From assembly GCF_000429325.1 (NCBI RefSeq), contig NZ_KE386886.1, positions 256,320-305,868 on the forward strand: DNA of 49,549 bases, in the 5' to 3' direction. The position numbers and the translations under genes are program-made. The stretch is from Fundidesulfovibrio putealis DSM 16056. Its GTDB lineage: Bacteria; Desulfobacterota; Desulfovibrionia; Desulfovibrionales; Desulfovibrionaceae. The notes below the pieces were generated by a model. That model worked only from the letters and a program-made list of their open reading frames with translations. It ran no database searches and had not been told where the DNA came from. Numbering within the stretch: position 1 is the stretch's first letter; every line of letters starts with the position of its first letter. Below are positions 1-49,549 of this stretch, piece by piece.

Positions 1-218
1 GCCTCCTCCATGCCGAAACGCAGGCGCAGGTCGATGACGGGCACCGCCGCGCCGCGCACGTTCACCACGCCGCGCACGGCGGCGGGAGTCTGGGGGATGC
101 GGGTTATATCGGTCATGTCCAGTATTTCCCGGACGGTGGAGATGTCCAAAGCGAACATCTCCCTGCCCAGTGTGAAGGAAAGATAACGGTTGGAAACCGG
201 GTGCGCCGACTCGCTCAT
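1..218 (-). CDS. cheW: CheW-like chemotaxis coupling protein (N-terminal part, cut by window edge)
   Basis: CheW proteins link chemoreceptors to the kinase CheA in cytoplasmic arrays. About 72 N-terminal residues are visible, from an ATG whose reverse complement ends at 218. They are nearly identical to the complete CheW at 2442-2954, including the segments FALDI, VREILDMTDITRIPQTP and GVVNVRGAAVPVIDLRLRFG, so this is the second copy of a duplication. It lies 27 bp downstream of the chemoreceptor gene that ends at 246, with an AGGAG-like site in the gap, and is presumably co-transcribed with it. The C-terminal half lies outside the window. Confidence 0.9.
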   Translation of the reverse strand, partial: MSESAHPVSNRYLSFTLGREMFALDISTVREILDMTDITRIPQTPAAVRGVVNVRGAAVPVIDLRLRFGMEE

Positions 219-245
219 GATAAAGCTCCTGTTTGGCGGTGCGAC

Positions 246-2339
246 CTAGAACCGTTCGAAATCCCGGACGTCCGAGTCGTCCGCATCGCCCATGGCGAGC
301 ACCACGCCGCCTGCCGCTTTCTTGGGCGGCTGTGCCTGGGCCGGTATGCGGGCCTGCTGGGGCCTGGCGGTCCCTCTTTTGCGGCGAATGGAGTCCGGCT
401 TGTCCCCTTCAACCTGAAAGAAGCCGATCACGCTTTGGAGCTGTTCGGCCTGAGCTGCCAGTTCTTCTGCGGTGGAGGACAATTCCTCGGATGCGGAGGC
501 GTTCTGCTGCACCACCTGGTCCAGCTGCTGCAGGGCCTTGTTCACCTGGGCGGCCCCGGAGTTCTGTTCGGTGCTGGCGGCGCTGATCTCCTGCACCAGT
601 TCGGCGGTCTTCTGGATGTCCGGCACCAGCCGGTTGAGGAGCGCCCCGGTGCTCTCGGTGACGGCGGTGCTGCTCGACGACAGGGTGTTGATTTCTGCGG
701 CAGCCTGCTGGCTGCGCTCGGCGAGCTTTCGCACCTCGGCGGCGACCACTGCGAAGCCTTTTCCGTGCTCGCCCGCGCGAGCGGCCTCGATGGCCGCGTT
801 CAAGGCCAGAAGGTCGGTCTGGCGGGCGATTTCCTCGATGATGGAGATCTTCTGGGCGATCTCTTTCATTGCGGCCACGGTCTGGATCATGGCCGCTCCG
901 GATTCGCGGGCGTCCCCGGCGGCCTTGACCGCGATGCTTTCGGTCTGGCGGGCGTTGTCGGCGTTCTGGCTGATGCTCGAAGACATCTCCTCCATGGACG
1001 CGGAGGACTCCTCCAGAGCGGCGGCCTGCTCGGTGGTGGCCTGGGAGAGGCTCTGGGCCGACGCGGACAGTTCCTCGCTGCCGGCAGCCATGTTGCTGGC
1101 TCCGGACTGGACCTCCATCACCACGTTGGAGAGCCGCTCGACCATGTCCTTCATGGACAACAGCAGCATATCCTTGTCCGAGCGGGGGTGCACATCCAGG
1201 CGGAGGTCGCCCTCGGCCAGCCGCATGGCCAGGGTCGCTGCGGTCCGTTCTGCTTCCACCATGTTCTGCATGGCCTTGAGCAACGTGCCGATCTCGTCCG
1301 AGCTGTCGACCTGGACATCCTGGCTGACGTCTCCGGTAGCCACTGTGTTGGCGACGGTGATGGCCTTGCCTATTCCGGCCTTGAGAACTCTTATCATGTA
1401 GATGGCAAACACCACGCCCAGCATGATGCCCACCACCGACACGACAATACTGGTCATGTTGGCAGCCTGCGCGTCACCCGCCATTTTCTTCTTCTGGTCC
1501 TCGAGCGACAGTTCCGCCACGGAGCTGATCTTCTGGGCCAGCGCGGCCATGTCCTTTATCACCGTCCCCTGAGATTCCGCCGCTTTGAGGAAGCCGTCCA
1601 TCCTGGAACGGTAGATCTCGGCCTTGGCGGAAATATCCAGCGCCATAGCTTTTTCTTCCGTGGAGGCGAGCATTCCGCTCAGGTCCTTTGCGGCGGGAAT
1701 CACCTTGTCCAGAATGGACTTTGCGGCGTCCATGCGCGCCTTGTCCCCTTTCCAGAGGTAGTACAACACCTCGATGCGCGAACGCAGGAACTGCTGCAGG
1801 ATCTCGTCAACACGCCCGTTGAGTTCGGCATTTCGGACTATGCTGTCCATATCCTTGGCTGCGAGCGCTTTTGCCGAGGCATCCATCAGCCGCTTGTCGA
1901 GCGCTTCCGTGACCTGGAGCAACGCCGTGGCGGCATCGACCAGGGTTTTCAAGGTCTCGGCATGGACCTTGTCCGCTTCCTGGTACTTGCCCAGGCCGGT
2001 TTCATAAGAAGCCGACGCCGCAACCAGCGTGTCCATGTTCTCCTTGTTCTTGGGATCGACGAATTCCGCCTTGAGGCCCTGGGCCGTGGCACGCGATTCG
2101 GACAGATGGCTCTTGAGCGATTCCAGGCGTTTTTCGTCATGCTGGTCGATGAAGTACAGCATGTCCAATCGGGCCATGAGTGTCTTTTCGACAATATCAC
2201 CCATCTTGGAGGATTTCTCAGACCGGCTTGCGAGATTGCTCAGGCCGTTCCATCCCACCATCGCCACGCATACCGTGGAAAGGATGAGCAGAGTGAATCC
2301 AATGCCCAGCTTAACGGTCAGATTCATATTCTTGAACAT
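246..2339 (-). CDS. Methyl-accepting chemotaxis protein, HBM-like sensor, two HAMP units
   Basis: Transmembrane chemoreceptor of 697 residues. TM1 is at about 8-29, followed by an all-helical periplasmic region of about 260 residues whose length suits the helical bimodular (HBM) type, then TM2 at about 295-317. A canonical HAMP (about 318-365) and a divergent HAMP-like repeat (about 366-405, with EGDLRLDV) precede the signalling helix. The hairpin tip contains [20 protein letters not shown] near residue 500. The tail ends in DFERF, which fits the aromatic-x-x-aromatic pentapeptide used to dock CheR or CheB. The start at 2339 was chosen because GGGAG lies about 8 bases upstream; a longer reading to 2405 lacks a ribosome site. 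The ligand is unknown. Confidence 0.95.
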
Positions 2340-2441
2340 TGTGCACTCCCTATTGATCCGCTCTCGAATCCATTTCGTCGATACAAATTGACGTGCCCAA
2401 GCCAATTAGTGAAACACGTATTCCTGTTTGACGACACATTC

Positions 2442-2954
2442 CTAGCCGACAGACTTCAGACCTTCCACGCTGGCGCTCACGTCGCCCAGCGACAGAACCT
2501 CGTCGGACCCCAAAACCTTGGCGATATCCAGCACCAGGATGAACCTGCCGTCCGCCTTGCCGATGCCGCGCAGGAAATCCGTATTCACGCAAGCGCCCAT
2601 GGCAGGTGGAGGCGCGATGGTCTCCGGCTCCATCTCCAGCACCTCCTTCACGGAATCGGCTATGGCCCCGAGCACGGTCACGCCGTCACCGTTGGGGATT
2701 TCCACGATGACGATGCGCGTGTTCACCGTGCGCTCTGCCTCTTCCATGCCGAAACGCAGGCGCAGGTCGATGACGGGGACCGCCGCGCCGCGCACGTTCA
2801 CCACGCCGCGCACGGCGGGCGGCGTCTGGGGGATGCGGGTTATGTCGGTCATGTCCAGGATCTCCCGGACAGCCGCGATGTCCAGGGCGAACATGTCCTT
2901 GCCCAGGGTAAGGGTGAGAAAGCGGTTTGATACAGAATGCGCCGTGTCGCTCAT
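2442..2954 (-). CDS. cheW: CheW-like chemotaxis coupling protein
   Basis: Complete 170-residue CheW-domain protein, the usual length for the family. It should bridge the neighbouring receptors to CheA. The conserved CheW core GVVNVRGAAVPVIDLRLRFG is at about residues 49-68, and a second beta-barrel half contains GAIADSVKEVLEM and FLRGIGKADGRFILVLDI. It begins 26 bp after the stop of the upstream receptor (2981) and is followed by the second receptor (2339), so the order of transcription is receptor, CheW, receptor, CheW. The start has AGGAG just upstream. The first 72 residues are almost the same as in the partial CheW at the window edge, showing recent duplication. Confidence 0.95.
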   Translation of the reverse strand: MSDTAHSVSNRFLTLTLGKDMFALDIAAVREILDMTDITRIPQTPPAVRGVVNVRGAAVPVIDLRLRFGMEEAERTVNTRIVIVEIPNGDGVTVLGAIADSVKEVLEMEPETIAPPPAMGACVNTDFLRGIGKADGRFILVLDIAKVLGSDEVLSLGDVSASVEGLKSVG

Positions 2955-2980
2955 GATGTACTCCTGTTAGGCGGTGCGGC

Positions 2981-4978
2981 CTAGAACCGTTCGAAATCCC
3001 TGGCGTCGGTTTCATCCGCTTCGCCCATGGCAAGCACCACGCCGCTAGCCGCCTTCTTGGAAGGCTGCGCCGGAGCAGGCGACCTGGGCTGCCGGGGCCT
3101 CGCACCAGGCAGGGCGCGCCTGCCCGTTCCCTGTCCGCCGCCGTCCACCTGGAAGAAGGCGATCACGCTCTGGAGCTGTTCGGCCTGGGACGAGAGCTCC
3201 TCGGCGGTGGAGGACAGCTGCTCGGAGGCGGAGGCGTTCTGCTGCACCACCTGGTCAAGCTGCTGCAGGGCCTTGTTCACCTGGGCGGCCCCGGAGTTCT
3301 GCTCGGTGCTGGCGGCGCTTATCTCCTGGACCAGCTCGGCGGTCTTCTGGATGTCCGGCACCAGCCGGTTGAGGAGCGCCCCGGTGCTCTCGGTGACGGC
3401 CATGCTGCTCGACGACAGGGTGTTGATCTCGGCGGCGGCCTGCTGGCTGCGTTCGGCGAGCTTGCGCACCTCGGCGGCCACCACGGCGAACCCCTTTCCG
3501 TGCTCGCCCGCGCGGGCGGCCTCGATGGCCGCGTTCAGGGCCAGAAGGTCGGTCTGGCGGGCGATCTCCTCGATGATGGAGATCTTCTGGGCGATCTCCT
3601 TCATGGCGGACACGGTCTGGATCATGGCCACGCCGGATTCGCGGGCGTCCCCGGCGGCCTTGGAGGCGATGGCCTCGGTCTGACGGGCGTTGTCGGCGTT
3701 CTGGCTGATGCTCGAGGACATCTCCTCCATGGACGCGGAGGACTCCTCAAGGGCGGCGGCCTGCTCGGTGGTGGCCTGGGAGAGGCTCTGGGCCGAGGCG
3801 GAAAGCTCCTCGCTGCCCGAGGCCACGTTTCCGGCCCCGGCCTGCACTTCCACTATGACGCTGGAGAGCCTTTCCACCGTGAGGGCCAGGGCGCTCATGA
3901 GCACATCCTGGTCGGAGCGCGGCTTGACCGTCACCCGCAGGTCTCCTTCGGACAACTTCTGGGCAAGTTCCGTGATCTCGCGTTCGGCGTTCACCAAGGC
4001 CTGTATGGAGCGCATGAGGTCGTCATGCTCGGAACGCAGTTTCACATCCACGCGCAAATCTCCAAGCGAGATCCTGCGGGTGATGTTCTCGACGCCCTTT
4101 TCCGCTTCCACCAGCGCGGCGAAGGATTTGAGCATACTGTCTTCGGTAGACCTGGGCACGACCTCCACCTTCAGATCGCCGGAAGCGACCCTCTCCGCCA
4201 GCGTCGCGACGCCTTTCTCCGCTTCGGCGACGTTGCGCAGGGCGTTGGCCAGGATGCCGATCTCGTTTTTCAATTCGATGTCCAGCTTGGAGGTCAAATC
4301 CCCCACTGAAAGCTTATCGGCGAAGTCCACGCTTTTCTTGAGCGGAATCACGATGGAGCGGGGTATGAAGTAACCCAGCGCGAGGCCCGAGAGCACGGCC
4401 ACGCTCAGCAGGATGATGGAAAGGAGCAACGCCCTCTCGTAGGATGTCTGCCCGGCGGTGGCCTCCTGCGCGGCCCCCTTGTCGTTGAGGTCGATTCCCT
4501 TGACCAGCGTCTCCAGCGCCAGGGTGTAGGTGCTCCTCATCCCGGTGGTCTGGAGCTTGACCGCCTCCTCCATCTTGCCGCTGGCCGCAAGCTCGACGAT
4601 CTTCTTGTGCAGATCGAAGTATTCCTTGGACGCCTTCTTGAACACCTCGAAGTTATTGCGCTCTTCGTCACTGCTTATGAGCTTGTCATAGCGTTTGACG
4701 GCGGCGTCGAGCCGCTCCATGGCTTCCTTGATCCGCTTCTCCTGATCCGCCTTCACCTCAGGGGATTCTGCGATGAACTGGATCAGCTGGATGCGCCTGA
4801 TGTCGTTGAATGACCTGTTGATGGTCCCGAGTTCCCTGATGCTCGGCAGCCAGTTGGTGGAGAGTTGCTCGATGTTAAGATCCATGGATTTCATGGAGTT
4901 TATATTCAACAACCCCATGATGAGAATGATAGCCGTGCAGGAACCGAATGCCAGCGCCAGTTTCAATGCCAACTTCAT
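2981..4978 (-). CDS. Methyl-accepting chemotaxis protein, 4HB sensor with a chain of four HAMP-like units
   Basis: Chemoreceptor of 665 residues: TM1 about 7-28, a four-helix-bundle sensor of the 4HB_MCP type (about 29-182, with [10 protein letters not shown] and an RRIQL segment), TM2 about 183-205. A canonical HAMP (about 206-255) is followed by three more repeats, each with a GDL[RK]V core at about 267, 306 and 344, giving a poly-HAMP stalk. The signalling region is almost identical to that of the receptor at 246-2339, and the tail again ends in DFERF. The start at 4978 follows a G-rich run. An in-frame ATG at 4999 is the main alternative. It heads the receptor-cheW tandem block. Confidence 0.95.
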
Positions 4979-5519
4979 GATTGCCCCCCCCAGCTTCATG
5001 GTTGCGCCAGACGCCTGACAGAACGCCCGGACGTGCAGATCACCCCGAAACTTCTGAGTCACTTCGCCACGCCTTGGCGCGCAGCCATCAACCCCGATGT
5101 TTCATGCGAACCTGGGCAGACGCCATCTCCCAGGCGATACACCCGCAAACACCCTCCGGAACTACTCAAATCGAATTTTCGCACTTCCGATCAACGCTAC
5201 CGACCGTTCGTTGTCCAGCGTGGTGCCTTGCCTGGAGACGCGTGAGCGCTGAAAACTGAATGCCCATTCAGTCTTACACAAATCAAAACTACTTGTAACC
5301 CTACCAAATTGAGTTTTTTTGTCCATGCTCGCTCATTGGTTCCTGTCAACTTTCATTTTTCCAAACACGACAGGCCAAAGCCGCATGACGATACCATGCT
5401 AAAATAGTTGGATATACCCTATTGACAGTGCTCCCCGAGGGGAGCCCGGGGGCAAGCGGCAGGCATGTCGGAGGAGGGGAAAATAAATCTGGAGAAGCCG
5501 TAACGTCTCTGAGGTAGGA
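4979..5519. other. Intergenic region upstream of the chemoreceptor block
   Basis: About 540 bases with no convincing gene on either strand. Open frames here lack ribosome sites and family features. The part from about 5255 to 5425 is clearly AT-richer than its surroundings and probably holds the promoter for the leftward chemotaxis genes, but I cannot place -35 and -10 boxes with confidence. Confidence 0.5.
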
Positions 5520-5560
5520 TCAAAACAGGGCCGCGCAGGGCCATAACCCCGCGCGGCCCC
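5520..5560 (-). terminator. Rho-independent terminator of the arsenic operon
   Basis: Arms GGGCCGCGC (5528-5536) and GCGCGGCCC (5551-5559) form a nine-pair stem, extended inside by GGG/CCC around a short loop. Read on the minus strand it is followed by TGTTTTG. It begins 13 bases after the stop of acr3, so it most likely ends the operon. Confidence 0.8.
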
Positions 5561-5572
5561 TCACAAAGACGT

Positions 5573-6664
5573 CTACGGCTTGCAGGACACGTGGCACACG
5601 CCAAGGGGCGTCTCCACGGCGTGGGGGAAGTACCTGCGCTTTATCCACAGGGCCACGTTCACCAGGGCGATCAGCACCGGGACCTCCACCAGGGGGCCGA
5701 TCACGGCGGCGAAGGCCTGCCCGGAATCGATTCCGAACACGGCCACGGCCACGGCGATGGCCAGCTCGAAGTTGTTGGAGGCCGCCGTGAAGGACAAGGT
5801 GGCCGACTGTTCGTAGGTGGCCCCGGCCTTGAAGGAGAGCCAGAAGGATGCCAGGAACATCACCAGGAAGTAGATGCACAGGGGGACGGCGATCAGCACC
5901 ACGTCGAAGGGCAGGCGCACGATGTATTCGCCCTTGAGCGAAAACATCACCAGGATGGTGAACAGCAGCGCCGTGAGCGTGATGGGGCTTATGCGCGGGA
6001 TGAAGACCTCTTCGTACCACTCCCGGCCCTTCACCTTGAGCCCGATGAAGCGCGAGGCCATGCCCGCCAGGAAGGGGATGCCCAGGTAGATGAACACGCT
6101 CTCGGCGATCTGTCCCATGGAGATGTTCACCGCGATGCCTTTGAGACCGAGCGCGTCCGGCAAAACGGTGATGAACAGCCACGCGTACACCGAGAAAAAC
6201 AGCACCTGGAAGATGGAGTTGAAGGCAACGAGCCCTGCGCAGTATTCCCGGTCGCCCGAGGCCAGGTCGTTCCAGACGATGACCATGGCGATGCACCGGG
6301 CCAGCCCGATGAGGATGAGCCCCACCATGTATTCGTGATGGCCGGACAGGAACGAGATGGCCAGCAGGAACATGAGCACCGGCCCGATCACCCAGTTCTG
6401 CACGAGAGACAGCCCAAGCACCCTGGCGTTTCGGAACACCTGCCCGAGTTCCTCGTACTTCACCTTGGCCAGGGGCGGATACATCATGAGGACAAGGCCG
6501 ATGGCGATGGGGATGTTGGTGGTGCCCACCTGGAAGAACTCCACCACGCCGCGCACGCCGGGCATGGCCCAGCCGGTGAGCACGCCGATGAACATGGCCG
6601 CGAAGATCCACAGGGTCAGGTAGCGGTCCAGGAAGGAGAGTTTCTTTACGACGCTTTCGGACAT
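5573..6664 (-). CDS. acr3: Arsenite efflux permease, ACR3 family
   Basis: Polytopic inner-membrane protein of 363 residues with about ten hydrophobic segments. It expels arsenite, As(III), by secondary transport. The family signatures are strong: [20 protein letters not shown] at the N-terminus, [14 protein letters not shown], the [18 protein letters not shown] stretch carrying the conserved cysteine near residue 124, and [17 protein letters not shown] near the C-terminus. It is the last gene of an operon beginning with arsR and arsC, 81 bp after ccdA, and is followed by a terminator. Its identity is secure from sequence; it is ACR3 rather than the unrelated ArsB family. Confidence 0.96.
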
Positions 6665-6745
6665 GGCAAGCCTCCAGGCCTGTTCGAGCCGTCTTTTACG
6701 TTTGGGTTGTGATCGGAATTAACGCACAGCCTCATCCAAGCCGGC

Positions 6746-7453
6746 TCATACGCCGAGAAATGGCCGGGCCATGAAGTAGACGCCAAGCATCGCGATCATG
6801 ACCCCCGCTCCCTTGCGGAACCACGCCCCTCCGTGCCGCATGGCCCCGTTCTCCAGCCAGCGCTGCACCAGCGCAGTGGAGCTCCCGGCGGCCACGATGG
6901 GCAGGCAGTGCCCCACGGCGAACAGGACGACAAGCGCCACCCCGGTCATGACCTTCTGCTGGATGGTGATGATGGCCAGTATGGGCGCGATGAAGCCAAA
7001 GGTGCACGAGCCGGACAGCACCCCGTAGGCCAGGCCCAGCACGAACGCTCCGGACAGCCCCTTGACCTTCAGACGGCCCATCAGGCCGCCCGACAGGGAG
7101 CATCTGGCCACGCCCAGCATGTCCAGGGCCACCCAGACCAGCACGGCCCCCACCAGGATGGTCCAATAGGGACCGACGTCCCCCAGCATGCGGCCCAGCA
7201 GCGAACAGAGCACGCCCACCGCCGCGATGGTCAGGAAAAGGCCGACCGTGAATGCCAGGGAGTACTTCGCCGCCTCGCGCCCCTGGATGAGCCTGCCCTG
7301 CCCGGCCACGTAGCCCACGATCAGCGGGATCGAGGCCAGATGGCAGGGGCTGAACAGCACGCTCACCATCCCCCAGAGGAAACACCCCACGGCGGCTATG
7401 GCGAAGCTGTCGGTCATCCAGGCGTTGATGGCCAGAAAGAGCTGGTCGAGCAT
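6746..7453 (-). CDS. ccdA: CcdA/DsbD-family transmembrane thiol-disulfide transporter
   Basis: 235-residue membrane protein with about six hydrophobic segments. CcdA-type proteins carry electrons from cytoplasmic thioredoxin across the membrane to periplasmic thiol proteins. Two conserved cysteine motifs are visible, FSPCHLASIPLI near residue 38 and SGSCTFGFIAPI near residue 150, matching the redox pair of the family. It follows a periplasmic thioredoxin-like gene by 12 bp, its likely electron acceptor. In this arsenic operon it may maintain reduced extracytoplasmic thiols; that role is inferred. The ribosome site (AAAGG) is weak. Confidence 0.9.
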   Translation of the reverse strand: MLDQLFLAINAWMTDSFAIAAVGCFLWGMVSVLFSPCHLASIPLIVGYVAGQGRLIQGREAAKYSLAFTVGLFLTIAAVGVLCSLLGRMLGDVGPYWTILVGAVLVWVALDMLGVARCSLSGGLMGRLKVKGLSGAFVLGLAYGVLSGSCTFGFIAPILAIITIQQKVMTGVALVVLFAVGHCLPIVAAGSSTALVQRWLENGAMRHGGAWFRKGAGVMIAMLGVYFMARPFLGV

Positions 7454-7465
7454 CGTGTTGCGCCT

Positions 7466-7828
7466 TTACTGGGCCAGCAGTTTGTCCAGGATTTCCGAGA
7501 TGGGCTTCTTGTCGAAGAATCCCTCGTGCCTGAACACCTCTTTCCCCTGCCTGTCGTAGAAAATCTGCGTAGGGATGGACTTCAGGCCGTACTTCTTGCT
7601 CTGGTCCGGGTTTTCCCACACGTCGATGAAGATGATTGCGGCTTTCCCGGCGTATTCCTTTTCCAGGGCGTCCATCACCGGCATCATCATCTTGCAGGGG
7701 ATGCAGGCCTTCGCGCCCAGGTCCACCATGGTCACCATGTCCTTTGCCGGGACGTCGGGGATGGGGGCGGCGTGGGCGGGCAGAGCCAGGAATACAAGGA
7801 TCGAGAGAGGCAGCAGGAATCGAAGCAC
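7466..7828 (-). CDS. Exported thioredoxin-like protein
   Basis: 120-residue thioredoxin-fold protein with a signal peptide (LRFLLPLSILVFLALPAHA) and the active-site motif CIPC in the context GAKACIPCKMMMP. The cis-proline loop SIPTQIF and the end of the fold with HEGFFDKKPISEIL are also visible. It is expected to act in the periplasm, with the adjacent CcdA as electron donor. The start is a GTG at 7828 because AAGGAG lies seven bases upstream; an ATG at 7861 would add a non-signal extension with no ribosome site. It sits inside the arsenic operon. Confidence 0.88.
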   Translation of the reverse strand: MLRFLLPLSILVFLALPAHAAPIPDVPAKDMVTMVDLGAKACIPCKMMMPVMDALEKEYAGKAAIIFIDVWENPDQSKKYGLKSIPTQIFYDRQGKEVFRHEGFFDKKPISEILDKLLAQ

Positions 7829-7880
7829 GGGATTCTCCTTCGTAATCGGGGTGCGGCGCATGCGGGCGCGAAAGATGGCT

Positions 7881-8117
7881 TCAGGCTTGGGTGATCCAAG
7901 CGGCGATTTCCGCCTTGGACGGGACCTTGCCCACGCACTTCACCACGCCGTCCACCGCCACCGCCGGGGTGCTGAACACGCCCATCATGGCGATCTGCTG
8001 AAAATCCGACACCTTGACCACCGTGGCTAGCGCTCCGGTTTCAGCCACCACCTCGCGCACCAGCTTCTCCGTCTCGTGGCACTTCGGGCACCCAGGCCCC
8101 AGAACCTTGATCTCCAT
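7881..8117 (-). CDS. Small redox-active thioredoxin-like protein (redox-active disulfide protein 2 type)
   Basis: 78-residue cytoplasmic protein of the thioredoxin_3 family. It begins MEIKVLGPGCPKCHETEKL, giving a CPKC active site at residues 10-13, and has the cis-proline segment FSTPAVAVDG. GGGAGG precedes the ATG. It lies directly after the ArsP-like permease gene (17 bp gap). Permease plus small thioredoxin is a frequent pairing, suggesting that the thioredoxin reduces or delivers thiols to the permease or to ArsC. The exact substrate cannot be seen from sequence. Confidence 0.9.
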   Translation of the reverse strand: MEIKVLGPGCPKCHETEKLVREVVAETGALATVVKVSDFQQIAMMGVFSTPAVAVDGVVKCVGKVPSKAEIAAWITQA

Positions 8118-8133
8118 GAAATCCTCCCGAACG

Positions 8134-9279
8134 CTACAGGACCAGGTTGAACAGATAGCCCACCAGCAATATCCCAAGCCCCACCACGCCCACGAAGGTG
8201 GCCAGCAGGCGCGGCTTGAGCACCTTGCGCAGGATGATCATCTCCGGCAGCGACAGCGCGATGACGCTCATCATGAAGGCCAGCACCGTGCCCAGGGCAG
8301 CGCCCTTTTCCAGCAGCGCGTGCACCACGGGGATGATCCCGGCTGCGTTGGAGTACATGGGGATGCCGATGCCCACGGCGGCGATCACCGACCACCAGGC
8401 GTCCCGGCCCATGATGGAGGCCATGAACCCCTCGGGCACATAGCCGTGGATGCCCGCGCCCAGGGCGATGCCAGCCAGCACCCAGGGCCAGGTTTTGCCG
8501 ACGATGTCCTTGACGGCGGCGAGGCCCGCGCGAATCCTGCCTGCCCAGGTCAACTCCTCTTCCGGCAGGTCCTGCCCCGCGTGGATGAGGCGCACCCACT
8601 CTTCCAGATGGGCCTCCATCTTCAGCCTGCCGATGACCCAGCCGCTCACCATGGCCACCAGAAGGCCCGTGCCCAGATACAGCGCCGCCACCTTCCAGCC
8701 CATCAGGCCGTAGAGCAGCACCAGGGCGACCTCGTTGACCATGGGCGCGCTGACCAGGAAGGAGAAGGTGACGCCAAGGGGCACCCCGGCGGTGACGAAG
8801 CCCACGAACAGCGGCACGGCCGAGCAGGAGCAGAACGGCGTGACGATGCCCAGCAGCGCGGCCAGGACGTTGCCCAGCGACTCCCTGCGCCCGGCCAGCA
8901 GTTGCCGGGCGCGCGCCGCCGTGAAGAAGGAGCGGATGATGCCCACGCCGAACACCACGAGCGTCAAAAGCAGCAGCACCTTGGGGCCGTCGTAAAGGAA
9001 GAAGGCCAGGGCGTCGGCGAACCTGCTGCCGTGCTCGAATCCAAGCAGGTCGTAGACCACGGACTGGGCCAGCGGCTCCAGGACAGCGTACAGGCCGATC
9101 CACAGGCCAAGCGCCGGAACGCCCCACAGGACGAAGCGCCTGAGCGCGGCCTTGTCCGCCTGGAGCGCTGCCACGCCGTCGTCTGCCGGGGGCTCTCCGG
9201 CGCAGGGTCCCCCCAGGGGACGCAGCACCGGCCCCTGCGCGTCCAGGCCGGACAATGGGCGTAATTCTTTCATGTTCAT
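8134..9279 (-). CDS. Predicted permease of the ArsP/DUF318 (PF03773) family
   Basis: 381-residue membrane protein with roughly eight to ten helices in two halves. Diagnostic features are the TPFCSCSAVPLFVGF segment with its paired cysteines, SFLVSAPMVNEVAL, and in the second half GIPMYSNAAGIIPVVHALLE. Members of this family include ArsP, an exporter of trivalent organoarsenicals, but others are uncharacterised, so the substrate here is inferred from context. Its ATG overlaps the arsC stop in an ATGA (9276-9279), implying coupled translation. The proline-rich cytoplasmic N-terminus is about 45 residues. Confidence 0.88.
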   Translation of the reverse strand: MNMKELRPLSGLDAQGPVLRPLGGPCAGEPPADDGVAALQADKAALRRFVLWGVPALGLWIGLYAVLEPLAQSVVYDLLGFEHGSRFADALAFFLYDGPKVLLLLTLVVFGVGIIRSFFTAARARQLLAGRRESLGNVLAALLGIVTPFCSCSAVPLFVGFVTAGVPLGVTFSFLVSAPMVNEVALVLLYGLMGWKVAALYLGTGLLVAMVSGWVIGRLKMEAHLEEWVRLIHAGQDLPEEELTWAGRIRAGLAAVKDIVGKTWPWVLAGIALGAGIHGYVPEGFMASIMGRDAWWSVIAAVGIGIPMYSNAAGIIPVVHALLEKGAALGTVLAFMMSVIALSLPEMIILRKVLKPRLLATFVGVVGLGILLVGYLFNLVL

Positions 9280-9734
9280 GCCAGCTTGCGTTTCGTCGTG
9301 TCGTCAGTCCACTCCGCCATCAGCTCGCGGACCTTGTCCCTGATGGCGTCGCGGATCTTGCGGACCTCTGCCAGCTTCTCTTCATGGGTCCCGGCCAGGG
9401 CTGCCGGGTCGGTGAAGGGGATGTGCAGCCGCCGGGTCACGCCGGGGAAGATCGGGCACTGCCCCTCGCGCGCGTCGTCGCACACCGTGACCACGTAGTC
9501 GAAGATGCGCCCGGACTTGTACAGGTCGAACACGCTCTTGGAGCGGTTGGCCGAAATGTCCAGCCCCTCTTCGGCCATGGCCTCTATCACCAGGGCGTTT
9601 ATCTCTCCGGGCTCGAACCCGGCGCTCTCGGCCAGGAAAGCCCCCTCGGCCAGGGAGTTCATGAAGGCTTCGGCCATCTGGCTGCGGGCCGAGTTATGGA
9701 CGCAGATGAACAGGACTCTTTTCGCGTGAACCAT
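9276..9734 (-). CDS. arsC: Arsenate reductase, low-molecular-weight phosphatase fold, thioredoxin-type
   Basis: 152-residue enzyme reducing arsenate to arsenite. The phosphatase P-loop CVHNSARS begins at Cys11, and the two relay cysteines fall at about 85 and 93 in VCDDAREGQCP, as in thioredoxin-linked ArsC enzymes. The product arsenite would be exported by the ACR3 pump of the same operon. The ATG at 9734 has GAGGTG upstream; a longer reading to 9920 overlaps arsR and is not supported. It lies 23 bp after arsR and overlaps the next gene by four bases. The thioredoxin genes downstream supply plausible reductants. Confidence 0.95.
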   Translation of the reverse strand: MVHAKRVLFICVHNSARSQMAEAFMNSLAEGAFLAESAGFEPGEINALVIEAMAEEGLDISANRSKSVFDLYKSGRIFDYVVTVCDDAREGQCPIFPGVTRRLHIPFTDPAALAGTHEEKLAEVRKIRDAIRDKVRELMAEWTDDTTKRKLA

Positions 9735-9757
9735 GGGACACCTCACTACTTGATCGG

Positions 9758-10111
9758 TCACTTGCCGGGTTTCGCGGAACACAGGTTCTCCCGGCGGATA
9801 TCCTCCAGGCCGCCCAGCATCAGGGCGACCTCCGGATCGTCCTCCAGCCACGTCTTCAGGTGCCCGATGAGCGTCCGCGCGTATTCGGTTTCCCCGGCGG
9901 CCAGCGAGTAGTTGACCCACTGCCCCTCCTTGGCGCTCTCCACGATTCCGGCCTCCTCAAGCACCTTGAGGTGGCTGGAGACCGTGGGCTGCGCGATCCC
10001 CAAGGCGGCCTGAAGCTCACACACGCACATACGCCGCCTTTGCAGCATTTTGATGATCTTCACCCGGTTGGGGTCGGACAGGGCCTTCATGAGGCGGACG
10101 AACGGCTTCAT
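9758..10111 (-). CDS. arsR: ArsR/SmtB-family arsenic-responsive repressor
   Basis: 117-residue winged-helix repressor. The metalloid site CVC is at residues 29-31 within RRRMCVCELQ, followed by the recognition helix region GIAQPTVSSHLKVLEEAG and the wing EGQWVNYSL. Proteins with this CVC arrangement release DNA on binding As(III). It is the first gene of the leftward arsenic operon, and GGAG precedes the ATG by nine bases. A perfect palindrome inside the promoter just upstream is the obvious candidate operator, giving autoregulation of the whole operon. The start at 10111 is preferred over the upstream in-frame reading, which crosses the promoter. Confidence 0.95.
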   Translation of the reverse strand: MKPFVRLMKALSDPNRVKIIKMLQRRRMCVCELQAALGIAQPTVSSHLKVLEEAGIVESAKEGQWVNYSLAAGETEYARTLIGHLKTWLEDDPEVALMLGGLEDIRRENLCSAKPGK

Positions 10112-10137
10112 AGTTCTATCTCCATATTTGAATCTAC

Positions 10138-10165
10138 CGATATACCTGCCCTGGGCAGGTGTCAA
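10138..10165 (-). promoter_or_regulatory. Promoter of the ars operon with a perfect 17-bp palindromic operator candidate
   Basis: On the minus strand TTGACA (10160-10165) serves as the -35 box. The 17-base spacer (10143-10159) is almost entirely the perfect palindrome ACCTGCCCTGGGCAGGT (10144-10160), and a -10-like TATCGG follows (TATATC at 15 bases is an alternative). A repressor on this palindrome would block RNA polymerase. It lies 33 bp upstream of arsR. Confidence 0.6.
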
Positions 10166-10332
10166 CCACCTCCAGTGAAACAGGTGCGGTTCTTTCCAAC
10201 CCACGCCCCGATGCAAGGAAAACGTCAGGGCCATCCTGCTATCATGCGACACCACACGGTTCCTGCCCCGCAGAACCCCGAGGGCCAGTCCGGCCCGACC
10301 CGGCCGCAACCCCAAACGCAAGGATTCGTCTC

Positions 10333-10509
10333 ATGCACCACCGTATGTTGCCGATGGCCTGCCTGCTCGCGTCCTGCGCCCCACAGCGTTCCAAGGCCAA
10401 GCCCGCAGCCGAAGCGCAGGCCAGGGGCGAGAAATCCCTGCCCCTCCCACCCTCTCCCGCTATCGCCGGAACAGCGCAAGAATCCGCCTGCGTTGACAAT
10501 AAACTATGA
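10333..10509 (+). CDS. Possible small lipoprotein, unverified
   Basis: A 58-residue reading frame starting MHHRMLPMACLLASCAPQ, with AAGGA before the ATG. LASC resembles a lipobox, so the mature product would be a short, charged, proline-rich lipoprotein. Against it, the hydrophobic stretch is very short, no family is recognised, and the frame overlaps the -35 box assigned to the cyo promoter. It may be a chance frame in the divergent arsR-cyoA spacer. Confidence 0.25.
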   Translation: MHHRMLPMACLLASCAPQRSKAKPAAEAQARGEKSLPLPPSPAIAGTAQESACVDNKL

Positions 10510-10521
10510 AAGACGTAGAAA
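10493..10521 (+). promoter_or_regulatory. Sigma70-type promoter of the cyo operon
   Basis: A perfect -35 TTGACA (10493-10498) is separated by 17 bases from TAGAAA (10516-10521); TAGAAT follows closely. It leaves a leader of about 45 bases before cyoA, ending in the ribosome site GAGGGAG. The rest of the arsR-cyoA spacer (10166-10492) shows nothing firm beyond the doubtful small lipoprotein. Confidence 0.65.
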
Positions 10522-10572
10522 ATAGAATACGGTCACAATCAGGAATGTTCCTCAATACGGCGAGGGAGATAC

Positions 10573-11472
10573 ATGAAAAGTCCACTCCGCAGTTTGCTCG
10601 TCATGGCCACGTGCCTATGTCTTCTTCCCCTGTTGGGTGGATGCAACGAGATGGTTCTTTTCAATCCCAAAGGACCCATTGGGGAATCTGAAAAATACAT
10701 CATCCTCATTGCATTCGTGCTGATGCTGATCATAGTGATTCCAGTCATCGTCATGTCCATCGTTTTCCCCCTGAAATACAGGGAATCCAACACGAAGGCT
10801 CCGTATGAACCCAACTGGAGTTATTCAAGAAAACTTGAAATAATCATGTGGGTCATCCCATTTATTATCGTCTTTATTCTTTCCGCAATCCTCTGGCGGG
10901 AGACGCACCGCCTGGACCCGTACAAGCCGCTCGAAAGCAATGCGAAACCACTTAACGTGGAAGTCGTCAGCCTGGACTGGAAATGGCTGTTCATCTATCC
11001 CGAGCACAACATCGCCGTGGTCAACCAGTTCGTATTCCCTGAGAAAGTGCCCTTGAGCTTCAAGATAACCTCGGACACGGTCATGACCTCCTTTTTCATC
11101 CCCCAGCTTGGCAGCCAGATCTATGCCATGGCCGGGATGACCACCCGCCTGCACCTCATGGCGGACGAACAGGGGGAATACACGGGGCAGAACCAGCAAT
11201 TCAGCGGCGCGGGCTTTCCGGACATGAGCTTCAACGCCAAGGCCACGTCGCAGGCATCATTCGACTCCTGGGTGCAGCAGGTCAGGCAGTCGCCGACCAG
11301 GCTTGATTCCGCCCGCTTCGCCGAGCTGCGCAAACCCGGCGTCAGCCAGTCCGTCATCTATTATTCCTCGATAGAGCCCGGGCTGTTCGAGCATATCGTC
11401 AACCAGTACAATCCGATGACACGCGGTTCGAACGTCATGGGCGGCGCGGCCCATTCCGGACACGGGAACTAA
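10573..11472 (+). CDS. cyoA: Cytochrome bo3-type quinol oxidase subunit II
   Basis: 299-residue lipoprotein subunit with a signal peptide ending in the lipobox LLGGC (Cys24), then two transmembrane helices (about 40-65 and 87-108) and a periplasmic cupredoxin domain. Sequences such as TSFFIPQLGSQIYAMAGM match E. coli CyoA closely. The CxxxC of the CuA centre is absent, so electrons come from quinol and not cytochrome c. First gene of cyoABCDE, with GAGGGAG upstream. The C-terminus has a short His/Gly-rich tail. Confidence 0.95.
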   Translation: MKSPLRSLLVMATCLCLLPLLGGCNEMVLFNPKGPIGESEKYIILIAFVLMLIIVIPVIVMSIVFPLKYRESNTKAPYEPNWSYSRKLEIIMWVIPFIIVFILSAILWRETHRLDPYKPLESNAKPLNVEVVSLDWKWLFIYPEHNIAVVNQFVFPEKVPLSFKITSDTVMTSFFIPQLGSQIYAMAGMTTRLHLMADEQGEYTGQNQQFSGAGFPDMSFNAKATSQASFDSWVQQVRQSPTRLDSARFAELRKPGVSQSVIYYSSIEPGLFEHIVNQYNPMTRGSNVMGGAAHSGHGN

Positions 11473-11493
11473 GCTGGCATGGAGGTCGGTGGA

Positions 11494-13461
11494 ATGTTGG
11501 GAAAACTGAGCCTGTCTGCAATACCGTACCATGACCACATCGTCATGGGGGCCGTTTACGGTTCTCTCCTGGCCGGATTCGTGATCATCGTCCTGATAAC
11601 GTATTTCAAAAAATGGCCGTATCTCTGGAAAGAATGGCTCACCACGGTGGACCACAAGAAGATCGGCATCATGTACATCATCCTGGCCATGGTCATGCTG
11701 CTGCGCGGCTTCTCCGACGCCATCATGATGCGGGCCCAGCAGGCCATGGCCCTGGGCGCGAACCCCGGTTTCCTGCCCCCGGACCACTTCAACCAGGTGT
11801 TCAGCGCCCACGGCACCATCATGATCCTGTTCATGGCCATGCCGTTCCTGTCGGGCCTCATGAACATCGTGGTGCCCCAGCAGATCGGCGCGCGCGACGT
11901 GGCCTTCCCCTTCCTGAACGCGGTCAGCCTGTGGCTCTCCGCGGCCGGGGCCATGCTGGTCATGGTTTCGTTGGGCGTGGGCGAGTTCTCCAGGGCCGGG
12001 TGGTCGGGCTACACGCCCCTGTCGGGACTGGCCTACAGCCCGGACACCGGGGTGGACTACTGGATCTGGTCGCTCCAGATATCCGGGGCGGGCACGCTGC
12101 TCACCGGGATAAACTTCCTGGCCACCATCCTGAAGATGCGCGCGCCGGGCATGACGCTCATGCGCATGCCGCTCTTCACCTGGACCGCAGTCTTCACCAA
12201 CGTGCTCATCATCTTCGCCTTCCCCATGCTGACCGTGGCCCTGGCGCTCCTGACCCTGGACCGCTACTGCGGCATGCACTTCTTCACCAACGACATGGGC
12301 GGCAACACCATGATGTACATCAACCTCTTCTGGACCTGGGGCCACCCGGAGGTTTACATCGTCATCCTGCCCGCCTTCGGCATCTTCTCCGAAGTGGTGG
12401 CCACATTCTCCCGCAAGAAGCTCTTCGGCTACCACTCGCTGGTGTACGCCACCGGCGCCATCATGTTCCTGTCCTTCGCGGTCTGGGTGCACCACTTCTT
12501 CACCATGGGCACCAGCGCCAACGTCAACATCTTCTTCGGCATCTCTACCATGCTGATCGCCATCCCCACGGGCGTGAAGGTCTTCAACTGGCTCTTCACC
12601 ATGTATCGAGGCCGGGTGCGGATCACCACGCCGCTCCTGTGGACGCTGGGCTTTCTCTCCACGTTCGTCATCGGCGGCCTGACCGGCGTGCTGCTCTCCA
12701 TGCCCCCGGCGGACTACGTGCTCCACAACAGCATGTTTCTGATCGCCCACTTCCACAACATGCTGGTGCCGGGCGTGCTGTTCGGCTTCATGGCGGGCTA
12801 CGCCTACTGGTTCCCCAAGGCCATCGGCTTCCGGCTGAACGAGACCTGGGGCAAATTCTCCTTCTGGTTCTGGCTGAGCGGCTTCTACCTGGCCTTCATC
12901 CCGCTCTACATCCTGGGCTTCATGGGCATGCCCCGGCGCATGCAGCATTACGACAACCCTGCCTGGCAGCCCTACCTCATCGTGGCCGCCATCGGCACGC
13001 TGCTCATCCTGCTGGGCATAGGCTGCATGGTCATGCAGCTCTTGGTGAGCATCCGCGACCGCCGCGCCAACCGTGACCTGACCGGCGACGCCTGGGACGG
13101 ACGCACCCTGGAGTGGCTGACCGCGTCCCCGCCCGCAGTCTACAACTTCGCCGTGGTCCCGGTGGTGGAGGATCTCGACGCCTTCTGGGACATGAAGCAG
13201 AAAGGCACGGCCTACCTGAAGCCGGACCGCTACGAAGACATCGAGATGCCCAAAAACAACCCCTACGGGCTGGCTGTGGGCGTCGTCTGCTTCGTCTTCG
13301 GATTCGCCATGATCTGGCATATCTGGTGGATGGCCGGTGTGAGCTTCCTGGCCCTGATCGCCACGGTGATCGCCAGAGCCTGCAACGACGACACCCACGA
13401 GATCATCCCCGCCGCCGAGGTGGAACGCATCGAGGGGCTGCGCTCCCAGGGGATGGCGTGA
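11494..13461 (+). CDS. cyoB: Cytochrome bo3-type quinol oxidase subunit I
   Basis: 655-residue catalytic subunit of a proton-pumping haem-copper oxidase with about 15 helices. The key residues fall at E. coli CyoB numbering: quinone-site Arg71, Asp75, His98 and Gln101; haem ligands His106 and His421; CuB ligands His284, His333 and His334; cross-linked Tyr288 in WGHPEVY; haem o ligand His419. The ATG at 11494 is chosen because GGAGG lies eight bases upstream and MLGKLSL aligns with MFGKLSL of E. coli; an ATG at 11479 overlaps that site. All active-site residues are intact, so the enzyme should be functional. Confidence 0.97.
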
Positions 13462-13463
13462 AC

Positions 13464-13523
13464 ATGGCGTCCCTGAAGGATAAACGAGATACACACTGCC
13501 GCTTCGCGGGGGGGTGCGCATAA
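13464..13523 (+). other. Possible 19-codon coupling frame between cyoB and cyoC
   Basis: An ATG two bases after the cyoB stop opens a 19-residue frame that ends in TAATG, overlapping the chosen cyoC start. It has two cysteines and no recognisable family. It may help ribosomes reach cyoC, or be chance. Confidence 0.2.
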
Positions 13524-14122
13524 TGCAGACGCAATCTTCGGCCATGCCCGAACACGAGGTCCACGACACGGCGCAGACCCAGGCGCTGGGGTTCTGGCTC
13601 TATCTCATGAGCGATCTGGTGATGTTTTCCGGCCTGTTCGCGACGTATGTGGTCATGGCCCACAACTACGCGGGAGGCCCCACCGGCAAGGAGCTCTTCA
13701 ACCTGACCGACGCCCTGCTGGAAACCATGCTGCTGCTGTTCAGCAGCGTGGCCTTTGGCCTGGGCATGGTGGGCATGCACAAGGGCGACAAGCGCATGCT
13801 CCTGGCCGGGCTCGCGGCGGCGCTCCTTTTGGGGCTCGGGTTCGTCGGCATGGAGGCGGCGGAGTTCAGCCACATGATAAGCCAGGGAGCCGGGCCGCAG
13901 CGCAGCGGATTCCTTTCGGCGTTCTTCACCTTGGTCGGCACCCACGGCCTGCACGTGTCCTTCGGCATTCTCTGGATGGTGGTCATGATGGCGCAGATAG
14001 CCACCAAGGGGCTTACCGCCCCGGTGCAGGCGCGGCTGGTGCGCCTGGGCATGTTCTGGCACTTCCTGGACATCGTCTGGATCTGCCTGTTCAGCATCGT
14101 GTACCTGATGGGGGTCCTCTAA
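13523..14122 (+). CDS. cyoC: Cytochrome bo3-type quinol oxidase subunit III
   Basis: 199-residue membrane subunit with five helices, matching CyoC: GFWLYLMSDLVMFSGLFATY near the start, ETMLLLFSS, the conserved GFLSAFFTLVGTHGLHVSFG segment and a C-terminal FWHFLDIVWICLFSIVYLMG. Subunit III stabilises the oxidase core. The ATG at 13523 follows a GGGGGGTG run; a GTG nine bases upstream is an alternative. Its stop abuts the cyoD start with no gap. Confidence 0.95.
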   Translation: MQTQSSAMPEHEVHDTAQTQALGFWLYLMSDLVMFSGLFATYVVMAHNYAGGPTGKELFNLTDALLETMLLLFSSVAFGLGMVGMHKGDKRMLLAGLAAALLLGLGFVGMEAAEFSHMISQGAGPQRSGFLSAFFTLVGTHGLHVSFGILWMVVMMAQIATKGLTAPVQARLVRLGMFWHFLDIVWICLFSIVYLMGVL

Positions 14123-14446
14123 ATGAGCCAGACACACCAGAACAACGCTGGAGCGGGCAGCGGTTCAATCAAGTCCTACGCGACGGGCTTCATCCTCTCG
14201 CTCGTGCTCACAGCCATCCCATTCTTCCTGGTCATGAACGGGACGCTTTCCCACTCGGGCACGGTCTTCTGCATCTTCGCCACGGCGGTCTTGCAGATTT
14301 TCGTGCAGCTGCACTATTTCCTGCACCTGGACACATCGTCGGCCATGTATTGGAACCTCATGTCCCTGCTGTTCACTTTTTTCATCATCTTCCTCTTCGT
14401 GGGCGGTTCGATATGGATCATGCACAGTATGCATTACAGGATGTAA
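14123..14446 (+). CDS. cyoD: Cytochrome bo3-type quinol oxidase subunit IV
   Basis: 107-residue three-helix subunit with the CyoD signature QIFVQLHYFLHLD and a C-terminal hydrophobic stretch ending in GGSIWIMHSMHYRM. It assists assembly of the CuB site in E. coli. The start directly follows the TAA of cyoC, so translation is likely coupled, and its last 34 bases overlap the start of cyoE. Confidence 0.94.
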   Translation: MSQTHQNNAGAGSGSIKSYATGFILSLVLTAIPFFLVMNGTLSHSGTVFCIFATAVLQIFVQLHYFLHLDTSSAMYWNLMSLLFTFFIIFLFVGGSIWIMHSMHYRM

Positions 14447-15321
14447 GATCGCAGGATGTGCTCAGGAATTATTTCCTTGTCACGAAACCGCGCCTGGTTG
14501 CAGCCAACCTGATCTCTGCGGCTGGAGGATTCTTTCTTGCAGCACAGGGGCACGTGTCAGCCGTGCTGTTTCTGTCCCTCATGGCCGGGATGTCCTGCAT
14601 CGTCGCTTCCGGGTGCGTGCTGAACAACTACATCGACAGGTACATTGACAGGGGCATGGCCAGGACGCGCGGGCGCGCCCTGGCCACGGGGGCGATCTCG
14701 CTTCGCGGGAGCCTCGTCTACGCCGCAGCCCTGGGTCTTGCAGGAGCTGCCATACTGTTGTCCGGGACGAACGCGCTGTGCGCTGTCATCGCGCTGTTGG
14801 GCTTCGTAGTCTATGTGTGCGTGTACAGCCTGTACCTGAAACGCAATTCCGCCTACAGCACGGTCATCGGGAGCCTTGCCGGAGCGGCGCCGCCTCTCGC
14901 CGCCTATTGCGCCGTCAGAAACGACTTCGACCTGGGGGCCTTGATCGTCCTGGGCATCTTCAGCCTGTGGCAGATACCGCATTCGTACGCCATCACCATC
15001 TTCCGCTACAACGACTACGCAGCGGTGAGCATCCCCGTGATGCCCGTCAAAGCAGGCATCGCCGCCACCAAGAAGCACATCGTCTGGCACATCGCCGCGT
15101 TCATCCTGGCGGCGCAGCTGCTGACGGTCTTCGGATACGCGGGCTACGCCTACCTCGCCGTGTCCACCGTGCTGGGCCTGTGCTGGCTGGCCACGGCCCT
15201 GCACGGCTACCGGGCGGACGACGACCGCGCCTGGGCCAGGAGGGTGTACCTGTTTTCCATCCTGACCATCTTCATTCTGAGCGTGATGATGTCCGTCGAT
15301 TTCGCGAGGCCCGTCGTCTAG
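14413..15321 (+). CDS. cyoE: Protohaem IX farnesyltransferase (haem O synthase)
   Basis: 302-residue UbiA-family prenyltransferase that converts haem b to haem o, the high-spin haem of this oxidase. The Asp-rich motif NNYIDRYIDRGMARTRGRAL lies near residues 70-90, and the second motif region includes FRYNDYAAVSIPVMPV. About nine helices are predicted. The ATG at 14413 lies inside cyoD (34 bp overlap) and has no strong ribosome site; a GTG about 15 codons later is possible. Last gene of the cyo operon; no clear terminator was seen in the 82-bp gap that follows. Confidence 0.94.
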   Translation: MDHAQYALQDVRSQDVLRNYFLVTKPRLVAANLISAAGGFFLAAQGHVSAVLFLSLMAGMSCIVASGCVLNNYIDRYIDRGMARTRGRALATGAISLRGSLVYAAALGLAGAAILLSGTNALCAVIALLGFVVYVCVYSLYLKRNSAYSTVIGSLAGAAPPLAAYCAVRNDFDLGALIVLGIFSLWQIPHSYAITIFRYNDYAAVSIPVMPVKAGIAATKKHIVWHIAAFILAAQLLTVFGYAGYAYLAVSTVLGLCWLATALHGYRADDDRAWARRVYLFSILTIFILSVMMSVDFARPVV

Positions 15322-15403
15322 CAGAGTTCGAACGCCGCCCGGCCGGACAAAACCAGGGAACTCCCGCCTTTCCAAAGCACCAGCGCTTGGATAGACTCGC
15401 GAC

Positions 15404-16384
15404 ATGCCCTCAAGGATTCGCATCGTCATCTCGGCCCTGGCCGTCATTCTCGCGGTCTGGTCCGGCGGCCCGGCACAGGCCGAGGCCCTGAAAAAGGCCT
15501 CGCTCATCCCCCAGTGGGAGCCCCAGGCCCAGTTCGCCGGGTACTACGTGGCCAAAGCCAAGGGGTTCTACGAGAAGCGCGGCGTGGACATGGACATCCT
15601 GCGCGGCGGTCCGTCCAGCCCGCCCTCGAAGCTGCTGGCCGAGGGCAAGGCCCTGTTCGGGACCATGTTCCTGGCCTCCGCCGTCATGGAGCGCTCCAAA
15701 GGCCTTGAGCTGGTCAATCTGGCCCAGGTGATGCGCGGGTCCACCTTCCTGCTGGTGGCGCGAAAATCGGGCAACATAACCCGGCCCAAAGATTTCAACG
15801 GCAAGCGGGTCAGCCTGTGGGGCAAGGAATTCAGCCTCCAGGCCGAGGAGTTCTTCAAGAACGCCGGGGTGCAGGTGCAGCGGCTGCCCCAGGGCTTCAC
15901 GGTGGACCTCTTCCTGCGGGGCGGGGTGGATGTCGTCTCCGCCATGTATTACAATGAATACCACGTGCTGCTGAACTCCGGGCTGGACCCGGAGGACCTG
16001 ACGCTTTTCCCCCTGCGCGACTACGGGCTCGACTACCCGGAAGACGGCATCTACTGCCTGGATTCCACGCTCAAGGCCGATCCGGAACTGTGCTCCGCCG
16101 TGGCTGACGCGAGCCTCGAGGGCTGGCGCTACGCCTTCGAGCACCCCGAGGAGGCCCTGGACATCGTGATGGGCCACGTGGAGGCGGCGCGGCTGCCCAC
16201 CAACCGCATGCACCAGAAATGGATGCTGGAGCGCCTGCGCGAGGCCATGCTGCCCACGGCGGGACGCCAGGGGCCGGGGCCGCTGCTGGCGGGCGAGTTC
16301 GAGGCCGTATCGCGGACCCTGGCCAAGGCCGGGCTGCTGCAAAATCCCGTGAGCTTCGAGGAGTTCCATGTCCCGCCCAGATAG
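15404..16384 (+). CDS. Periplasmic binding protein of the NMT1/THI5-like type
   Basis: 326-residue exported protein with a signal peptide ending around GGPAQA (residue 26). The mature part begins with the typical LIPQWEPQAQFAGYYVAKAKGFYEKRGVD of NMT1/SsuA-like solute receptors, followed by GGPSSPPSKLLAEGKALFGT. No ABC permease or ATPase gene is nearby. Instead the 3' end overlaps by 17 bp the start of a membrane-anchored phosphatase, so the protein may act as a ligand-sensing partner and not a transporter component; this is inference. The ribosome site is weak and the ligand unknown. Confidence 0.85.
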   Translation: MPSRIRIVISALAVILAVWSGGPAQAEALKKASLIPQWEPQAQFAGYYVAKAKGFYEKRGVDMDILRGGPSSPPSKLLAEGKALFGTMFLASAVMERSKGLELVNLAQVMRGSTFLLVARKSGNITRPKDFNGKRVSLWGKEFSLQAEEFFKNAGVQVQRLPQGFTVDLFLRGGVDVVSAMYYNEYHVLLNSGLDPEDLTLFPLRDYGLDYPEDGIYCLDSTLKADPELCSAVADASLEGWRYAFEHPEEALDIVMGHVEAARLPTNRMHQKWMLERLREAMLPTAGRQGPGPLLAGEFEAVSRTLAKAGLLQNPVSFEEFHVPPR

Positions 16385-18350
16385 CCAGTTCCAGGGGCGG
16401 GGCCTCGGCTTCAAGCTGTCCCTGTTGATCCTGACCTGCACCGCAGCCATCTTCCTGGCCGCTTTCGTCTATTCCCACTACTCCTCCAAGCAGACCCTGA
16501 TGAAAGAGGCCAGTGCGGACGCCGCCAACCTGACCCTGGCCAGCATCCGCAAGATCGAGACCACGCTGGCCTCGGTGGAGGAGGTTCCGGGATTCCTGGC
16601 CTTCACCTACGGCAAGGGAACGCCCACGCCGCTGGCCATCAAACAGGACCTCACGGGTTTCGTGCTCTTCAACCGCGCCGTGTTCGGGGCCTGCGTGGCC
16701 TACGCGCCCTATGCCTATTACGCCGGGACGCGCCTCTTCGCGCCCTATGCCTACAAGTCCGAAGGCAGGCTCGAATACATGCACCTGGGCGAGGAGTACG
16801 GCTACCCCACTGCCGACTGGTTCCTGATCCCCTCGGAGCTTGAGCGCCCGCTCTGGAGCGAACCCTACTTCGACGAAGGCGGCGGCGGAGCCGTCATGTG
16901 CACCTACAGCGTCCCGTTCCATCGCGACGAGGACGGACGCAGGCGCATGCTGGGCGTGGTCACGGCGGACATATCGCTGGAATGGCTGCGGGAGCTGGTG
17001 GGGCGCATCTCCATCTTCAAGTCCGGGTACGCCTTCCTGCTGAGCCGAAACGGCGTGTTCGTGTCCCACCCCCAGGACGCCTACATCATGCGCGAGAGCG
17101 TGTTCAGCCTGGCGGAGAAGGCCGCCAGCCCGGAGCTTCGGCGCATCGGGCAGGACATGATCAGGGGCGGCTCCGGCTTCGTGCGGCTGCCGGAGTTCGT
17201 GCTGGGAAAACCCGCCTGGCTCTCCTACGCCCAGGTGCGAAACGCCGGCTGGTCCATGGGGGTGGTGATCCCCGAGGATGAGCTCTTCGAGGACCTGGAC
17301 CGCCTCAAGCGCCAGGTGGTGGGCATCGGCCTGGGCGGCTTCGTGCTGCTTTTGCTGGTGATCATCCTGGTGTCCACCTCCATAACCCGGCCGCTCAAGA
17401 ATCTGGCCGGGCGCACGGCGGAGATCGCCAAGGGCAACCTGGACATCCCCCTGCCCGAGTCCAGATCCGGCGACGAGGTGGGCCAGCTGAGCCGCTCCTT
17501 CGAGGAGATGCGCCTGGCGCTTCGCGAGTACATCGCCAACCTCACCGAGACCACCAAGGCCAAGGAGCGCATGGAGTCCGAGCTGAAGATCGCCCGGACC
17601 ATCCAGATGAGCTTTTTGCCCAAGCGCTTCCCGCCCTTCCCGGACATCCGCCAGTTCGAGCTGCACGCGGCCCTGGACCCGGCCCTGGAGGTCGGCGGCG
17701 ACCTGTTCGACTTCTTCCTGCTGGAGGACGGGCGGCTCCTGTTCCTGGTGGGCGACGTGTCCGGCAAGGGCGTCCCGGCGGCGCTGTTCATGGCCGTGAC
17801 CAAGACCCTGGTCAAGGGAATCGCCGAGCTTGAGGACACGCCCGCAGCCATCCTGGACCGGGTGAGCCGGGAACTGCTGGTGGACAACGAGGCCATGCTC
17901 TTCGTGACCATGTTCCTGGGCATCATGGACTACAACACGGGCCAGCTGACCTACTCCAACGCCGGCCACAACCCGCCGGTGCTGCTGCGCGGCGGGCGCG
18001 CGGACTGGCTGCCCCTGCCCAGGGGGCTGTTCCTCGGGGTCATGGAGGACGCGGTCTACCGGAACATGACGATCACTCTGGAGAAGGACGACCGGCTGGT
18101 GGTCTACACCGACGGCGTCACCGAGGCGGTGGACGAATCCGGCGAACTCTACTCCAACCAGCGGCTCCTGGACGTGGTGTCCGGACTTTCGGCCCAGGGC
18201 GCGAAGCAGATGAGCGAGGCCCTGGTCGACTCAGTGTGCCGCTTTGCAGGAAACGCCCCCCAGGCGGACGACATCACGGTGCTGACGATCCACTACCTGG
18301 GCGGCGGCCCGGCTTCCACGTCTGCGAAGCCGAAAGGCGAGGACGCATAA
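16368..18350 (+). CDS. Membrane sensor Ser/Thr phosphatase: Cache-like domain, HAMP, SpoIIE/RsbU PP2C domain
   Basis: 660-residue protein: TM1 about 15-36, a large extracytoplasmic Cache-like domain (about 40-310), TM2 about 317-337, HAMP (about 338-390), a coiled linker, then a PP2C domain of the RsbU/SpoIIE type (about 425-645). Metal-binding motifs are present: EVGGD (Asp445), VGDVSGKGVPAAL (Asp463), NAGHNPP, YTDGVTEAVD and the final DDITVLT (Asp634/635). Such enzymes usually dephosphorylate an anti-sigma antagonist with a STAS fold; none is encoded nearby. GAGGAG precedes the ATG. The overlapping binding-protein gene suggests a shared signal. Confidence 0.93.
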   Translation: MSRPDSQFQGRGLGFKLSLLILTCTAAIFLAAFVYSHYSSKQTLMKEASADAANLTLASIRKIETTLASVEEVPGFLAFTYGKGTPTPLAIKQDLTGFVLFNRAVFGACVAYAPYAYYAGTRLFAPYAYKSEGRLEYMHLGEEYGYPTADWFLIPSELERPLWSEPYFDEGGGGAVMCTYSVPFHRDEDGRRRMLGVVTADISLEWLRELVGRISIFKSGYAFLLSRNGVFVSHPQDAYIMRESVFSLAEKAASPELRRIGQDMIRGGSGFVRLPEFVLGKPAWLSYAQVRNAGWSMGVVIPEDELFEDLDRLKRQVVGIGLGGFVLLLLVIILVSTSITRPLKNLAGRTAEIAKGNLDIPLPESRSGDEVGQLSRSFEEMRLALREYIANLTETTKAKERMESELKIARTIQMSFLPKRFPPFPDIRQFELHAALDPALEVGGDLFDFFLLEDGRLLFLVGDVSGKGVPAALFMAVTKTLVKGIAELEDTPAAILDRVSRELLVDNEAMLFVTMFLGIMDYNTGQLTYSNAGHNPPVLLRGGRADWLPLPRGLFLGVMEDAVYRNMTITLEKDDRLVVYTDGVTEAVDESGELYSNQRLLDVVSGLSAQGAKQMSEALVDSVCRFAGNAPQADDITVLTIHYLGGGPASTSAKPKGEDA

Positions 18351-18475
18351 TGGACGCCATACGCTCGTGCCCGACGACGCCCGGCAAGGCTCTGGCGCAT
18401 ACGCTCCATCTCCCGGACTCCGTTCGCATCTTTCTCGTCTCAAGAACGCCAACGCCTGCCGGGAGGTCCTGTTGA
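18350..18475 (+). CDS. Possible 41-residue coupling peptide, unverified
   Basis: An ATG overlapping the phosphatase stop (TAATG) opens a 41-residue frame that ends in TTGA, overlapping the TTG start of tamA by two bases. No family, signal or hydrophobic segment is recognised and no separate ribosome site is present. It bridges exactly from one gene to the next, so it may be a translational link, or a chance frame. Confidence 0.25.
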   Translation: MDAIRSCPTTPGKALAHTLHLPDSVRIFLVSRTPTPAGRSC

Positions 18476-20307
18476 GACGCATCGCTCTTCTTGCGGCCCT
18501 CTTCTGCGCCGTATGCGCCGTCGAACTGGCTTGCCCCCTCGCCCGCCCGCTTGCCCAGGAACAGGCTGCCCCTGCCAACGGGCAGCCGCTGCGCTATCAG
18601 GTCTCCTTCTCCGGCCTGAACGACAAACCCCTCATGGACCTTTTGCGTTCCGTATCCGACACGGCAACCATGGCGAACAAGCCGCCCGCCAACATGTTCC
18701 TGCTGCGCGGGCGCGCCCGCGGCGACCTGAAGAAGCTGAAGGACGCCATGGCCTCGCGGGGCTACTTCGCGGCCCGTGTGAGCTTCGCCATCGATGAAAA
18801 GGCGACGCCCATCCAGGTCCGCTTCACGCTGGAGCCGGGCGGCGCGTTCCTCCTGAAATGGGTGGACGTGGAACTGGCCGAGGGCAGCGACCCCGTCCGG
18901 TTCGCCATCCCGGAGGCCTCCGTACTGGGCCTCACCCTGGACGCCCCGGCGGTCTCCAAGGAGATCGTGAACGCCGAGGACAAGCTCGTCTCCTATTTCA
19001 AGAACCGGGGGTATCCGTTTGCCGCCCTGGAACGCCGCAAGGCCGTGGCCGACCCCCAGGCCCACACCCTGCACGTCACCTATATTATCGCCCCAGGCCC
19101 GTACTCCGTGTTCGGCCCCACCAGGGTCACAGGGCTCAAAGACGTCAACGAAAGCCTGCTCACCCCGCTGGCCCCCTGGAAGGAGGGCGACGAGTACTCC
19201 CAGGAGAAGGTCGAGCTGTATCAGAGGCGGCTGGCCGACCTGGGGCTCTTCGCCAAGGCTTCCGCCGCCCCCAAAAAGCTCGCGGGGGAGCCGGGCCGCG
19301 TCGAGGTGGACGCCCAGGTCACCGAGCGCAAGCCGCGCACCTTCAAGGGAGGCGTCACCTACAACACGGACGACGGCCCCGGAGCGCAGATAAACTGGGA
19401 GCACCGCAATTTGTTTGGCAACGGGGAGCGCCTGAAGCTCCATGCGGCGGTTTCGCAGGTCAGTTCGGTGCTCGAGGCCAACTTCGAGAACCCGTTCTTC
19501 CTGGACCAGAAGCAACGCCTGCTGGCCGGTTTCAGGGCTGCCGACGAAAACACCGACGCCTATCACGGCCAGAACGTCACCGGAGAGATCAAGATTTCGC
19601 GCAAGCTGGGCGAACACGTCTCGGCCCAGGCAGGCGTGGGCTACAGGGCCAGCCTGGTCTTCGACGACGCCGCCAACCCCAATACGAGCAACACCCGCTA
19701 CAACCTGGCCTCTATCCCGCTTGGCCTCTCGGCCGACACGCGAGACGACCCGCTGAACCCCTCCAAGGGCTGGATGTTCGCCCTGAGCGCCACTCCCTGG
19801 CTGGACACGCAGGGAACCGACCTCAACTTCCTGAAGGCGGTGGTTTCCGGGTCCCACTACCTGCAGGTGCTGGAAAAACCGTCGCTCATCCTGGCCACGC
19901 GGGCCTCGCTGGGGTCCATCTCCGGCGTCTCGGCCTCGCGCCTGGTGCCGCCGGACGTGCGCTTCTACGCAGGCGGCAGCGGGTCCATCCGGGGCTACGC
20001 CTACCAGAGCGCCGGGCCGCTTCGCGGCGACAAACCGCTGGGCGGGCGCTCCCTGTTCGATTTCAGCACGGAGCTGCGCATCAGGCTCACGGAGATGTTC
20101 GGGCTGGTGTTCTTCCTGGACGGCGGCAACGCCTTCGAAGCCGAGTATCCCGTGCCGGGAGACGGGCTGTTGCTGGGGGCCGGGACCGGGCTCCGGGTGT
20201 ACACGCCCATCGGGCCGTTCCGGGTGGACGTGGCCACGCCGCTTAACCGCCGCAAGACCGTGGACGACGTGTTTCAGCTCTATATCAGCCTGGGCCAGGC
20301 TTTCTAG
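18472..20307 (+). CDS. tamA: TamA: outer-membrane Omp85-family protein of the translocation and assembly module
   Basis: 611-residue protein with a signal peptide, POTRA domains (about 40-260) and a C-terminal Omp85 beta-barrel (about 270-611). The conserved barrel motif appears as GGSGSIRGYAYQSAGP near residue 500, and the C-terminus ends LYISLGQAF with the terminal phenylalanine common in outer-membrane proteins. TamA works with TamB in outer-membrane biogenesis, and tamB follows. The start is a TTG at 18472: GGAGG lies five bases upstream and the signal peptide begins there, while the upstream in-frame ATG at 18367 would add 35 non-signal residues. Confidence 0.93.
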   Translation: MRRIALLAALFCAVCAVELACPLARPLAQEQAAPANGQPLRYQVSFSGLNDKPLMDLLRSVSDTATMANKPPANMFLLRGRARGDLKKLKDAMASRGYFAARVSFAIDEKATPIQVRFTLEPGGAFLLKWVDVELAEGSDPVRFAIPEASVLGLTLDAPAVSKEIVNAEDKLVSYFKNRGYPFAALERRKAVADPQAHTLHVTYIIAPGPYSVFGPTRVTGLKDVNESLLTPLAPWKEGDEYSQEKVELYQRRLADLGLFAKASAAPKKLAGEPGRVEVDAQVTERKPRTFKGGVTYNTDDGPGAQINWEHRNLFGNGERLKLHAAVSQVSSVLEANFENPFFLDQKQRLLAGFRAADENTDAYHGQNVTGEIKISRKLGEHVSAQAGVGYRASLVFDDAANPNTSNTRYNLASIPLGLSADTRDDPLNPSKGWMFALSATPWLDTQGTDLNFLKAVVSGSHYLQVLEKPSLILATRASLGSISGVSASRLVPPDVRFYAGGSGSIRGYAYQSAGPLRGDKPLGGRSLFDFSTELRIRLTEMFGLVFFLDGGNAFEAEYPVPGDGLLLGAGTGLRVYTPIGPFRVDVATPLNRRKTVDDVFQLYISLGQAF

Positions 20308-20313
20308 GATGGC

Positions 20314-20360
20314 GTTCTCAGAATACGTTCATACAGAGTATGAACCTGAACCAAGAGAAC
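20314..20360. repeat. Nested inverted repeats downstream of tamA
   Basis: GTTCATAC (20327-20334) and GTATGAAC (20338-20345) form a perfect eight-base hairpin with loop AGA. An outer pair GTTCTC (20314-20319) and GAGAAC (20355-20360) is placed nearly symmetrically around it. No T-run follows, so a simple terminator is doubtful. Confidence 0.6.
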
Positions 20361-20369
20361 CATTTAATT

Positions 20370-20405
20370 TGTTGTTGAAAAACATGTACATGTTTTTCAA
20401 CAACA
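20370..20405. repeat. 36-bp perfect palindrome between tamA and tamB
   Basis: Every base from 20370 to 20405 pairs about the centre 20387/20388; each half-site reads TGTTGTTGAAAAACATGT. It ends 24 bp before the tamB ATG. As RNA it would form a very stable AU-rich hairpin; as DNA it could bind a dimeric regulator. No T-tract follows on the plus strand. Confidence 0.9.
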
Positions 20406-20428
20406 CCACGCTAGCATAGCGGGGAACC

Positions 20429-23400
20429 ATGGGAATCAAGCTCTCACGCACGGCGCTCCTACGGGCGGGCAAGTGGGCGGCCTGGCTGTCAGCCGTTTGT
20501 CTGGTCATCGTTCTGGCGGCGTACCTGGTCGTGCAGACCCCGTGGACCAAGGGCCTGCTGGTCGACGCCATCGTGGACTCCTTTGCGCGCGAACTGGGCT
20601 GGAAGGTCGAGCTGTCCACTCCCGAGGGGATGCTGCCCTTCACCGTGCGTATCGCCTCGCTGCGCATCTCGGACAAGGACGGCGAGTGGCTGGCCGCAAC
20701 GAACACCTCCCTGTCGATTTCCCCCTGGCCGTTTGGCCGGGGCCTCGCCTCCGTAAGGCTCGCCGTGGACGAGGCGGCCCTGCGCCGCGCCCCGCTGCTG
20801 CCGCCGGATCAAGGCCCGCCGCCGCCTGCCTCGCGTCCGCTGGCCTTCCTGGATTCGCTTGGGCCGATCCCGGTGGAAGCCGAAGTCCAGGCGGACATTG
20901 CCAGCCTGATCCTGGACGCCCCGGTGGCCGGACGCGCCATGGCTGGCCGGGCTTCCGTGCATGCGCTGGCCCTGGCCGGAGCCGTGGACGCCCGGATTTC
21001 CGTCACGGCGCATGAAGGCGCGAAGGCTCCTGACGCGGACGCCGCGCCCGTGCTGACGGACGTCTCGCTCGAAGCCCGCATCGACCCTGGTGCGCGCACC
21101 GCCCGGCTCAAGCTGGCCCTGACCGAAGGAGCTGGCGGCTTGGCCGCAGCCATGGCCGGACTGTCGCCGGACCTCCCCCTGTCGCTCACCCTGGACGGCG
21201 ACGGCCCGCTGTCCGGCTGGCAGGCCAAATTCGCCATGGGCGCAGGCCAGGACGAGATGCTCTCAGGCACGCTCACCGCAGAACTTGGCCGCACCTCGGC
21301 CAATGACGCCAAGGTCGGCCTGTCCTTGAGCGTCAATCCGTTCTTCCTGCCTGTCTCGCCCCAATTGCGCGACGCGCTCGGCTCGCGGGTGGAGCTTGCC
21401 TTCGCGGGCCTTATGACCAGCGCCGGGCTGCCGGAGCCGCAGTGGCGGGTCCTGGCGCAGGACTTGTCCGTGTCCACCAAGGCATTCAAGGCATTGGTGC
21501 GCGGCGACAGCGGCCCCATGGGGCTCGCCCCGCGCCTGACCTTCGAACTGAGCGTGGCCGACCCCGGCTCACTCGGCGTGAAGACCGGGCCGCTGGCCGT
21601 GCACGGCGGCCTGGACGCGGACATCGACCCCGCCGGGCCGCTGACCGCCGCCCTCAGGCTCTCCTCGCCTGATCTGGCTTCCGCCCTGTCGCCGCTTGGC
21701 GTGGAACTCGGCGGCAAGGCGGACATCGCCGCGAAGCTCACAGGTGATGTCCGCGCGCAGGATTTCAGCGTGACCCTGGACGCGGGGCTTACGGAGCTCG
21801 CTTCCGGCGCCAGCGCCACGGGAGACCTCGGACCCAAGCTCGCCACGGCCCTGGGGCGCGAGGTGAGCCTGCGCCTGGACGCCAGCCTCTCGGGCGGAAA
21901 GCTCGCCACGCTCAAGGGGCTTCGCCTCACGTCGAAAGCGCTTCGGGTGGATGCGTCCGGCTCCTACGACATTGCAGCGCGCAGCACGGACGCGCGCGCC
22001 GAGGTGGACGCCCCGGACCTGTCGGCGCTTGCCCCGTTTGCCGGAATGAAGCTGGCCGGGTCGGTCACGCTGCGGGCCAGGGCCGAGGGGATCGTGGACG
22101 CCCCGCGCCTGACGCTCGACGTGGAAGGAAAAACCCTGACCCTGGACCAGACCCGTCTGGACCGGGCCGGGTTGCGCCTTGCCGCGACGCCGGAAAAAGG
22201 CGGCGTTGCCGGAAGGCTCGAGGTCCGGGCGGAAAAGGGAAAGGGCAGTCTGTCTGTGTCCACGGCCTTTGCCCAGGCCGGACAGAAGCTCGTGCTGACG
22301 GGCCTTCAGGGGACCGGACCGGGCCTTGCCCTGTCGGGCGACCTGGACGCCGCGCTGGACCACATGACAGCCACAGGCCGCGTGAAGGCCTCCGTGGATC
22401 TTGCCCCCCTGGGCGCGTTCCTGAGCACGAAAATGGCTGGACGGATGCAGGCCGAGGTCTCCCTGGCCTCCTCCGGGCCGCGCCAGGACGTGACCGCGCG
22501 CGTGGAGGCCTCGGGGCTTTCGGCGGAAGGTGCGGGCGTGAAGAAGGCGGATGTTTCCGGCTCCTTCACCGATGTCCTGCGCTCCCCGCAGGGAGCTCTC
22601 ACGGTCGCGCTGGCCCAGGTGACGGCAGGCAGCGCCGCGCTGGAGTCCGTCCAGCTCAAGGCCAACGCGGGCGGCAAGGCCATCGAGTTCAGCGTGGCGC
22701 TCAAGGGCACGCGCCCCGAAAGCTTCGAGCTGGCCACGGGCGGCTCGTTCGCTCCCGCGCCGGGCGGCGGCACGCTCCGCCTGGACAAGCTCGACGCCAC
22801 GGCCAGAGAGATGAAGCTCATTCTGACCCGCCCGGCCACCGCCGCCTTCGCGCCGGGCGTCATGAGCCTGGAGGGGCTGAATCTCTCCCTGGACGGGACA
22901 TCCATCACGGCTTCCGGCGCGCTGAGGCCGGGCAAGGCCGAATTCTCGGCGGACGTGGCCGCGCTTCCGCTGGGGATGCTTGAGAAAGCCGGGCTGCCCG
23001 CCCTGTCCGGAACGGCCACGCTCGCGCTCAGGGTATCGGGAACGCCCACCGCCCCCAGAGTTACGGCTGAAGTGAAGCTTGATCAGGTGGCTGTCAGGGC
23101 GGCGCAGGGCCAGAACATAGCGCCCGCGAACCTCACCGCCGAAGTGCTCCTCGCCGGGGGGCGGCTCACGGTGTCCGCACGGGCTTCAGCTGGCACCGGT
23201 GCGGCATTTGACCTCAAGGCCGCCCTGCCCGCACGGCTCAGCCTGTCCCCCTTCGCCTTCGCCCTGCCCCGCGACGCCGCGCTGGAAGCCGCGCTCACGG
23301 GCGACGTGGATCTGGCCCAGGTGGCGGCCATGACCGGCGACGAGGCCCTGAGCCTCAAGGGCACGCTCAAGGCCGACTTCACCGTTTCGGGAAAGCTGTC

Positions 23401-24568
23401 GGCTCCGTTGGTCTCGGGGCGCGCCACGCTGAGTGGCGGGCAGGCGGACTACGTCGCCACCGGAACCCGCCTGCGGGACATCACTCTGGACCTTGAGGCG
23501 TCCGGCACGCGCGCCACCCTCAAGACGTTCTCGGCCAGGGACGCGGGCCAGGGGAGCCTCACCGTTTCCGGCAAGGCCGATCTCTCGCCCGAGGCCGGAT
23601 TCCCCTTCGAGGGCGCCCTGGTGGTGGACAAGCTCACTCCGGTGCGCATGGACATGGTTACGGCCATGCTCTCGGCCAAGGTGGACGTCTCGGGCGGGGC
23701 TGGCGGCGCGAAGGTCAAGGGCGGCGTGAACGTCGGCCCGGTGGAGGTGGCCATCCCCAACCGCGTTCCGCCGGACGCCACGCCCATCCAGGTAACCATG
23801 GTCGGTCCGCGCGGCTCCACGCCCGCAAAGCCCGCCCCGCCGGCAGCGGCCTACCCCGTGGACCTGGACGTGGCCGTTGACTTTCCGGGCCGGATCTTCG
23901 TCCGGGGCATGGGGCTTGACTCCATGTGGGCCGGGAACCTGCGCGTGAAGGGCACGGCGGCCCAGCCGGAGATCGGCGGGGCGATCCGCATCGTGAAGGG
24001 ACAGCTCGACTTCTTCGGCAAGAACTTCAACCTCGCGCGCGGCGAAGTGACCTTCTATGGCAGCACTCCGCCCATGCCCGTGCTGGACATTGAGGCAAAA
24101 GCCGAGGCCGGAGACATCACTGCCAGCATCCTGGTGTCCGGCAGCGCCGCCCGCCCGTCCATCGACTTCACCTCCGACCCGGCCGTGCCGCGCGACGAAA
24201 TCCTGGCCAGGGTGCTTTTTGGCCAGAGCGTGTCCTCGCTGACCCCGCCCCAGGCGCTGCAACTGGCCCAGGCGGTGGCCACCCTGAGCGGTGCGGGCGG
24301 GTCGCTCGACTTTCTGGGCGCGACGCGAAAGCTGGCCGGGCTTGATTATCTCGGCGTGAAATCCACGGGCCAGAACATCGGCCAGAGCACGGTGGCGGCG
24401 GGCAAGTACGTGGCCGACGGAGTCTACGTGGAAGCCAGCCAGGGTCTGGCGGGTACGAGCGGAGCCGTGTCCGTGGAGGTGGACGTGACCAAGAACATCA
24501 CCATCGAAAGCAAGATCGGCCTGGACGCCAAGACCGGAGTGGGGCTCAACTGGAAGTTCGATTACTGA
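20429..24568 (+). CDS. tamB: TamB: inner-membrane-anchored bridging protein (DUF490)
   Basis: 1379-residue AsmA-like/TamB protein. One N-terminal signal anchor (about 13-36) is followed by more than 1,000 residues of repetitive, beta-rich, alanine/leucine/glycine-biased sequence predicted to form a hydrophobic groove across the periplasm. The conserved DUF490 C-terminus contains GGAIRIVKGQLDFFGKNFNL, GEVTFYGSTPPMPVLDIEA and a final GVGLNWKFDY. It partners TamA in lipid or protein transport to the outer membrane. GGGGAACC precedes the ATG. The 121-bp gap after tamA holds striking palindromes. Confidence 0.93.
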   Translation: MGIKLSRTALLRAGKWAAWLSAVCLVIVLAAYLVVQTPWTKGLLVDAIVDSFARELGWKVELSTPEGMLPFTVRIASLRISDKDGEWLAATNTSLSISPWPFGRGLASVRLAVDEAALRRAPLLPPDQGPPPPASRPLAFLDSLGPIPVEAEVQADIASLILDAPVAGRAMAGRASVHALALAGAVDARISVTAHEGAKAPDADAAPVLTDVSLEARIDPGARTARLKLALTEGAGGLAAAMAGLSPDLPLSLTLDGDGPLSGWQAKFAMGAGQDEMLSGTLTAELGRTSANDAKVGLSLSVNPFFLPVSPQLRDALGSRVELAFAGLMTSAGLPEPQWRVLAQDLSVSTKAFKALVRGDSGPMGLAPRLTFELSVADPGSLGVKTGPLAVHGGLDADIDPAGPLTAALRLSSPDLASALSPLGVELGGKADIAAKLTGDVRAQDFSVTLDAGLTELASGASATGDLGPKLATALGREVSLRLDASLSGGKLATLKGLRLTSKALRVDASGSYDIAARSTDARAEVDAPDLSALAPFAGMKLAGSVTLRARAEGIVDAPRLTLDVEGKTLTLDQTRLDRAGLRLAATPEKGGVAGRLEVRAEKGKGSLSVSTAFAQAGQKLVLTGLQGTGPGLALSGDLDAALDHMTATGRVKASVDLAPLGAFLSTKMAGRMQAEVSLASSGPRQDVTARVEASGLSAEGAGVKKADVSGSFTDVLRSPQGALTVALAQVTAGSAALESVQLKANAGGKAIEFSVALKGTRPESFELATGGSFAPAPGGGTLRLDKLDATAREMKLILTRPATAAFAPGVMSLEGLNLSLDGTSITASGALRPGKAEFSADVAALPLGMLEKAGLPALSGTATLALRVSGTPTAPRVTAEVKLDQVAVRAAQGQNIAPANLTAEVLLAGGRLTVSARASAGTGAAFDLKAALPARLSLSPFAFALPRDAALEAALTGDVDLAQVAAMTGDEALSLKGTLKADFTVSGKLSAPLVSGRATLSGGQADYVATGTRLRDITLDLEASGTRATLKTFSARDAGQGSLTVSGKADLSPEAGFPFEGALVVDKLTPVRMDMVTAMLSAKVDVSGGAGGAKVKGGVNVGPVEVAIPNRVPPDATPIQVTMVGPRGSTPAKPAPPAAAYPVDLDVAVDFPGRIFVRGMGLDSMWAGNLRVKGTAAQPEIGGAIRIVKGQLDFFGKNFNLARGEVTFYGSTPPMPVLDIEAKAEAGDITASILVSGSAARPSIDFTSDPAVPRDEILARVLFGQSVSSLTPPQALQLAQAVATLSGAGGSLDFLGATRKLAGLDYLGVKSTGQNIGQSTVAAGKYVADGVYVEASQGLAGTSGAVSVEVDVTKNITIESKIGLDAKTGVGLNWKFDY

Positions 24569-24784
24569 GGACCGCCGGGTTGTGAGCGCGCAGGCCCGGC
24601 AGCCTGGGCGCTGCCCCTGTGGCAGACGCCTGCCTGGCTTGTTCCATCGTCTTCCGGACTCAGCCAGCCCGGTGTGACACTCCCTCCGACGGCAAAGTTG
24701 CCTGAGGCAGATGCGCGCCATGGCAGCCGGGCATCTCCAGCATTCGGGAGCCTGTCCGACGAGGCCAAGCAACACTTCGAGAAC

Positions 24785-24813
24785 GAAAAAGGGCCAGGAC
24801 GTGGTCCTGACCC
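24785..24813 (-). terminator. Rho-independent terminator of the RRM protein gene
   Basis: Arms at 24791-24800 and 24804-24813 pair over ten positions, with one G-U in the minus-strand transcript. The minus strand continues into TTTTTCG. The G-U pair works only in that orientation, supporting assignment to the leftward gene ending at 24852. The rest of the tamB-RRM spacer shows no gene. Confidence 0.85.
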
Positions 24814-24851
24814 TTCGATTCTATCGGAATGCGCTTGTGAGGCTTATGGGC

Positions 24852-25142
24852 CTACCAGCGGCGATCCCCGCCGCGACCGCCACCGCCGCCGGAGCGGGAC
24901 TTCTCTTCGGCTTCGTTGACCTTCAGATTGCGGCCACCGAAATCCTTGCCGTCCATGCCCTGGATAGCGGCCCTGGCGCCTTCATCGTCCATCTCGACGA
25001 AACCGAAGCCGCGAAGACGGCCGGTCTCCCTGTCGGTGATCAGGCTTACGCTGATGACCTCGCCAAAGGTGGCGAACTGGGTACGGATGTCGTCTTCGGT
25101 GGAATTGAACGAAAGATTGCCGACATAAAGTTTCTTAGACAT
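24852..25142 (-). CDS. Glycine-rich RRM RNA-binding protein
   Basis: 96-residue single-RRM protein. RNP2 is LYVGNLSF (residues 5-12), RNP1 is RGFGFVEM (about 44-51), and the tail is rich in Gly, Arg and Ser. Such bacterial proteins bind single-stranded RNA and are often induced by cold or other stress. GGGAG lies nine bases before the ATG. A leader of about 105 bases and its own promoter and terminator indicate a monocistronic unit. Confidence 0.96.
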   Translation of the reverse strand: MSKKLYVGNLSFNSTEDDIRTQFATFGEVISVSLITDRETGRLRGFGFVEMDDEGARAAIQGMDGKDFGGRNLKVNEAEEKSRSGGGGGRGGDRRW

Positions 25143-25252
25143 GGGCTATTGCTCCCTTTTTTGGCAATGTTTTTTTCGCATCGATTGGAGCTGCACATCA
25201 GAAAAGCCCAAGATCCAAAAATTTCATGCTCGTTGAGTGACTCGAACAAGTT

Positions 25253-25282
25253 AATATATGTGCACGTTCCAAACATTGTAAA
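25253..25282 (-). promoter_or_regulatory. Likely promoter of the RRM protein gene
   Basis: On the minus strand TTTACA (25277-25282) and TATATT (25253-25258) are separated by 18 bases in an AT-rich patch. This predicts a leader of about 105 bases before the ATG at 25142. Confidence 0.5.
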
Positions 25283-25714
25283 GGCAAATTTCAAATATAA
25301 TTCTTCCCGGAGGACCGTCCACGCCCGGCGTTTCGCTTATGGCGGGGCCTCCCGCCCTTATCAAGAAACATTTCCAGCCCGGCCACCCAGGCTCCACAGG
25401 AGCCCGGACGGCTGAAAAGTGCATCTCGCCGCCTGGAGCCAGGAATCGACCCGCACTTCCCGCCACGCACTCCTCTCCCGCCGGACCCGCTCCCGATCAA
25501 CACGGCTGCTCCGTTCGCACCGCATTTGCCATCGCTTGCCAAGCCGATGTCAGGAAAATGTCAGGGCATCCCTATAGGTCATTCCCAAAAGGCCATGTGA
25601 CGCCCGTGGCCCGAGTGCGCCCGAAGAGCGCCAGCCTCAGCAGCGCAGCTGTGGTCAACATCTTCGACCCGCTGGAGGGATGTGCGAGGTTCCCCCGGTC
25701 ATGGAGAACGCCCG
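25283..25714. other. Intergenic region before the broken phosphatase gene
   Basis: About 430 bases with no supportable gene. Open frames on both strands lack ribosome sites and family features. No repeat or hairpin stands out. Confidence 0.4.
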
Positions 25715-26120
25715 ATGAGGATCGAGTCCGCAGGACTCACGGACACGGGGTGTGTCCGTGAAAACAACGAGGACGCCTTCCTGGCGGATTCCAGCCTTGG
25801 ACTGTTTGTCGTGGCCGACGGCATGGGCGGACTGGAGGCCGGGGGAATTGCCAGCAGGATGGCCGTGGATACCGTGGCCGTGAAGCTCCGCGCGGCCTCC
25901 GCCGGGATCTGCCCGGACCATCTCCTGACCCGCCCCCTGGCCCAGGCGAAATTCATGGAAGACGAGATGGGGCGGGCCTTCGAGGAAGCCAACGCCTGCA
26001 TCCGCCGCCTTGCCCTGCAGGGTCCCGGCCCCGTGGGGATGGGCACAACCCTGACCGCCCTGGCGCGCTGCGGGGACCTCTTCGTGCTTGGCAACGTGGG
26101 CGGCAGCCGCACCCGGCCCA
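25715..26120 (+). pseudogene. Truncated PP2C-type Ser/Thr phosphatase
   Basis: The frame begins as a typical bacterial PP2C (Stp1-like): GLTDTGCVRENNEDAF with its metal-binding Asp, then FVVADGMGGLEAGGIAS, and GMGTTLTAL near residue 112. At about residue 128, where the family has NVGDSR, the sequence reads NVGGSRTRP and similarity stops; the second half of the roughly 240-residue domain is missing. The frame stays open to 26392, but only by running antisense through the next gene. Loss of the Asp and of the C-terminal metal ligands makes an active enzyme unlikely. The end coordinate marks where similarity is lost. Confidence 0.7.
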
Positions 26121-26146
26121 GTCCATCTCGGCACGCTTGGCGGGGA

Positions 26147-26737
26147 TCATCGCGGCGAGAGCGTATACTCCACGATGACGTACTGCCCCTTTTCGGCGGC
26201 TGGTTTCAGAACGGCCGTGAACGTCGCGTAGGTCCCCACCTGAATCCCCTTCTTCTTCCAGGTGTCCGGCCTGGCGTGGCGGTCAAGCTTGGTGCCGCCG
26301 CTGACGTAGTAGCTGGTTCCACGCGCCTCGAAACGATCATTGGCAAGCGCGATGAGTTCGTCCACCTGGGAGAACAACTCCACGTCGTTTGAACACGAGG
26401 ACACTTCATACTCAGCTGAGGCGTGCCTGCTTACTTTCCTGCCAAAATACTTCTCTGTGACATCATCAACCCGTGCAGCTGGGATCAACACCGTCACCCT
26501 GTTCTTATTTCGCAGGGATTTTGCCTCATGGCATACGAGGAACAGCTGCGCAAAGTCCTGCAACATGCTGTCTGTCAGGGATTGTTGCTTGAAGCTCTGG
26601 GTGTTTGCTTCAGCCAGGGGCGTAAAGAAATCGTCGAGTTGCTTTTTTTCGTCTGCAGAGACGCTCGCACCGAAACATGCAACGGCCAGCACAACAAACA
26701 CGGTGCATGTTGCCGCCCATAATATGATGCTTCTCAT
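26147..26737 (-). CDS. Exported protein of unknown function
   Basis: 196 residues with a signal peptide (about 1-29, hydrophobic IILWAATCTVFVVLAVACFGASVSA region). The mature protein has no family I recognise; it contains FFTPLAEANTQSF, EKYFGRKV and a C-terminal YVIVEYTLSPR. Two cysteines (in LVCHEA and SSCSND) could pair in the periplasm. AGGAG precedes the ATG at 26737. It is the most downstream of five leftward genes for small exported proteins. Confidence 0.75.
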   Translation of the reverse strand: MRSIILWAATCTVFVVLAVACFGASVSADEKKQLDDFFTPLAEANTQSFKQQSLTDSMLQDFAQLFLVCHEAKSLRNKNRVTVLIPAARVDDVTEKYFGRKVSRHASAEYEVSSCSNDVELFSQVDELIALANDRFEARGTSYYVSGGTKLDRHARPDTWKKKGIQVGTYATFTAVLKPAAEKGQYVIVEYTLSPR

Positions 26738-26953
26738 GAGATGCTCCTGCATATAACCTTAGGATCAGTCCCAATCAGAGGTGTATCCGCGTGGATCTCG
26801 TCGTGAACCTGCACATGTCCCTGTGTATCAGTTCAAGTCAGAGGGGACTGGCTGGGAATCTGGGCAGAAATCCGTTTTCCATATGCGCTGTATAGACAGG
26901 TGTTGCCTCTGCTGGAGATCTTACACATTGCGCAACAGGCCCTTTCCATGCGC

Positions 26954-27433
26954 TTATTTGCGTGAAACCGTGATCCCGTAGACTGAATCCTCCCCAGCAT
27001 TTTTCACTTCACGGAAGCGGAATGCCAACCCGCCATGCGTCCAGGACGTCACCTTGCCGGATTTGCGGCCCTGGCCTGCATTCGCGGCAATCCACGACAC
27101 AAGTTCCTGGGCCACCGGATTCTGCTGCTTCAGGCTGGATTCGATCACGATCTCGATCCATCTGCCCTTGCTGTCGAAATCCACCAGCAACGTGACCGGG
27201 CCTTCGCCCTGCACGGCAATGAAATCGTACTGGGTGCGCTCAACCGTGAGCACGGAAGGTTCTTCACCCGCCAGCGCCCCGCTCAGTTGCGCCGCGAGTG
27301 TCGCCCTGTCCGATTCGGCGCTGACCGTCAGGGTTTTGCCCCGCAAGACGACGGGGAATGATTCCGGTTCCGCTGCCTGCGCACAGCAGGCACAAAGCAG
27401 CGTAAGAACGGCGAGTATACGGACAATGAACAT
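26954..27433 (-). CDS. Exported protein of unknown function
   Basis: 159 residues with a signal peptide ending near CAQAAE (residue 20). The mature part has FPVVLRGKTLTVSAESDRATL, a beta-rich centre (GPVTLLVDFDSKGRWIEIVIESS) and a C-terminal FRFREVKNAGEDSVYGITVSRK. No family is recognised. GGGGGAG precedes the chosen ATG at 27433; the longer upstream reading lacks a ribosome site. Leftward, 37 bp downstream of the next exported-protein gene. Confidence 0.78.
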   Translation of the reverse strand: MFIVRILAVLTLLCACCAQAAEPESFPVVLRGKTLTVSAESDRATLAAQLSGALAGEEPSVLTVERTQYDFIAVQGEGPVTLLVDFDSKGRWIEIVIESSLKQQNPVAQELVSWIAANAGQGRKSGKVTSWTHGGLAFRFREVKNAGEDSVYGITVSRK

Positions 27434-27470
27434 TGGTGGCTCCCCCAGGGACTTGCGGCCTTCGCCCGAA

Positions 27471-27896
27471 TCACTCGATGATGATGGTGTCGATCCGAAG
27501 CCGCCCCTTCTCCACGCCAAGCCAGATCTGCGCCTGGTCTCCAACAAACTGGATTATCTTTCTGGGATGAACGAACGGCTCCTGGGCGATGGCGTCCCGC
27601 ACGGACCTGGTCAGAACCAGATCGTAGTTCCGTACAAATGCCGCCTTGTCCTTGATTTCAAGTCCATCCTTGACCTGGATCTCAATGGGGTATGCGACCA
27701 TGGCGGCAACGGCGTCCCTGTCATCGGCCTTCACGGCGCTGCGAAGGCTGAAGGCAAAGTCGTCGAGCGGCTTGCAGCTCTTGAGGCCGACACTGGCGCA
27801 CTCCGCCTTGCTGGGGCCTTGCGCACCTGCCGACAAAGGCAAGGCCGTGACCAGAAACAGAAACAGCGTCATGGCGGCCTTCATGCGTCCGTACAT
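27471..27896 (-). CDS. Exported protein, possibly NTF2-like fold
   Basis: 141 residues with a signal peptide (about 1-26). The mature region contains SLRSAVKADDRDAVAAMVAYPIEI, an AFVRNYDLVLTRSVRDAI helix and a strand-rich C-terminus (QAQIWLGVEKGRLRIDTIIIE). This order resembles small NTF2-like exported domains, but that is only a resemblance. Start ATG at 27896 with AAAGGA upstream; an ATG four codons later is possible. Part of the five-gene exported cluster. Confidence 0.72.
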   Translation of the reverse strand: MYGRMKAAMTLFLFLVTALPLSAGAQGPSKAECASVGLKSCKPLDDFAFSLRSAVKADDRDAVAAMVAYPIEIQVKDGLEIKDKAAFVRNYDLVLTRSVRDAIAQEPFVHPRKIIQFVGDQAQIWLGVEKGRLRIDTIIIE

Positions 27897-27957
27897 GTGG
27901 GGTATCCTTTCAGGCAGGGGGCGGATCGCCCCCCCCCGTTCATCTGGCGTTGAGCGT

Positions 27958-28374
27958 TCAGTTCGTGATCTGCACATCCAGGGTGTAGCGCGTGTCTTTG
28001 CCGCGCATGGCCCCCACGATGATTTTGTAGGTGCCGCCGACAGGCAGGGTTCCCTCCCATTGCGTGGCGTCGTCCTCCTCGCCAGCCTTGGGCAGATAGG
28101 CGACTTCCTTGCCGGGCAACTGGATATGAAACAGGACCAGTTTCAGCTTGTTGGACACCTTCACGCGCATGGTCTGTCCGGCCTTGGCCGTTATGGGGTA
28201 GATGTCGCGGTCCATGCCCTGGACGTCGCCCTTGAGCGTGGCGCTGTTGGCGCCGGGCGCAAAGGAAATGGGCGGCTTGTCTTCGGCAAAGGCCCCGGTT
28301 GCGATGCACAGTCCCAACATGGCCGCCAACGCAAGGGCTGGCACGGAGCGGAAAGAGCGACGATTCCTGTTCAT
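27958..28374 (-). CDS. Exported beta-sandwich protein, pre-peptidase C-terminal (PPC)-like
   Basis: 138 residues with a long basic signal peptide ending near GAFA (about 30). The mature domain has the order FAPGANSATLKGDVQGMDRDIYPITAKAGQTMRVKV followed by LPVGGTYKIIVGAMRGKDTRYTLDVQI, which resembles PPC-type beta-sandwich domains. AAGGAG precedes the ATG. A binding or inhibitory role is conceivable, but no active site is visible. Confidence 0.72.
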   Translation of the reverse strand: MNRNRRSFRSVPALALAAMLGLCIATGAFAEDKPPISFAPGANSATLKGDVQGMDRDIYPITAKAGQTMRVKVSNKLKLVLFHIQLPGKEVAYLPKAGEEDDATQWEGTLPVGGTYKIIVGAMRGKDTRYTLDVQITN

Positions 28375-28404
28375 TCTGTACTCCTTACGAGCGAGGCTTT
28401 ACAG

Positions 28405-28779
28405 TTACTGAAGATCCTCGCACATGGTCTCGATGAGCGCCACCCGCATGTCCTTGGACTGCGGCTTGCCGTTGAAAGCCAGCCCGCTCAGGTCGAACTT
28501 GCCGCGCTTGGGGTCGATGGTGAACTGCAGCAGTGCGTTCACATTTTGGCCGTCGTACTGCATTTTGCCGTGCACGTTGACGATATAGTCTCCCTGGTCG
28601 GACCAGCCGGACTCCCAGCGTGGATTTTTGAAATAGTTCTCGATCAGACGCCAGACGTAGAACTTCTTGCACGAGTTGAAGCTCTGGTTGCGCAGCCATT
28701 CAATCTCGTCGGAATAGGCAAAGGCTGGCGATGACGCGAAAACAAGAAACAACGCGACCGCAACGGATTTGATGAACAT
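28405..28779 (-). CDS. Exported protein of unknown function
   Basis: 124 residues with a signal peptide ending AFA (about 20). The mature part has FNSCKKFYVWRLIENYF, a strand region QGDYIVNVHGKMQYDGQ and a C-terminal FTIDPKRGKFDLSGLAFNG. Cysteines in NSCKK and at MCED could form a disulfide. AAGGGA precedes the ATG at 28779; an ATG at 28794 is an alternative. It lies 30 bp upstream of the PPC-like gene on the same strand. Confidence 0.72.
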   Translation of the reverse strand: MFIKSVAVALFLVFASSPAFAYSDEIEWLRNQSFNSCKKFYVWRLIENYFKNPRWESGWSDQGDYIVNVHGKMQYDGQNVNALLQFTIDPKRGKFDLSGLAFNGKPQSKDMRVALIETMCEDLQ

Positions 28780-28998
28780 AACGGATCCCTTCATTCGTGT
28801 TTGAGTTGAGATTCCAGTTACACGGCAAAGACACACTCATGGAGCAACTCGATGTTTCTAAAGCTCGCGCAGATGCCGGACGTCGTTTGCGCTCGTGCAC
28901 GATGCCGTGCGCTTTTGAACGCCCTTGGGACGACTTCCAAAACGACAATGGCCTCTCCTGGTGCAATCAACTGCCAGGTTTGTCGTGAGAACACCGCG

Positions 28999-29427
28999 CT
29001 AGAGATTGAATTCCTTGGCGACAGCCATGATCGCCTTCTCCAGCTTGTTTTCCAGGTCGCCCTGAGGCTCGTTGGCGGTGTCGCCGAAGATGGTCCCCAC
29101 AAAGGCCAGCGGGCACTTGTTGCTGGTTACGGTCAGCACGATGGCATAGGTCACGACCTGCTGGCCGTCCTTGCTGGCGGCGTTGACTGAAACGCCGATG
29201 CGCGGAACCCGTTTTTTGTCCAGCATGTAGAAATTGGACCCGCGCAGATATTTTTCGATCCGATGGCCGAAGTTTTCGGCTTCCGCCCCGGTGGCGTCCA
29301 CTTCAAGGTCAACGGGAATCTTGGTCGCGGCGACAGCCGTGCCGCCCTCGGCAAGCGCAAACAACGAAAACATGGACAACAGCAGGACAAGTGTCCGCAC
29401 ACAAGAAGAGAGCCGTACGCAACGCAT
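28999..29427 (-). CDS. Exported protein of unknown function
   Basis: 142 residues with a signal peptide ending around TAVAA (about 34). The mature sequence contains VDLEVDATGAEAENFGHRIEKYL, a VTYAIVLTVTSNKCPLAFVG strand region and a C-terminal helix ENKLEKAIMAVAKEFNL. No family is recognised. AGGAG precedes the ATG. It is the most upstream of the five exported-protein genes. Confidence 0.72.
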   Translation of the reverse strand: MRCVRLSSCVRTLVLLLSMFSLFALAEGGTAVAATKIPVDLEVDATGAEAENFGHRIEKYLRGSNFYMLDKKRVPRIGVSVNAASKDGQQVVTYAIVLTVTSNKCPLAFVGTIFGDTANEPQGDLENKLEKAIMAVAKEFNL

Positions 29428-29744
29428 TCTTAACTCCTGGTTGATGGCGTGAGAAATGGATGTTCCACACACTGATTCCTTTCAGACGAAGCTGTCGCGG
29501 CGCACATTGATTGCGTCACGAACTATGCGGCAGGCAATACAAACGGACCACGTGCCGGCAGGCATGCGTCTATTCGCCTGCAAGAAAATCCGTCAGGGGC
29601 TTTCTAAATATGCGGGCGTTTAATCGTCTGTAGGCTTTTCCCCGGATTTTGTGTGGGGGATTTCCCGGACATGCTCCAGGCAGGACGCAAGGCGAGGGGA
29701 AGGCGACAGGGCGGGATTCTGGATTCAGGGCTGACGAACGAGGC
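29428..29744. other. Intergenic region between the exported cluster and the response regulator
   Basis: About 317 bases with no gene seen. It probably contains the promoter for the five leftward exported-protein genes and the 3' end of the regulator transcript, but no boxes or clear terminator were identified. Confidence 0.4.
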
Positions 29745-30374
29745 TCAACGGCGGGTGCTGATGGCGAATTTGCGCAATTCCTTCATGCCGACCAGCCCCA
29801 GCTTCTCCATGAGGCGGCTGTAATACGTTTCCACGGTGCGGGTGCTGATGATGAACTCGCGCGCGATGTCCGCCGCAGAGTCCCCCTGGCCGAGCATGCG
29901 CAGTATCTGGCGCTCCCTCTCGCTGAGCTCCGCTTCGCGCGCTCCGTTGCCCTTGACGGCGCGCATGGCCAGGCTCTGGGCCGCCCTGGGGCTGATGAAA
30001 CGCCTTCCGGCCCGGACCTCCAGCACCCCGTGCAGCAGCACCTCCGCCATCTCGCGCTTGGTGATGTAGCCGCCTGCGCCGGAATCGAAGGCCAGGGCGA
30101 TGGTCTCCGGGTCCTCATACATGGAATAGACGAGCCCCGGGATATTGCGCGCCTTGAACGCATGGAGAAGCTCCAGGCCGCTGTCTTCGCCCAGGCTGAG
30201 GTCTATGATCGCGATGTCCGCTCCGGAGCCCTTCATCACGGCAAGAGCCTCGGACCGGCTTCCGGCCTCGGCGCATACCGTGTGCCCGTGCTGGCCCAGC
30301 AGCAGAGCCAGACCCTGGCGTACCGCCGGATGGTCGTCCACCAGCATGACGCGGGCTGCGTTGCGTTCGGTCAT
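29745..30374 (-). CDS. NarL/FixJ-family response regulator
   Basis: 209 residues. Receiver domain (about 8-122) with acidic pair DD at 13-14, phospho-acceptor Asp in IIDLSLGEDSGLELL near residue 57, and Lys in YITKREM near 106. The C-terminal LuxR-type helix-turn-helix (about 145-205) has LSERERQILRMLGQGDSAADIAREFIISTRTVETYYSRLMEKLG. The ATG overlaps the stop of the histidine kinase gene by four bases (ATGA), so the two proteins are a cognate pair made in coupled fashion. Targets are unknown; the exported-protein genes next door are candidates. Confidence 0.95.
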   Translation of the reverse strand: MTERNAARVMLVDDHPAVRQGLALLLGQHGHTVCAEAGSRSEALAVMKGSGADIAIIDLSLGEDSGLELLHAFKARNIPGLVYSMYEDPETIALAFDSGAGGYITKREMAEVLLHGVLEVRAGRRFISPRAAQSLAMRAVKGNGAREAELSERERQILRMLGQGDSAADIAREFIISTRTVETYYSRLMEKLGLVGMKELRKFAISTRR

Positions 30375-32395
30375 CCGGCGCTCTCCTGTGTTGATTCGGA
30401 CTTCTCAGCGGCGGTGCAGGCCACGGTGCAGGTCACGATGGTTCCCCCGTCTCCGGCGTCGTCTATGCGCAGATCCCCGCCGACCACTCCGGCGCGGTGG
30501 GCCATGATCTTGAGCCCAAGGCCGCCACGGGGCTTGTTTCCGGGCGCGATGCCGCAGCCGTCGTCGCGGATGGTCAGCCGGACGCCCCGCAGGTCCAGGC
30601 ACTCCAGGAACACGTCCACGCGGCTTGGCGCGGCGTGCTTGATGGCGTTGGCGATGCCCTCCTGCGCGATGCGGTAGAGCTGGGTCATGTGCTCGTTTTT
30701 GCATTGAGCGCACGGCAGATCTTGCCTGAACGTGATGGGAATTCCGCTGGACTCGCTGAAGCGCAGCGCCAGCTCCTCCAGGGACGAGGCCCCGCTCCCG
30801 GCCCTGTGCTCAACGGGCCAGAGCCCTCGCGACAAGTCGTAGGCGTGCCCCACCGTGTCATCGATCAGACTGGAGAGCTGGCGCACCTCCCGGGCGATGG
30901 TGTCCTCCGAGGGGATGCGATGCTCCAGCACGGAGCAGCGAAGGCGCGCGCCGGTCAACTGCTGGCACAGGCCGTCGTGGAGGTTGTGGCTCAGGCGGCG
31001 GCGTTCGTCGTCGCTTATGCTCACCACTTCGTGCTGGAGGCGGGCTCGTTCAGCCACCTCCCGCTCCAGGGCGATGTTCTTGCCTTCCAGTTGCGTGGAG
31101 AGTGTTTCCACCGTCGAAAATGCCAGGGAGAACCTTCGTGACAAGGCAAGCGCCTGAAAAAGAAGAAAGAAGAAGAGTCCGACCTGTATTTGGGAGCCTG
31201 TCTGGATGTAGCCGGTCTCGTCCAGCATGTCGTTTATGCCTGCCAGCCCCAGGATCACGAACCCTGCCAGCAAAAGGCGGGCGTTGTCCCGTTGGCGCGC
31301 GCACGCCAGGATGAGTTTGTAGACGCAGTAACATATCATTATCGACGCCGAAATGTAGTAGACCGGCAAAAGTTCCGTCAGGAGCAGCATCGGGCTAAAC
31401 ACTGTCAGCACAACAAACAGCACTGCCATGAATGAGCAATAGTGCCGTATGTTTTTGGGGAACTCGAAGGGGTAAAGAGAGCGGAAGAATTGATATCCGA
31501 TTGGTACAGTCAGCATCAGGCAGATGAAGGCTATCTTCTCCAAAACAACGCTTCCGCTAGCGCCCCAGAAAAGTCCGGAGACCCAGTCACTGGAGCTGGA
31601 GAAGAGCTGGTTGCCCAGCCACAGCAGGCAGTACAGGCCGAGATGCAACGGGGAACTGCTTTGGGGACGAAAACAGTAAAGGGCAATGTGGTACACGCCC
31701 ATCACCAGCAAAGCCCCGGCAAAGAACAGGGCCACGCCCCATTTGCGCGCCTGCAAAGCCTGAAGCGCGCTGGCCTGCCCGAAAAGGAGCGGGGAGGTTA
31801 TGCCGCCATCGCTGTAGGAAAAGTTCGACACGTGCAGCATGATCTCGATGGGGCGACCATCCGAAGGAAATTCAAAGAGCTTTACCGAAAAATCCGGGGT
31901 TTCCTCCTCAGGGCGCGTCCCGGCGATTCCGCTCCCACCCAGAAGGCGGCCATTCACATAGAGGCGATAGGCGGAGTTCACCTTGAAAACACGCAGCGCC
32001 AGCCGGTGTTCTCCCGGCCAGGGCAGCACGAGCAGGCGATAGGTGGCGAAACCAGTCGCGGCGGCTTCCAGCCCGTTTGCCGCAAGCCCCGACCATGCCG
32101 AGGGCAACGTGATCAGGCTTTCCGGCGAGGACGCACCAATCCCGACGGATTCCTGCTGACCGACGAACCGGCTCCAGGCAAATTCCCATTGGCCATCAAG
32201 CGCCACCACGGGGTTGCGTTCAAGGTCCGAAGCGCTCAGGTCGAGCACGCCGCCTCTCGCCGTCGGGGGCGCTCCGGTTTTCGCTTCGCATCCCAGGCAT
32301 AGGAGTGTCAGGCATAAGGCCAGAACGAGACGAAGAGAGGCGATACTGATCGCATGTGCACGGCTTCGGTGCTGCAGGCCTGCGGTGCGAACCAT
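30371..32395 (-). CDS. 7TMR-DISM sensor histidine kinase, HisKA_3 type
   Basis: About 674 residues. An N-terminal hydrophobic region ending LLCLGC looks like a lipoprotein or signal segment. An extracytoplasmic jelly-roll DISMED2-like domain (about 45-200) follows, with LDGQWEFAWSRF, then seven transmembrane helices (about 220-420) and a coiled linker. The HisKA_3 dimerisation domain has phospho-acceptor His473 in ERRRLSHNLHDGLCQQL, and the HATPase has EGIANAIKHA and RDDGCGIAPG. It pairs with the overlapping response regulator. The start at 32395 is uncertain: no strong ribosome site is present, and the frame stays open to 32626. Confidence 0.92.
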   Translation of the reverse strand: MVRTAGLQHRSRAHAISIASLRLVLALCLTLLCLGCEAKTGAPPTARGGVLDLSASDLERNPVVALDGQWEFAWSRFVGQQESVGIGASSPESLITLPSAWSGLAANGLEAAATGFATYRLLVLPWPGEHRLALRVFKVNSAYRLYVNGRLLGGSGIAGTRPEEETPDFSVKLFEFPSDGRPIEIMLHVSNFSYSDGGITSPLLFGQASALQALQARKWGVALFFAGALLVMGVYHIALYCFRPQSSSPLHLGLYCLLWLGNQLFSSSSDWVSGLFWGASGSVVLEKIAFICLMLTVPIGYQFFRSLYPFEFPKNIRHYCSFMAVLFVVLTVFSPMLLLTELLPVYYISASIMICYCVYKLILACARQRDNARLLLAGFVILGLAGINDMLDETGYIQTGSQIQVGLFFFLLFQALALSRRFSLAFSTVETLSTQLEGKNIALEREVAERARLQHEVVSISDDERRRLSHNLHDGLCQQLTGARLRCSVLEHRIPSEDTIAREVRQLSSLIDDTVGHAYDLSRGLWPVEHRAGSGASSLEELALRFSESSGIPITFRQDLPCAQCKNEHMTQLYRIAQEGIANAIKHAAPSRVDVFLECLDLRGVRLTIRDDGCGIAPGNKPRGGLGLKIMAHRAGVVGGDLRIDDAGDGGTIVTCTVACTAAEKSESTQESAG

Positions 32396-32787
32396 GGAAA
32401 ACAAATAGTTCCAGAAATTTGCATCGGTCAAGGGCCATTTCCAGCGCGAGCCAGCCCCCAAGAGGAGTTCCCTGAAAGATCGTCGGGCAGGCTGAGGGCG
32501 AAGAGGGAGGACAAACCCGTTTGCGGCTTCCGGGCTTACACCGGCCAGAGCCGCGCCAGCGCAATGCCCTCCTGCCCTGCTCCAGTCATACTTCACATCT
32601 CGCGCCGCAGAGGCTTGCGGCCTCATCGCGTTTGACGCCCCTGGATAACTCTCCTAAAATACACAAAATGATCAACTTCATGTCACTTCGCCTCTTCGAT
32701 CAATGGATGCCTGTGTTCCAGGCTGCCTGAACGGGGCTGAACGCATGGGGTGGCGGTTCGTGCCGCAGGAAAGCTGAAGGAGTCTTC
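32396..32787. other. Divergent intergenic region between the histidine kinase and the GNAT operon
   Basis: About 390 bases. The kinase reading frame continues upstream to 32626, but the added residues do not look like protein of any known kind. The AT-rich patch at about 32640-32690 is the likely site of divergent promoters. A strong GAAGGAG site marks the rightward gene at 32788. Confidence 0.4.
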
Positions 32788-33861
32788 ATGAACGTGACGA
32801 CGCAGGAGAGCCACAGCGAACGCATCGAGCGCATCAGGCGCAACTGGCGGGAGATCGAACCCGACCGCAAGTATGCAATCGGTCCGCTCAGGTCCGGAGA
32901 CGGACAGGGCATAGCCCAGCTCTTCTACTCCGTGTACGGCGACCGCTACCCCGTGGAAGACTACTACATCCCGGAGAGCATCGAGCGGCTCAACGCCGAA
33001 GGCGCGCTTCTCACGGTGGTGGCCCGCCTGGAATCCGGAGCCGTGGCCGGCCAGGGGGCCTATTACCAGAGCTCCCCGCCCAACAAGGCCCTCTTCGAGT
33101 TCGGGCAGCTGCTCATCGCGCCCGAATACCGCAACTCGCTCATGGTCGCCAAGATCCTCAAGGAAATGGACAGGCTGTCGCGCACCATGACCCAGGCCCA
33201 GGGTTTCTTCGGAGAGGCCGTGTGCACGCATCTGGTCACCCAGAAGCTCGTGGACAAGCAGGGGTACGCGGAGTGCGGTCTGGAGGTGTCCCTGATGCCT
33301 GCCGGGGCCTACGAGAAGGAAGGGGCCGGTTCCCAACGGGTCAGCTGCCTTCTGGGAGCGCGGGTGGACCGCGACCATCACATGCCGCTTCATCTGCCGG
33401 AGTGCTACCGTAAGGAGTTGGAACTCATCCTTCGCGGCTTCTCCCTGGATAGGGAGATCAGCTTCAGCGCCATGGACGCGCCTCTTGCAACTGAGAGTTC
33501 GTTCGACTCCCGCACGTTCGATTTCGCCTCGGTGGAGCGGGTGCAGGTGACGACCGTGGGGAGCGATTTCACCGATGTTGTCCGCACCCTCGACCAGGAC
33601 GCGAAACGCCGCAACATGGCCGTGGTCCAGGTGTTCGTGAACGCGGGCGGGCCAGGCGCGGCCTTCGCGGTGGAGGCCCTGCGCGCGCGGGGGTTCATCC
33701 TGGGCGGGCTTGTCCCGCTCTGGTTCGGCCCGGACGGAATCCTTATGCAGAAGATCTACGTGGAGCCGGAATTTGACGCCATCAACCTGTTCTCGGACAG
33801 GTCGAAGGCGCTCCTGGCCTTCATCCGTGCGGACTGGGACCGCGCGCGGAGCCTAGCGTGA
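32788..33861 (+). CDS. GNAT-like acyltransferase-fold protein, probably two tandem domains
   Basis: 357 residues. The first half (about 30-180) has GNAT traits: YAIGPLRSGDGQGIAQLF, VVARLESGAVAGQGAYY and FEFGQLLIAPEYRNSLMVAKIL, the last like an acetyl-CoA loop. The second half (about 245-357) has AVVQVFVNAGGPGAAFAVEAL, GFILGGLVPLWFGPDG and MQKIYVE, resembling a second GNAT-like domain. GAAGGAG lies ahead of the ATG. Its stop overlaps the GTG of the molybdenum hydroxylase gene (GTGA), so the proteins are co-translated. The same domain order recurs in the protein at 39845-41161. Substrate unknown. Confidence 0.8.
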   Translation: MNVTTQESHSERIERIRRNWREIEPDRKYAIGPLRSGDGQGIAQLFYSVYGDRYPVEDYYIPESIERLNAEGALLTVVARLESGAVAGQGAYYQSSPPNKALFEFGQLLIAPEYRNSLMVAKILKEMDRLSRTMTQAQGFFGEAVCTHLVTQKLVDKQGYAECGLEVSLMPAGAYEKEGAGSQRVSCLLGARVDRDHHMPLHLPECYRKELELILRGFSLDREISFSAMDAPLATESSFDSRTFDFASVERVQVTTVGSDFTDVVRTLDQDAKRRNMAVVQVFVNAGGPGAAFAVEALRARGFILGGLVPLWFGPDGILMQKIYVEPEFDAINLFSDRSKALLAFIRADWDRARSLA

Positions 33862-36149
33862 TTTCCACGACACCCCCCGGCGACCCGTTCCAGCACCGAG
33901 ACGCCTTGTCCAAGGCCGTGGGAGCCGAACGCTTCAGCACGGACTTCAGCCCGCCCGGATGCCTCTGGGCCGGGGCCAGACGCGCGGGCGTGCCCCACGC
34001 CAGGATCAAGGCCGTGCACACCGAAGAGGCCCGCGCCGTGGACGGCGTGACGGCGGTGCTCACCGGGGCGGACGTGCCCGGCTCCAACCTGCAGGGCATC
34101 GTCCACAAGGACCAGCCCGTGCTGGCCACGGACACGGTGCGCCACGCGGGCGACGCGGTGGCCCTGGCGGTGGCCGAGAGCCGCGAAGCCCTGGCCGAGG
34201 CATTGGCGCTCATTCGTGTTGATCTCGAGCCGCTGCCCGGCGTGTTCGACCCGGAGCTGGCCCTGGCCCCGGACGCGCCCCTGGTCCACGCAGGCCGGGA
34301 AGGGGGCAACCTGTTGGCCCGTGGGCTTGTTCACAAGGGCGACGCCCGCAAGGCCATGAACTCATGCGACGTGGTGGTGGAGGGCGAGTTCGAGACCCCC
34401 ATGCAGGAGCATGTCTTCCTGGAACCGCCGAGCGGCGCGGCCAGGATGACCGCCAAAGGCGGCCTGGAGATGGTGGCGTCCACGCAGGCCCCGTTTCGCG
34501 ACCGCTTCGAGATCGCCCACGCCCTGGACCTGAACCCCATGAGCATCCGGGTGCGTGCCCCCTACCTGGGCGGCGCGTTCGGCGGCAAGGACGGGGCCAC
34601 GGTGCAGTGCCTGCTGGCCTTGGCTGCGCTGAAAAGCGACGGGCAGTGGGTGAAGATGTGCTGGAGCCGCGAGGAGACCTTCCTGGCCGGGTACAAGCGT
34701 CACGCGGCGCGCATGCGGGTGCGGCTCGGGGCCTCCCGCCGGGGCGAATTGCAGGCCCTGGACTGCTCCATGTATTTTGACTCCGGCCCCTACGCCCACC
34801 TTGCCGTGGAGATCATGGCGCTCGGCCTTGAGCACGCAGGCGGGCCGTACCGCATCCCGCACACCCGCATGGAAGGTTTCTGCGTCTACACCAACAACCC
34901 CGTGGGCGGGGCCTTCCGGGGGTTCGGCGTGGTGCAGGCCAGCTTCGCCATCGAGCGGAGCATGGACGCCCTGGCCGCGCGGCTCGGCCTGGACCCCGCA
35001 GAGCTGCGCCTGAAGAACGCCCTGCGCACCGGCGAGCTCAACTGCGCGGGCGTGGCCATGCAGTCCCCCTCGGGCGCGGTGGAATGCCTGGAGGCGATGA
35101 TGGCCCACCCCGTATGGGCGGACAGGAGTAACTGGAAAGCGAAAGCGCCGCCGTTCAAGCGCCGGGGCGTGGGCATCGCCGCGTCGCTGAACGCCATGGG
35201 CTACGGGCGCGGCCTGCCGGACGCGGCTGCGGCAAAGCTTGAGCTCACGCGGGAAGGAAACTTCAAAATATTCAACTCCGTGCCGGACATGGGCCAGGGC
35301 AATGCTCCGGCTTTCGTCCAGCTGGCGGCCACGGCCCTGAACCAGGAGGCCTCGCGCTTCGAGGTGGTCCAGCCGGACACACGGCTGTGCCTGCCCGCCG
35401 GGTCGTCCTCGGCCAGCCGCACCACGTACACTTTCGGCAACGCGCTGCTCAAAGCCTGCGAGGCCATGCGCGAGAAGCTCAAGGCGCGCGCGGCCCTGGC
35501 CCTGCTGGCGGACGAGCCGTCCCGGCTGCGCCTCGCGCCGGGGATGGTCGTGGACGACGCCACGGGGCGCTCGGTCCCTCTGGCCATGCTTGGGGCCATG
35601 CTCCAGCGCGACGACCGCATCTGCGTGGACCAGTGCGTGATGCCCGTGGTGGAGAATCCGCCGGATACCGGCAAGGAGTTCCGGCTGGGCTTTCCGCATA
35701 GGTTCTTCGCCCACGGGGCCTGCGTCTGCGCGGTGGAGGCCGATGAGCTCACCGGGCAAGTGGCGCTTCTGGAGTGCGTCACTGCCGTGGAGTGTGGCAA
35801 GGTGCTGAGCGCCCAGGGCGTAGAGCGCCAGGTGCAGGGCGCAGCGGCCCAGGGCGCAGGGTTTGCGCTCATGGAGAATCTTTCGACCGAGGCCGGGCAC
35901 ATCCTGACGGGCGACCTGTCCACGTATCTGATCCCCACCGCGCTGGACCTGCCCGGCCTGGAGTGGGTGTCCGTGGACGGGGACGAGCCCACCGGCCCGC
36001 ACGGGCTCAAGGGGATGGGGGAAGTGGGCATCCACGGGCCTGCGCCCGCAGTGGCCCAGGCCCTGGAAGACGCCGTGGGGCTTGCGATCCGCCGCGTCCC
36101 AGTGGAACCGGAGGACGTATTGCGGGCGATGAGGGGCGAAAACGCATGA
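33858..36149 (+). CDS. Molybdenum hydroxylase large (Mo-pterin) subunit, xanthine dehydrogenase family
   Basis: 763 residues, normal for separate Mo subunits. The N-terminal a/b-hammerhead domain (about 15-130) is followed by the cofactor domain with PYLGGAFGGKDGATVQ near 237, NPVGGAFRGFGVVQ, and the catalytic glutamate Glu722 in LKGMGEVGIHGP. Enzymes of this family hydroxylate purines, other N-heterocycles, aldehydes or CO. There is no CoxL-type AYXCSFR motif, so CO is unlikely; the real substrate is unknown. The GTG start overlaps the GNAT stop, and the stop overlaps the next ATG. No XdhC or molybdopterin maturation gene lies in the window. Confidence 0.92.
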   Translation: MISTTPPGDPFQHRDALSKAVGAERFSTDFSPPGCLWAGARRAGVPHARIKAVHTEEARAVDGVTAVLTGADVPGSNLQGIVHKDQPVLATDTVRHAGDAVALAVAESREALAEALALIRVDLEPLPGVFDPELALAPDAPLVHAGREGGNLLARGLVHKGDARKAMNSCDVVVEGEFETPMQEHVFLEPPSGAARMTAKGGLEMVASTQAPFRDRFEIAHALDLNPMSIRVRAPYLGGAFGGKDGATVQCLLALAALKSDGQWVKMCWSREETFLAGYKRHAARMRVRLGASRRGELQALDCSMYFDSGPYAHLAVEIMALGLEHAGGPYRIPHTRMEGFCVYTNNPVGGAFRGFGVVQASFAIERSMDALAARLGLDPAELRLKNALRTGELNCAGVAMQSPSGAVECLEAMMAHPVWADRSNWKAKAPPFKRRGVGIAASLNAMGYGRGLPDAAAAKLELTREGNFKIFNSVPDMGQGNAPAFVQLAATALNQEASRFEVVQPDTRLCLPAGSSSASRTTYTFGNALLKACEAMREKLKARAALALLADEPSRLRLAPGMVVDDATGRSVPLAMLGAMLQRDDRICVDQCVMPVVENPPDTGKEFRLGFPHRFFAHGACVCAVEADELTGQVALLECVTAVECGKVLSAQGVERQVQGAAAQGAGFALMENLSTEAGHILTGDLSTYLIPTALDLPGLEWVSVDGDEPTGPHGLKGMGEVGIHGPAPAVAQALEDAVGLAIRRVPVEPEDVLRAMRGENA

Positions 36150-36631
36150 GCACAGACATCACGGTGACGTTCACCTTGAACGAGGCGCGGGTCAGCATCG
36201 AAACGAGCCCCGGCAGGCGGGTTCTGGACCTGCTGCGGGGCGACCTGGGCCTGACGGCGGCGAAGGAAGGCTGCGGCTCGGGCGAGTGCGGCGCGTGCTC
36301 CATCCTGGTGGACGGCGTCGCCAAGCTCTCCTGCCTGATGCTGGTTGCGCAGCTGGAAGGCCGCGAGGTGGTCACGGCGGAGGGGCTGGGCACGGTGGAG
36401 CATCCGCATCCCATCCAGCAGGCGTTCGCACAGCACGGAGCCGTGCAGTGCGGGTACTGCACGCCGGGCATGACCATCGCCTCGGCGGAACTGCTCGCCC
36501 GGACTTCCTCCCCGGACCGGGCGCAAGTGCGCGAGGCCATCTCCGGCAACCTGTGCCGCTGCACGGGGTACGTAAAGATCGTGGACGCGGTGATGGCGGC
36601 TGCCGGGGCCGCGCGCGGGGAGGACTCGTGA
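36146..36631 (+). CDS. Molybdenum hydroxylase small subunit with two 2Fe-2S clusters
   Basis: 161 residues. The plant-ferredoxin-type cluster ligands are Cys43, Cys48, Cys51 (CGSGECGAC) and Cys63. The second, helical-domain cluster uses Cys102 and Cys105 (CGYC) and Cys137 and Cys139 (CRC). It passes electrons from the Mo centre to the FAD subunit. Its ATG overlaps the large-subunit stop and its own stop overlaps the GTG of the FAD subunit. Confidence 0.96.
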   Translation: MSTDITVTFTLNEARVSIETSPGRRVLDLLRGDLGLTAAKEGCGSGECGACSILVDGVAKLSCLMLVAQLEGREVVTAEGLGTVEHPHPIQQAFAQHGAVQCGYCTPGMTIASAELLARTSSPDRAQVREAISGNLCRCTGYVKIVDAVMAAAGAARGEDS

Positions 36632-37452
36632 GCGCTGGCGTGTTTTGTCCGAGCAGTCTTGATGAGCTGTGGCCGCTTCTGGAAGACGGGGCCACAGTGA
36701 TGGCCGGAGGCACGGACCTCCTGGCCCGGCGCCGCGGGAAGGCTCCCGATTTCGTGGCCTGCCTGGAGCGGCTAGGGGGCCTGTACGGCGTCAGCGAGGA
36801 CGCGGGGCTCATCCGCCTGGGAGCCTGCGAGACCCACACGCGCCTGCTGCAAAGCCCCCTGGTGCGGGAGCGTTTGCCCGCGCTGGCCTCGGCGCTTTCC
36901 GTGCTCGGTTCGCCGCTGGTGCGCAACATGGGCACGCTCGGCGGCAACATCGTCACTGCCTCGCCCGCAGGGGACACCCTTGCGCCTCTCTACGCGCTGG
37001 ATGCGCAGGTGGAGCTTGCCTCAAAACAGGGAAAGCGCCGGATTCCCCTGGCCGGGTTCATCACGGGGCCAGGGCGGGTCGAGCTTCAACCGGGCGAGAT
37101 CGTGTCAGCGGTGATTGTTTCACCGCCGGACGCTTCGGCGCTCCAGCACTTCGAGAAGGTTGGCCGCCGCAAGGCGCTGGCCATCTCGGTGGTCAGTCTG
37201 GCTGCGGTGATACGTATGGAGTCTGGCGGAGTGGTCACGGACGCGCGGCTGGCGCTGGGCAGCGTCGGCCCTACGATAGTCCGCTGTCCGGGGGCTGAAG
37301 CGCTGCTGGCCGGACGACGCTTAGAGCGCGAGACTCTGCTGGCCGTCGGGCAGCTCATCCGGGAAGAAATTGCACCCATCGACGACCTGCGGGCATCGGC
37401 GGCCTACCGCCGGGACGTGGCCGGGAACCTGCTGCTAAGGCTGGCCCCGTAA
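36628..37452 (+). CDS. Molybdenum hydroxylase medium (FAD) subunit
   Basis: 274 residues. FAD-binding motifs are AGGTDLLARRR (about 29-39) and LGGNIVTASPAGDTLAPLYAL (about 107-127). The C-terminal CO_deh_flav_C-like domain (about 165-270) contains FEKVGRRKALAISVVSLAAVI. It accepts electrons from the 2Fe-2S subunit and passes them to an unknown acceptor. The GTG start overlaps the preceding stop (GTGA), so the whole four-gene set is coupled. Confidence 0.94.
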   Translation: MSAGVFCPSSLDELWPLLEDGATVMAGGTDLLARRRGKAPDFVACLERLGGLYGVSEDAGLIRLGACETHTRLLQSPLVRERLPALASALSVLGSPLVRNMGTLGGNIVTASPAGDTLAPLYALDAQVELASKQGKRRIPLAGFITGPGRVELQPGEIVSAVIVSPPDASALQHFEKVGRRKALAISVVSLAAVIRMESGGVVTDARLALGSVGPTIVRCPGAEALLAGRRLERETLLAVGQLIREEIAPIDDLRASAAYRRDVAGNLLLRLAP

Positions 37453-37473
37453 TCCTGCCCTGTATGGGATTCC

Positions 37474-37494
37474 AAAGGGCGCAGCCCTTTGGCC
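37474..37494. terminator. Shared hairpin between convergent operons
   Basis: CCAAAGGGC (37474-37482) and GCCCTTTGG (37486-37494) form a perfect nine-pair stem with loop GCA, 22 bp after the FAD subunit stop and 25 bp beyond the MFS stop. It lacks a long T-run in either direction, so it may be a weak two-way terminator or a dispersed intergenic repeat. Confidence 0.55.
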
Positions 37495-37519
37495 GCCGGA
37501 GGCTCTCCTGCGTCAGCTT

Positions 37520-38755
37520 TTAGTGCCTCGTCGAAGATACCTCGACCGCCCTTCTCCTCTTCCATTCCCTGACCGCCAGCGGCGCGACCAGCGCCGCCGC
37601 CGCGCAGGCGCACCCGGCGCTCGCGACAAACAGCGACGGGAATCCCCCGGCCCCGGCGAGCAGCGCTCCCCCCGCCAGGGGGCCGAGCGTGTATCCGGCG
37701 TCCATCATGAACAGCATCAGGTTCATGTTCATGGGGCGAAGCGCGGGCGGCGACTCAAGGAACATGGCCGCGTTCAGGAGCGGCATGGCGATGCCCAGGC
37801 AGAATCCGTAGGCTCCGGCCAGCCAGAAGAAAGACGCCTCGCCGCCTGCGCAGGCGAACAGGGCCATGCAGGCGCATAGCGCCAGGAGCGCCAGCACGGC
37901 CAGACCCCGCCTGGGCAGCCTGTCCACGTACGGCCCGGACACGAGGCGCGCCGCGATGGACGCCGCAGTGGACACCGTGAAGAACAATCCCGGCTCGCCG
38001 ATCCCCAGGGACACCGCGTAGGGCTTTACGAAGAAGAACACCTGCGTGGAGCCCGCGAACACCAAGAGGTTCGCCGCCAGCAGCAGAACGATGGGGTGGC
38101 GGCTCAGGTTCTCCCGCAGTTCGCGCAGGGTAGGCCGCCGCGTTTCGGCAGGCGGGAACGCGCTGCGCCCCAGGCGAGCCCCCAGCGGCATGAGCATGGC
38201 AAGCGAAGGCAGCGTCAGGAGGGCGGTCCAGGCGTAGGCCTGGGCTTCTCCGCCGACGCGCGAGAGCAGCCACTCGGTCAGCGGAGGCATGAGCGCATAG
38301 GGCACCAGCGACGACAGGGAAAACAGGCCGAAGGCCCGCCCGGCAAAGCGCGGAGGCACCACTTTGGAAAGAAGCGTCACCACCGCGCTCACCAGACAGA
38401 CGAAGGCCAGCCCGTGGAAGATGCGCACTGCAAGAAGTTCGGGGATGGTGGCCGCGAACTGGTAGCTGGGCAGGGCAACGCCGATGGCCGCGAGGGAAAG
38501 ACGCGCCAGGGTCAGCGCCTGACGGGGGGTGAGCCAGACGCTCAAAAACGGCCGCACCAGAAAGGCGGCCAGCGGCTCGGCCGCGATGATGGTGCCGCGC
38601 CAGGCCGGGTCCACGCCGAGCTTTTCCAGGTAGCTGGCCAGACCGTAGAACACGGCGATGTTGCAGAACCCCAGGCCCGCCGCCAGGGTGAGCACCAGGA
38701 AATCATACGTGAACAGGCGCTCGGGCCTGTCCGTGTCCGGCGCGCCCGGGCTCAC
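37520..38755 (-). CDS. Major facilitator superfamily transporter
   Basis: 411 residues with twelve hydrophobic segments in two six-helix halves. The central loop is near TRRPTLRELRENLSRHP. Family traits include RIFHGLAFVCLVSAVVTLLSKVVPPRFAGRAFG and the C-terminal NMNLMLFMMDAGYTLGPLAGGALL. It may export a product or import a substrate of the neighbouring enzymes. The start is a GTG at 38755 overlapping the aminotransferase stop (GTGA), the same coupling used in the facing operon; no better ATG exists in frame before the first helix. Confidence 0.9.
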   Translation of the reverse strand: MSPGAPDTDRPERLFTYDFLVLTLAAGLGFCNIAVFYGLASYLEKLGVDPAWRGTIIAAEPLAAFLVRPFLSVWLTPRQALTLARLSLAAIGVALPSYQFAATIPELLAVRIFHGLAFVCLVSAVVTLLSKVVPPRFAGRAFGLFSLSSLVPYALMPPLTEWLLSRVGGEAQAYAWTALLTLPSLAMLMPLGARLGRSAFPPAETRRPTLRELRENLSRHPIVLLLAANLLVFAGSTQVFFFVKPYAVSLGIGEPGLFFTVSTAASIAARLVSGPYVDRLPRRGLAVLALLALCACMALFACAGGEASFFWLAGAYGFCLGIAMPLLNAAMFLESPPALRPMNMNLMLFMMDAGYTLGPLAGGALLAGAGGFPSLFVASAGCACAAAALVAPLAVREWKRRRAVEVSSTRH

Positions 38756-39861
38756 CGCTTGTCCAGGCTGCTGCGCAGGGCCTTGGCGAAGGCTTCCATG
38801 GCGGGTTCGCGCGCCAGCGTGACCCTGATCCAGTTGGGGAAACGAAACCCGGTCATGGTGCGGATCATGACGCCCTGCTTCATGAGCAGGCGGTAGAGCA
38901 GCGTGTCCGGGATGGGCACGCGGGCCATGATGAAGTTGCCCGCCCCCGAGACGTGCTCGAGACCCAGCGAGTCGAACACGGATTTCAGGTACTCCCCGGC
39001 CTGGGCGACCATGCGCCGGGTTGCCGCCGCGTGCGTCCCGTCGTCCTCCAGGGCCGCCTTGGCCGCAAGCTGGCCCAGCGAGTTGACCGAGTAGACAAGA
39101 TGCGTGCGCCTGACGATGTCCACGGCTTCCAGGCCGCCGCACAGGTAGCCCACCCGGAGGGCGGCCAGCCCGTACATCTTGGAGAAGGTCCGGAAGACCA
39201 GCACGTTGGGGTGGCGCTCCATCACCTCCATGCCGTCCGGGAAGTCCGGGTCGTCCACGAACTCCCGGTAGGCCTCGTCCAGCACCACGATGGCCCGCCC
39301 GCCGACGGCCCGCAGGAAGCGCTCCAGGGTGTCCCTGCTCCACCACGACCCCGTGGGGTTGTTGGGGTTGCACACGAACACCACCTTGGTCCTGCCGGTC
39401 ATGGCCGCGAGCATGGCCTGCGGGTCCAGGGCGTAGTCCTTGAGCGGCACGAGGCGGGGCTCGATGCCGGAGAACGCCGCCACCCACTCGTAGACCGCGA
39501 AGGTCTTGTCCGCCGTGACGATGTTGTCGCCGGGCTGGCAGAAGGCCTTGATGACTGAGGTGATCACCTCGCAGGAGCCGTTGCCCACCAGGAAGCGATC
39601 AGGAGCCTTGCCGAAGGCGTCGCTCAGGGCCTGGCGCAGGAAGAAGCAGTCGCCGCTTGGGTAGACCGCGCCCCGCTCGGGCGGGAACGCGGCCAGCACC
39701 TCCTGCGCGGCGGGCGGCGGGCCGAGGGCGTTCTCGTTGTTGTTCAGGCGGTAGAGCCGCTCCACGCCGTACTGGCGCATGAGGACGTCGTCCGGGCGGC
39801 TGGGGACGTAGCTCTCGAAGTTCAGGACGTGGGTGGGGACGAGATCAGCGAGCTGGCGCAT
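38752..39861 (-). CDS. Class I/II PLP aminotransferase, histidinol-phosphate aminotransferase-like
   Basis: 369 residues. PLP-binding features: VGNGSCEVI near 92-100, CNPNNPTGSWW near 164, VVLDEAYREF near 192-201, and the Schiff-base Lys228 in FRTFSKMYGLAALRVG. The C-terminal Arg region is RFPNWIRVTLA. It looks like HisC, but the setting (an MFS transporter and a GNAT-HATPase protein, no his genes) argues for another substrate. Its 5' end overlaps the upstream gene by 17 bp and its stop overlaps the MFS start. Confidence 0.9.
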   Translation of the reverse strand: MRQLADLVPTHVLNFESYVPSRPDDVLMRQYGVERLYRLNNNENALGPPPAAQEVLAAFPPERGAVYPSGDCFFLRQALSDAFGKAPDRFLVGNGSCEVITSVIKAFCQPGDNIVTADKTFAVYEWVAAFSGIEPRLVPLKDYALDPQAMLAAMTGRTKVVFVCNPNNPTGSWWSRDTLERFLRAVGGRAIVVLDEAYREFVDDPDFPDGMEVMERHPNVLVFRTFSKMYGLAALRVGYLCGGLEAVDIVRRTHLVYSVNSLGQLAAKAALEDDGTHAAATRRMVAQAGEYLKSVFDSLGLEHVSGAGNFIMARVPIPDTLLYRLLMKQGVMIRTMTGFRFPNWIRVTLAREPAMEAFAKALRSSLDKR

Positions 39862-41161
39862 ACTGGAACACCGCCACGTCCGAGCGGCCCGCGAAGGGGA
39901 GGACCAGCCTGGGTTTGAATCCGGCGTCCATGACCGGCCCGGCCAGGGAGGCTTCCCAGGCCTGGGACAGGTCCATGTACAGCAGAATGTTCAGAAAGCC
40001 CTTGTCCGACAGCACGCGGACATGCCCGGCGAGGTTGGCGGCCATGTCCTCACCGTCCAGCAGGGGGCGCAGCACGGCCAGACCCTTGCCCTTGTCCATG
40101 GTGGTGGAGAAGAGCGAGCTCTTGCGCTCACTGGGGCCTGAGGCCCCGAACGGCTGCGCCGCGAGCACGTCCCTGCACATGGCCAGACGGTCGTAGACGC
40201 CGCGCAGGAAGCCCTCCAGGGCCGGGTCGGCCCACACGGTCTCGCCCATGTCCTCGCGCAGGTGGCGGTAGAGCACGGGCTGCTCGCTCTGCCCCGCCTC
40301 GTCGTAGCGCGTCAGCGTCCCCAAGGTCTCGAAGTATCCGTCCGGAGTATCCTGCGTGGCCCTCTCGCTGAACACGATCTCAATCTTTTCGCGGGCCACT
40401 GTCGCCAGGAACGCGTCCGCGAGCATCCGGGCCACCTGGGGAGCGTCCTCCTGCGGGGCGAAAACAAACGGCCCGGAAAAGGAAAGCCCCTTCTCCCCGG
40501 ACCTGGCCCAGCAGAGAAGCCCCGCGGGATGGGAAGCTTCGTCCAGGGCCAGCACACAGGTGAACTGGCCCGCCCTGACAAGGTCCGCGAACTTGCCGGG
40601 GGTCTGGAAGCTGGCCGGACAATGCCAGGCGGGATAGCGGGCCGCTGCCAGCGCGGCGGCGTGCATGAGCCGGTTCGGGTCGTGCTCCAGGCCAGCCCGG
40701 TAGGGAGGCTTGAAGGTGACGGTTGAAGGCGGGGCCTTGGCCGCCGGATAGGCCTTGTCCACCTCGGCGTGCAGCGTGAAGGAGGATTCTCCGTCGCGGG
40801 TGAGGCGAAAACGGTCCGCCACGCGTCCGGCCAGGATGAGCCCCAGATCATTCGCGGCCTCACCGGCTCCGTCCAGGGAGGTGGTGCAGCTGGCGTTGAG
40901 CGCGCCCAGGCAGAGCCCGGAGGCCTGGAACTGGAGGGACGCGCACACCTGATAGGGCTTTCCCGTGAGCACCGTCTGTATCGCGCAGTCCTCGTGGGCC
41001 ACCTGGGCCAGGTAGGTGAAGAACTCCTCCACCGCCAACTGGAAGCGCATGCTCTCGCGCTTGCCCAGGCCGCGCGACTGCGCAAGCGCCTCGGCCGCCG
41101 TGGTCAGGACGCGTGCGAAAGCGACGTCTGGGGGCGTCGTGAGCGAGAGGATGGTGTCCAT
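39845..41161 (-). CDS. HATPase (anti-sigma/RsbW-like) domain fused to tandem GNAT-like domains
   Basis: 438 residues. The first 135 or so resemble an HATPase_c_2 domain of the RsbW class: GLGKRESMRFQLAVEEFFTYLA carries the N-box-like ExxxN region, altered here to EEFFTYL, and a later LGLILAGRVADRF is a weak G-box candidate. The remaining 300 residues parallel the GNAT protein at 32788-33861, including a final FLNILLYMDLSQAWEASL and AGFKPRLVLPF. Start ATG at 41161 with GAGG upstream. First gene of the leftward operon, next to the tRNA-Leu remnant. Kinase activity is doubtful from sequence. Confidence 0.72.
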   Translation of the reverse strand: MDTILSLTTPPDVAFARVLTTAAEALAQSRGLGKRESMRFQLAVEEFFTYLAQVAHEDCAIQTVLTGKPYQVCASLQFQASGLCLGALNASCTTSLDGAGEAANDLGLILAGRVADRFRLTRDGESSFTLHAEVDKAYPAAKAPPSTVTFKPPYRAGLEHDPNRLMHAAALAAARYPAWHCPASFQTPGKFADLVRAGQFTCVLALDEASHPAGLLCWARSGEKGLSFSGPFVFAPQEDAPQVARMLADAFLATVAREKIEIVFSERATQDTPDGYFETLGTLTRYDEAGQSEQPVLYRHLREDMGETVWADPALEGFLRGVYDRLAMCRDVLAAQPFGASGPSERKSSLFSTTMDKGKGLAVLRPLLDGEDMAANLAGHVRVLSDKGFLNILLYMDLSQAWEASLAGPVMDAGFKPRLVLPFAGRSDVAVFQYAPAR

Positions 41162-41219
41162 CAATGATCCTCGTTTCCCTGATTTATGGAATCTGCAATC
41201 AAACCGCCGGTGAGTGGAG

Positions 41220-41275
41220 CAAAATCAGAGCAAAAAAGCAAACAGGCCGATTTCCCGCAGCAAGAAATCGGCCTG
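41220..41275 (-). terminator. Terminator of the tRNA-Leu locus
   Basis: CAGGCCGATTTC (41243-41254) and GAAATCGGCCTG (41264-41275) form a perfect twelve-pair stem with a nine-base loop. The minus strand then reads TTTGCTTTTTTG. It lies just past the tRNA 3' end at 41290. A near-identical hairpin sits at 49411-49443. Confidence 0.85.
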
Positions 41276-41286
41276 GCATATTGAAA

Positions 41287-41332
41287 TCATGGTGCCCGAG
41301 GCCGGACTCGAACCGGCACGACCCTTTCGGAT
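41287..41332. repeat. Left attachment site: 46-bp direct repeat containing the tRNA-Leu 3' end
   Basis: Identical over 46 bases to 49455-49500. On the minus strand it encodes the end of the variable arm, the T-arm (GCCGGTTCGAGTCCGGC), the acceptor strand and CCA. Beyond 41332 the tRNA sequence stops. This is the distal boundary of the integrated island. Confidence 0.92.
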
Positions 41333-41407
41333 AGAGTTGCTTAACTAGCTGGAATAGTGACAATTTATCAACAATCCACCACCAGCAGCCAAATATTGTC
41401 AGGTGGT

Positions 41408-41437
41408 TGCATGTTCATGAATATTCATGAACATGCA
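41408..41437. repeat. 30-bp perfect palindrome near the left attachment site
   Basis: Perfect dyad symmetry about 41422/41423. It contains TTCATGAA twice (41414-41421 and 41424-41431), ten bases apart, so on the same face of the helix. It lies 76 bp inside the left repeat, a position used by arm-type recombinase or excisionase sites. Confidence 0.9.
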
Positions 41438-41657
41438 CGTTTTGTCAGCCCGTGTAGAGCAACTTTGGAGCAATACATTGCCTCACCTTCTGGGCTCCTT
41501 TCCGCGCAAGGACAGGTCCCTGCCATTGGCGGGTGATCCGCTCCAGCCCACTTCGTGCCTAAAGCTCTCAGCGGCGTGCGGTGGAAGCCGTTGATGCAGT
41601 GATTGACGACAAGGCCGCCCAGGCCAACATTAAGGCGAGGGATGCCAACAGCCACCA

Positions 41658-41680
41658 CATGCCTCCTGTCAGGAGGCATG
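41658..41680. repeat. 23-bp palindrome downstream of the UspA gene
   Basis: CATGCCTCCTG (41658-41668) and CAGGAGGCATG (41670-41680) with a one-base centre. It is 53 bp past the uspA stop and could act as a terminator, although no T-run follows. Confidence 0.7.
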
Positions 41681-41733
41681 GCAGGCTGCGAAAGGGGTCC
41701 CCTCCTCTGCACCCTTCACGTGTCCTCCACCTT

Positions 41734-42147
41734 CTAGCGCAGAACCAGAACGGAACATGTGGCATGGCTGACAACCTTGCTAGCCACACTACCGATCAAA
41801 AAACGGTCCAGCTCTGTTTTGGCCCTGCTGCCCATGATGATGAGATCAACACCCTTTTTTTCAGCATAGTTCAGGATACTGTCTGCCGGGGATGTTCCGC
41901 TTTCCAGTACTTCGGTGGCGTGGATGCCCTTAGCCTGAGCCTTCTCCAAAGCGCTGTACAGGTTCTTTTGGGATTGTTCGCGTACTTTCTCTCCAAGTCC
42001 GGAGGCGATCCCGTCCCCAAAGTCGAGGATTTCTTCTGCCACCGTGTAGAAGATGCCTTCTGCCTTGAAAAATTTAATAAGATCCAGTGCACGTTCTACG
42101 ACGAAATCAGTCTGCGACGAGATGTCAAGAGCAACGAGAATCTTCAT
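41734..42147 (-). CDS. Universal stress protein, UspA family
   Basis: 137 residues, standard for a single Usp domain. It begins MKILVALDISSQTDFVVERAL. The nucleotide-loop region is in the C-terminal part: LIIMGSRAKTELDRFLIGSVASKVV then CSVLVLR, close to the G-x2-G-x9-G[ST] ATP-binding pattern but with the first glycine step changed. GAGGAGAGG precedes the ATG. It is the first cargo gene on the left of the island and may be co-transcribed with the Nramp-related gene 108 bp upstream. Confidence 0.93.
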   Translation of the reverse strand: MKILVALDISSQTDFVVERALDLIKFFKAEGIFYTVAEEILDFGDGIASGLGEKVREQSQKNLYSALEKAQAKGIHATEVLESGTSPADSILNYAEKKGVDLIIMGSRAKTELDRFLIGSVASKVVSHATCSVLVLR

Positions 42148-42255
42148 GATATGCCTCTCCTCATGGGATAACAGTGTTCCAGACAAAGGACGCGGCAATC
42201 TCTCGAGCGTAACATTTCCAGAGCACCAGACAACGCTATCGGGAGCCTTCCATGT

Positions 42256-43536
42256 TCACCGAACCCACGTGACAAACATGGTCAGCACAGCGATTGCCAT
42301 CACGGTCGTCGCCAGCCAGCCGAGTATTCTGAGGCGGAGGTTGATGACGAAATGGCCCATCACATCCGTCCTGGCCGCCATGAACATGATCACCACCATT
42401 ATCGGAACTGCGATGACGCCGTTAATGACCGCGCTCAAGAAGAGCGCCTTGATGGGATCGACTGGCGTGAAGTTGAGGGCCACGCCCAAGAGGGTCGCGA
42501 CTGCCACGATCATATAGAACCCTCTTGCCTGCCGGAGCTGGCGGCCAAGTCCGATGGGCCACCCGGAGGCCTCTGCAACTGCGTATGCAGCCGATCCCGC
42601 GAGAATTGGCACGGCAAGCAGTCCGGAGCCGACGATTCCGGCGGCAAACAGCCAAAACGCATACTTCCCTGCCAAAGGGCGAAGCGCTTCCGCAGCCTGG
42701 GCGGAGGTCTGGATATCCGTGACGCCATGCTGGTGCAGGGCCACCGCCGCCGTCAACATGATGAAAAAGGCGACGAGGTTGGAAAAGCCCATGCCAACAT
42801 AGCTATCAACCTTAATGCGGTGAAGACTGCTGCGGGCCTGCTCAGGCGCGGCCTTCAGCGGTTCTTCGCCCTTGGCCGCCCGCTGTTCCTCAACTTCCTG
42901 TGACGCCTGCCAGAAAAAGAGATACGGGCTGATGGTGGTGCCGAACACGGCGACCACTCCGATCGCATACTCTGTTGAGAATGATACCGACGGGATGATC
43001 GTCTTATAAAACACCTCGCCCCATGGCACCTTGACCACAAACACAGTGCCTACATAAGCGAAGAGCGCCAGAGTCAACGCTTTGAGAATGGGGGAATAGC
43101 GCGGGAAGGGCACGAAAACCTGAAGAACCAGCGACACTACGCCAAAGGCTATCGCGTACAAGTGCGCAGGGCCGCCAATGAGGAGTTTGAGGGCCGCTCC
43201 CATGGCGCCGACGTCGGCAGCTATGTTGATCGTGTTTGCCAAGAGGAGCAATCCGACCAAGCCGCGTAGAAGCCAGGGGGAATAATGGTTGCGTATATTG
43301 GCGGCGAGGCCGTGACCCGTGACCCGGCCAATGTTGGCGCTCACGACTTGAATGCCAACCATGAGCGGAAACGTGAGGAAGGCCGTCCACAGCATACCGT
43401 AGCCGAACGCAGCGCCGACCTGCGAATAGGTGGCGATGCCGCTGGGATCATCGTCGGCTGCCCCTGTTATGAGACCGGGGCCCAGCTTTTCCCAAATCGT
43501 TTGGTTCTGCCGGAGATATATTTGAAACTGTTTCAT
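42256..43536 (-). CDS. Nramp-related divalent cation transporter
   Basis: 426 residues with eleven hydrophobic segments. The first helix carries DDDPSGIATYSQVGA where canonical Nramp proteins have DPGN, and the sixth helix reads GTTISPYLFFWQASQE without the metal-binding Met of the usual MPH motif. This variant group includes Nramp-related transporters thought to move Mg2+ or other hard cations; the ion here is an inference. The start MKQFQIYL at 43536 fits the family N-terminus better than the open frame to 43563. Confidence 0.88.
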   Translation of the reverse strand: MKQFQIYLRQNQTIWEKLGPGLITGAADDDPSGIATYSQVGAAFGYGMLWTAFLTFPLMVGIQVVSANIGRVTGHGLAANIRNHYSPWLLRGLVGLLLLANTINIAADVGAMGAALKLLIGGPAHLYAIAFGVVSLVLQVFVPFPRYSPILKALTLALFAYVGTVFVVKVPWGEVFYKTIIPSVSFSTEYAIGVVAVFGTTISPYLFFWQASQEVEEQRAAKGEEPLKAAPEQARSSLHRIKVDSYVGMGFSNLVAFFIMLTAAVALHQHGVTDIQTSAQAAEALRPLAGKYAFWLFAAGIVGSGLLAVPILAGSAAYAVAEASGWPIGLGRQLRQARGFYMIVAVATLLGVALNFTPVDPIKALFLSAVINGVIAVPIMVVIMFMAARTDVMGHFVINLRLRILGWLATTVMAIAVLTMFVTWVR

Positions 43537-43609
43537 CGCCCTCCCAACTCCATCGCTCAACACTTACCTGTGTGAATCCCGCAACCAACCTCGAAACCCC
43601 AAATTAAAG

Positions 43610-43640
43610 CTCCTCCACGCCAAGCACAGACGTGGAGGAG
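43610..43640 (-). terminator. Possible terminator after the PRC-barrel gene
   Basis: CTCCTCCACG (43610-43619) and CGTGGAGGAG (43631-43640) form a ten-pair stem with an 11-base loop. The minus strand continues CTTTAATTT. It lies 36 bp past the PRC-barrel stop. Confidence 0.6.
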
Positions 43641-43675
43641 AAAACGGAAACCCCCAAAGAGAGGAACTCGCTCAA

Positions 43676-44074
43676 TCACGGCTTTGTGCTGTAGTATGTA
43701 TGAATTCCCTTAGCCCAGTCCGGGCTGGCCATGTCGGGCCAATTGTCTTTGTCGAATCCAGGCGCTTGCTTGAGATGTTCCTTGTCTATGCTGAGCAGAA
43801 AGCGTTTGTTCTTCGTGTCAAGGGTCAGCGAACTCCACGGCACCGCGAACAGCTTCTCCCCCATTCCGAGGAAACCGCCGAAGGACAGCACCGCATAATC
43901 CACTTTGCCGCTGCTCATATCCAACATGATTTCCTTGATCTCTCCCAGAGCCTCATTATTATGGTTGTAGACATCATTGCCGATCAGAGTGTCTGCACCC
44001 ATTATTGAGGGGCCAGGACCTTTATGACTCTTGGCCTTGTAAATTCCGTAGGTGTCACGTTCTTCGTAATTCAT
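43676..44074 (-). CDS. PRC-barrel domain protein
   Basis: 132 residues. The PRC-barrel (about 25-95) shows MGADTLIGNDVYNHNNEALGEIKEIMLD and VDYAVLSFGGFLGMGEKLFAVPW, a pattern common in stress-linked bacterial PRC proteins. The C-terminal part has KEHLKQAPGFDKDNWPDMASPDW. AAGGAG precedes the ATG at 44074. The biochemical role is unknown; such genes often accompany CsbD and BON genes, as here. Confidence 0.92.
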   Translation of the reverse strand: MNYEERDTYGIYKAKSHKGPGPSIMGADTLIGNDVYNHNNEALGEIKEIMLDMSSGKVDYAVLSFGGFLGMGEKLFAVPWSSLTLDTKNKRFLLSIDKEHLKQAPGFDKDNWPDMASPDWAKGIHTYYSTKP

Positions 44075-44100
44075 GTGCATCTCCTTCCACAATGCAGAGA

Positions 44101-44277
44101 TTAGATGCCTTTCTTCACTTCGCTCTTGACATCGCCATAGGCAGCTTGAGCCTTACCCACGTTTTTCTCGATGTTGCCCTTGGCTTCCAGTTTCTTATCG
44201 CCGACGACTTTTCCGGCGACTTCCTTGACCTTACCGCTCACTTCTTTGGCGCGACCTTTAACTTGATCCTTGTCCAT
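44101..44277 (-). CDS. CsbD-family small stress protein
   Basis: 58 residues, highly charged, with repeated VKG..KE/GK segments: it begins MDKDQVKGRAKEVSGKVKEV and ends DVKSEVKKGI. This matches CsbD-like proteins, small hydrophilic helical proteins induced by general stress in many bacteria. AGGGGAC precedes the ATG at 44277. It lies 26 bp upstream of the PRC-barrel gene on the same strand and is probably co-transcribed with it. Confidence 0.9.
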   Translation of the reverse strand: MDKDQVKGRAKEVSGKVKEVAGKVVGDKKLEAKGNIEKNVGKAQAAYGDVKSEVKKGI

Positions 44278-44561
44278 GACTGTCCCCTGTAAGGTTATAT
44301 CTGTTTAAAATTCGCAAGAGCGTGGCGCTTGGCTTGCTGCGCCTGCCTGAGCCGAATATGTAAAAGTCTCTGTGTGGTAGGCATCGCCCGGCAGTTAGAG
44401 ACTCGCTCAAAGAGAGCCTCGACTGATGCGTCTGGCCAAGCCGTCTCCACGCGAACCTGTCGACTACTCGACACCGCCAACTCGTCGCACACTCCGGACG
44501 AGGCCGCAGAGGGGTGAATTGTCGGCATTGACGGACGCACACAACTGACCGGGGCACGCCG

Positions 44562-44873
44562 TTATTTGAGCCGCATGTCATTCTCGACCGACTTCACGCC
44601 CTTGACACCACGTGCGATCTCGGCCGCCCTGGTGATGTTAGCCTGAGTGCTGACAAAGCCGCTCAATTGAACCACCCCCTTTTCTGTTACGACTTTAATT
44701 TCGAAGGATTTCAAAGTAGGATCTGCCAGAATTGCAGATTTCACCTTAGTTGTAATGACAGTGTCATCGACAAACTCTCCAGCAGACTCTTGCTGTGGCG
44801 TAGCAGCCAAGGCTATGGTGCCCGCCAACAATAACGCAAGGATCAATGAAAATACAGCAGCTCGTTGTTTCAT
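44562..44873 (-). CDS. BON-domain periplasmic protein (OsmY-like)
   Basis: 103 residues with a signal peptide (about 1-23, ending ALAA) and one BON domain (about 36-103): DDTVITTKVKSAILADPTLKSFEIKVVTEKGVVQLSGFVST then ITRAAEIARGVKGVKSVENDMRLK. BON domains bind membranes or phospholipid; OsmY in E. coli carries two and is an osmotic-stress protein. The ribosome site is modest. The 284-bp space to the CsbD gene shows no gene. Confidence 0.94.
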   Translation of the reverse strand: MKQRAAVFSLILALLLAGTIALAATPQQESAGEFVDDTVITTKVKSAILADPTLKSFEIKVVTEKGVVQLSGFVSTQANITRAAEIARGVKGVKSVENDMRLK

Positions 44874-44930
44874 ACCTGTACCATCCTTGTATATGTTACA
44901 GTGTTAAACCATCACCGCACTCCTGCCATG

Positions 44931-45086
44931 TCATAGTCTCTTTGACACAATGAGAACAATTAGTATTATGAGTATTAATCCAACCCCCCCACTCGGACCA
45001 TATCCCCAACCCGTGCTGTACGGCCATGTTGGAAAAGAACCGAGCAGTAGCAGTACCAACAGAACTAAGAGCACTATCCGTAGCAC
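44931..45086 (-). CDS. DUF3309 small membrane protein
   Basis: 51 residues: two hydrophobic helices around the diagnostic centre SFPTWPYSTGWGYGPSGG. This is the whole of the DUF3309 family, whose function is unknown. The start is a GTG at 45086 with AAGGAG seven bases upstream; a longer frame to 45359 crosses the next gene. It sits within the stress cargo of the island. Confidence 0.88.
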   Translation of the reverse strand: MLRIVLLVLLVLLLLGSFPTWPYSTGWGYGPSGGVGLILIILIVLIVSKRL

Positions 45087-45117
45087 ATCAGTTCTCCTTG
45101 TGGTTAAGTGATGGGAA

Positions 45118-45390
45118 TTATTCTCGCTCGCCGAACTCCACCATGAGCTCGGCTCTACTGGCGTAACGCCTCTCGGGAACGATCTTGATAAGACCAAGCA
45201 CCGTTTCGTCCGCGCCGTTCTGTTTGGCCTGTCTGAGGATGTCCGCTTCACTGGCCGGGAAGGCAATCCATCGAATATACTTGGACATGTTTGCCGAATG
45301 AAGGTTTTGGTCGCCGTTGAGCGAACCGCTGCCGAGCAAATCGTCGGCCTGTGTTTCATTCGTACGGGAGGCTTTTGAAGCAGTAGGCAT
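45118..45390 (-). CDS. DUF2795 domain protein
   Basis: 90 residues. The C-terminal 55 contain the DUF2795 pattern YIRWIAFPASEADILRQAKQNGADETVLGLIKIVPERRYASRAELM. The first 34 are polar and probably disordered. The function of the family is unknown; it occurs near stress genes in many genomes. The ribosome site at 45390 is weak, and the internal ATG at 45288 that gives only the domain is an alternative start. Confidence 0.85.
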   Translation of the reverse strand: MPTASKASRTNETQADDLLGSGSLNGDQNLHSANMSKYIRWIAFPASEADILRQAKQNGADETVLGLIKIVPERRYASRAELMVEFGERE

Positions 45391-45909
45391 GATAAATCTC
45401 AGATATCGTTATCTTGTTTCTTTAGAGAGCACCTACTGGCCATCCGCGCCGTCTTGTTGCAGCCTATCTCCTTGGTTACAAACCACTTCTAATTCGGTTT
45501 GAGATCTCGAGTTCTTTCCCTTGTGAATGTCCACAACTGAAAGAGCACATTTTACAGCATCGCAATCATAGCAGCCTTTTCAACGCGGTCAAACCATTTC
45601 TGTCGATACTGGTGCCTATCGATCCATATTTTCTTGAATGATAACATCTTATTAAACATGGACCAATGTGAACTATTTGTAATGTGAAGTTCAGATCAGC
45701 ACATTTTCAAAATACAACTCAGGAATTATTGCATATAACTGAGCTGCAACCAAGTAACGGCTTTATTCACATTTTCCGTCACCACTCAATCCCGCTTGTT
45801 GGTTGACCAGCTTCAAAAATGTGATACGTTCACGGTAAGCTTTGTTCTCCTGCCCATATCCTGCCGGGCATGACCGCACTGCCCATACGATCTCCCCCAA
45901 GGAGCCCCC
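45391..45909. other. AT-rich divergent intergenic region in the island
   Basis: About 520 bases separating the leftward stress genes from the rightward FAD-Rieske gene. It is clearly AT-richer than the genes, with several T/A runs around 45560-45740, and probably holds divergent promoters. No gene or strong hairpin is seen. Confidence 0.45.
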
Positions 45910-47457
45910 ATGAAAACGCAACCAGTCGGCGTACCTTTGCCCCATCAATCGGTCTGGGCGGCGACAGTTGAACGCCCGATGTTTTCTCCACTGGAGGGAA
46001 ATATCCGAACCGACGTATGCGTCATTGGCGCGGGGATCGCCGGGCTGACAACAGCGTATGAACTCATCCAGGCGGGGAAGAACGTAGTGGTGCTCGATGA
46101 CGGCCCGCTCGCCGGGGGGATGACCGAGGCGACCACGGCGCACCTCACCTGCGCCATCGATGACCGCTATTGCGCGATCGAACGATGGCACGGCCAGGAG
46201 GGGGCGCGGCTTACGGCACAGAGCCACTCGGCGGCCATAGATCGCATTGAGGAGATTGCTAAGAATGAGGCAATCGACTGCGATTTCCAACGGGTGGATG
46301 GGTATTTGTTTTGGCCGTCCAGGCTACATGACGACATGTTGCGTGAAGAAATGGAGGCGGCACACAGGGCAGGGTTGACCGATGTGGTGAAGGTCGATCG
46401 TGCGCCCTTTGAGTCTTTCGAATCCGGACCCGCACTACGATTTCCCAGGCAGGGGCAGTTTCATCCGCTCAAGTACCTCTTGGGGGTGACCGGGGCGATC
46501 ATGCGCGACGGGGGAAGAATCTATTGCAACACCCATGCGGATACCATCGAGGGGGGCGACGCCGCCAAAGTAACTACCGGAAACTCCGTAGTGCACTGCG
46601 ATGCCATCGTGGTGGCCACGAACACGCCCATAAACGACCTGCTGGTGATTCATACCAAACAAGCTGGATACATGACCTACGTCATAGGTGCGAAGATTCC
46701 TCCGGGCCATGTTGAGCGGGCGCTGTATTGGGATACGGAGAATCCTTACCATTACGTGCGCGTACAGCCCGTCCAGAAGAATGGTGAAGAATATGAGCTG
46801 CTCATAGTAGGTGGGGAAGACCACAAATCCGGCCAGGCAGAGGATACCGGCGAGAGGCATCAGCGCCTGGAGACGTGGGCCCGGGCGCGGTTCAAGGCGA
46901 TGGGAGAGATTGAATTCACCTGGGCCGGAGAGGTGCGGGAGACAACGGACGGTCTCGCGTTCATCGGGCGCAACCCACTGGATAAAAAGAATGTGTTTAT
47001 CGTGACCGGTGACTCCGGGATGGGGATGACCCACGGAACGATTGCGGGGATGCTCCTGAAGGACATGATTCTTGGAAAGGAAAACCCGTGGGAGAAATTG
47101 TACGACCCCTCTCGGATAACCCTGAGCGCGTCGGGAAACTATGCCAGAGAAACGCTGAACATGATGGCGCAGTATCGGGATTGGTTTACGGCGGGTGATG
47201 TGGAATCGGTGGATGCGATTGAAAAGGGAACCGGCGCAATCCTGCGGCGCGGAATGAAAAAAATTGCTGCATTTCGCGATGAAACCGGAACAATACACGA
47301 GATGTCGGCTGTTTGTCCCCATCTGGGGGGAATCGTGCGCTGGAACCCAACCGAAAAGACCTGGGACTGTCCATGCCATGGGTCACGATTCAAAGAAACA
47401 GGGGCGGTGATGATGGGACCGGCGAATACCAACCTGGCCCCGATTAAGGACGACTGA
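45910..47457 (+). CDS. FAD-dependent oxidoreductase with C-terminal Rieske 2Fe-2S domain
   Basis: 515 residues. The N-terminal DAO-type FAD domain has the dinucleotide fold VCVIGAGIAGLTTAYEL (about 36-52) and later GLAFIGRNPLDKKNVFIVTGDSGMGMTHGTIAG (about 345-380). The C-terminal Rieske domain (about 430-515) binds its cluster with CPHLGG and CPCHGSRF. Such fusions transfer electrons between a small substrate and the cluster; the substrate is unknown. AAGGAG precedes the ATG. It faces away from the other stress genes and is followed by the DUF5661 gene. Confidence 0.94.
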   Translation: MKTQPVGVPLPHQSVWAATVERPMFSPLEGNIRTDVCVIGAGIAGLTTAYELIQAGKNVVVLDDGPLAGGMTEATTAHLTCAIDDRYCAIERWHGQEGARLTAQSHSAAIDRIEEIAKNEAIDCDFQRVDGYLFWPSRLHDDMLREEMEAAHRAGLTDVVKVDRAPFESFESGPALRFPRQGQFHPLKYLLGVTGAIMRDGGRIYCNTHADTIEGGDAAKVTTGNSVVHCDAIVVATNTPINDLLVIHTKQAGYMTYVIGAKIPPGHVERALYWDTENPYHYVRVQPVQKNGEEYELLIVGGEDHKSGQAEDTGERHQRLETWARARFKAMGEIEFTWAGEVRETTDGLAFIGRNPLDKKNVFIVTGDSGMGMTHGTIAGMLLKDMILGKENPWEKLYDPSRITLSASGNYARETLNMMAQYRDWFTAGDVESVDAIEKGTGAILRRGMKKIAAFRDETGTIHEMSAVCPHLGGIVRWNPTEKTWDCPCHGSRFKETGAVMMGPANTNLAPIKDD

Positions 47458-47614
47458 CCCTTGCCGGCCGGTGCATGCCGGAAACCGGTCTTTCCTAATA
47501 ACCCAGAAAGTAAAACAGCATGTATTACTCTGAATTTATGATTACACACAGGAAGTATTTCATTGGCATGGCACTGTGTATACTTTTTTAAACCACTCTG
47601 AAGGAGAAAACGAA

Positions 47615-47887
47615 ATGTCAGCTAAACAAGTTTTCACAACTGAGCAGGCCCGTAAAATCGGTGATCAGCTGGGTGTTGATTGGAGTCGCTTCGACACGGA
47701 ACAATTCCGCATGGGTTTGAATGTTGAACTGGAGCATGGCCTGATTGAACCGTCAACGGACGTGACAGGCAACGACCCCATACTCACCGGCAAAATAGCA
47801 CTCGCCCATCTCAACGAGTTTGCCGATTACTACACCCGTTTAAAAAAAATGGAACAGGAAGCCAAACATGGGAAAAGCCAGAGCTGA
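47615..47887 (+). CDS. DUF5661 protein
   Basis: 90 residues. It matches DUF5661, a family of unknown function, through FTTEQARKIGDQLGVDWSRFDTEQFRMGLNVELEHG, then TDVTGNDPILTGKIALAHLNEFADYYTRLKKME. It is acidic with no signal or membrane segment. AAGGAG lies nine bases before the ATG at 47615; an upstream in-frame ATG at 47576 has no ribosome site. Confidence 0.85.
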   Translation: MSAKQVFTTEQARKIGDQLGVDWSRFDTEQFRMGLNVELEHGLIEPSTDVTGNDPILTGKIALAHLNEFADYYTRLKKMEQEAKHGKSQS

Positions 47888-48347
47888 TTCAAACATGGTT
47901 ACATCAGCTGGCAGAATTCCATCAGGGTTTCGTCAGCGGTGGCTGCTCATTGGCGGTTTGAGCCGGACCCGGCTTTCTTGGACACCGAATTGGGCCTGTA
48001 GAGGAACATTGTGCACCATGTTATTACGCATTCTACTTTCTTCACTTTCTCTGGTTGTCCTCGTTGACCTGCCGGGTTTCTTCGGACCACCTCAGCCATT
48101 GCTTTTGGCGCGAAAGACCCGGACCCGATGCATTTGACTGTCGAGCCTCTCTCCGACATCCACGTCGATGGGACGGAAGTTGCGATTCCGAAAGCGCCGT
48201 TCCGGCTAATTTTCAAACCGACAATGGCGGCAAGCGCCCAGAGGATCTCGTGAATTTCCAACGATTCTGACATGTTGAATATTCTATTCTGGCTTTTGTC
48301 CTCCAACCATAGAAATCTTAAGATGGCTCCAGGACGCCCCTTTGGTG
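47888..48347. other. Unassigned region between DUF5661 and the integrase
   Basis: About 460 bases. A leftward frame of 119 codons (47947-48306) is open but has no ribosome site, family or compositional support, and rightward frames look like chance. The region may be a decayed gene left from an earlier form of the island. Confidence 0.4.
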
Positions 48348-49355
48348 CTATCCCCGCTTCATCCCAGCCAGTCGATCCGCCAACCGCGCCGTTCTCAGGT
48401 GCGTGTAGCGCGCCAGCATTTGCAGCGTCTTGTGTCCTGTCACAGCCTTGATCTCCATGACATCCAGGTTCGTAAGCTCGAAGAACCTGCTGGTAGCCTC
48501 ATGGCGAAGGTCATGGAAACGAAGGTCATCAAGCTTTGCCTTCTTGCGCGCAAGCTTCATGGCGGTCGTGATCTGATCTTCCGAGAAGTTAAACACCGAT
48601 TTCTGATCAATACTGCGCGGCAACTCACGCAGAACGGCTAACGCCCTCGGGCTGAGCGGAACCGTGCGGGTTTCGCTATTCTTCGTTTCCGACAAAACCA
48701 CATTCCGGTTCCCCAGGTTGACGCATTTCCAGCGTAGGTCTGCGATCTCCTTCCGGCGCATGGCGGTTTCCAGTGCGAACAGAATGACCGGCTTGAACCG
48801 TGGTGATGCGACAGCCAGCAGCCGTTCTTCCTCACCGTCTTCAAGGCGTCGGTCGCGGCCCTTGGCTGGCCTGGGCTTCGCTGCCAGGGCCACGGGGTTT
48901 TGCAGGCTTTCCATGCCCCAATCCGAGCGGGCGTAGTTGAAGAGTTTGGAGAGCAGAGCAAAATCCAGGCGGATGGTGTTGCCGCTCGCGCCCTCGGCTT
49001 CCCGCTCCCGCCGCAGGTCGGCAATGTCCTTGGCGCGGATGGTGGCCATGATCCGGTGGGCGAGGGTCCTCTTCTGAAGGAACCTGGCCCGGTCGGTCTC
49101 ACGCTTGGGGTGCTTCAGGCGCGGAATATACTCCTTGATGTAGCGATCGAGGCACTCGCTCAGCGTGTATTGCTCGGCTTCCTTCGCTGACACGAAGAGG
49201 CTCTTGTTCATGTTCGTCTCGACATCCTTGGCCCAGGCTTCCGCCTCCACCCTGGTGTTGAAGGTCTTGCAGGTGGTGGGGTAGCCCCTTTTGCGGATTC
49301 TGGCCTCCCACTGATAGAGGCAGCGCTTCTGGGATGTCGTCATATCGCGCTCCAT
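48348..49355 (-). CDS. Tyrosine-type site-specific integrase
   Basis: 335 residues. An N-terminal arm-binding and core-binding region (about 1-165) precedes the catalytic domain with Arg200 (TAMRRKEI), His281 and Arg284 (HDLRH), His308 (GHKT) and Tyr317 (ARYTHL), all intact. It should integrate and excise the island at the tRNA-Leu 3' end, whose right copy begins 100 bp upstream of the gene. GGAG precedes the ATG at 49355; ATG 49343 also has a good site. Confidence 0.95.
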   Translation of the reverse strand: MERDMTTSQKRCLYQWEARIRKRGYPTTCKTFNTRVEAEAWAKDVETNMNKSLFVSAKEAEQYTLSECLDRYIKEYIPRLKHPKRETDRARFLQKRTLAHRIMATIRAKDIADLRREREAEGASGNTIRLDFALLSKLFNYARSDWGMESLQNPVALAAKPRPAKGRDRRLEDGEEERLLAVASPRFKPVILFALETAMRRKEIADLRWKCVNLGNRNVVLSETKNSETRTVPLSPRALAVLRELPRSIDQKSVFNFSEDQITTAMKLARKKAKLDDLRFHDLRHEATSRFFELTNLDVMEIKAVTGHKTLQMLARYTHLRTARLADRLAGMKRG

Positions 49356-49400
49356 TATTGCTCCACTCTTCTCGGAAGCAGGTGGGGCAACATTGGAACC

Positions 49401-49443
49401 AAAAGTCAAATAGGCCAATTTCTCATTGCAAGAAATTGGCCTA
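49401..49443 (-). terminator. Second copy of the tRNA-Leu terminator hairpin
   Basis: TAGGCCAATTTC (49411-49422) and GAAATTGGCCTA (49432-49443) form a twelve-pair stem with a nine-base loop. The hairpin is the same as that at 41243-41275 with compensating changes. T-rich minus-strand sequence follows. Confidence 0.75.
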
Positions 49444-49454
49444 ACATGTTGAAT

Positions 49455-49500
49455 TCATGGTGCCCGAGGCCGGACTCGAACCGGCACGACCCTTTCGGAT
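49455..49500. repeat. Right attachment site: 46-bp direct repeat
   Basis: Perfect copy of 41287-41332. It marks the integrase-proximal end of the island; unlike the left copy, tRNA-Leu similarity continues past it to about 49514. Confidence 0.92.
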
Positions 49501-49514
49501 CAAGGGATTTTAAG
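49458..49514 (-). pseudogene. 3' half of tRNA-Leu(UAA)
   Basis: Read on the minus strand: anticodon loop CTTAAAA (49508-49514, anticodon TAA at 49510-49512), 3' anticodon stem TCCCTTG, variable arm with CCGAAAGGG, T-arm, acceptor and CCA. The sequence 5' of the loop does not pair with TCCCTTG and has no D-arm, so no complete tRNA is present here. The intact gene probably lies to the right of the window. Confidence 0.8.
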
Positions 49515-49549
49515 TTGCTGAAATCGTTCAATCTTATCCATGGCTTACC

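Follow-up and report, generated by a model that had tools for sequence, protein, structure and literature searches.

GNAT acyltransferases carry a cofactor loop of the form Q/R-x-x-G-x-G/A, and members of this group that use an acyl carrier protein (ACP) include LuxI-type AHL synthases and FeeM. In RsbW-type HATPase domains, the N-box Asn binds Mg-ATP. Nicotinate dehydrogenase and 4-hydroxybenzoyl-CoA reductase are catabolic enzymes. We analysed a 49,549-nucleotide stretch of the Fundidesulfovibrio putealis DSM 16056 genome (contig NZ_KE386886.1, positions 256,320 to 305,868; hereafter the window) in which two convergent operons encode proteins that resemble GNATs, RsbW and these molybdenum enzymes (Table 1). 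Titles and abstract beginnings in the open-access literature yielded no description of this system.

Table 1. Features of the locus, in window coordinates.
Feature	Position	Strand	Assignment or basis
P0001	32788..33861	+	GNAT-type half and conserved C-module
Molybdopterin (MoCo) subunit	33858..36149	+	xanthine dehydrogenase / 4-hydroxybenzoyl-CoA reductase / nicotinate dehydrogenase-like
2x[2Fe-2S] subunit (FeS)	36146..36631	+	profile matches, conserved Cys
FAD subunit	36628..37452	+	profile matches
Hairpin CCAAAGGGC-GCA-GCCCTTTGG	37472..37492		found by eye in the convergent gap
P0007, MFS transporter	37520..38755	-	profile matches
P0006, HisC-like PLP aminotransferase (AT), system-specific clade	38752..39861	-	profile matches, family alignment
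P0002, degenerate RsbW-type HATPase, diverged GNAT-like half and C-module	39845..41161	-	family comparison
NMT1/THI5-like solute-binding protein	15404..16384	+	homologues adjoin P0002 operon in some relatives
PDC/Cache-HAMP-SpoIIE phosphatase	16368..18350	+	homologues adjoin P0002 operon in some relatives

The first-pass annotation had described two operons facing each other with tight stop-start overlaps, and the coordinates confirm this. Four junctions overlap by 4 bp (P0001/MoCo, 33858-33861; MoCo/FeS, 36146-36149; FeS/FAD, 36628-36631; AT/MFS, 38752-38755) and the P0002/AT junction by 17 bp (39845-39861). The operons are separated by 67 bp (37453-37519), and the hairpin in this gap, which lacks a T run, is a possible shared terminator for both. 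No RNA family was identified in the window at gathering score, and a palindrome upstream of P0002, considered as a conserved operator, did not turn up in the 450 bp upstream in 14 relatives.

We identified P0002 in 47, the AT in 46 and P0001 in 49 of 395 genomes of the phylum, counted by genome, so that the counts lack phylogenetic independence. A presence cut-off of 240 bits was chosen in this analysis for both P0002 and P0001. The P0002 scores break clearly there, dropping from 241 to 38; the P0001 scores drop from 241 to 214, and those below the cut-off belong mostly to frames of ~500 amino acids. The AT was counted only at E ≤ 1e-120, a search threshold also chosen here, so that weaker homologues fall outside. 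P0002 and the AT occur together in 46 genomes (1 with P0002 only, 0 with the AT only, 348 with neither), and P0002 and P0001 in 44 (3 with P0002 only, 5 with P0001 only, 343 with neither). The P0002 genomes are scattered over 19 families of the phylum sample.

Co-location, on which the first-pass annotation had staked its single system in advance, is conserved. The AT lies directly downstream of P0002 in 32/32 family loci, 9/9 named loci and 37/40 phylum loci. The phylum neighbourhoods represent 40 of the 47 strong P0002 genomes (G000, G029 and G088 were covered separately; G130, G314, G365 and G467 were left out). Two of the three phylum loci without an adjacent AT lie near contig ends (L256 and L274, the latter from G202, a genome with no AT at threshold), and the genome of the third (L247) has its AT on another contig. 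A single co-directional hatp-at-moco-fes(-fad) cluster is present in 5/8 named and 19/40 phylum loci, two sets that share a contig (L124 = L277); 4 of these 5 and 12 of these 19 have both the MFS gene and P0001 within the stretch. MoCo genes lie inside the stretch in 16/32 family, 7/9 named and 27/40 phylum loci, some stretches ending at contig ends. Other recurrent neighbours, named by eye except for the GDSL hydrolase, include response-regulator-type proteins (18), branched-chain-type ABC ATPase (12), GDSL hydrolase (6) and an acyl-CoA-synthetase-like protein (5) among 68 stretches, which include two contigs twice; none of these neighbours is counted here as part of the system.

Two unrelated operons lying side by side by chance would fit the separation, seen in certain genera of the family, of the P0001-MoCo cluster (e.g., L094-L098) from the P0002-AT cluster (L074, L076, L078, L079), as well as the lack of similarity between P0001 and P0002 in a direct single-sequence BLASTP comparison (best E 2.8). 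Co-occurrence in 44/47 and 46/47 genomes, single clusters in other families and the profile homology of P0001 and P0002 contradict this explanation and make it extremely improbable. The two facing gene groups are almost certainly halves of one conserved gene set, and they very probably share one job.

Profiles of the P0001 family (27 members) and the P0002 family (22 members) align colinearly over 248 columns (probability 96.3, E 1.8e-9), pairing P0001 57-323 with P0002 183-432. The alignment places VQVFVNAGGPG...GFILGGLVPLWFG opposite ILLYMDLSQ...GFKPRLVLPFAG, reproducing the pairing from which the C-terminal modules had first been called alike. Compared as halves, the C-halves match strongly (E 8.6e-11), the N-halves weakly (probability 59, E 9e-5), and crossed halves give no alignment. 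A third, bridging family, composed of an intact RsbW-type HATPase, a GNAT and the C-module, connects the other two; its 20 proteins were picked through P0001 matches, so some of their agreement with the P0001 profile is built in by that choice. The neighbourhood of one of the 20 (L121) lies near STAS/RsbW/SpoIIE/NMT1 genes. Judged by sequence, P0001 and P0002 are paralogues with a common C-module and a common half that is probably GNAT-derived, as the first-pass annotation had suspected.

The same annotation had described both proteins as tandem, or two-part, GNATs. The GNAT label for the N-half draws its support from relatives; the second GNAT finds no support at the sequence level, as the N-half and C-half of the same family do not match in profile comparisons of any of the three families. 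P0001 itself reaches no GNAT model in the profile search. Its label rests on the 11/27 family members that reach Pfam Acetyltransf_1 (best 1e-7), the 14/20 bridging proteins that reach Pfam GNAT models, and the solved GNATs in the PDB that match the N-half region of the bridging-family profile. Searched against the PDB, P0001 and P0002 as single sequences gave nothing useful, and the P0001-family profile gave weak GNAT matches (best 0.038) and a stronger match in the C-half to the designed protein SAKe6FE (1.8e-5), which we regard as chance. None of the 22 P0002-family members match a GNAT model, and their GNAT-like half is more diverged than that of P0001.

P0002 scores 17.1 bits against HATPase_c_2, below the cut-off of 27.4, and 9/22 members of its family reach E ≤ 0.01. 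Its RsbW-type homology rests on family comparison: the P0002 N-domain aligns to that of the bridging family, which matches RsbW (PDB 6m36, E 4.3e-22). The N-box Asn is found in 0/81 P0002-family rows (79 distinct), 17/20 bridging proteins and 24/24 stand-alone RsbW proteins. Of the glycines, the aligned G1 residue is kept in 4/81 rows, the G2 residue at position 105 in 2/81 and Gly107 in 71/81; Glu45, Glu46 and Asn89 are kept in 80/81. The comparison supports the RsbW-derived domain in P0002 that the first-pass annotation had proposed, but without the N-box Asn in any row examined this domain cannot function as an RsbW-like kinase.

Retention of Glu45, Glu46 and Asn89 despite this loss would suit a role for P0001 and P0002 as non-catalytic regulators or scaffolds, with the RsbW-like surface of P0002 letting a SpoIIE/STAS/RsbW module gate the aminotransferase. 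The lack of Pfam GNAT matches in the P0002 family, the overlapping and nearly inseparable AT and P0002 genes, and the presence of SpoIIE, STAS and RsbW genes in 13, 14 and 13 of 40 phylum stretches point the same way. However, the window yielded neither a STAS nor an RsbW gene, and P0001 has a conserved GEAVCxHxxTQK segment (Q152 in 70/70 rows, H148 in 64/70, C146 in 63/70; 68 of the 70 rows distinct). Together with an ACP partner in some relatives, this segment suggests catalysis, at least for P0001, and we consider a purely regulatory role unlikely.

A SpoIIE homologue was identified in 41/47 P0002 genomes and 18/348 others, at a cut-off of 420 bits chosen in this analysis (424 then 350). 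In some relatives a Cache-SpoIIE/NMT1 pair lies beside the P0002 operon; the window homologues (15404-18350) lie 14 kb from the operons, and we infer that they belong to the system. This distance, and the 18 genomes that have a SpoIIE homologue but no P0002, count against that membership. The Cache-SpoIIE phosphatase and NMT1-like binding protein, joined in some relatives by STAS and RsbW, probably sense a ligand and control the system. A bolder version, which we consider decidedly unlikely, is a metabolic complex under direct partner switching: the pseudo-RsbW/acyltransferase-like P0002 would clamp the AT, and Cache-SpoIIE, with NMT1-like ligand reading, would set a carrier-protein/GNAT pathway via STAS phosphorylation, without a sigma factor.

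In the P0001 family, Arg115 of the cofactor loop is kept in 69/70 rows and the next Gly in just 20/70 (the window protein has Leu there), which raises the possibility that P0001 is no conventional acyltransferase; the bridging family has this Gly in 12/20. P0001 carries an N-terminal acyl carrier domain in 4/5 same-genus relatives, a domain missing from the window protein. Relatives with a benzoate-CoA-ligase-like gene (closest in the PDB to benzoate-CoA ligase 2v7b, E 4e-106) have a Ser-bearing ACP either fused to P0001 or encoded beside it. We identified this ligase gene in 16 of 60 P0001 loci, and an ACP with the Ser motif in 16/16 of these (15 by script pattern, plus L269, whose GLDSMD escaped the pattern). 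The ligase is thus probably an acyl-ACP ligase. Among the 44 loci without the ligase, the Ser motif occurs only in L070, within a 21-residue fragment. In L064, 26 residues from the end of a ligase remain upstream of P0001. Searches of the window genome gave no close copy of the ligase (the best-scoring ligase-like match is 31% identical) and only weak ACP matches (best E 0.009), giving no support for relocation of either gene; both were apparently deleted in the window lineage. As they are missing from most loci and were not found in the window genome, they cannot be essential.

The molybdenum enzyme belongs to the xanthine dehydrogenase superfamily by its MoCoBD domains, Glu at the catalytic position and two [2Fe-2S] clusters. 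Glu722, which we take from the familiar motif to be the catalytic Glu, is present in 21/22 rows (a gap in one), and eight Cys of the FeS subunit are conserved in 20/20. The enzyme scores below the NCBIfam equivalog cut-off of every listed family, xanthine dehydrogenase included (best pucD, 541.6 against 783.65). P0006 is a PLP class I/II aminotransferase by its Aminotran_1_2 domain and catalytic Lys, presumably Lys228 by its motif, which is among the aminotransferase residues invariant in 22 rows. With these residues retained, the aminotransferase and molybdenum enzyme both look active. P0006 scores 271.4 bits against TIGR01141 hisC (cut-off 276.55). A second locus in this genome exceeds that cut-off, at 315.3, which rules out P0006 as the housekeeping HisC.

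Among solved structures, the MoCo subunit is most closely related to nicotinate dehydrogenase and 4-hydroxybenzoyl-CoA reductase. Their catabolic role and the benzoate-CoA-ligase-like gene of relatives are consistent with a catabolic module. In such a module an aromatic or heterocyclic compound bearing an amine would enter through the MFS protein, the AT would convert it to an aldehyde or oxo compound for oxidation by the molybdenum enzyme, and the ligase, in loci that have one, would activate the acid; the GNAT-like proteins would be auxiliary. The NMT1-type binding protein and Cache-SpoIIE sensor would suit ligand-induced uptake, and the branched-chain-type ABC ATPase (12/68 stretches) and acyl-CoA-synthetase-like protein (5/68), both named by eye, would also fit. 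Yet the constant pairing of ACP with ligase suits biosynthesis better, P0001 and P0002 are retained together in 44/47 genomes with no evident catabolic role, and inspection by eye of the 30 largest neighbour clusters, most of them judged without Pfam search, turned up no gene for ring cleavage. Catabolism is accordingly a possibility that we rate on the unlikely side.

We tentatively favour, at somewhat short of even confidence, a small-molecule pathway encoded by seven conserved genes, with the two operons as its halves and with steps of transamination, molybdenum-enzyme oxidation, acyl transfer and MFS transport. This chemistry is deduced entirely from family resemblance. The HisC-like aminotransferase and molybdenum enzyme would produce or oxidise an intermediate that is an aromatic or heterocyclic amine or aldehyde. 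P0001 may transfer a thioester-bound acyl group to that amine, the acyl being ancestrally aryl-like and carrier-linked; in lineages that lost ligase and carrier, CoA or a different carrier would have to supply the acyl group, unless P0001 works in another way. P0002 would be a non-ATPase partner of the aminotransferase, its HATPase domain unable to work like RsbW, and the MFS protein would move substrate or product.

This tightly linked multi-gene system, its core pair present in 19 families of the phylum sample, is a promising starting point for exploring uncharted anaerobe metabolism. The comparison also defines a HATPase-GNAT-C-module protein family that comes in three forms: with the HATPase intact, as a pseudo-ATPase, or without the HATPase, some members of this last form carrying an acyl carrier domain.

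Among known enzymes, the P0001 family comes closest to GNAT acyltransferases, a class with ACP-using members such as LuxI-type enzymes and FeeM: 11 of 27 family members match Acetyltransf_1, and some relatives have a fused or adjacent ACP. It differs in its own C-module of ~150 residues and in having mostly lost the cofactor-loop motif. P0002 shares with RsbW/SpoIIAB anti-sigma kinases (HATPase_c_2) an N-domain that aligns to them through the bridging family; unlike them, it lacks the N-box Asn and, in nearly all rows, the G1 Gly and the G2 Gly of position 105, and is fused to GNAT-like and C-modules. The relatives' ligase resembles benzoate-CoA ligase but adjoins an ACP wherever it was found, and the window genome has no close copy. 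The molybdenum enzyme has the three separate subunits, Glu and eight FeS Cys of xanthine dehydrogenase, 4-hydroxybenzoyl-CoA reductase and nicotinate dehydrogenase, but lies under all listed NCBIfam cut-offs. P0006 resembles histidinol-phosphate and aromatic aminotransferases (the nearest PDB entry is 4r2n, a putative phenylalanine aminotransferase), but falls below the hisC cut-off and belongs to a clade (E ≤ 1e-120) identified in P0002 genomes only (46/46).

We identified strong matches to P0002, the HATPase-like/GNAT-like protein heading the aminotransferase and MFS operon, in 47 of 395 genomes sampled across the phylum, representing 19 families. The system aminotransferase occurs in 46 genomes, all of them among these 47, and P0001, the GNAT-like protein heading the molybdenum hydroxylase operon, in 49, with 44 genomes in common with P0002. 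This co-occurrence supports the proposal of the first-pass annotation that the two operons form one conserved system. Within the window's own family, 34 of 119 genomes have a P0002 match and 48 a P0001 match, counting proteins of a third, bridging family among the latter.

The aminotransferase gene lies directly downstream of P0002 in all 32 strong family loci other than the window. We also scanned named genomes by aminotransferase alignment, taking the best 80 of 595 confirmed relatives. P0002 is adjacent to each of the nine aminotransferases with at least 58% identity; it was not found in the DNA fetched around the remaining 71, whose identity is 41% or less. All nine loci come from metagenome-assembled genomes: two uncultured delta-proteobacteria (one, L122, sits on the contig that also gave family locus L077), two labelled only Proteobacteria, and one each from Thermodesulfobacteriota, Desulfarculus, Desulfobacteraceae, Acidobacteria and Rhodoferax. 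Misbinning may explain the Acidobacteria and Rhodoferax cases.

A co-directional cluster of P0002, aminotransferase, MoCo and FeS subunit genes is present in 5/8 named and 19/40 phylum loci (the two sets share one contig), and in none of the 32 family loci. Both MFS and P0001 genes fall within the same stretch in 4 of these 5 named and 12 of these 19 phylum clusters. The convergent order was identified in 12/32 family and 2/40 phylum loci. Co-location, the lack of which would have refuted the proposal, is conserved, as P0002-aminotransferase adjacency in the family and as single clusters elsewhere. Other arrangements were also observed. In one Anaerolineae locus, FAD-FeS-MoCo genes sit immediately ahead of a HisC-like aminotransferase gene, in a stretch with neither P0001 nor P0002. 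Two loci (L099 and L101) each carry two P0001-like genes about 1.3 kb apart, with the other core genes absent from the stretch, and a P0001 homologue in genome G088 (L072, 6542-7548) appears broken into two frames.

In the window, the positions of the seven genes and their tight stop-start overlaps were confirmed in the sequence. A 67-bp gap containing a hairpin separates the two converging gene groups. Pfam searches identified a molybdenum hydroxylase in three subunits, a class I/II aminotransferase and an MFS transporter. No meaningful match was obtained for P0001, and the sole match of P0002 was a sub-threshold HATPase_c_2.

Coordinates of features in the window
Feature	Position	Strand
NMT1-SpoIIE gene pair	15404-18350	
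Sensor kinase (7TMR-DISM domain) and LuxR-type regulator	29745-32626	-
P0001	32788-33861	+
4-bp overlaps	33858; 36146; 36628; 38752	
MFS transporter	37520-38755	
Aminotransferase	38752-39861	
17-bp overlap	39845-39861	
P0002	39845-41161	-
119-nt direct repeat, left copy	41214-41332	
tRNA-Trp call (97 nt)	41290-41386	-
30-bp palindrome	41408-41437	
Phage-type integrase	48348-49418	-
119-nt direct repeat, right copy	49382-49500	

P0001 and P0002 had been proposed to be paralogous tandem-GNAT proteins. BLASTP detects no similarity between them; profiles built from 27 P0001-family and 22 P0002-family members align over 248 columns with the halves in order (probability 96.3, E 1.8e-9), which bears out the paralogy. 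Among half-profiles of larger sets, the C-halves match each other (E 8.6e-11), the N-halves do so weakly (probability 59, E 9e-5), and crossed halves give no match. The N-halves of P0001 (E 4.6e-39) and P0002 (E 6e-11) both clearly match that of the bridging family, 20 proteins of about 500 residues picked up through P0001. The P0001 profile matches all 20, and the P0002 profile 19, with varied strength. Bridging proteins match HATPase_c_2 (20/20) and GNAT (14/20); the nearest solved structure to their first part is RsbW, and GNAT chains match their middle part. Given these profile, Pfam and structural matches, HATPase, GNAT and C-module is the predicted plan common to the three families. The C-module has no nameable likeness in profile or structure searches, and profile comparison detects no second GNAT in it, leaving the "tandem GNAT" description unsupported by sequence.

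The RsbW-like HATPase assigned to P0002 holds as a likeness, through its profile match to bridging proteins, but the N-box Asn is absent. In an alignment of HATPase regions, this residue occurs in 0/81 P0002-family rows, versus 17/20 bridging and 24/24 stand-alone RsbW rows. The P0002 family has the aligned G1 Gly in 4/81 rows and the G2 Gly (position 105) in 2/81, and keeps Gly107 in 71/81 and Glu45, Glu46 and Asn89 in 80/81. Judged from sequence, the P0002 family thus has a pseudo-ATPase that is conserved. In the P0001 family, 70/70 rows retain E104, G106 and Q152 and 69/70 retain R115; the cofactor-loop Gly is present in only 20/70.

An acyl carrier domain opens the P0001 orthologue in four of five fetched same-genus relatives (L062, L063, L065 and L067; not L064) and in L066; the PF00550 test of this domain was done on L062. 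An AMP-ligase gene precedes P0001 in the same five carrier-bearing loci, and the nearest solved relatives of the L062 ligase are benzoate- and anthranilate-CoA ligases. Elsewhere the carrier is a separate gene. The ligase is present in 16 of 60 P0001 loci, all 16 with a Ser-bearing carrier (15 by script pattern, L269 added by eye); one, L071, also has a Ser-less domain on P0001. Of the 44 loci without ligase, four (L068, L069, L070 and L075) show, on inspection by eye, a carrier-like domain lacking the Ser, and L070 also retains a Ser-bearing fragment of 21 residues. L064 lacks the ligase gene; 26 C-terminal ligase residues remain just upstream of P0001, whose start looks like a shortened carrier remnant. 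The window's P0001 begins with MNVTT and then a linker, as after an in-frame deletion, and searches of its genome found no close ligase (best-scoring match 31%) and no close carrier homologue. The pairing in 16/16 loci, the L064 remnants and a window genome in which no close copy of either was found suggest that ligase and carrier occur together and are lost together, with P0001 retained.

Sensor genes are found near the P0002 cluster: STAS (14), RsbW (13), Cache-HAMP-SpoIIE (13) and NMT1-like (10) in 40 phylum stretches, and STAS (3), RsbW (6), SpoIIE (6) and NMT1 (6) in 32 family stretches. The window carries an NMT1-SpoIIE pair, and searches of it turned up neither STAS nor RsbW. Its SpoIIE protein matches a relative's operon-linked SpoIIE at 549.8 bits, by far the best in the genome (next 98.4). 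A SpoIIE homologue occurs in 41/47 P0002 genomes versus 18/348 others, an association that is not exclusive. Separately, the kinase/LuxR-type pair next to P0001 has a similar pair adjoining the system only in L071, among 40 loci searched.

Upstream of P0002, direct repeats with 84% identical copies bracket about 8 kb with an integrase at one end, and part of the left copy resembles the 3' end of a tRNA, CCA included. A tRNA-targeted integrated element thus probably ends just upstream of P0002. ARAGORN calls a tRNA-Trp overlapping the repeat; this could be a spurious call or the relic of a gene. Some 250 bp upstream of P0002, a perfect palindrome overlaps a promoter-like site; it was not found in the region preceding P0002 in 14 relatives and is perhaps part of the element.

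Alignments show that the aminotransferase and the molybdenum enzyme keep their catalytic residues, and the system therefore likely performs real chemistry. An aromatic or heterocyclic compound would undergo transamination by the former and oxidation by the latter, with the MFS protein providing a transport step. In the ancestral form, P0001 would pass on an aryl-like acyl group bound to the carrier. The tight coupling of P0002 to the aminotransferase suggests that the two form a complex. We prefer biosynthesis to catabolism, although the data do not separate them. We met no description of the gene combination or of the pseudo-HATPase-GNAT family in our searches of an open-access library that omits most subscription papers; the enzyme families are each already known.
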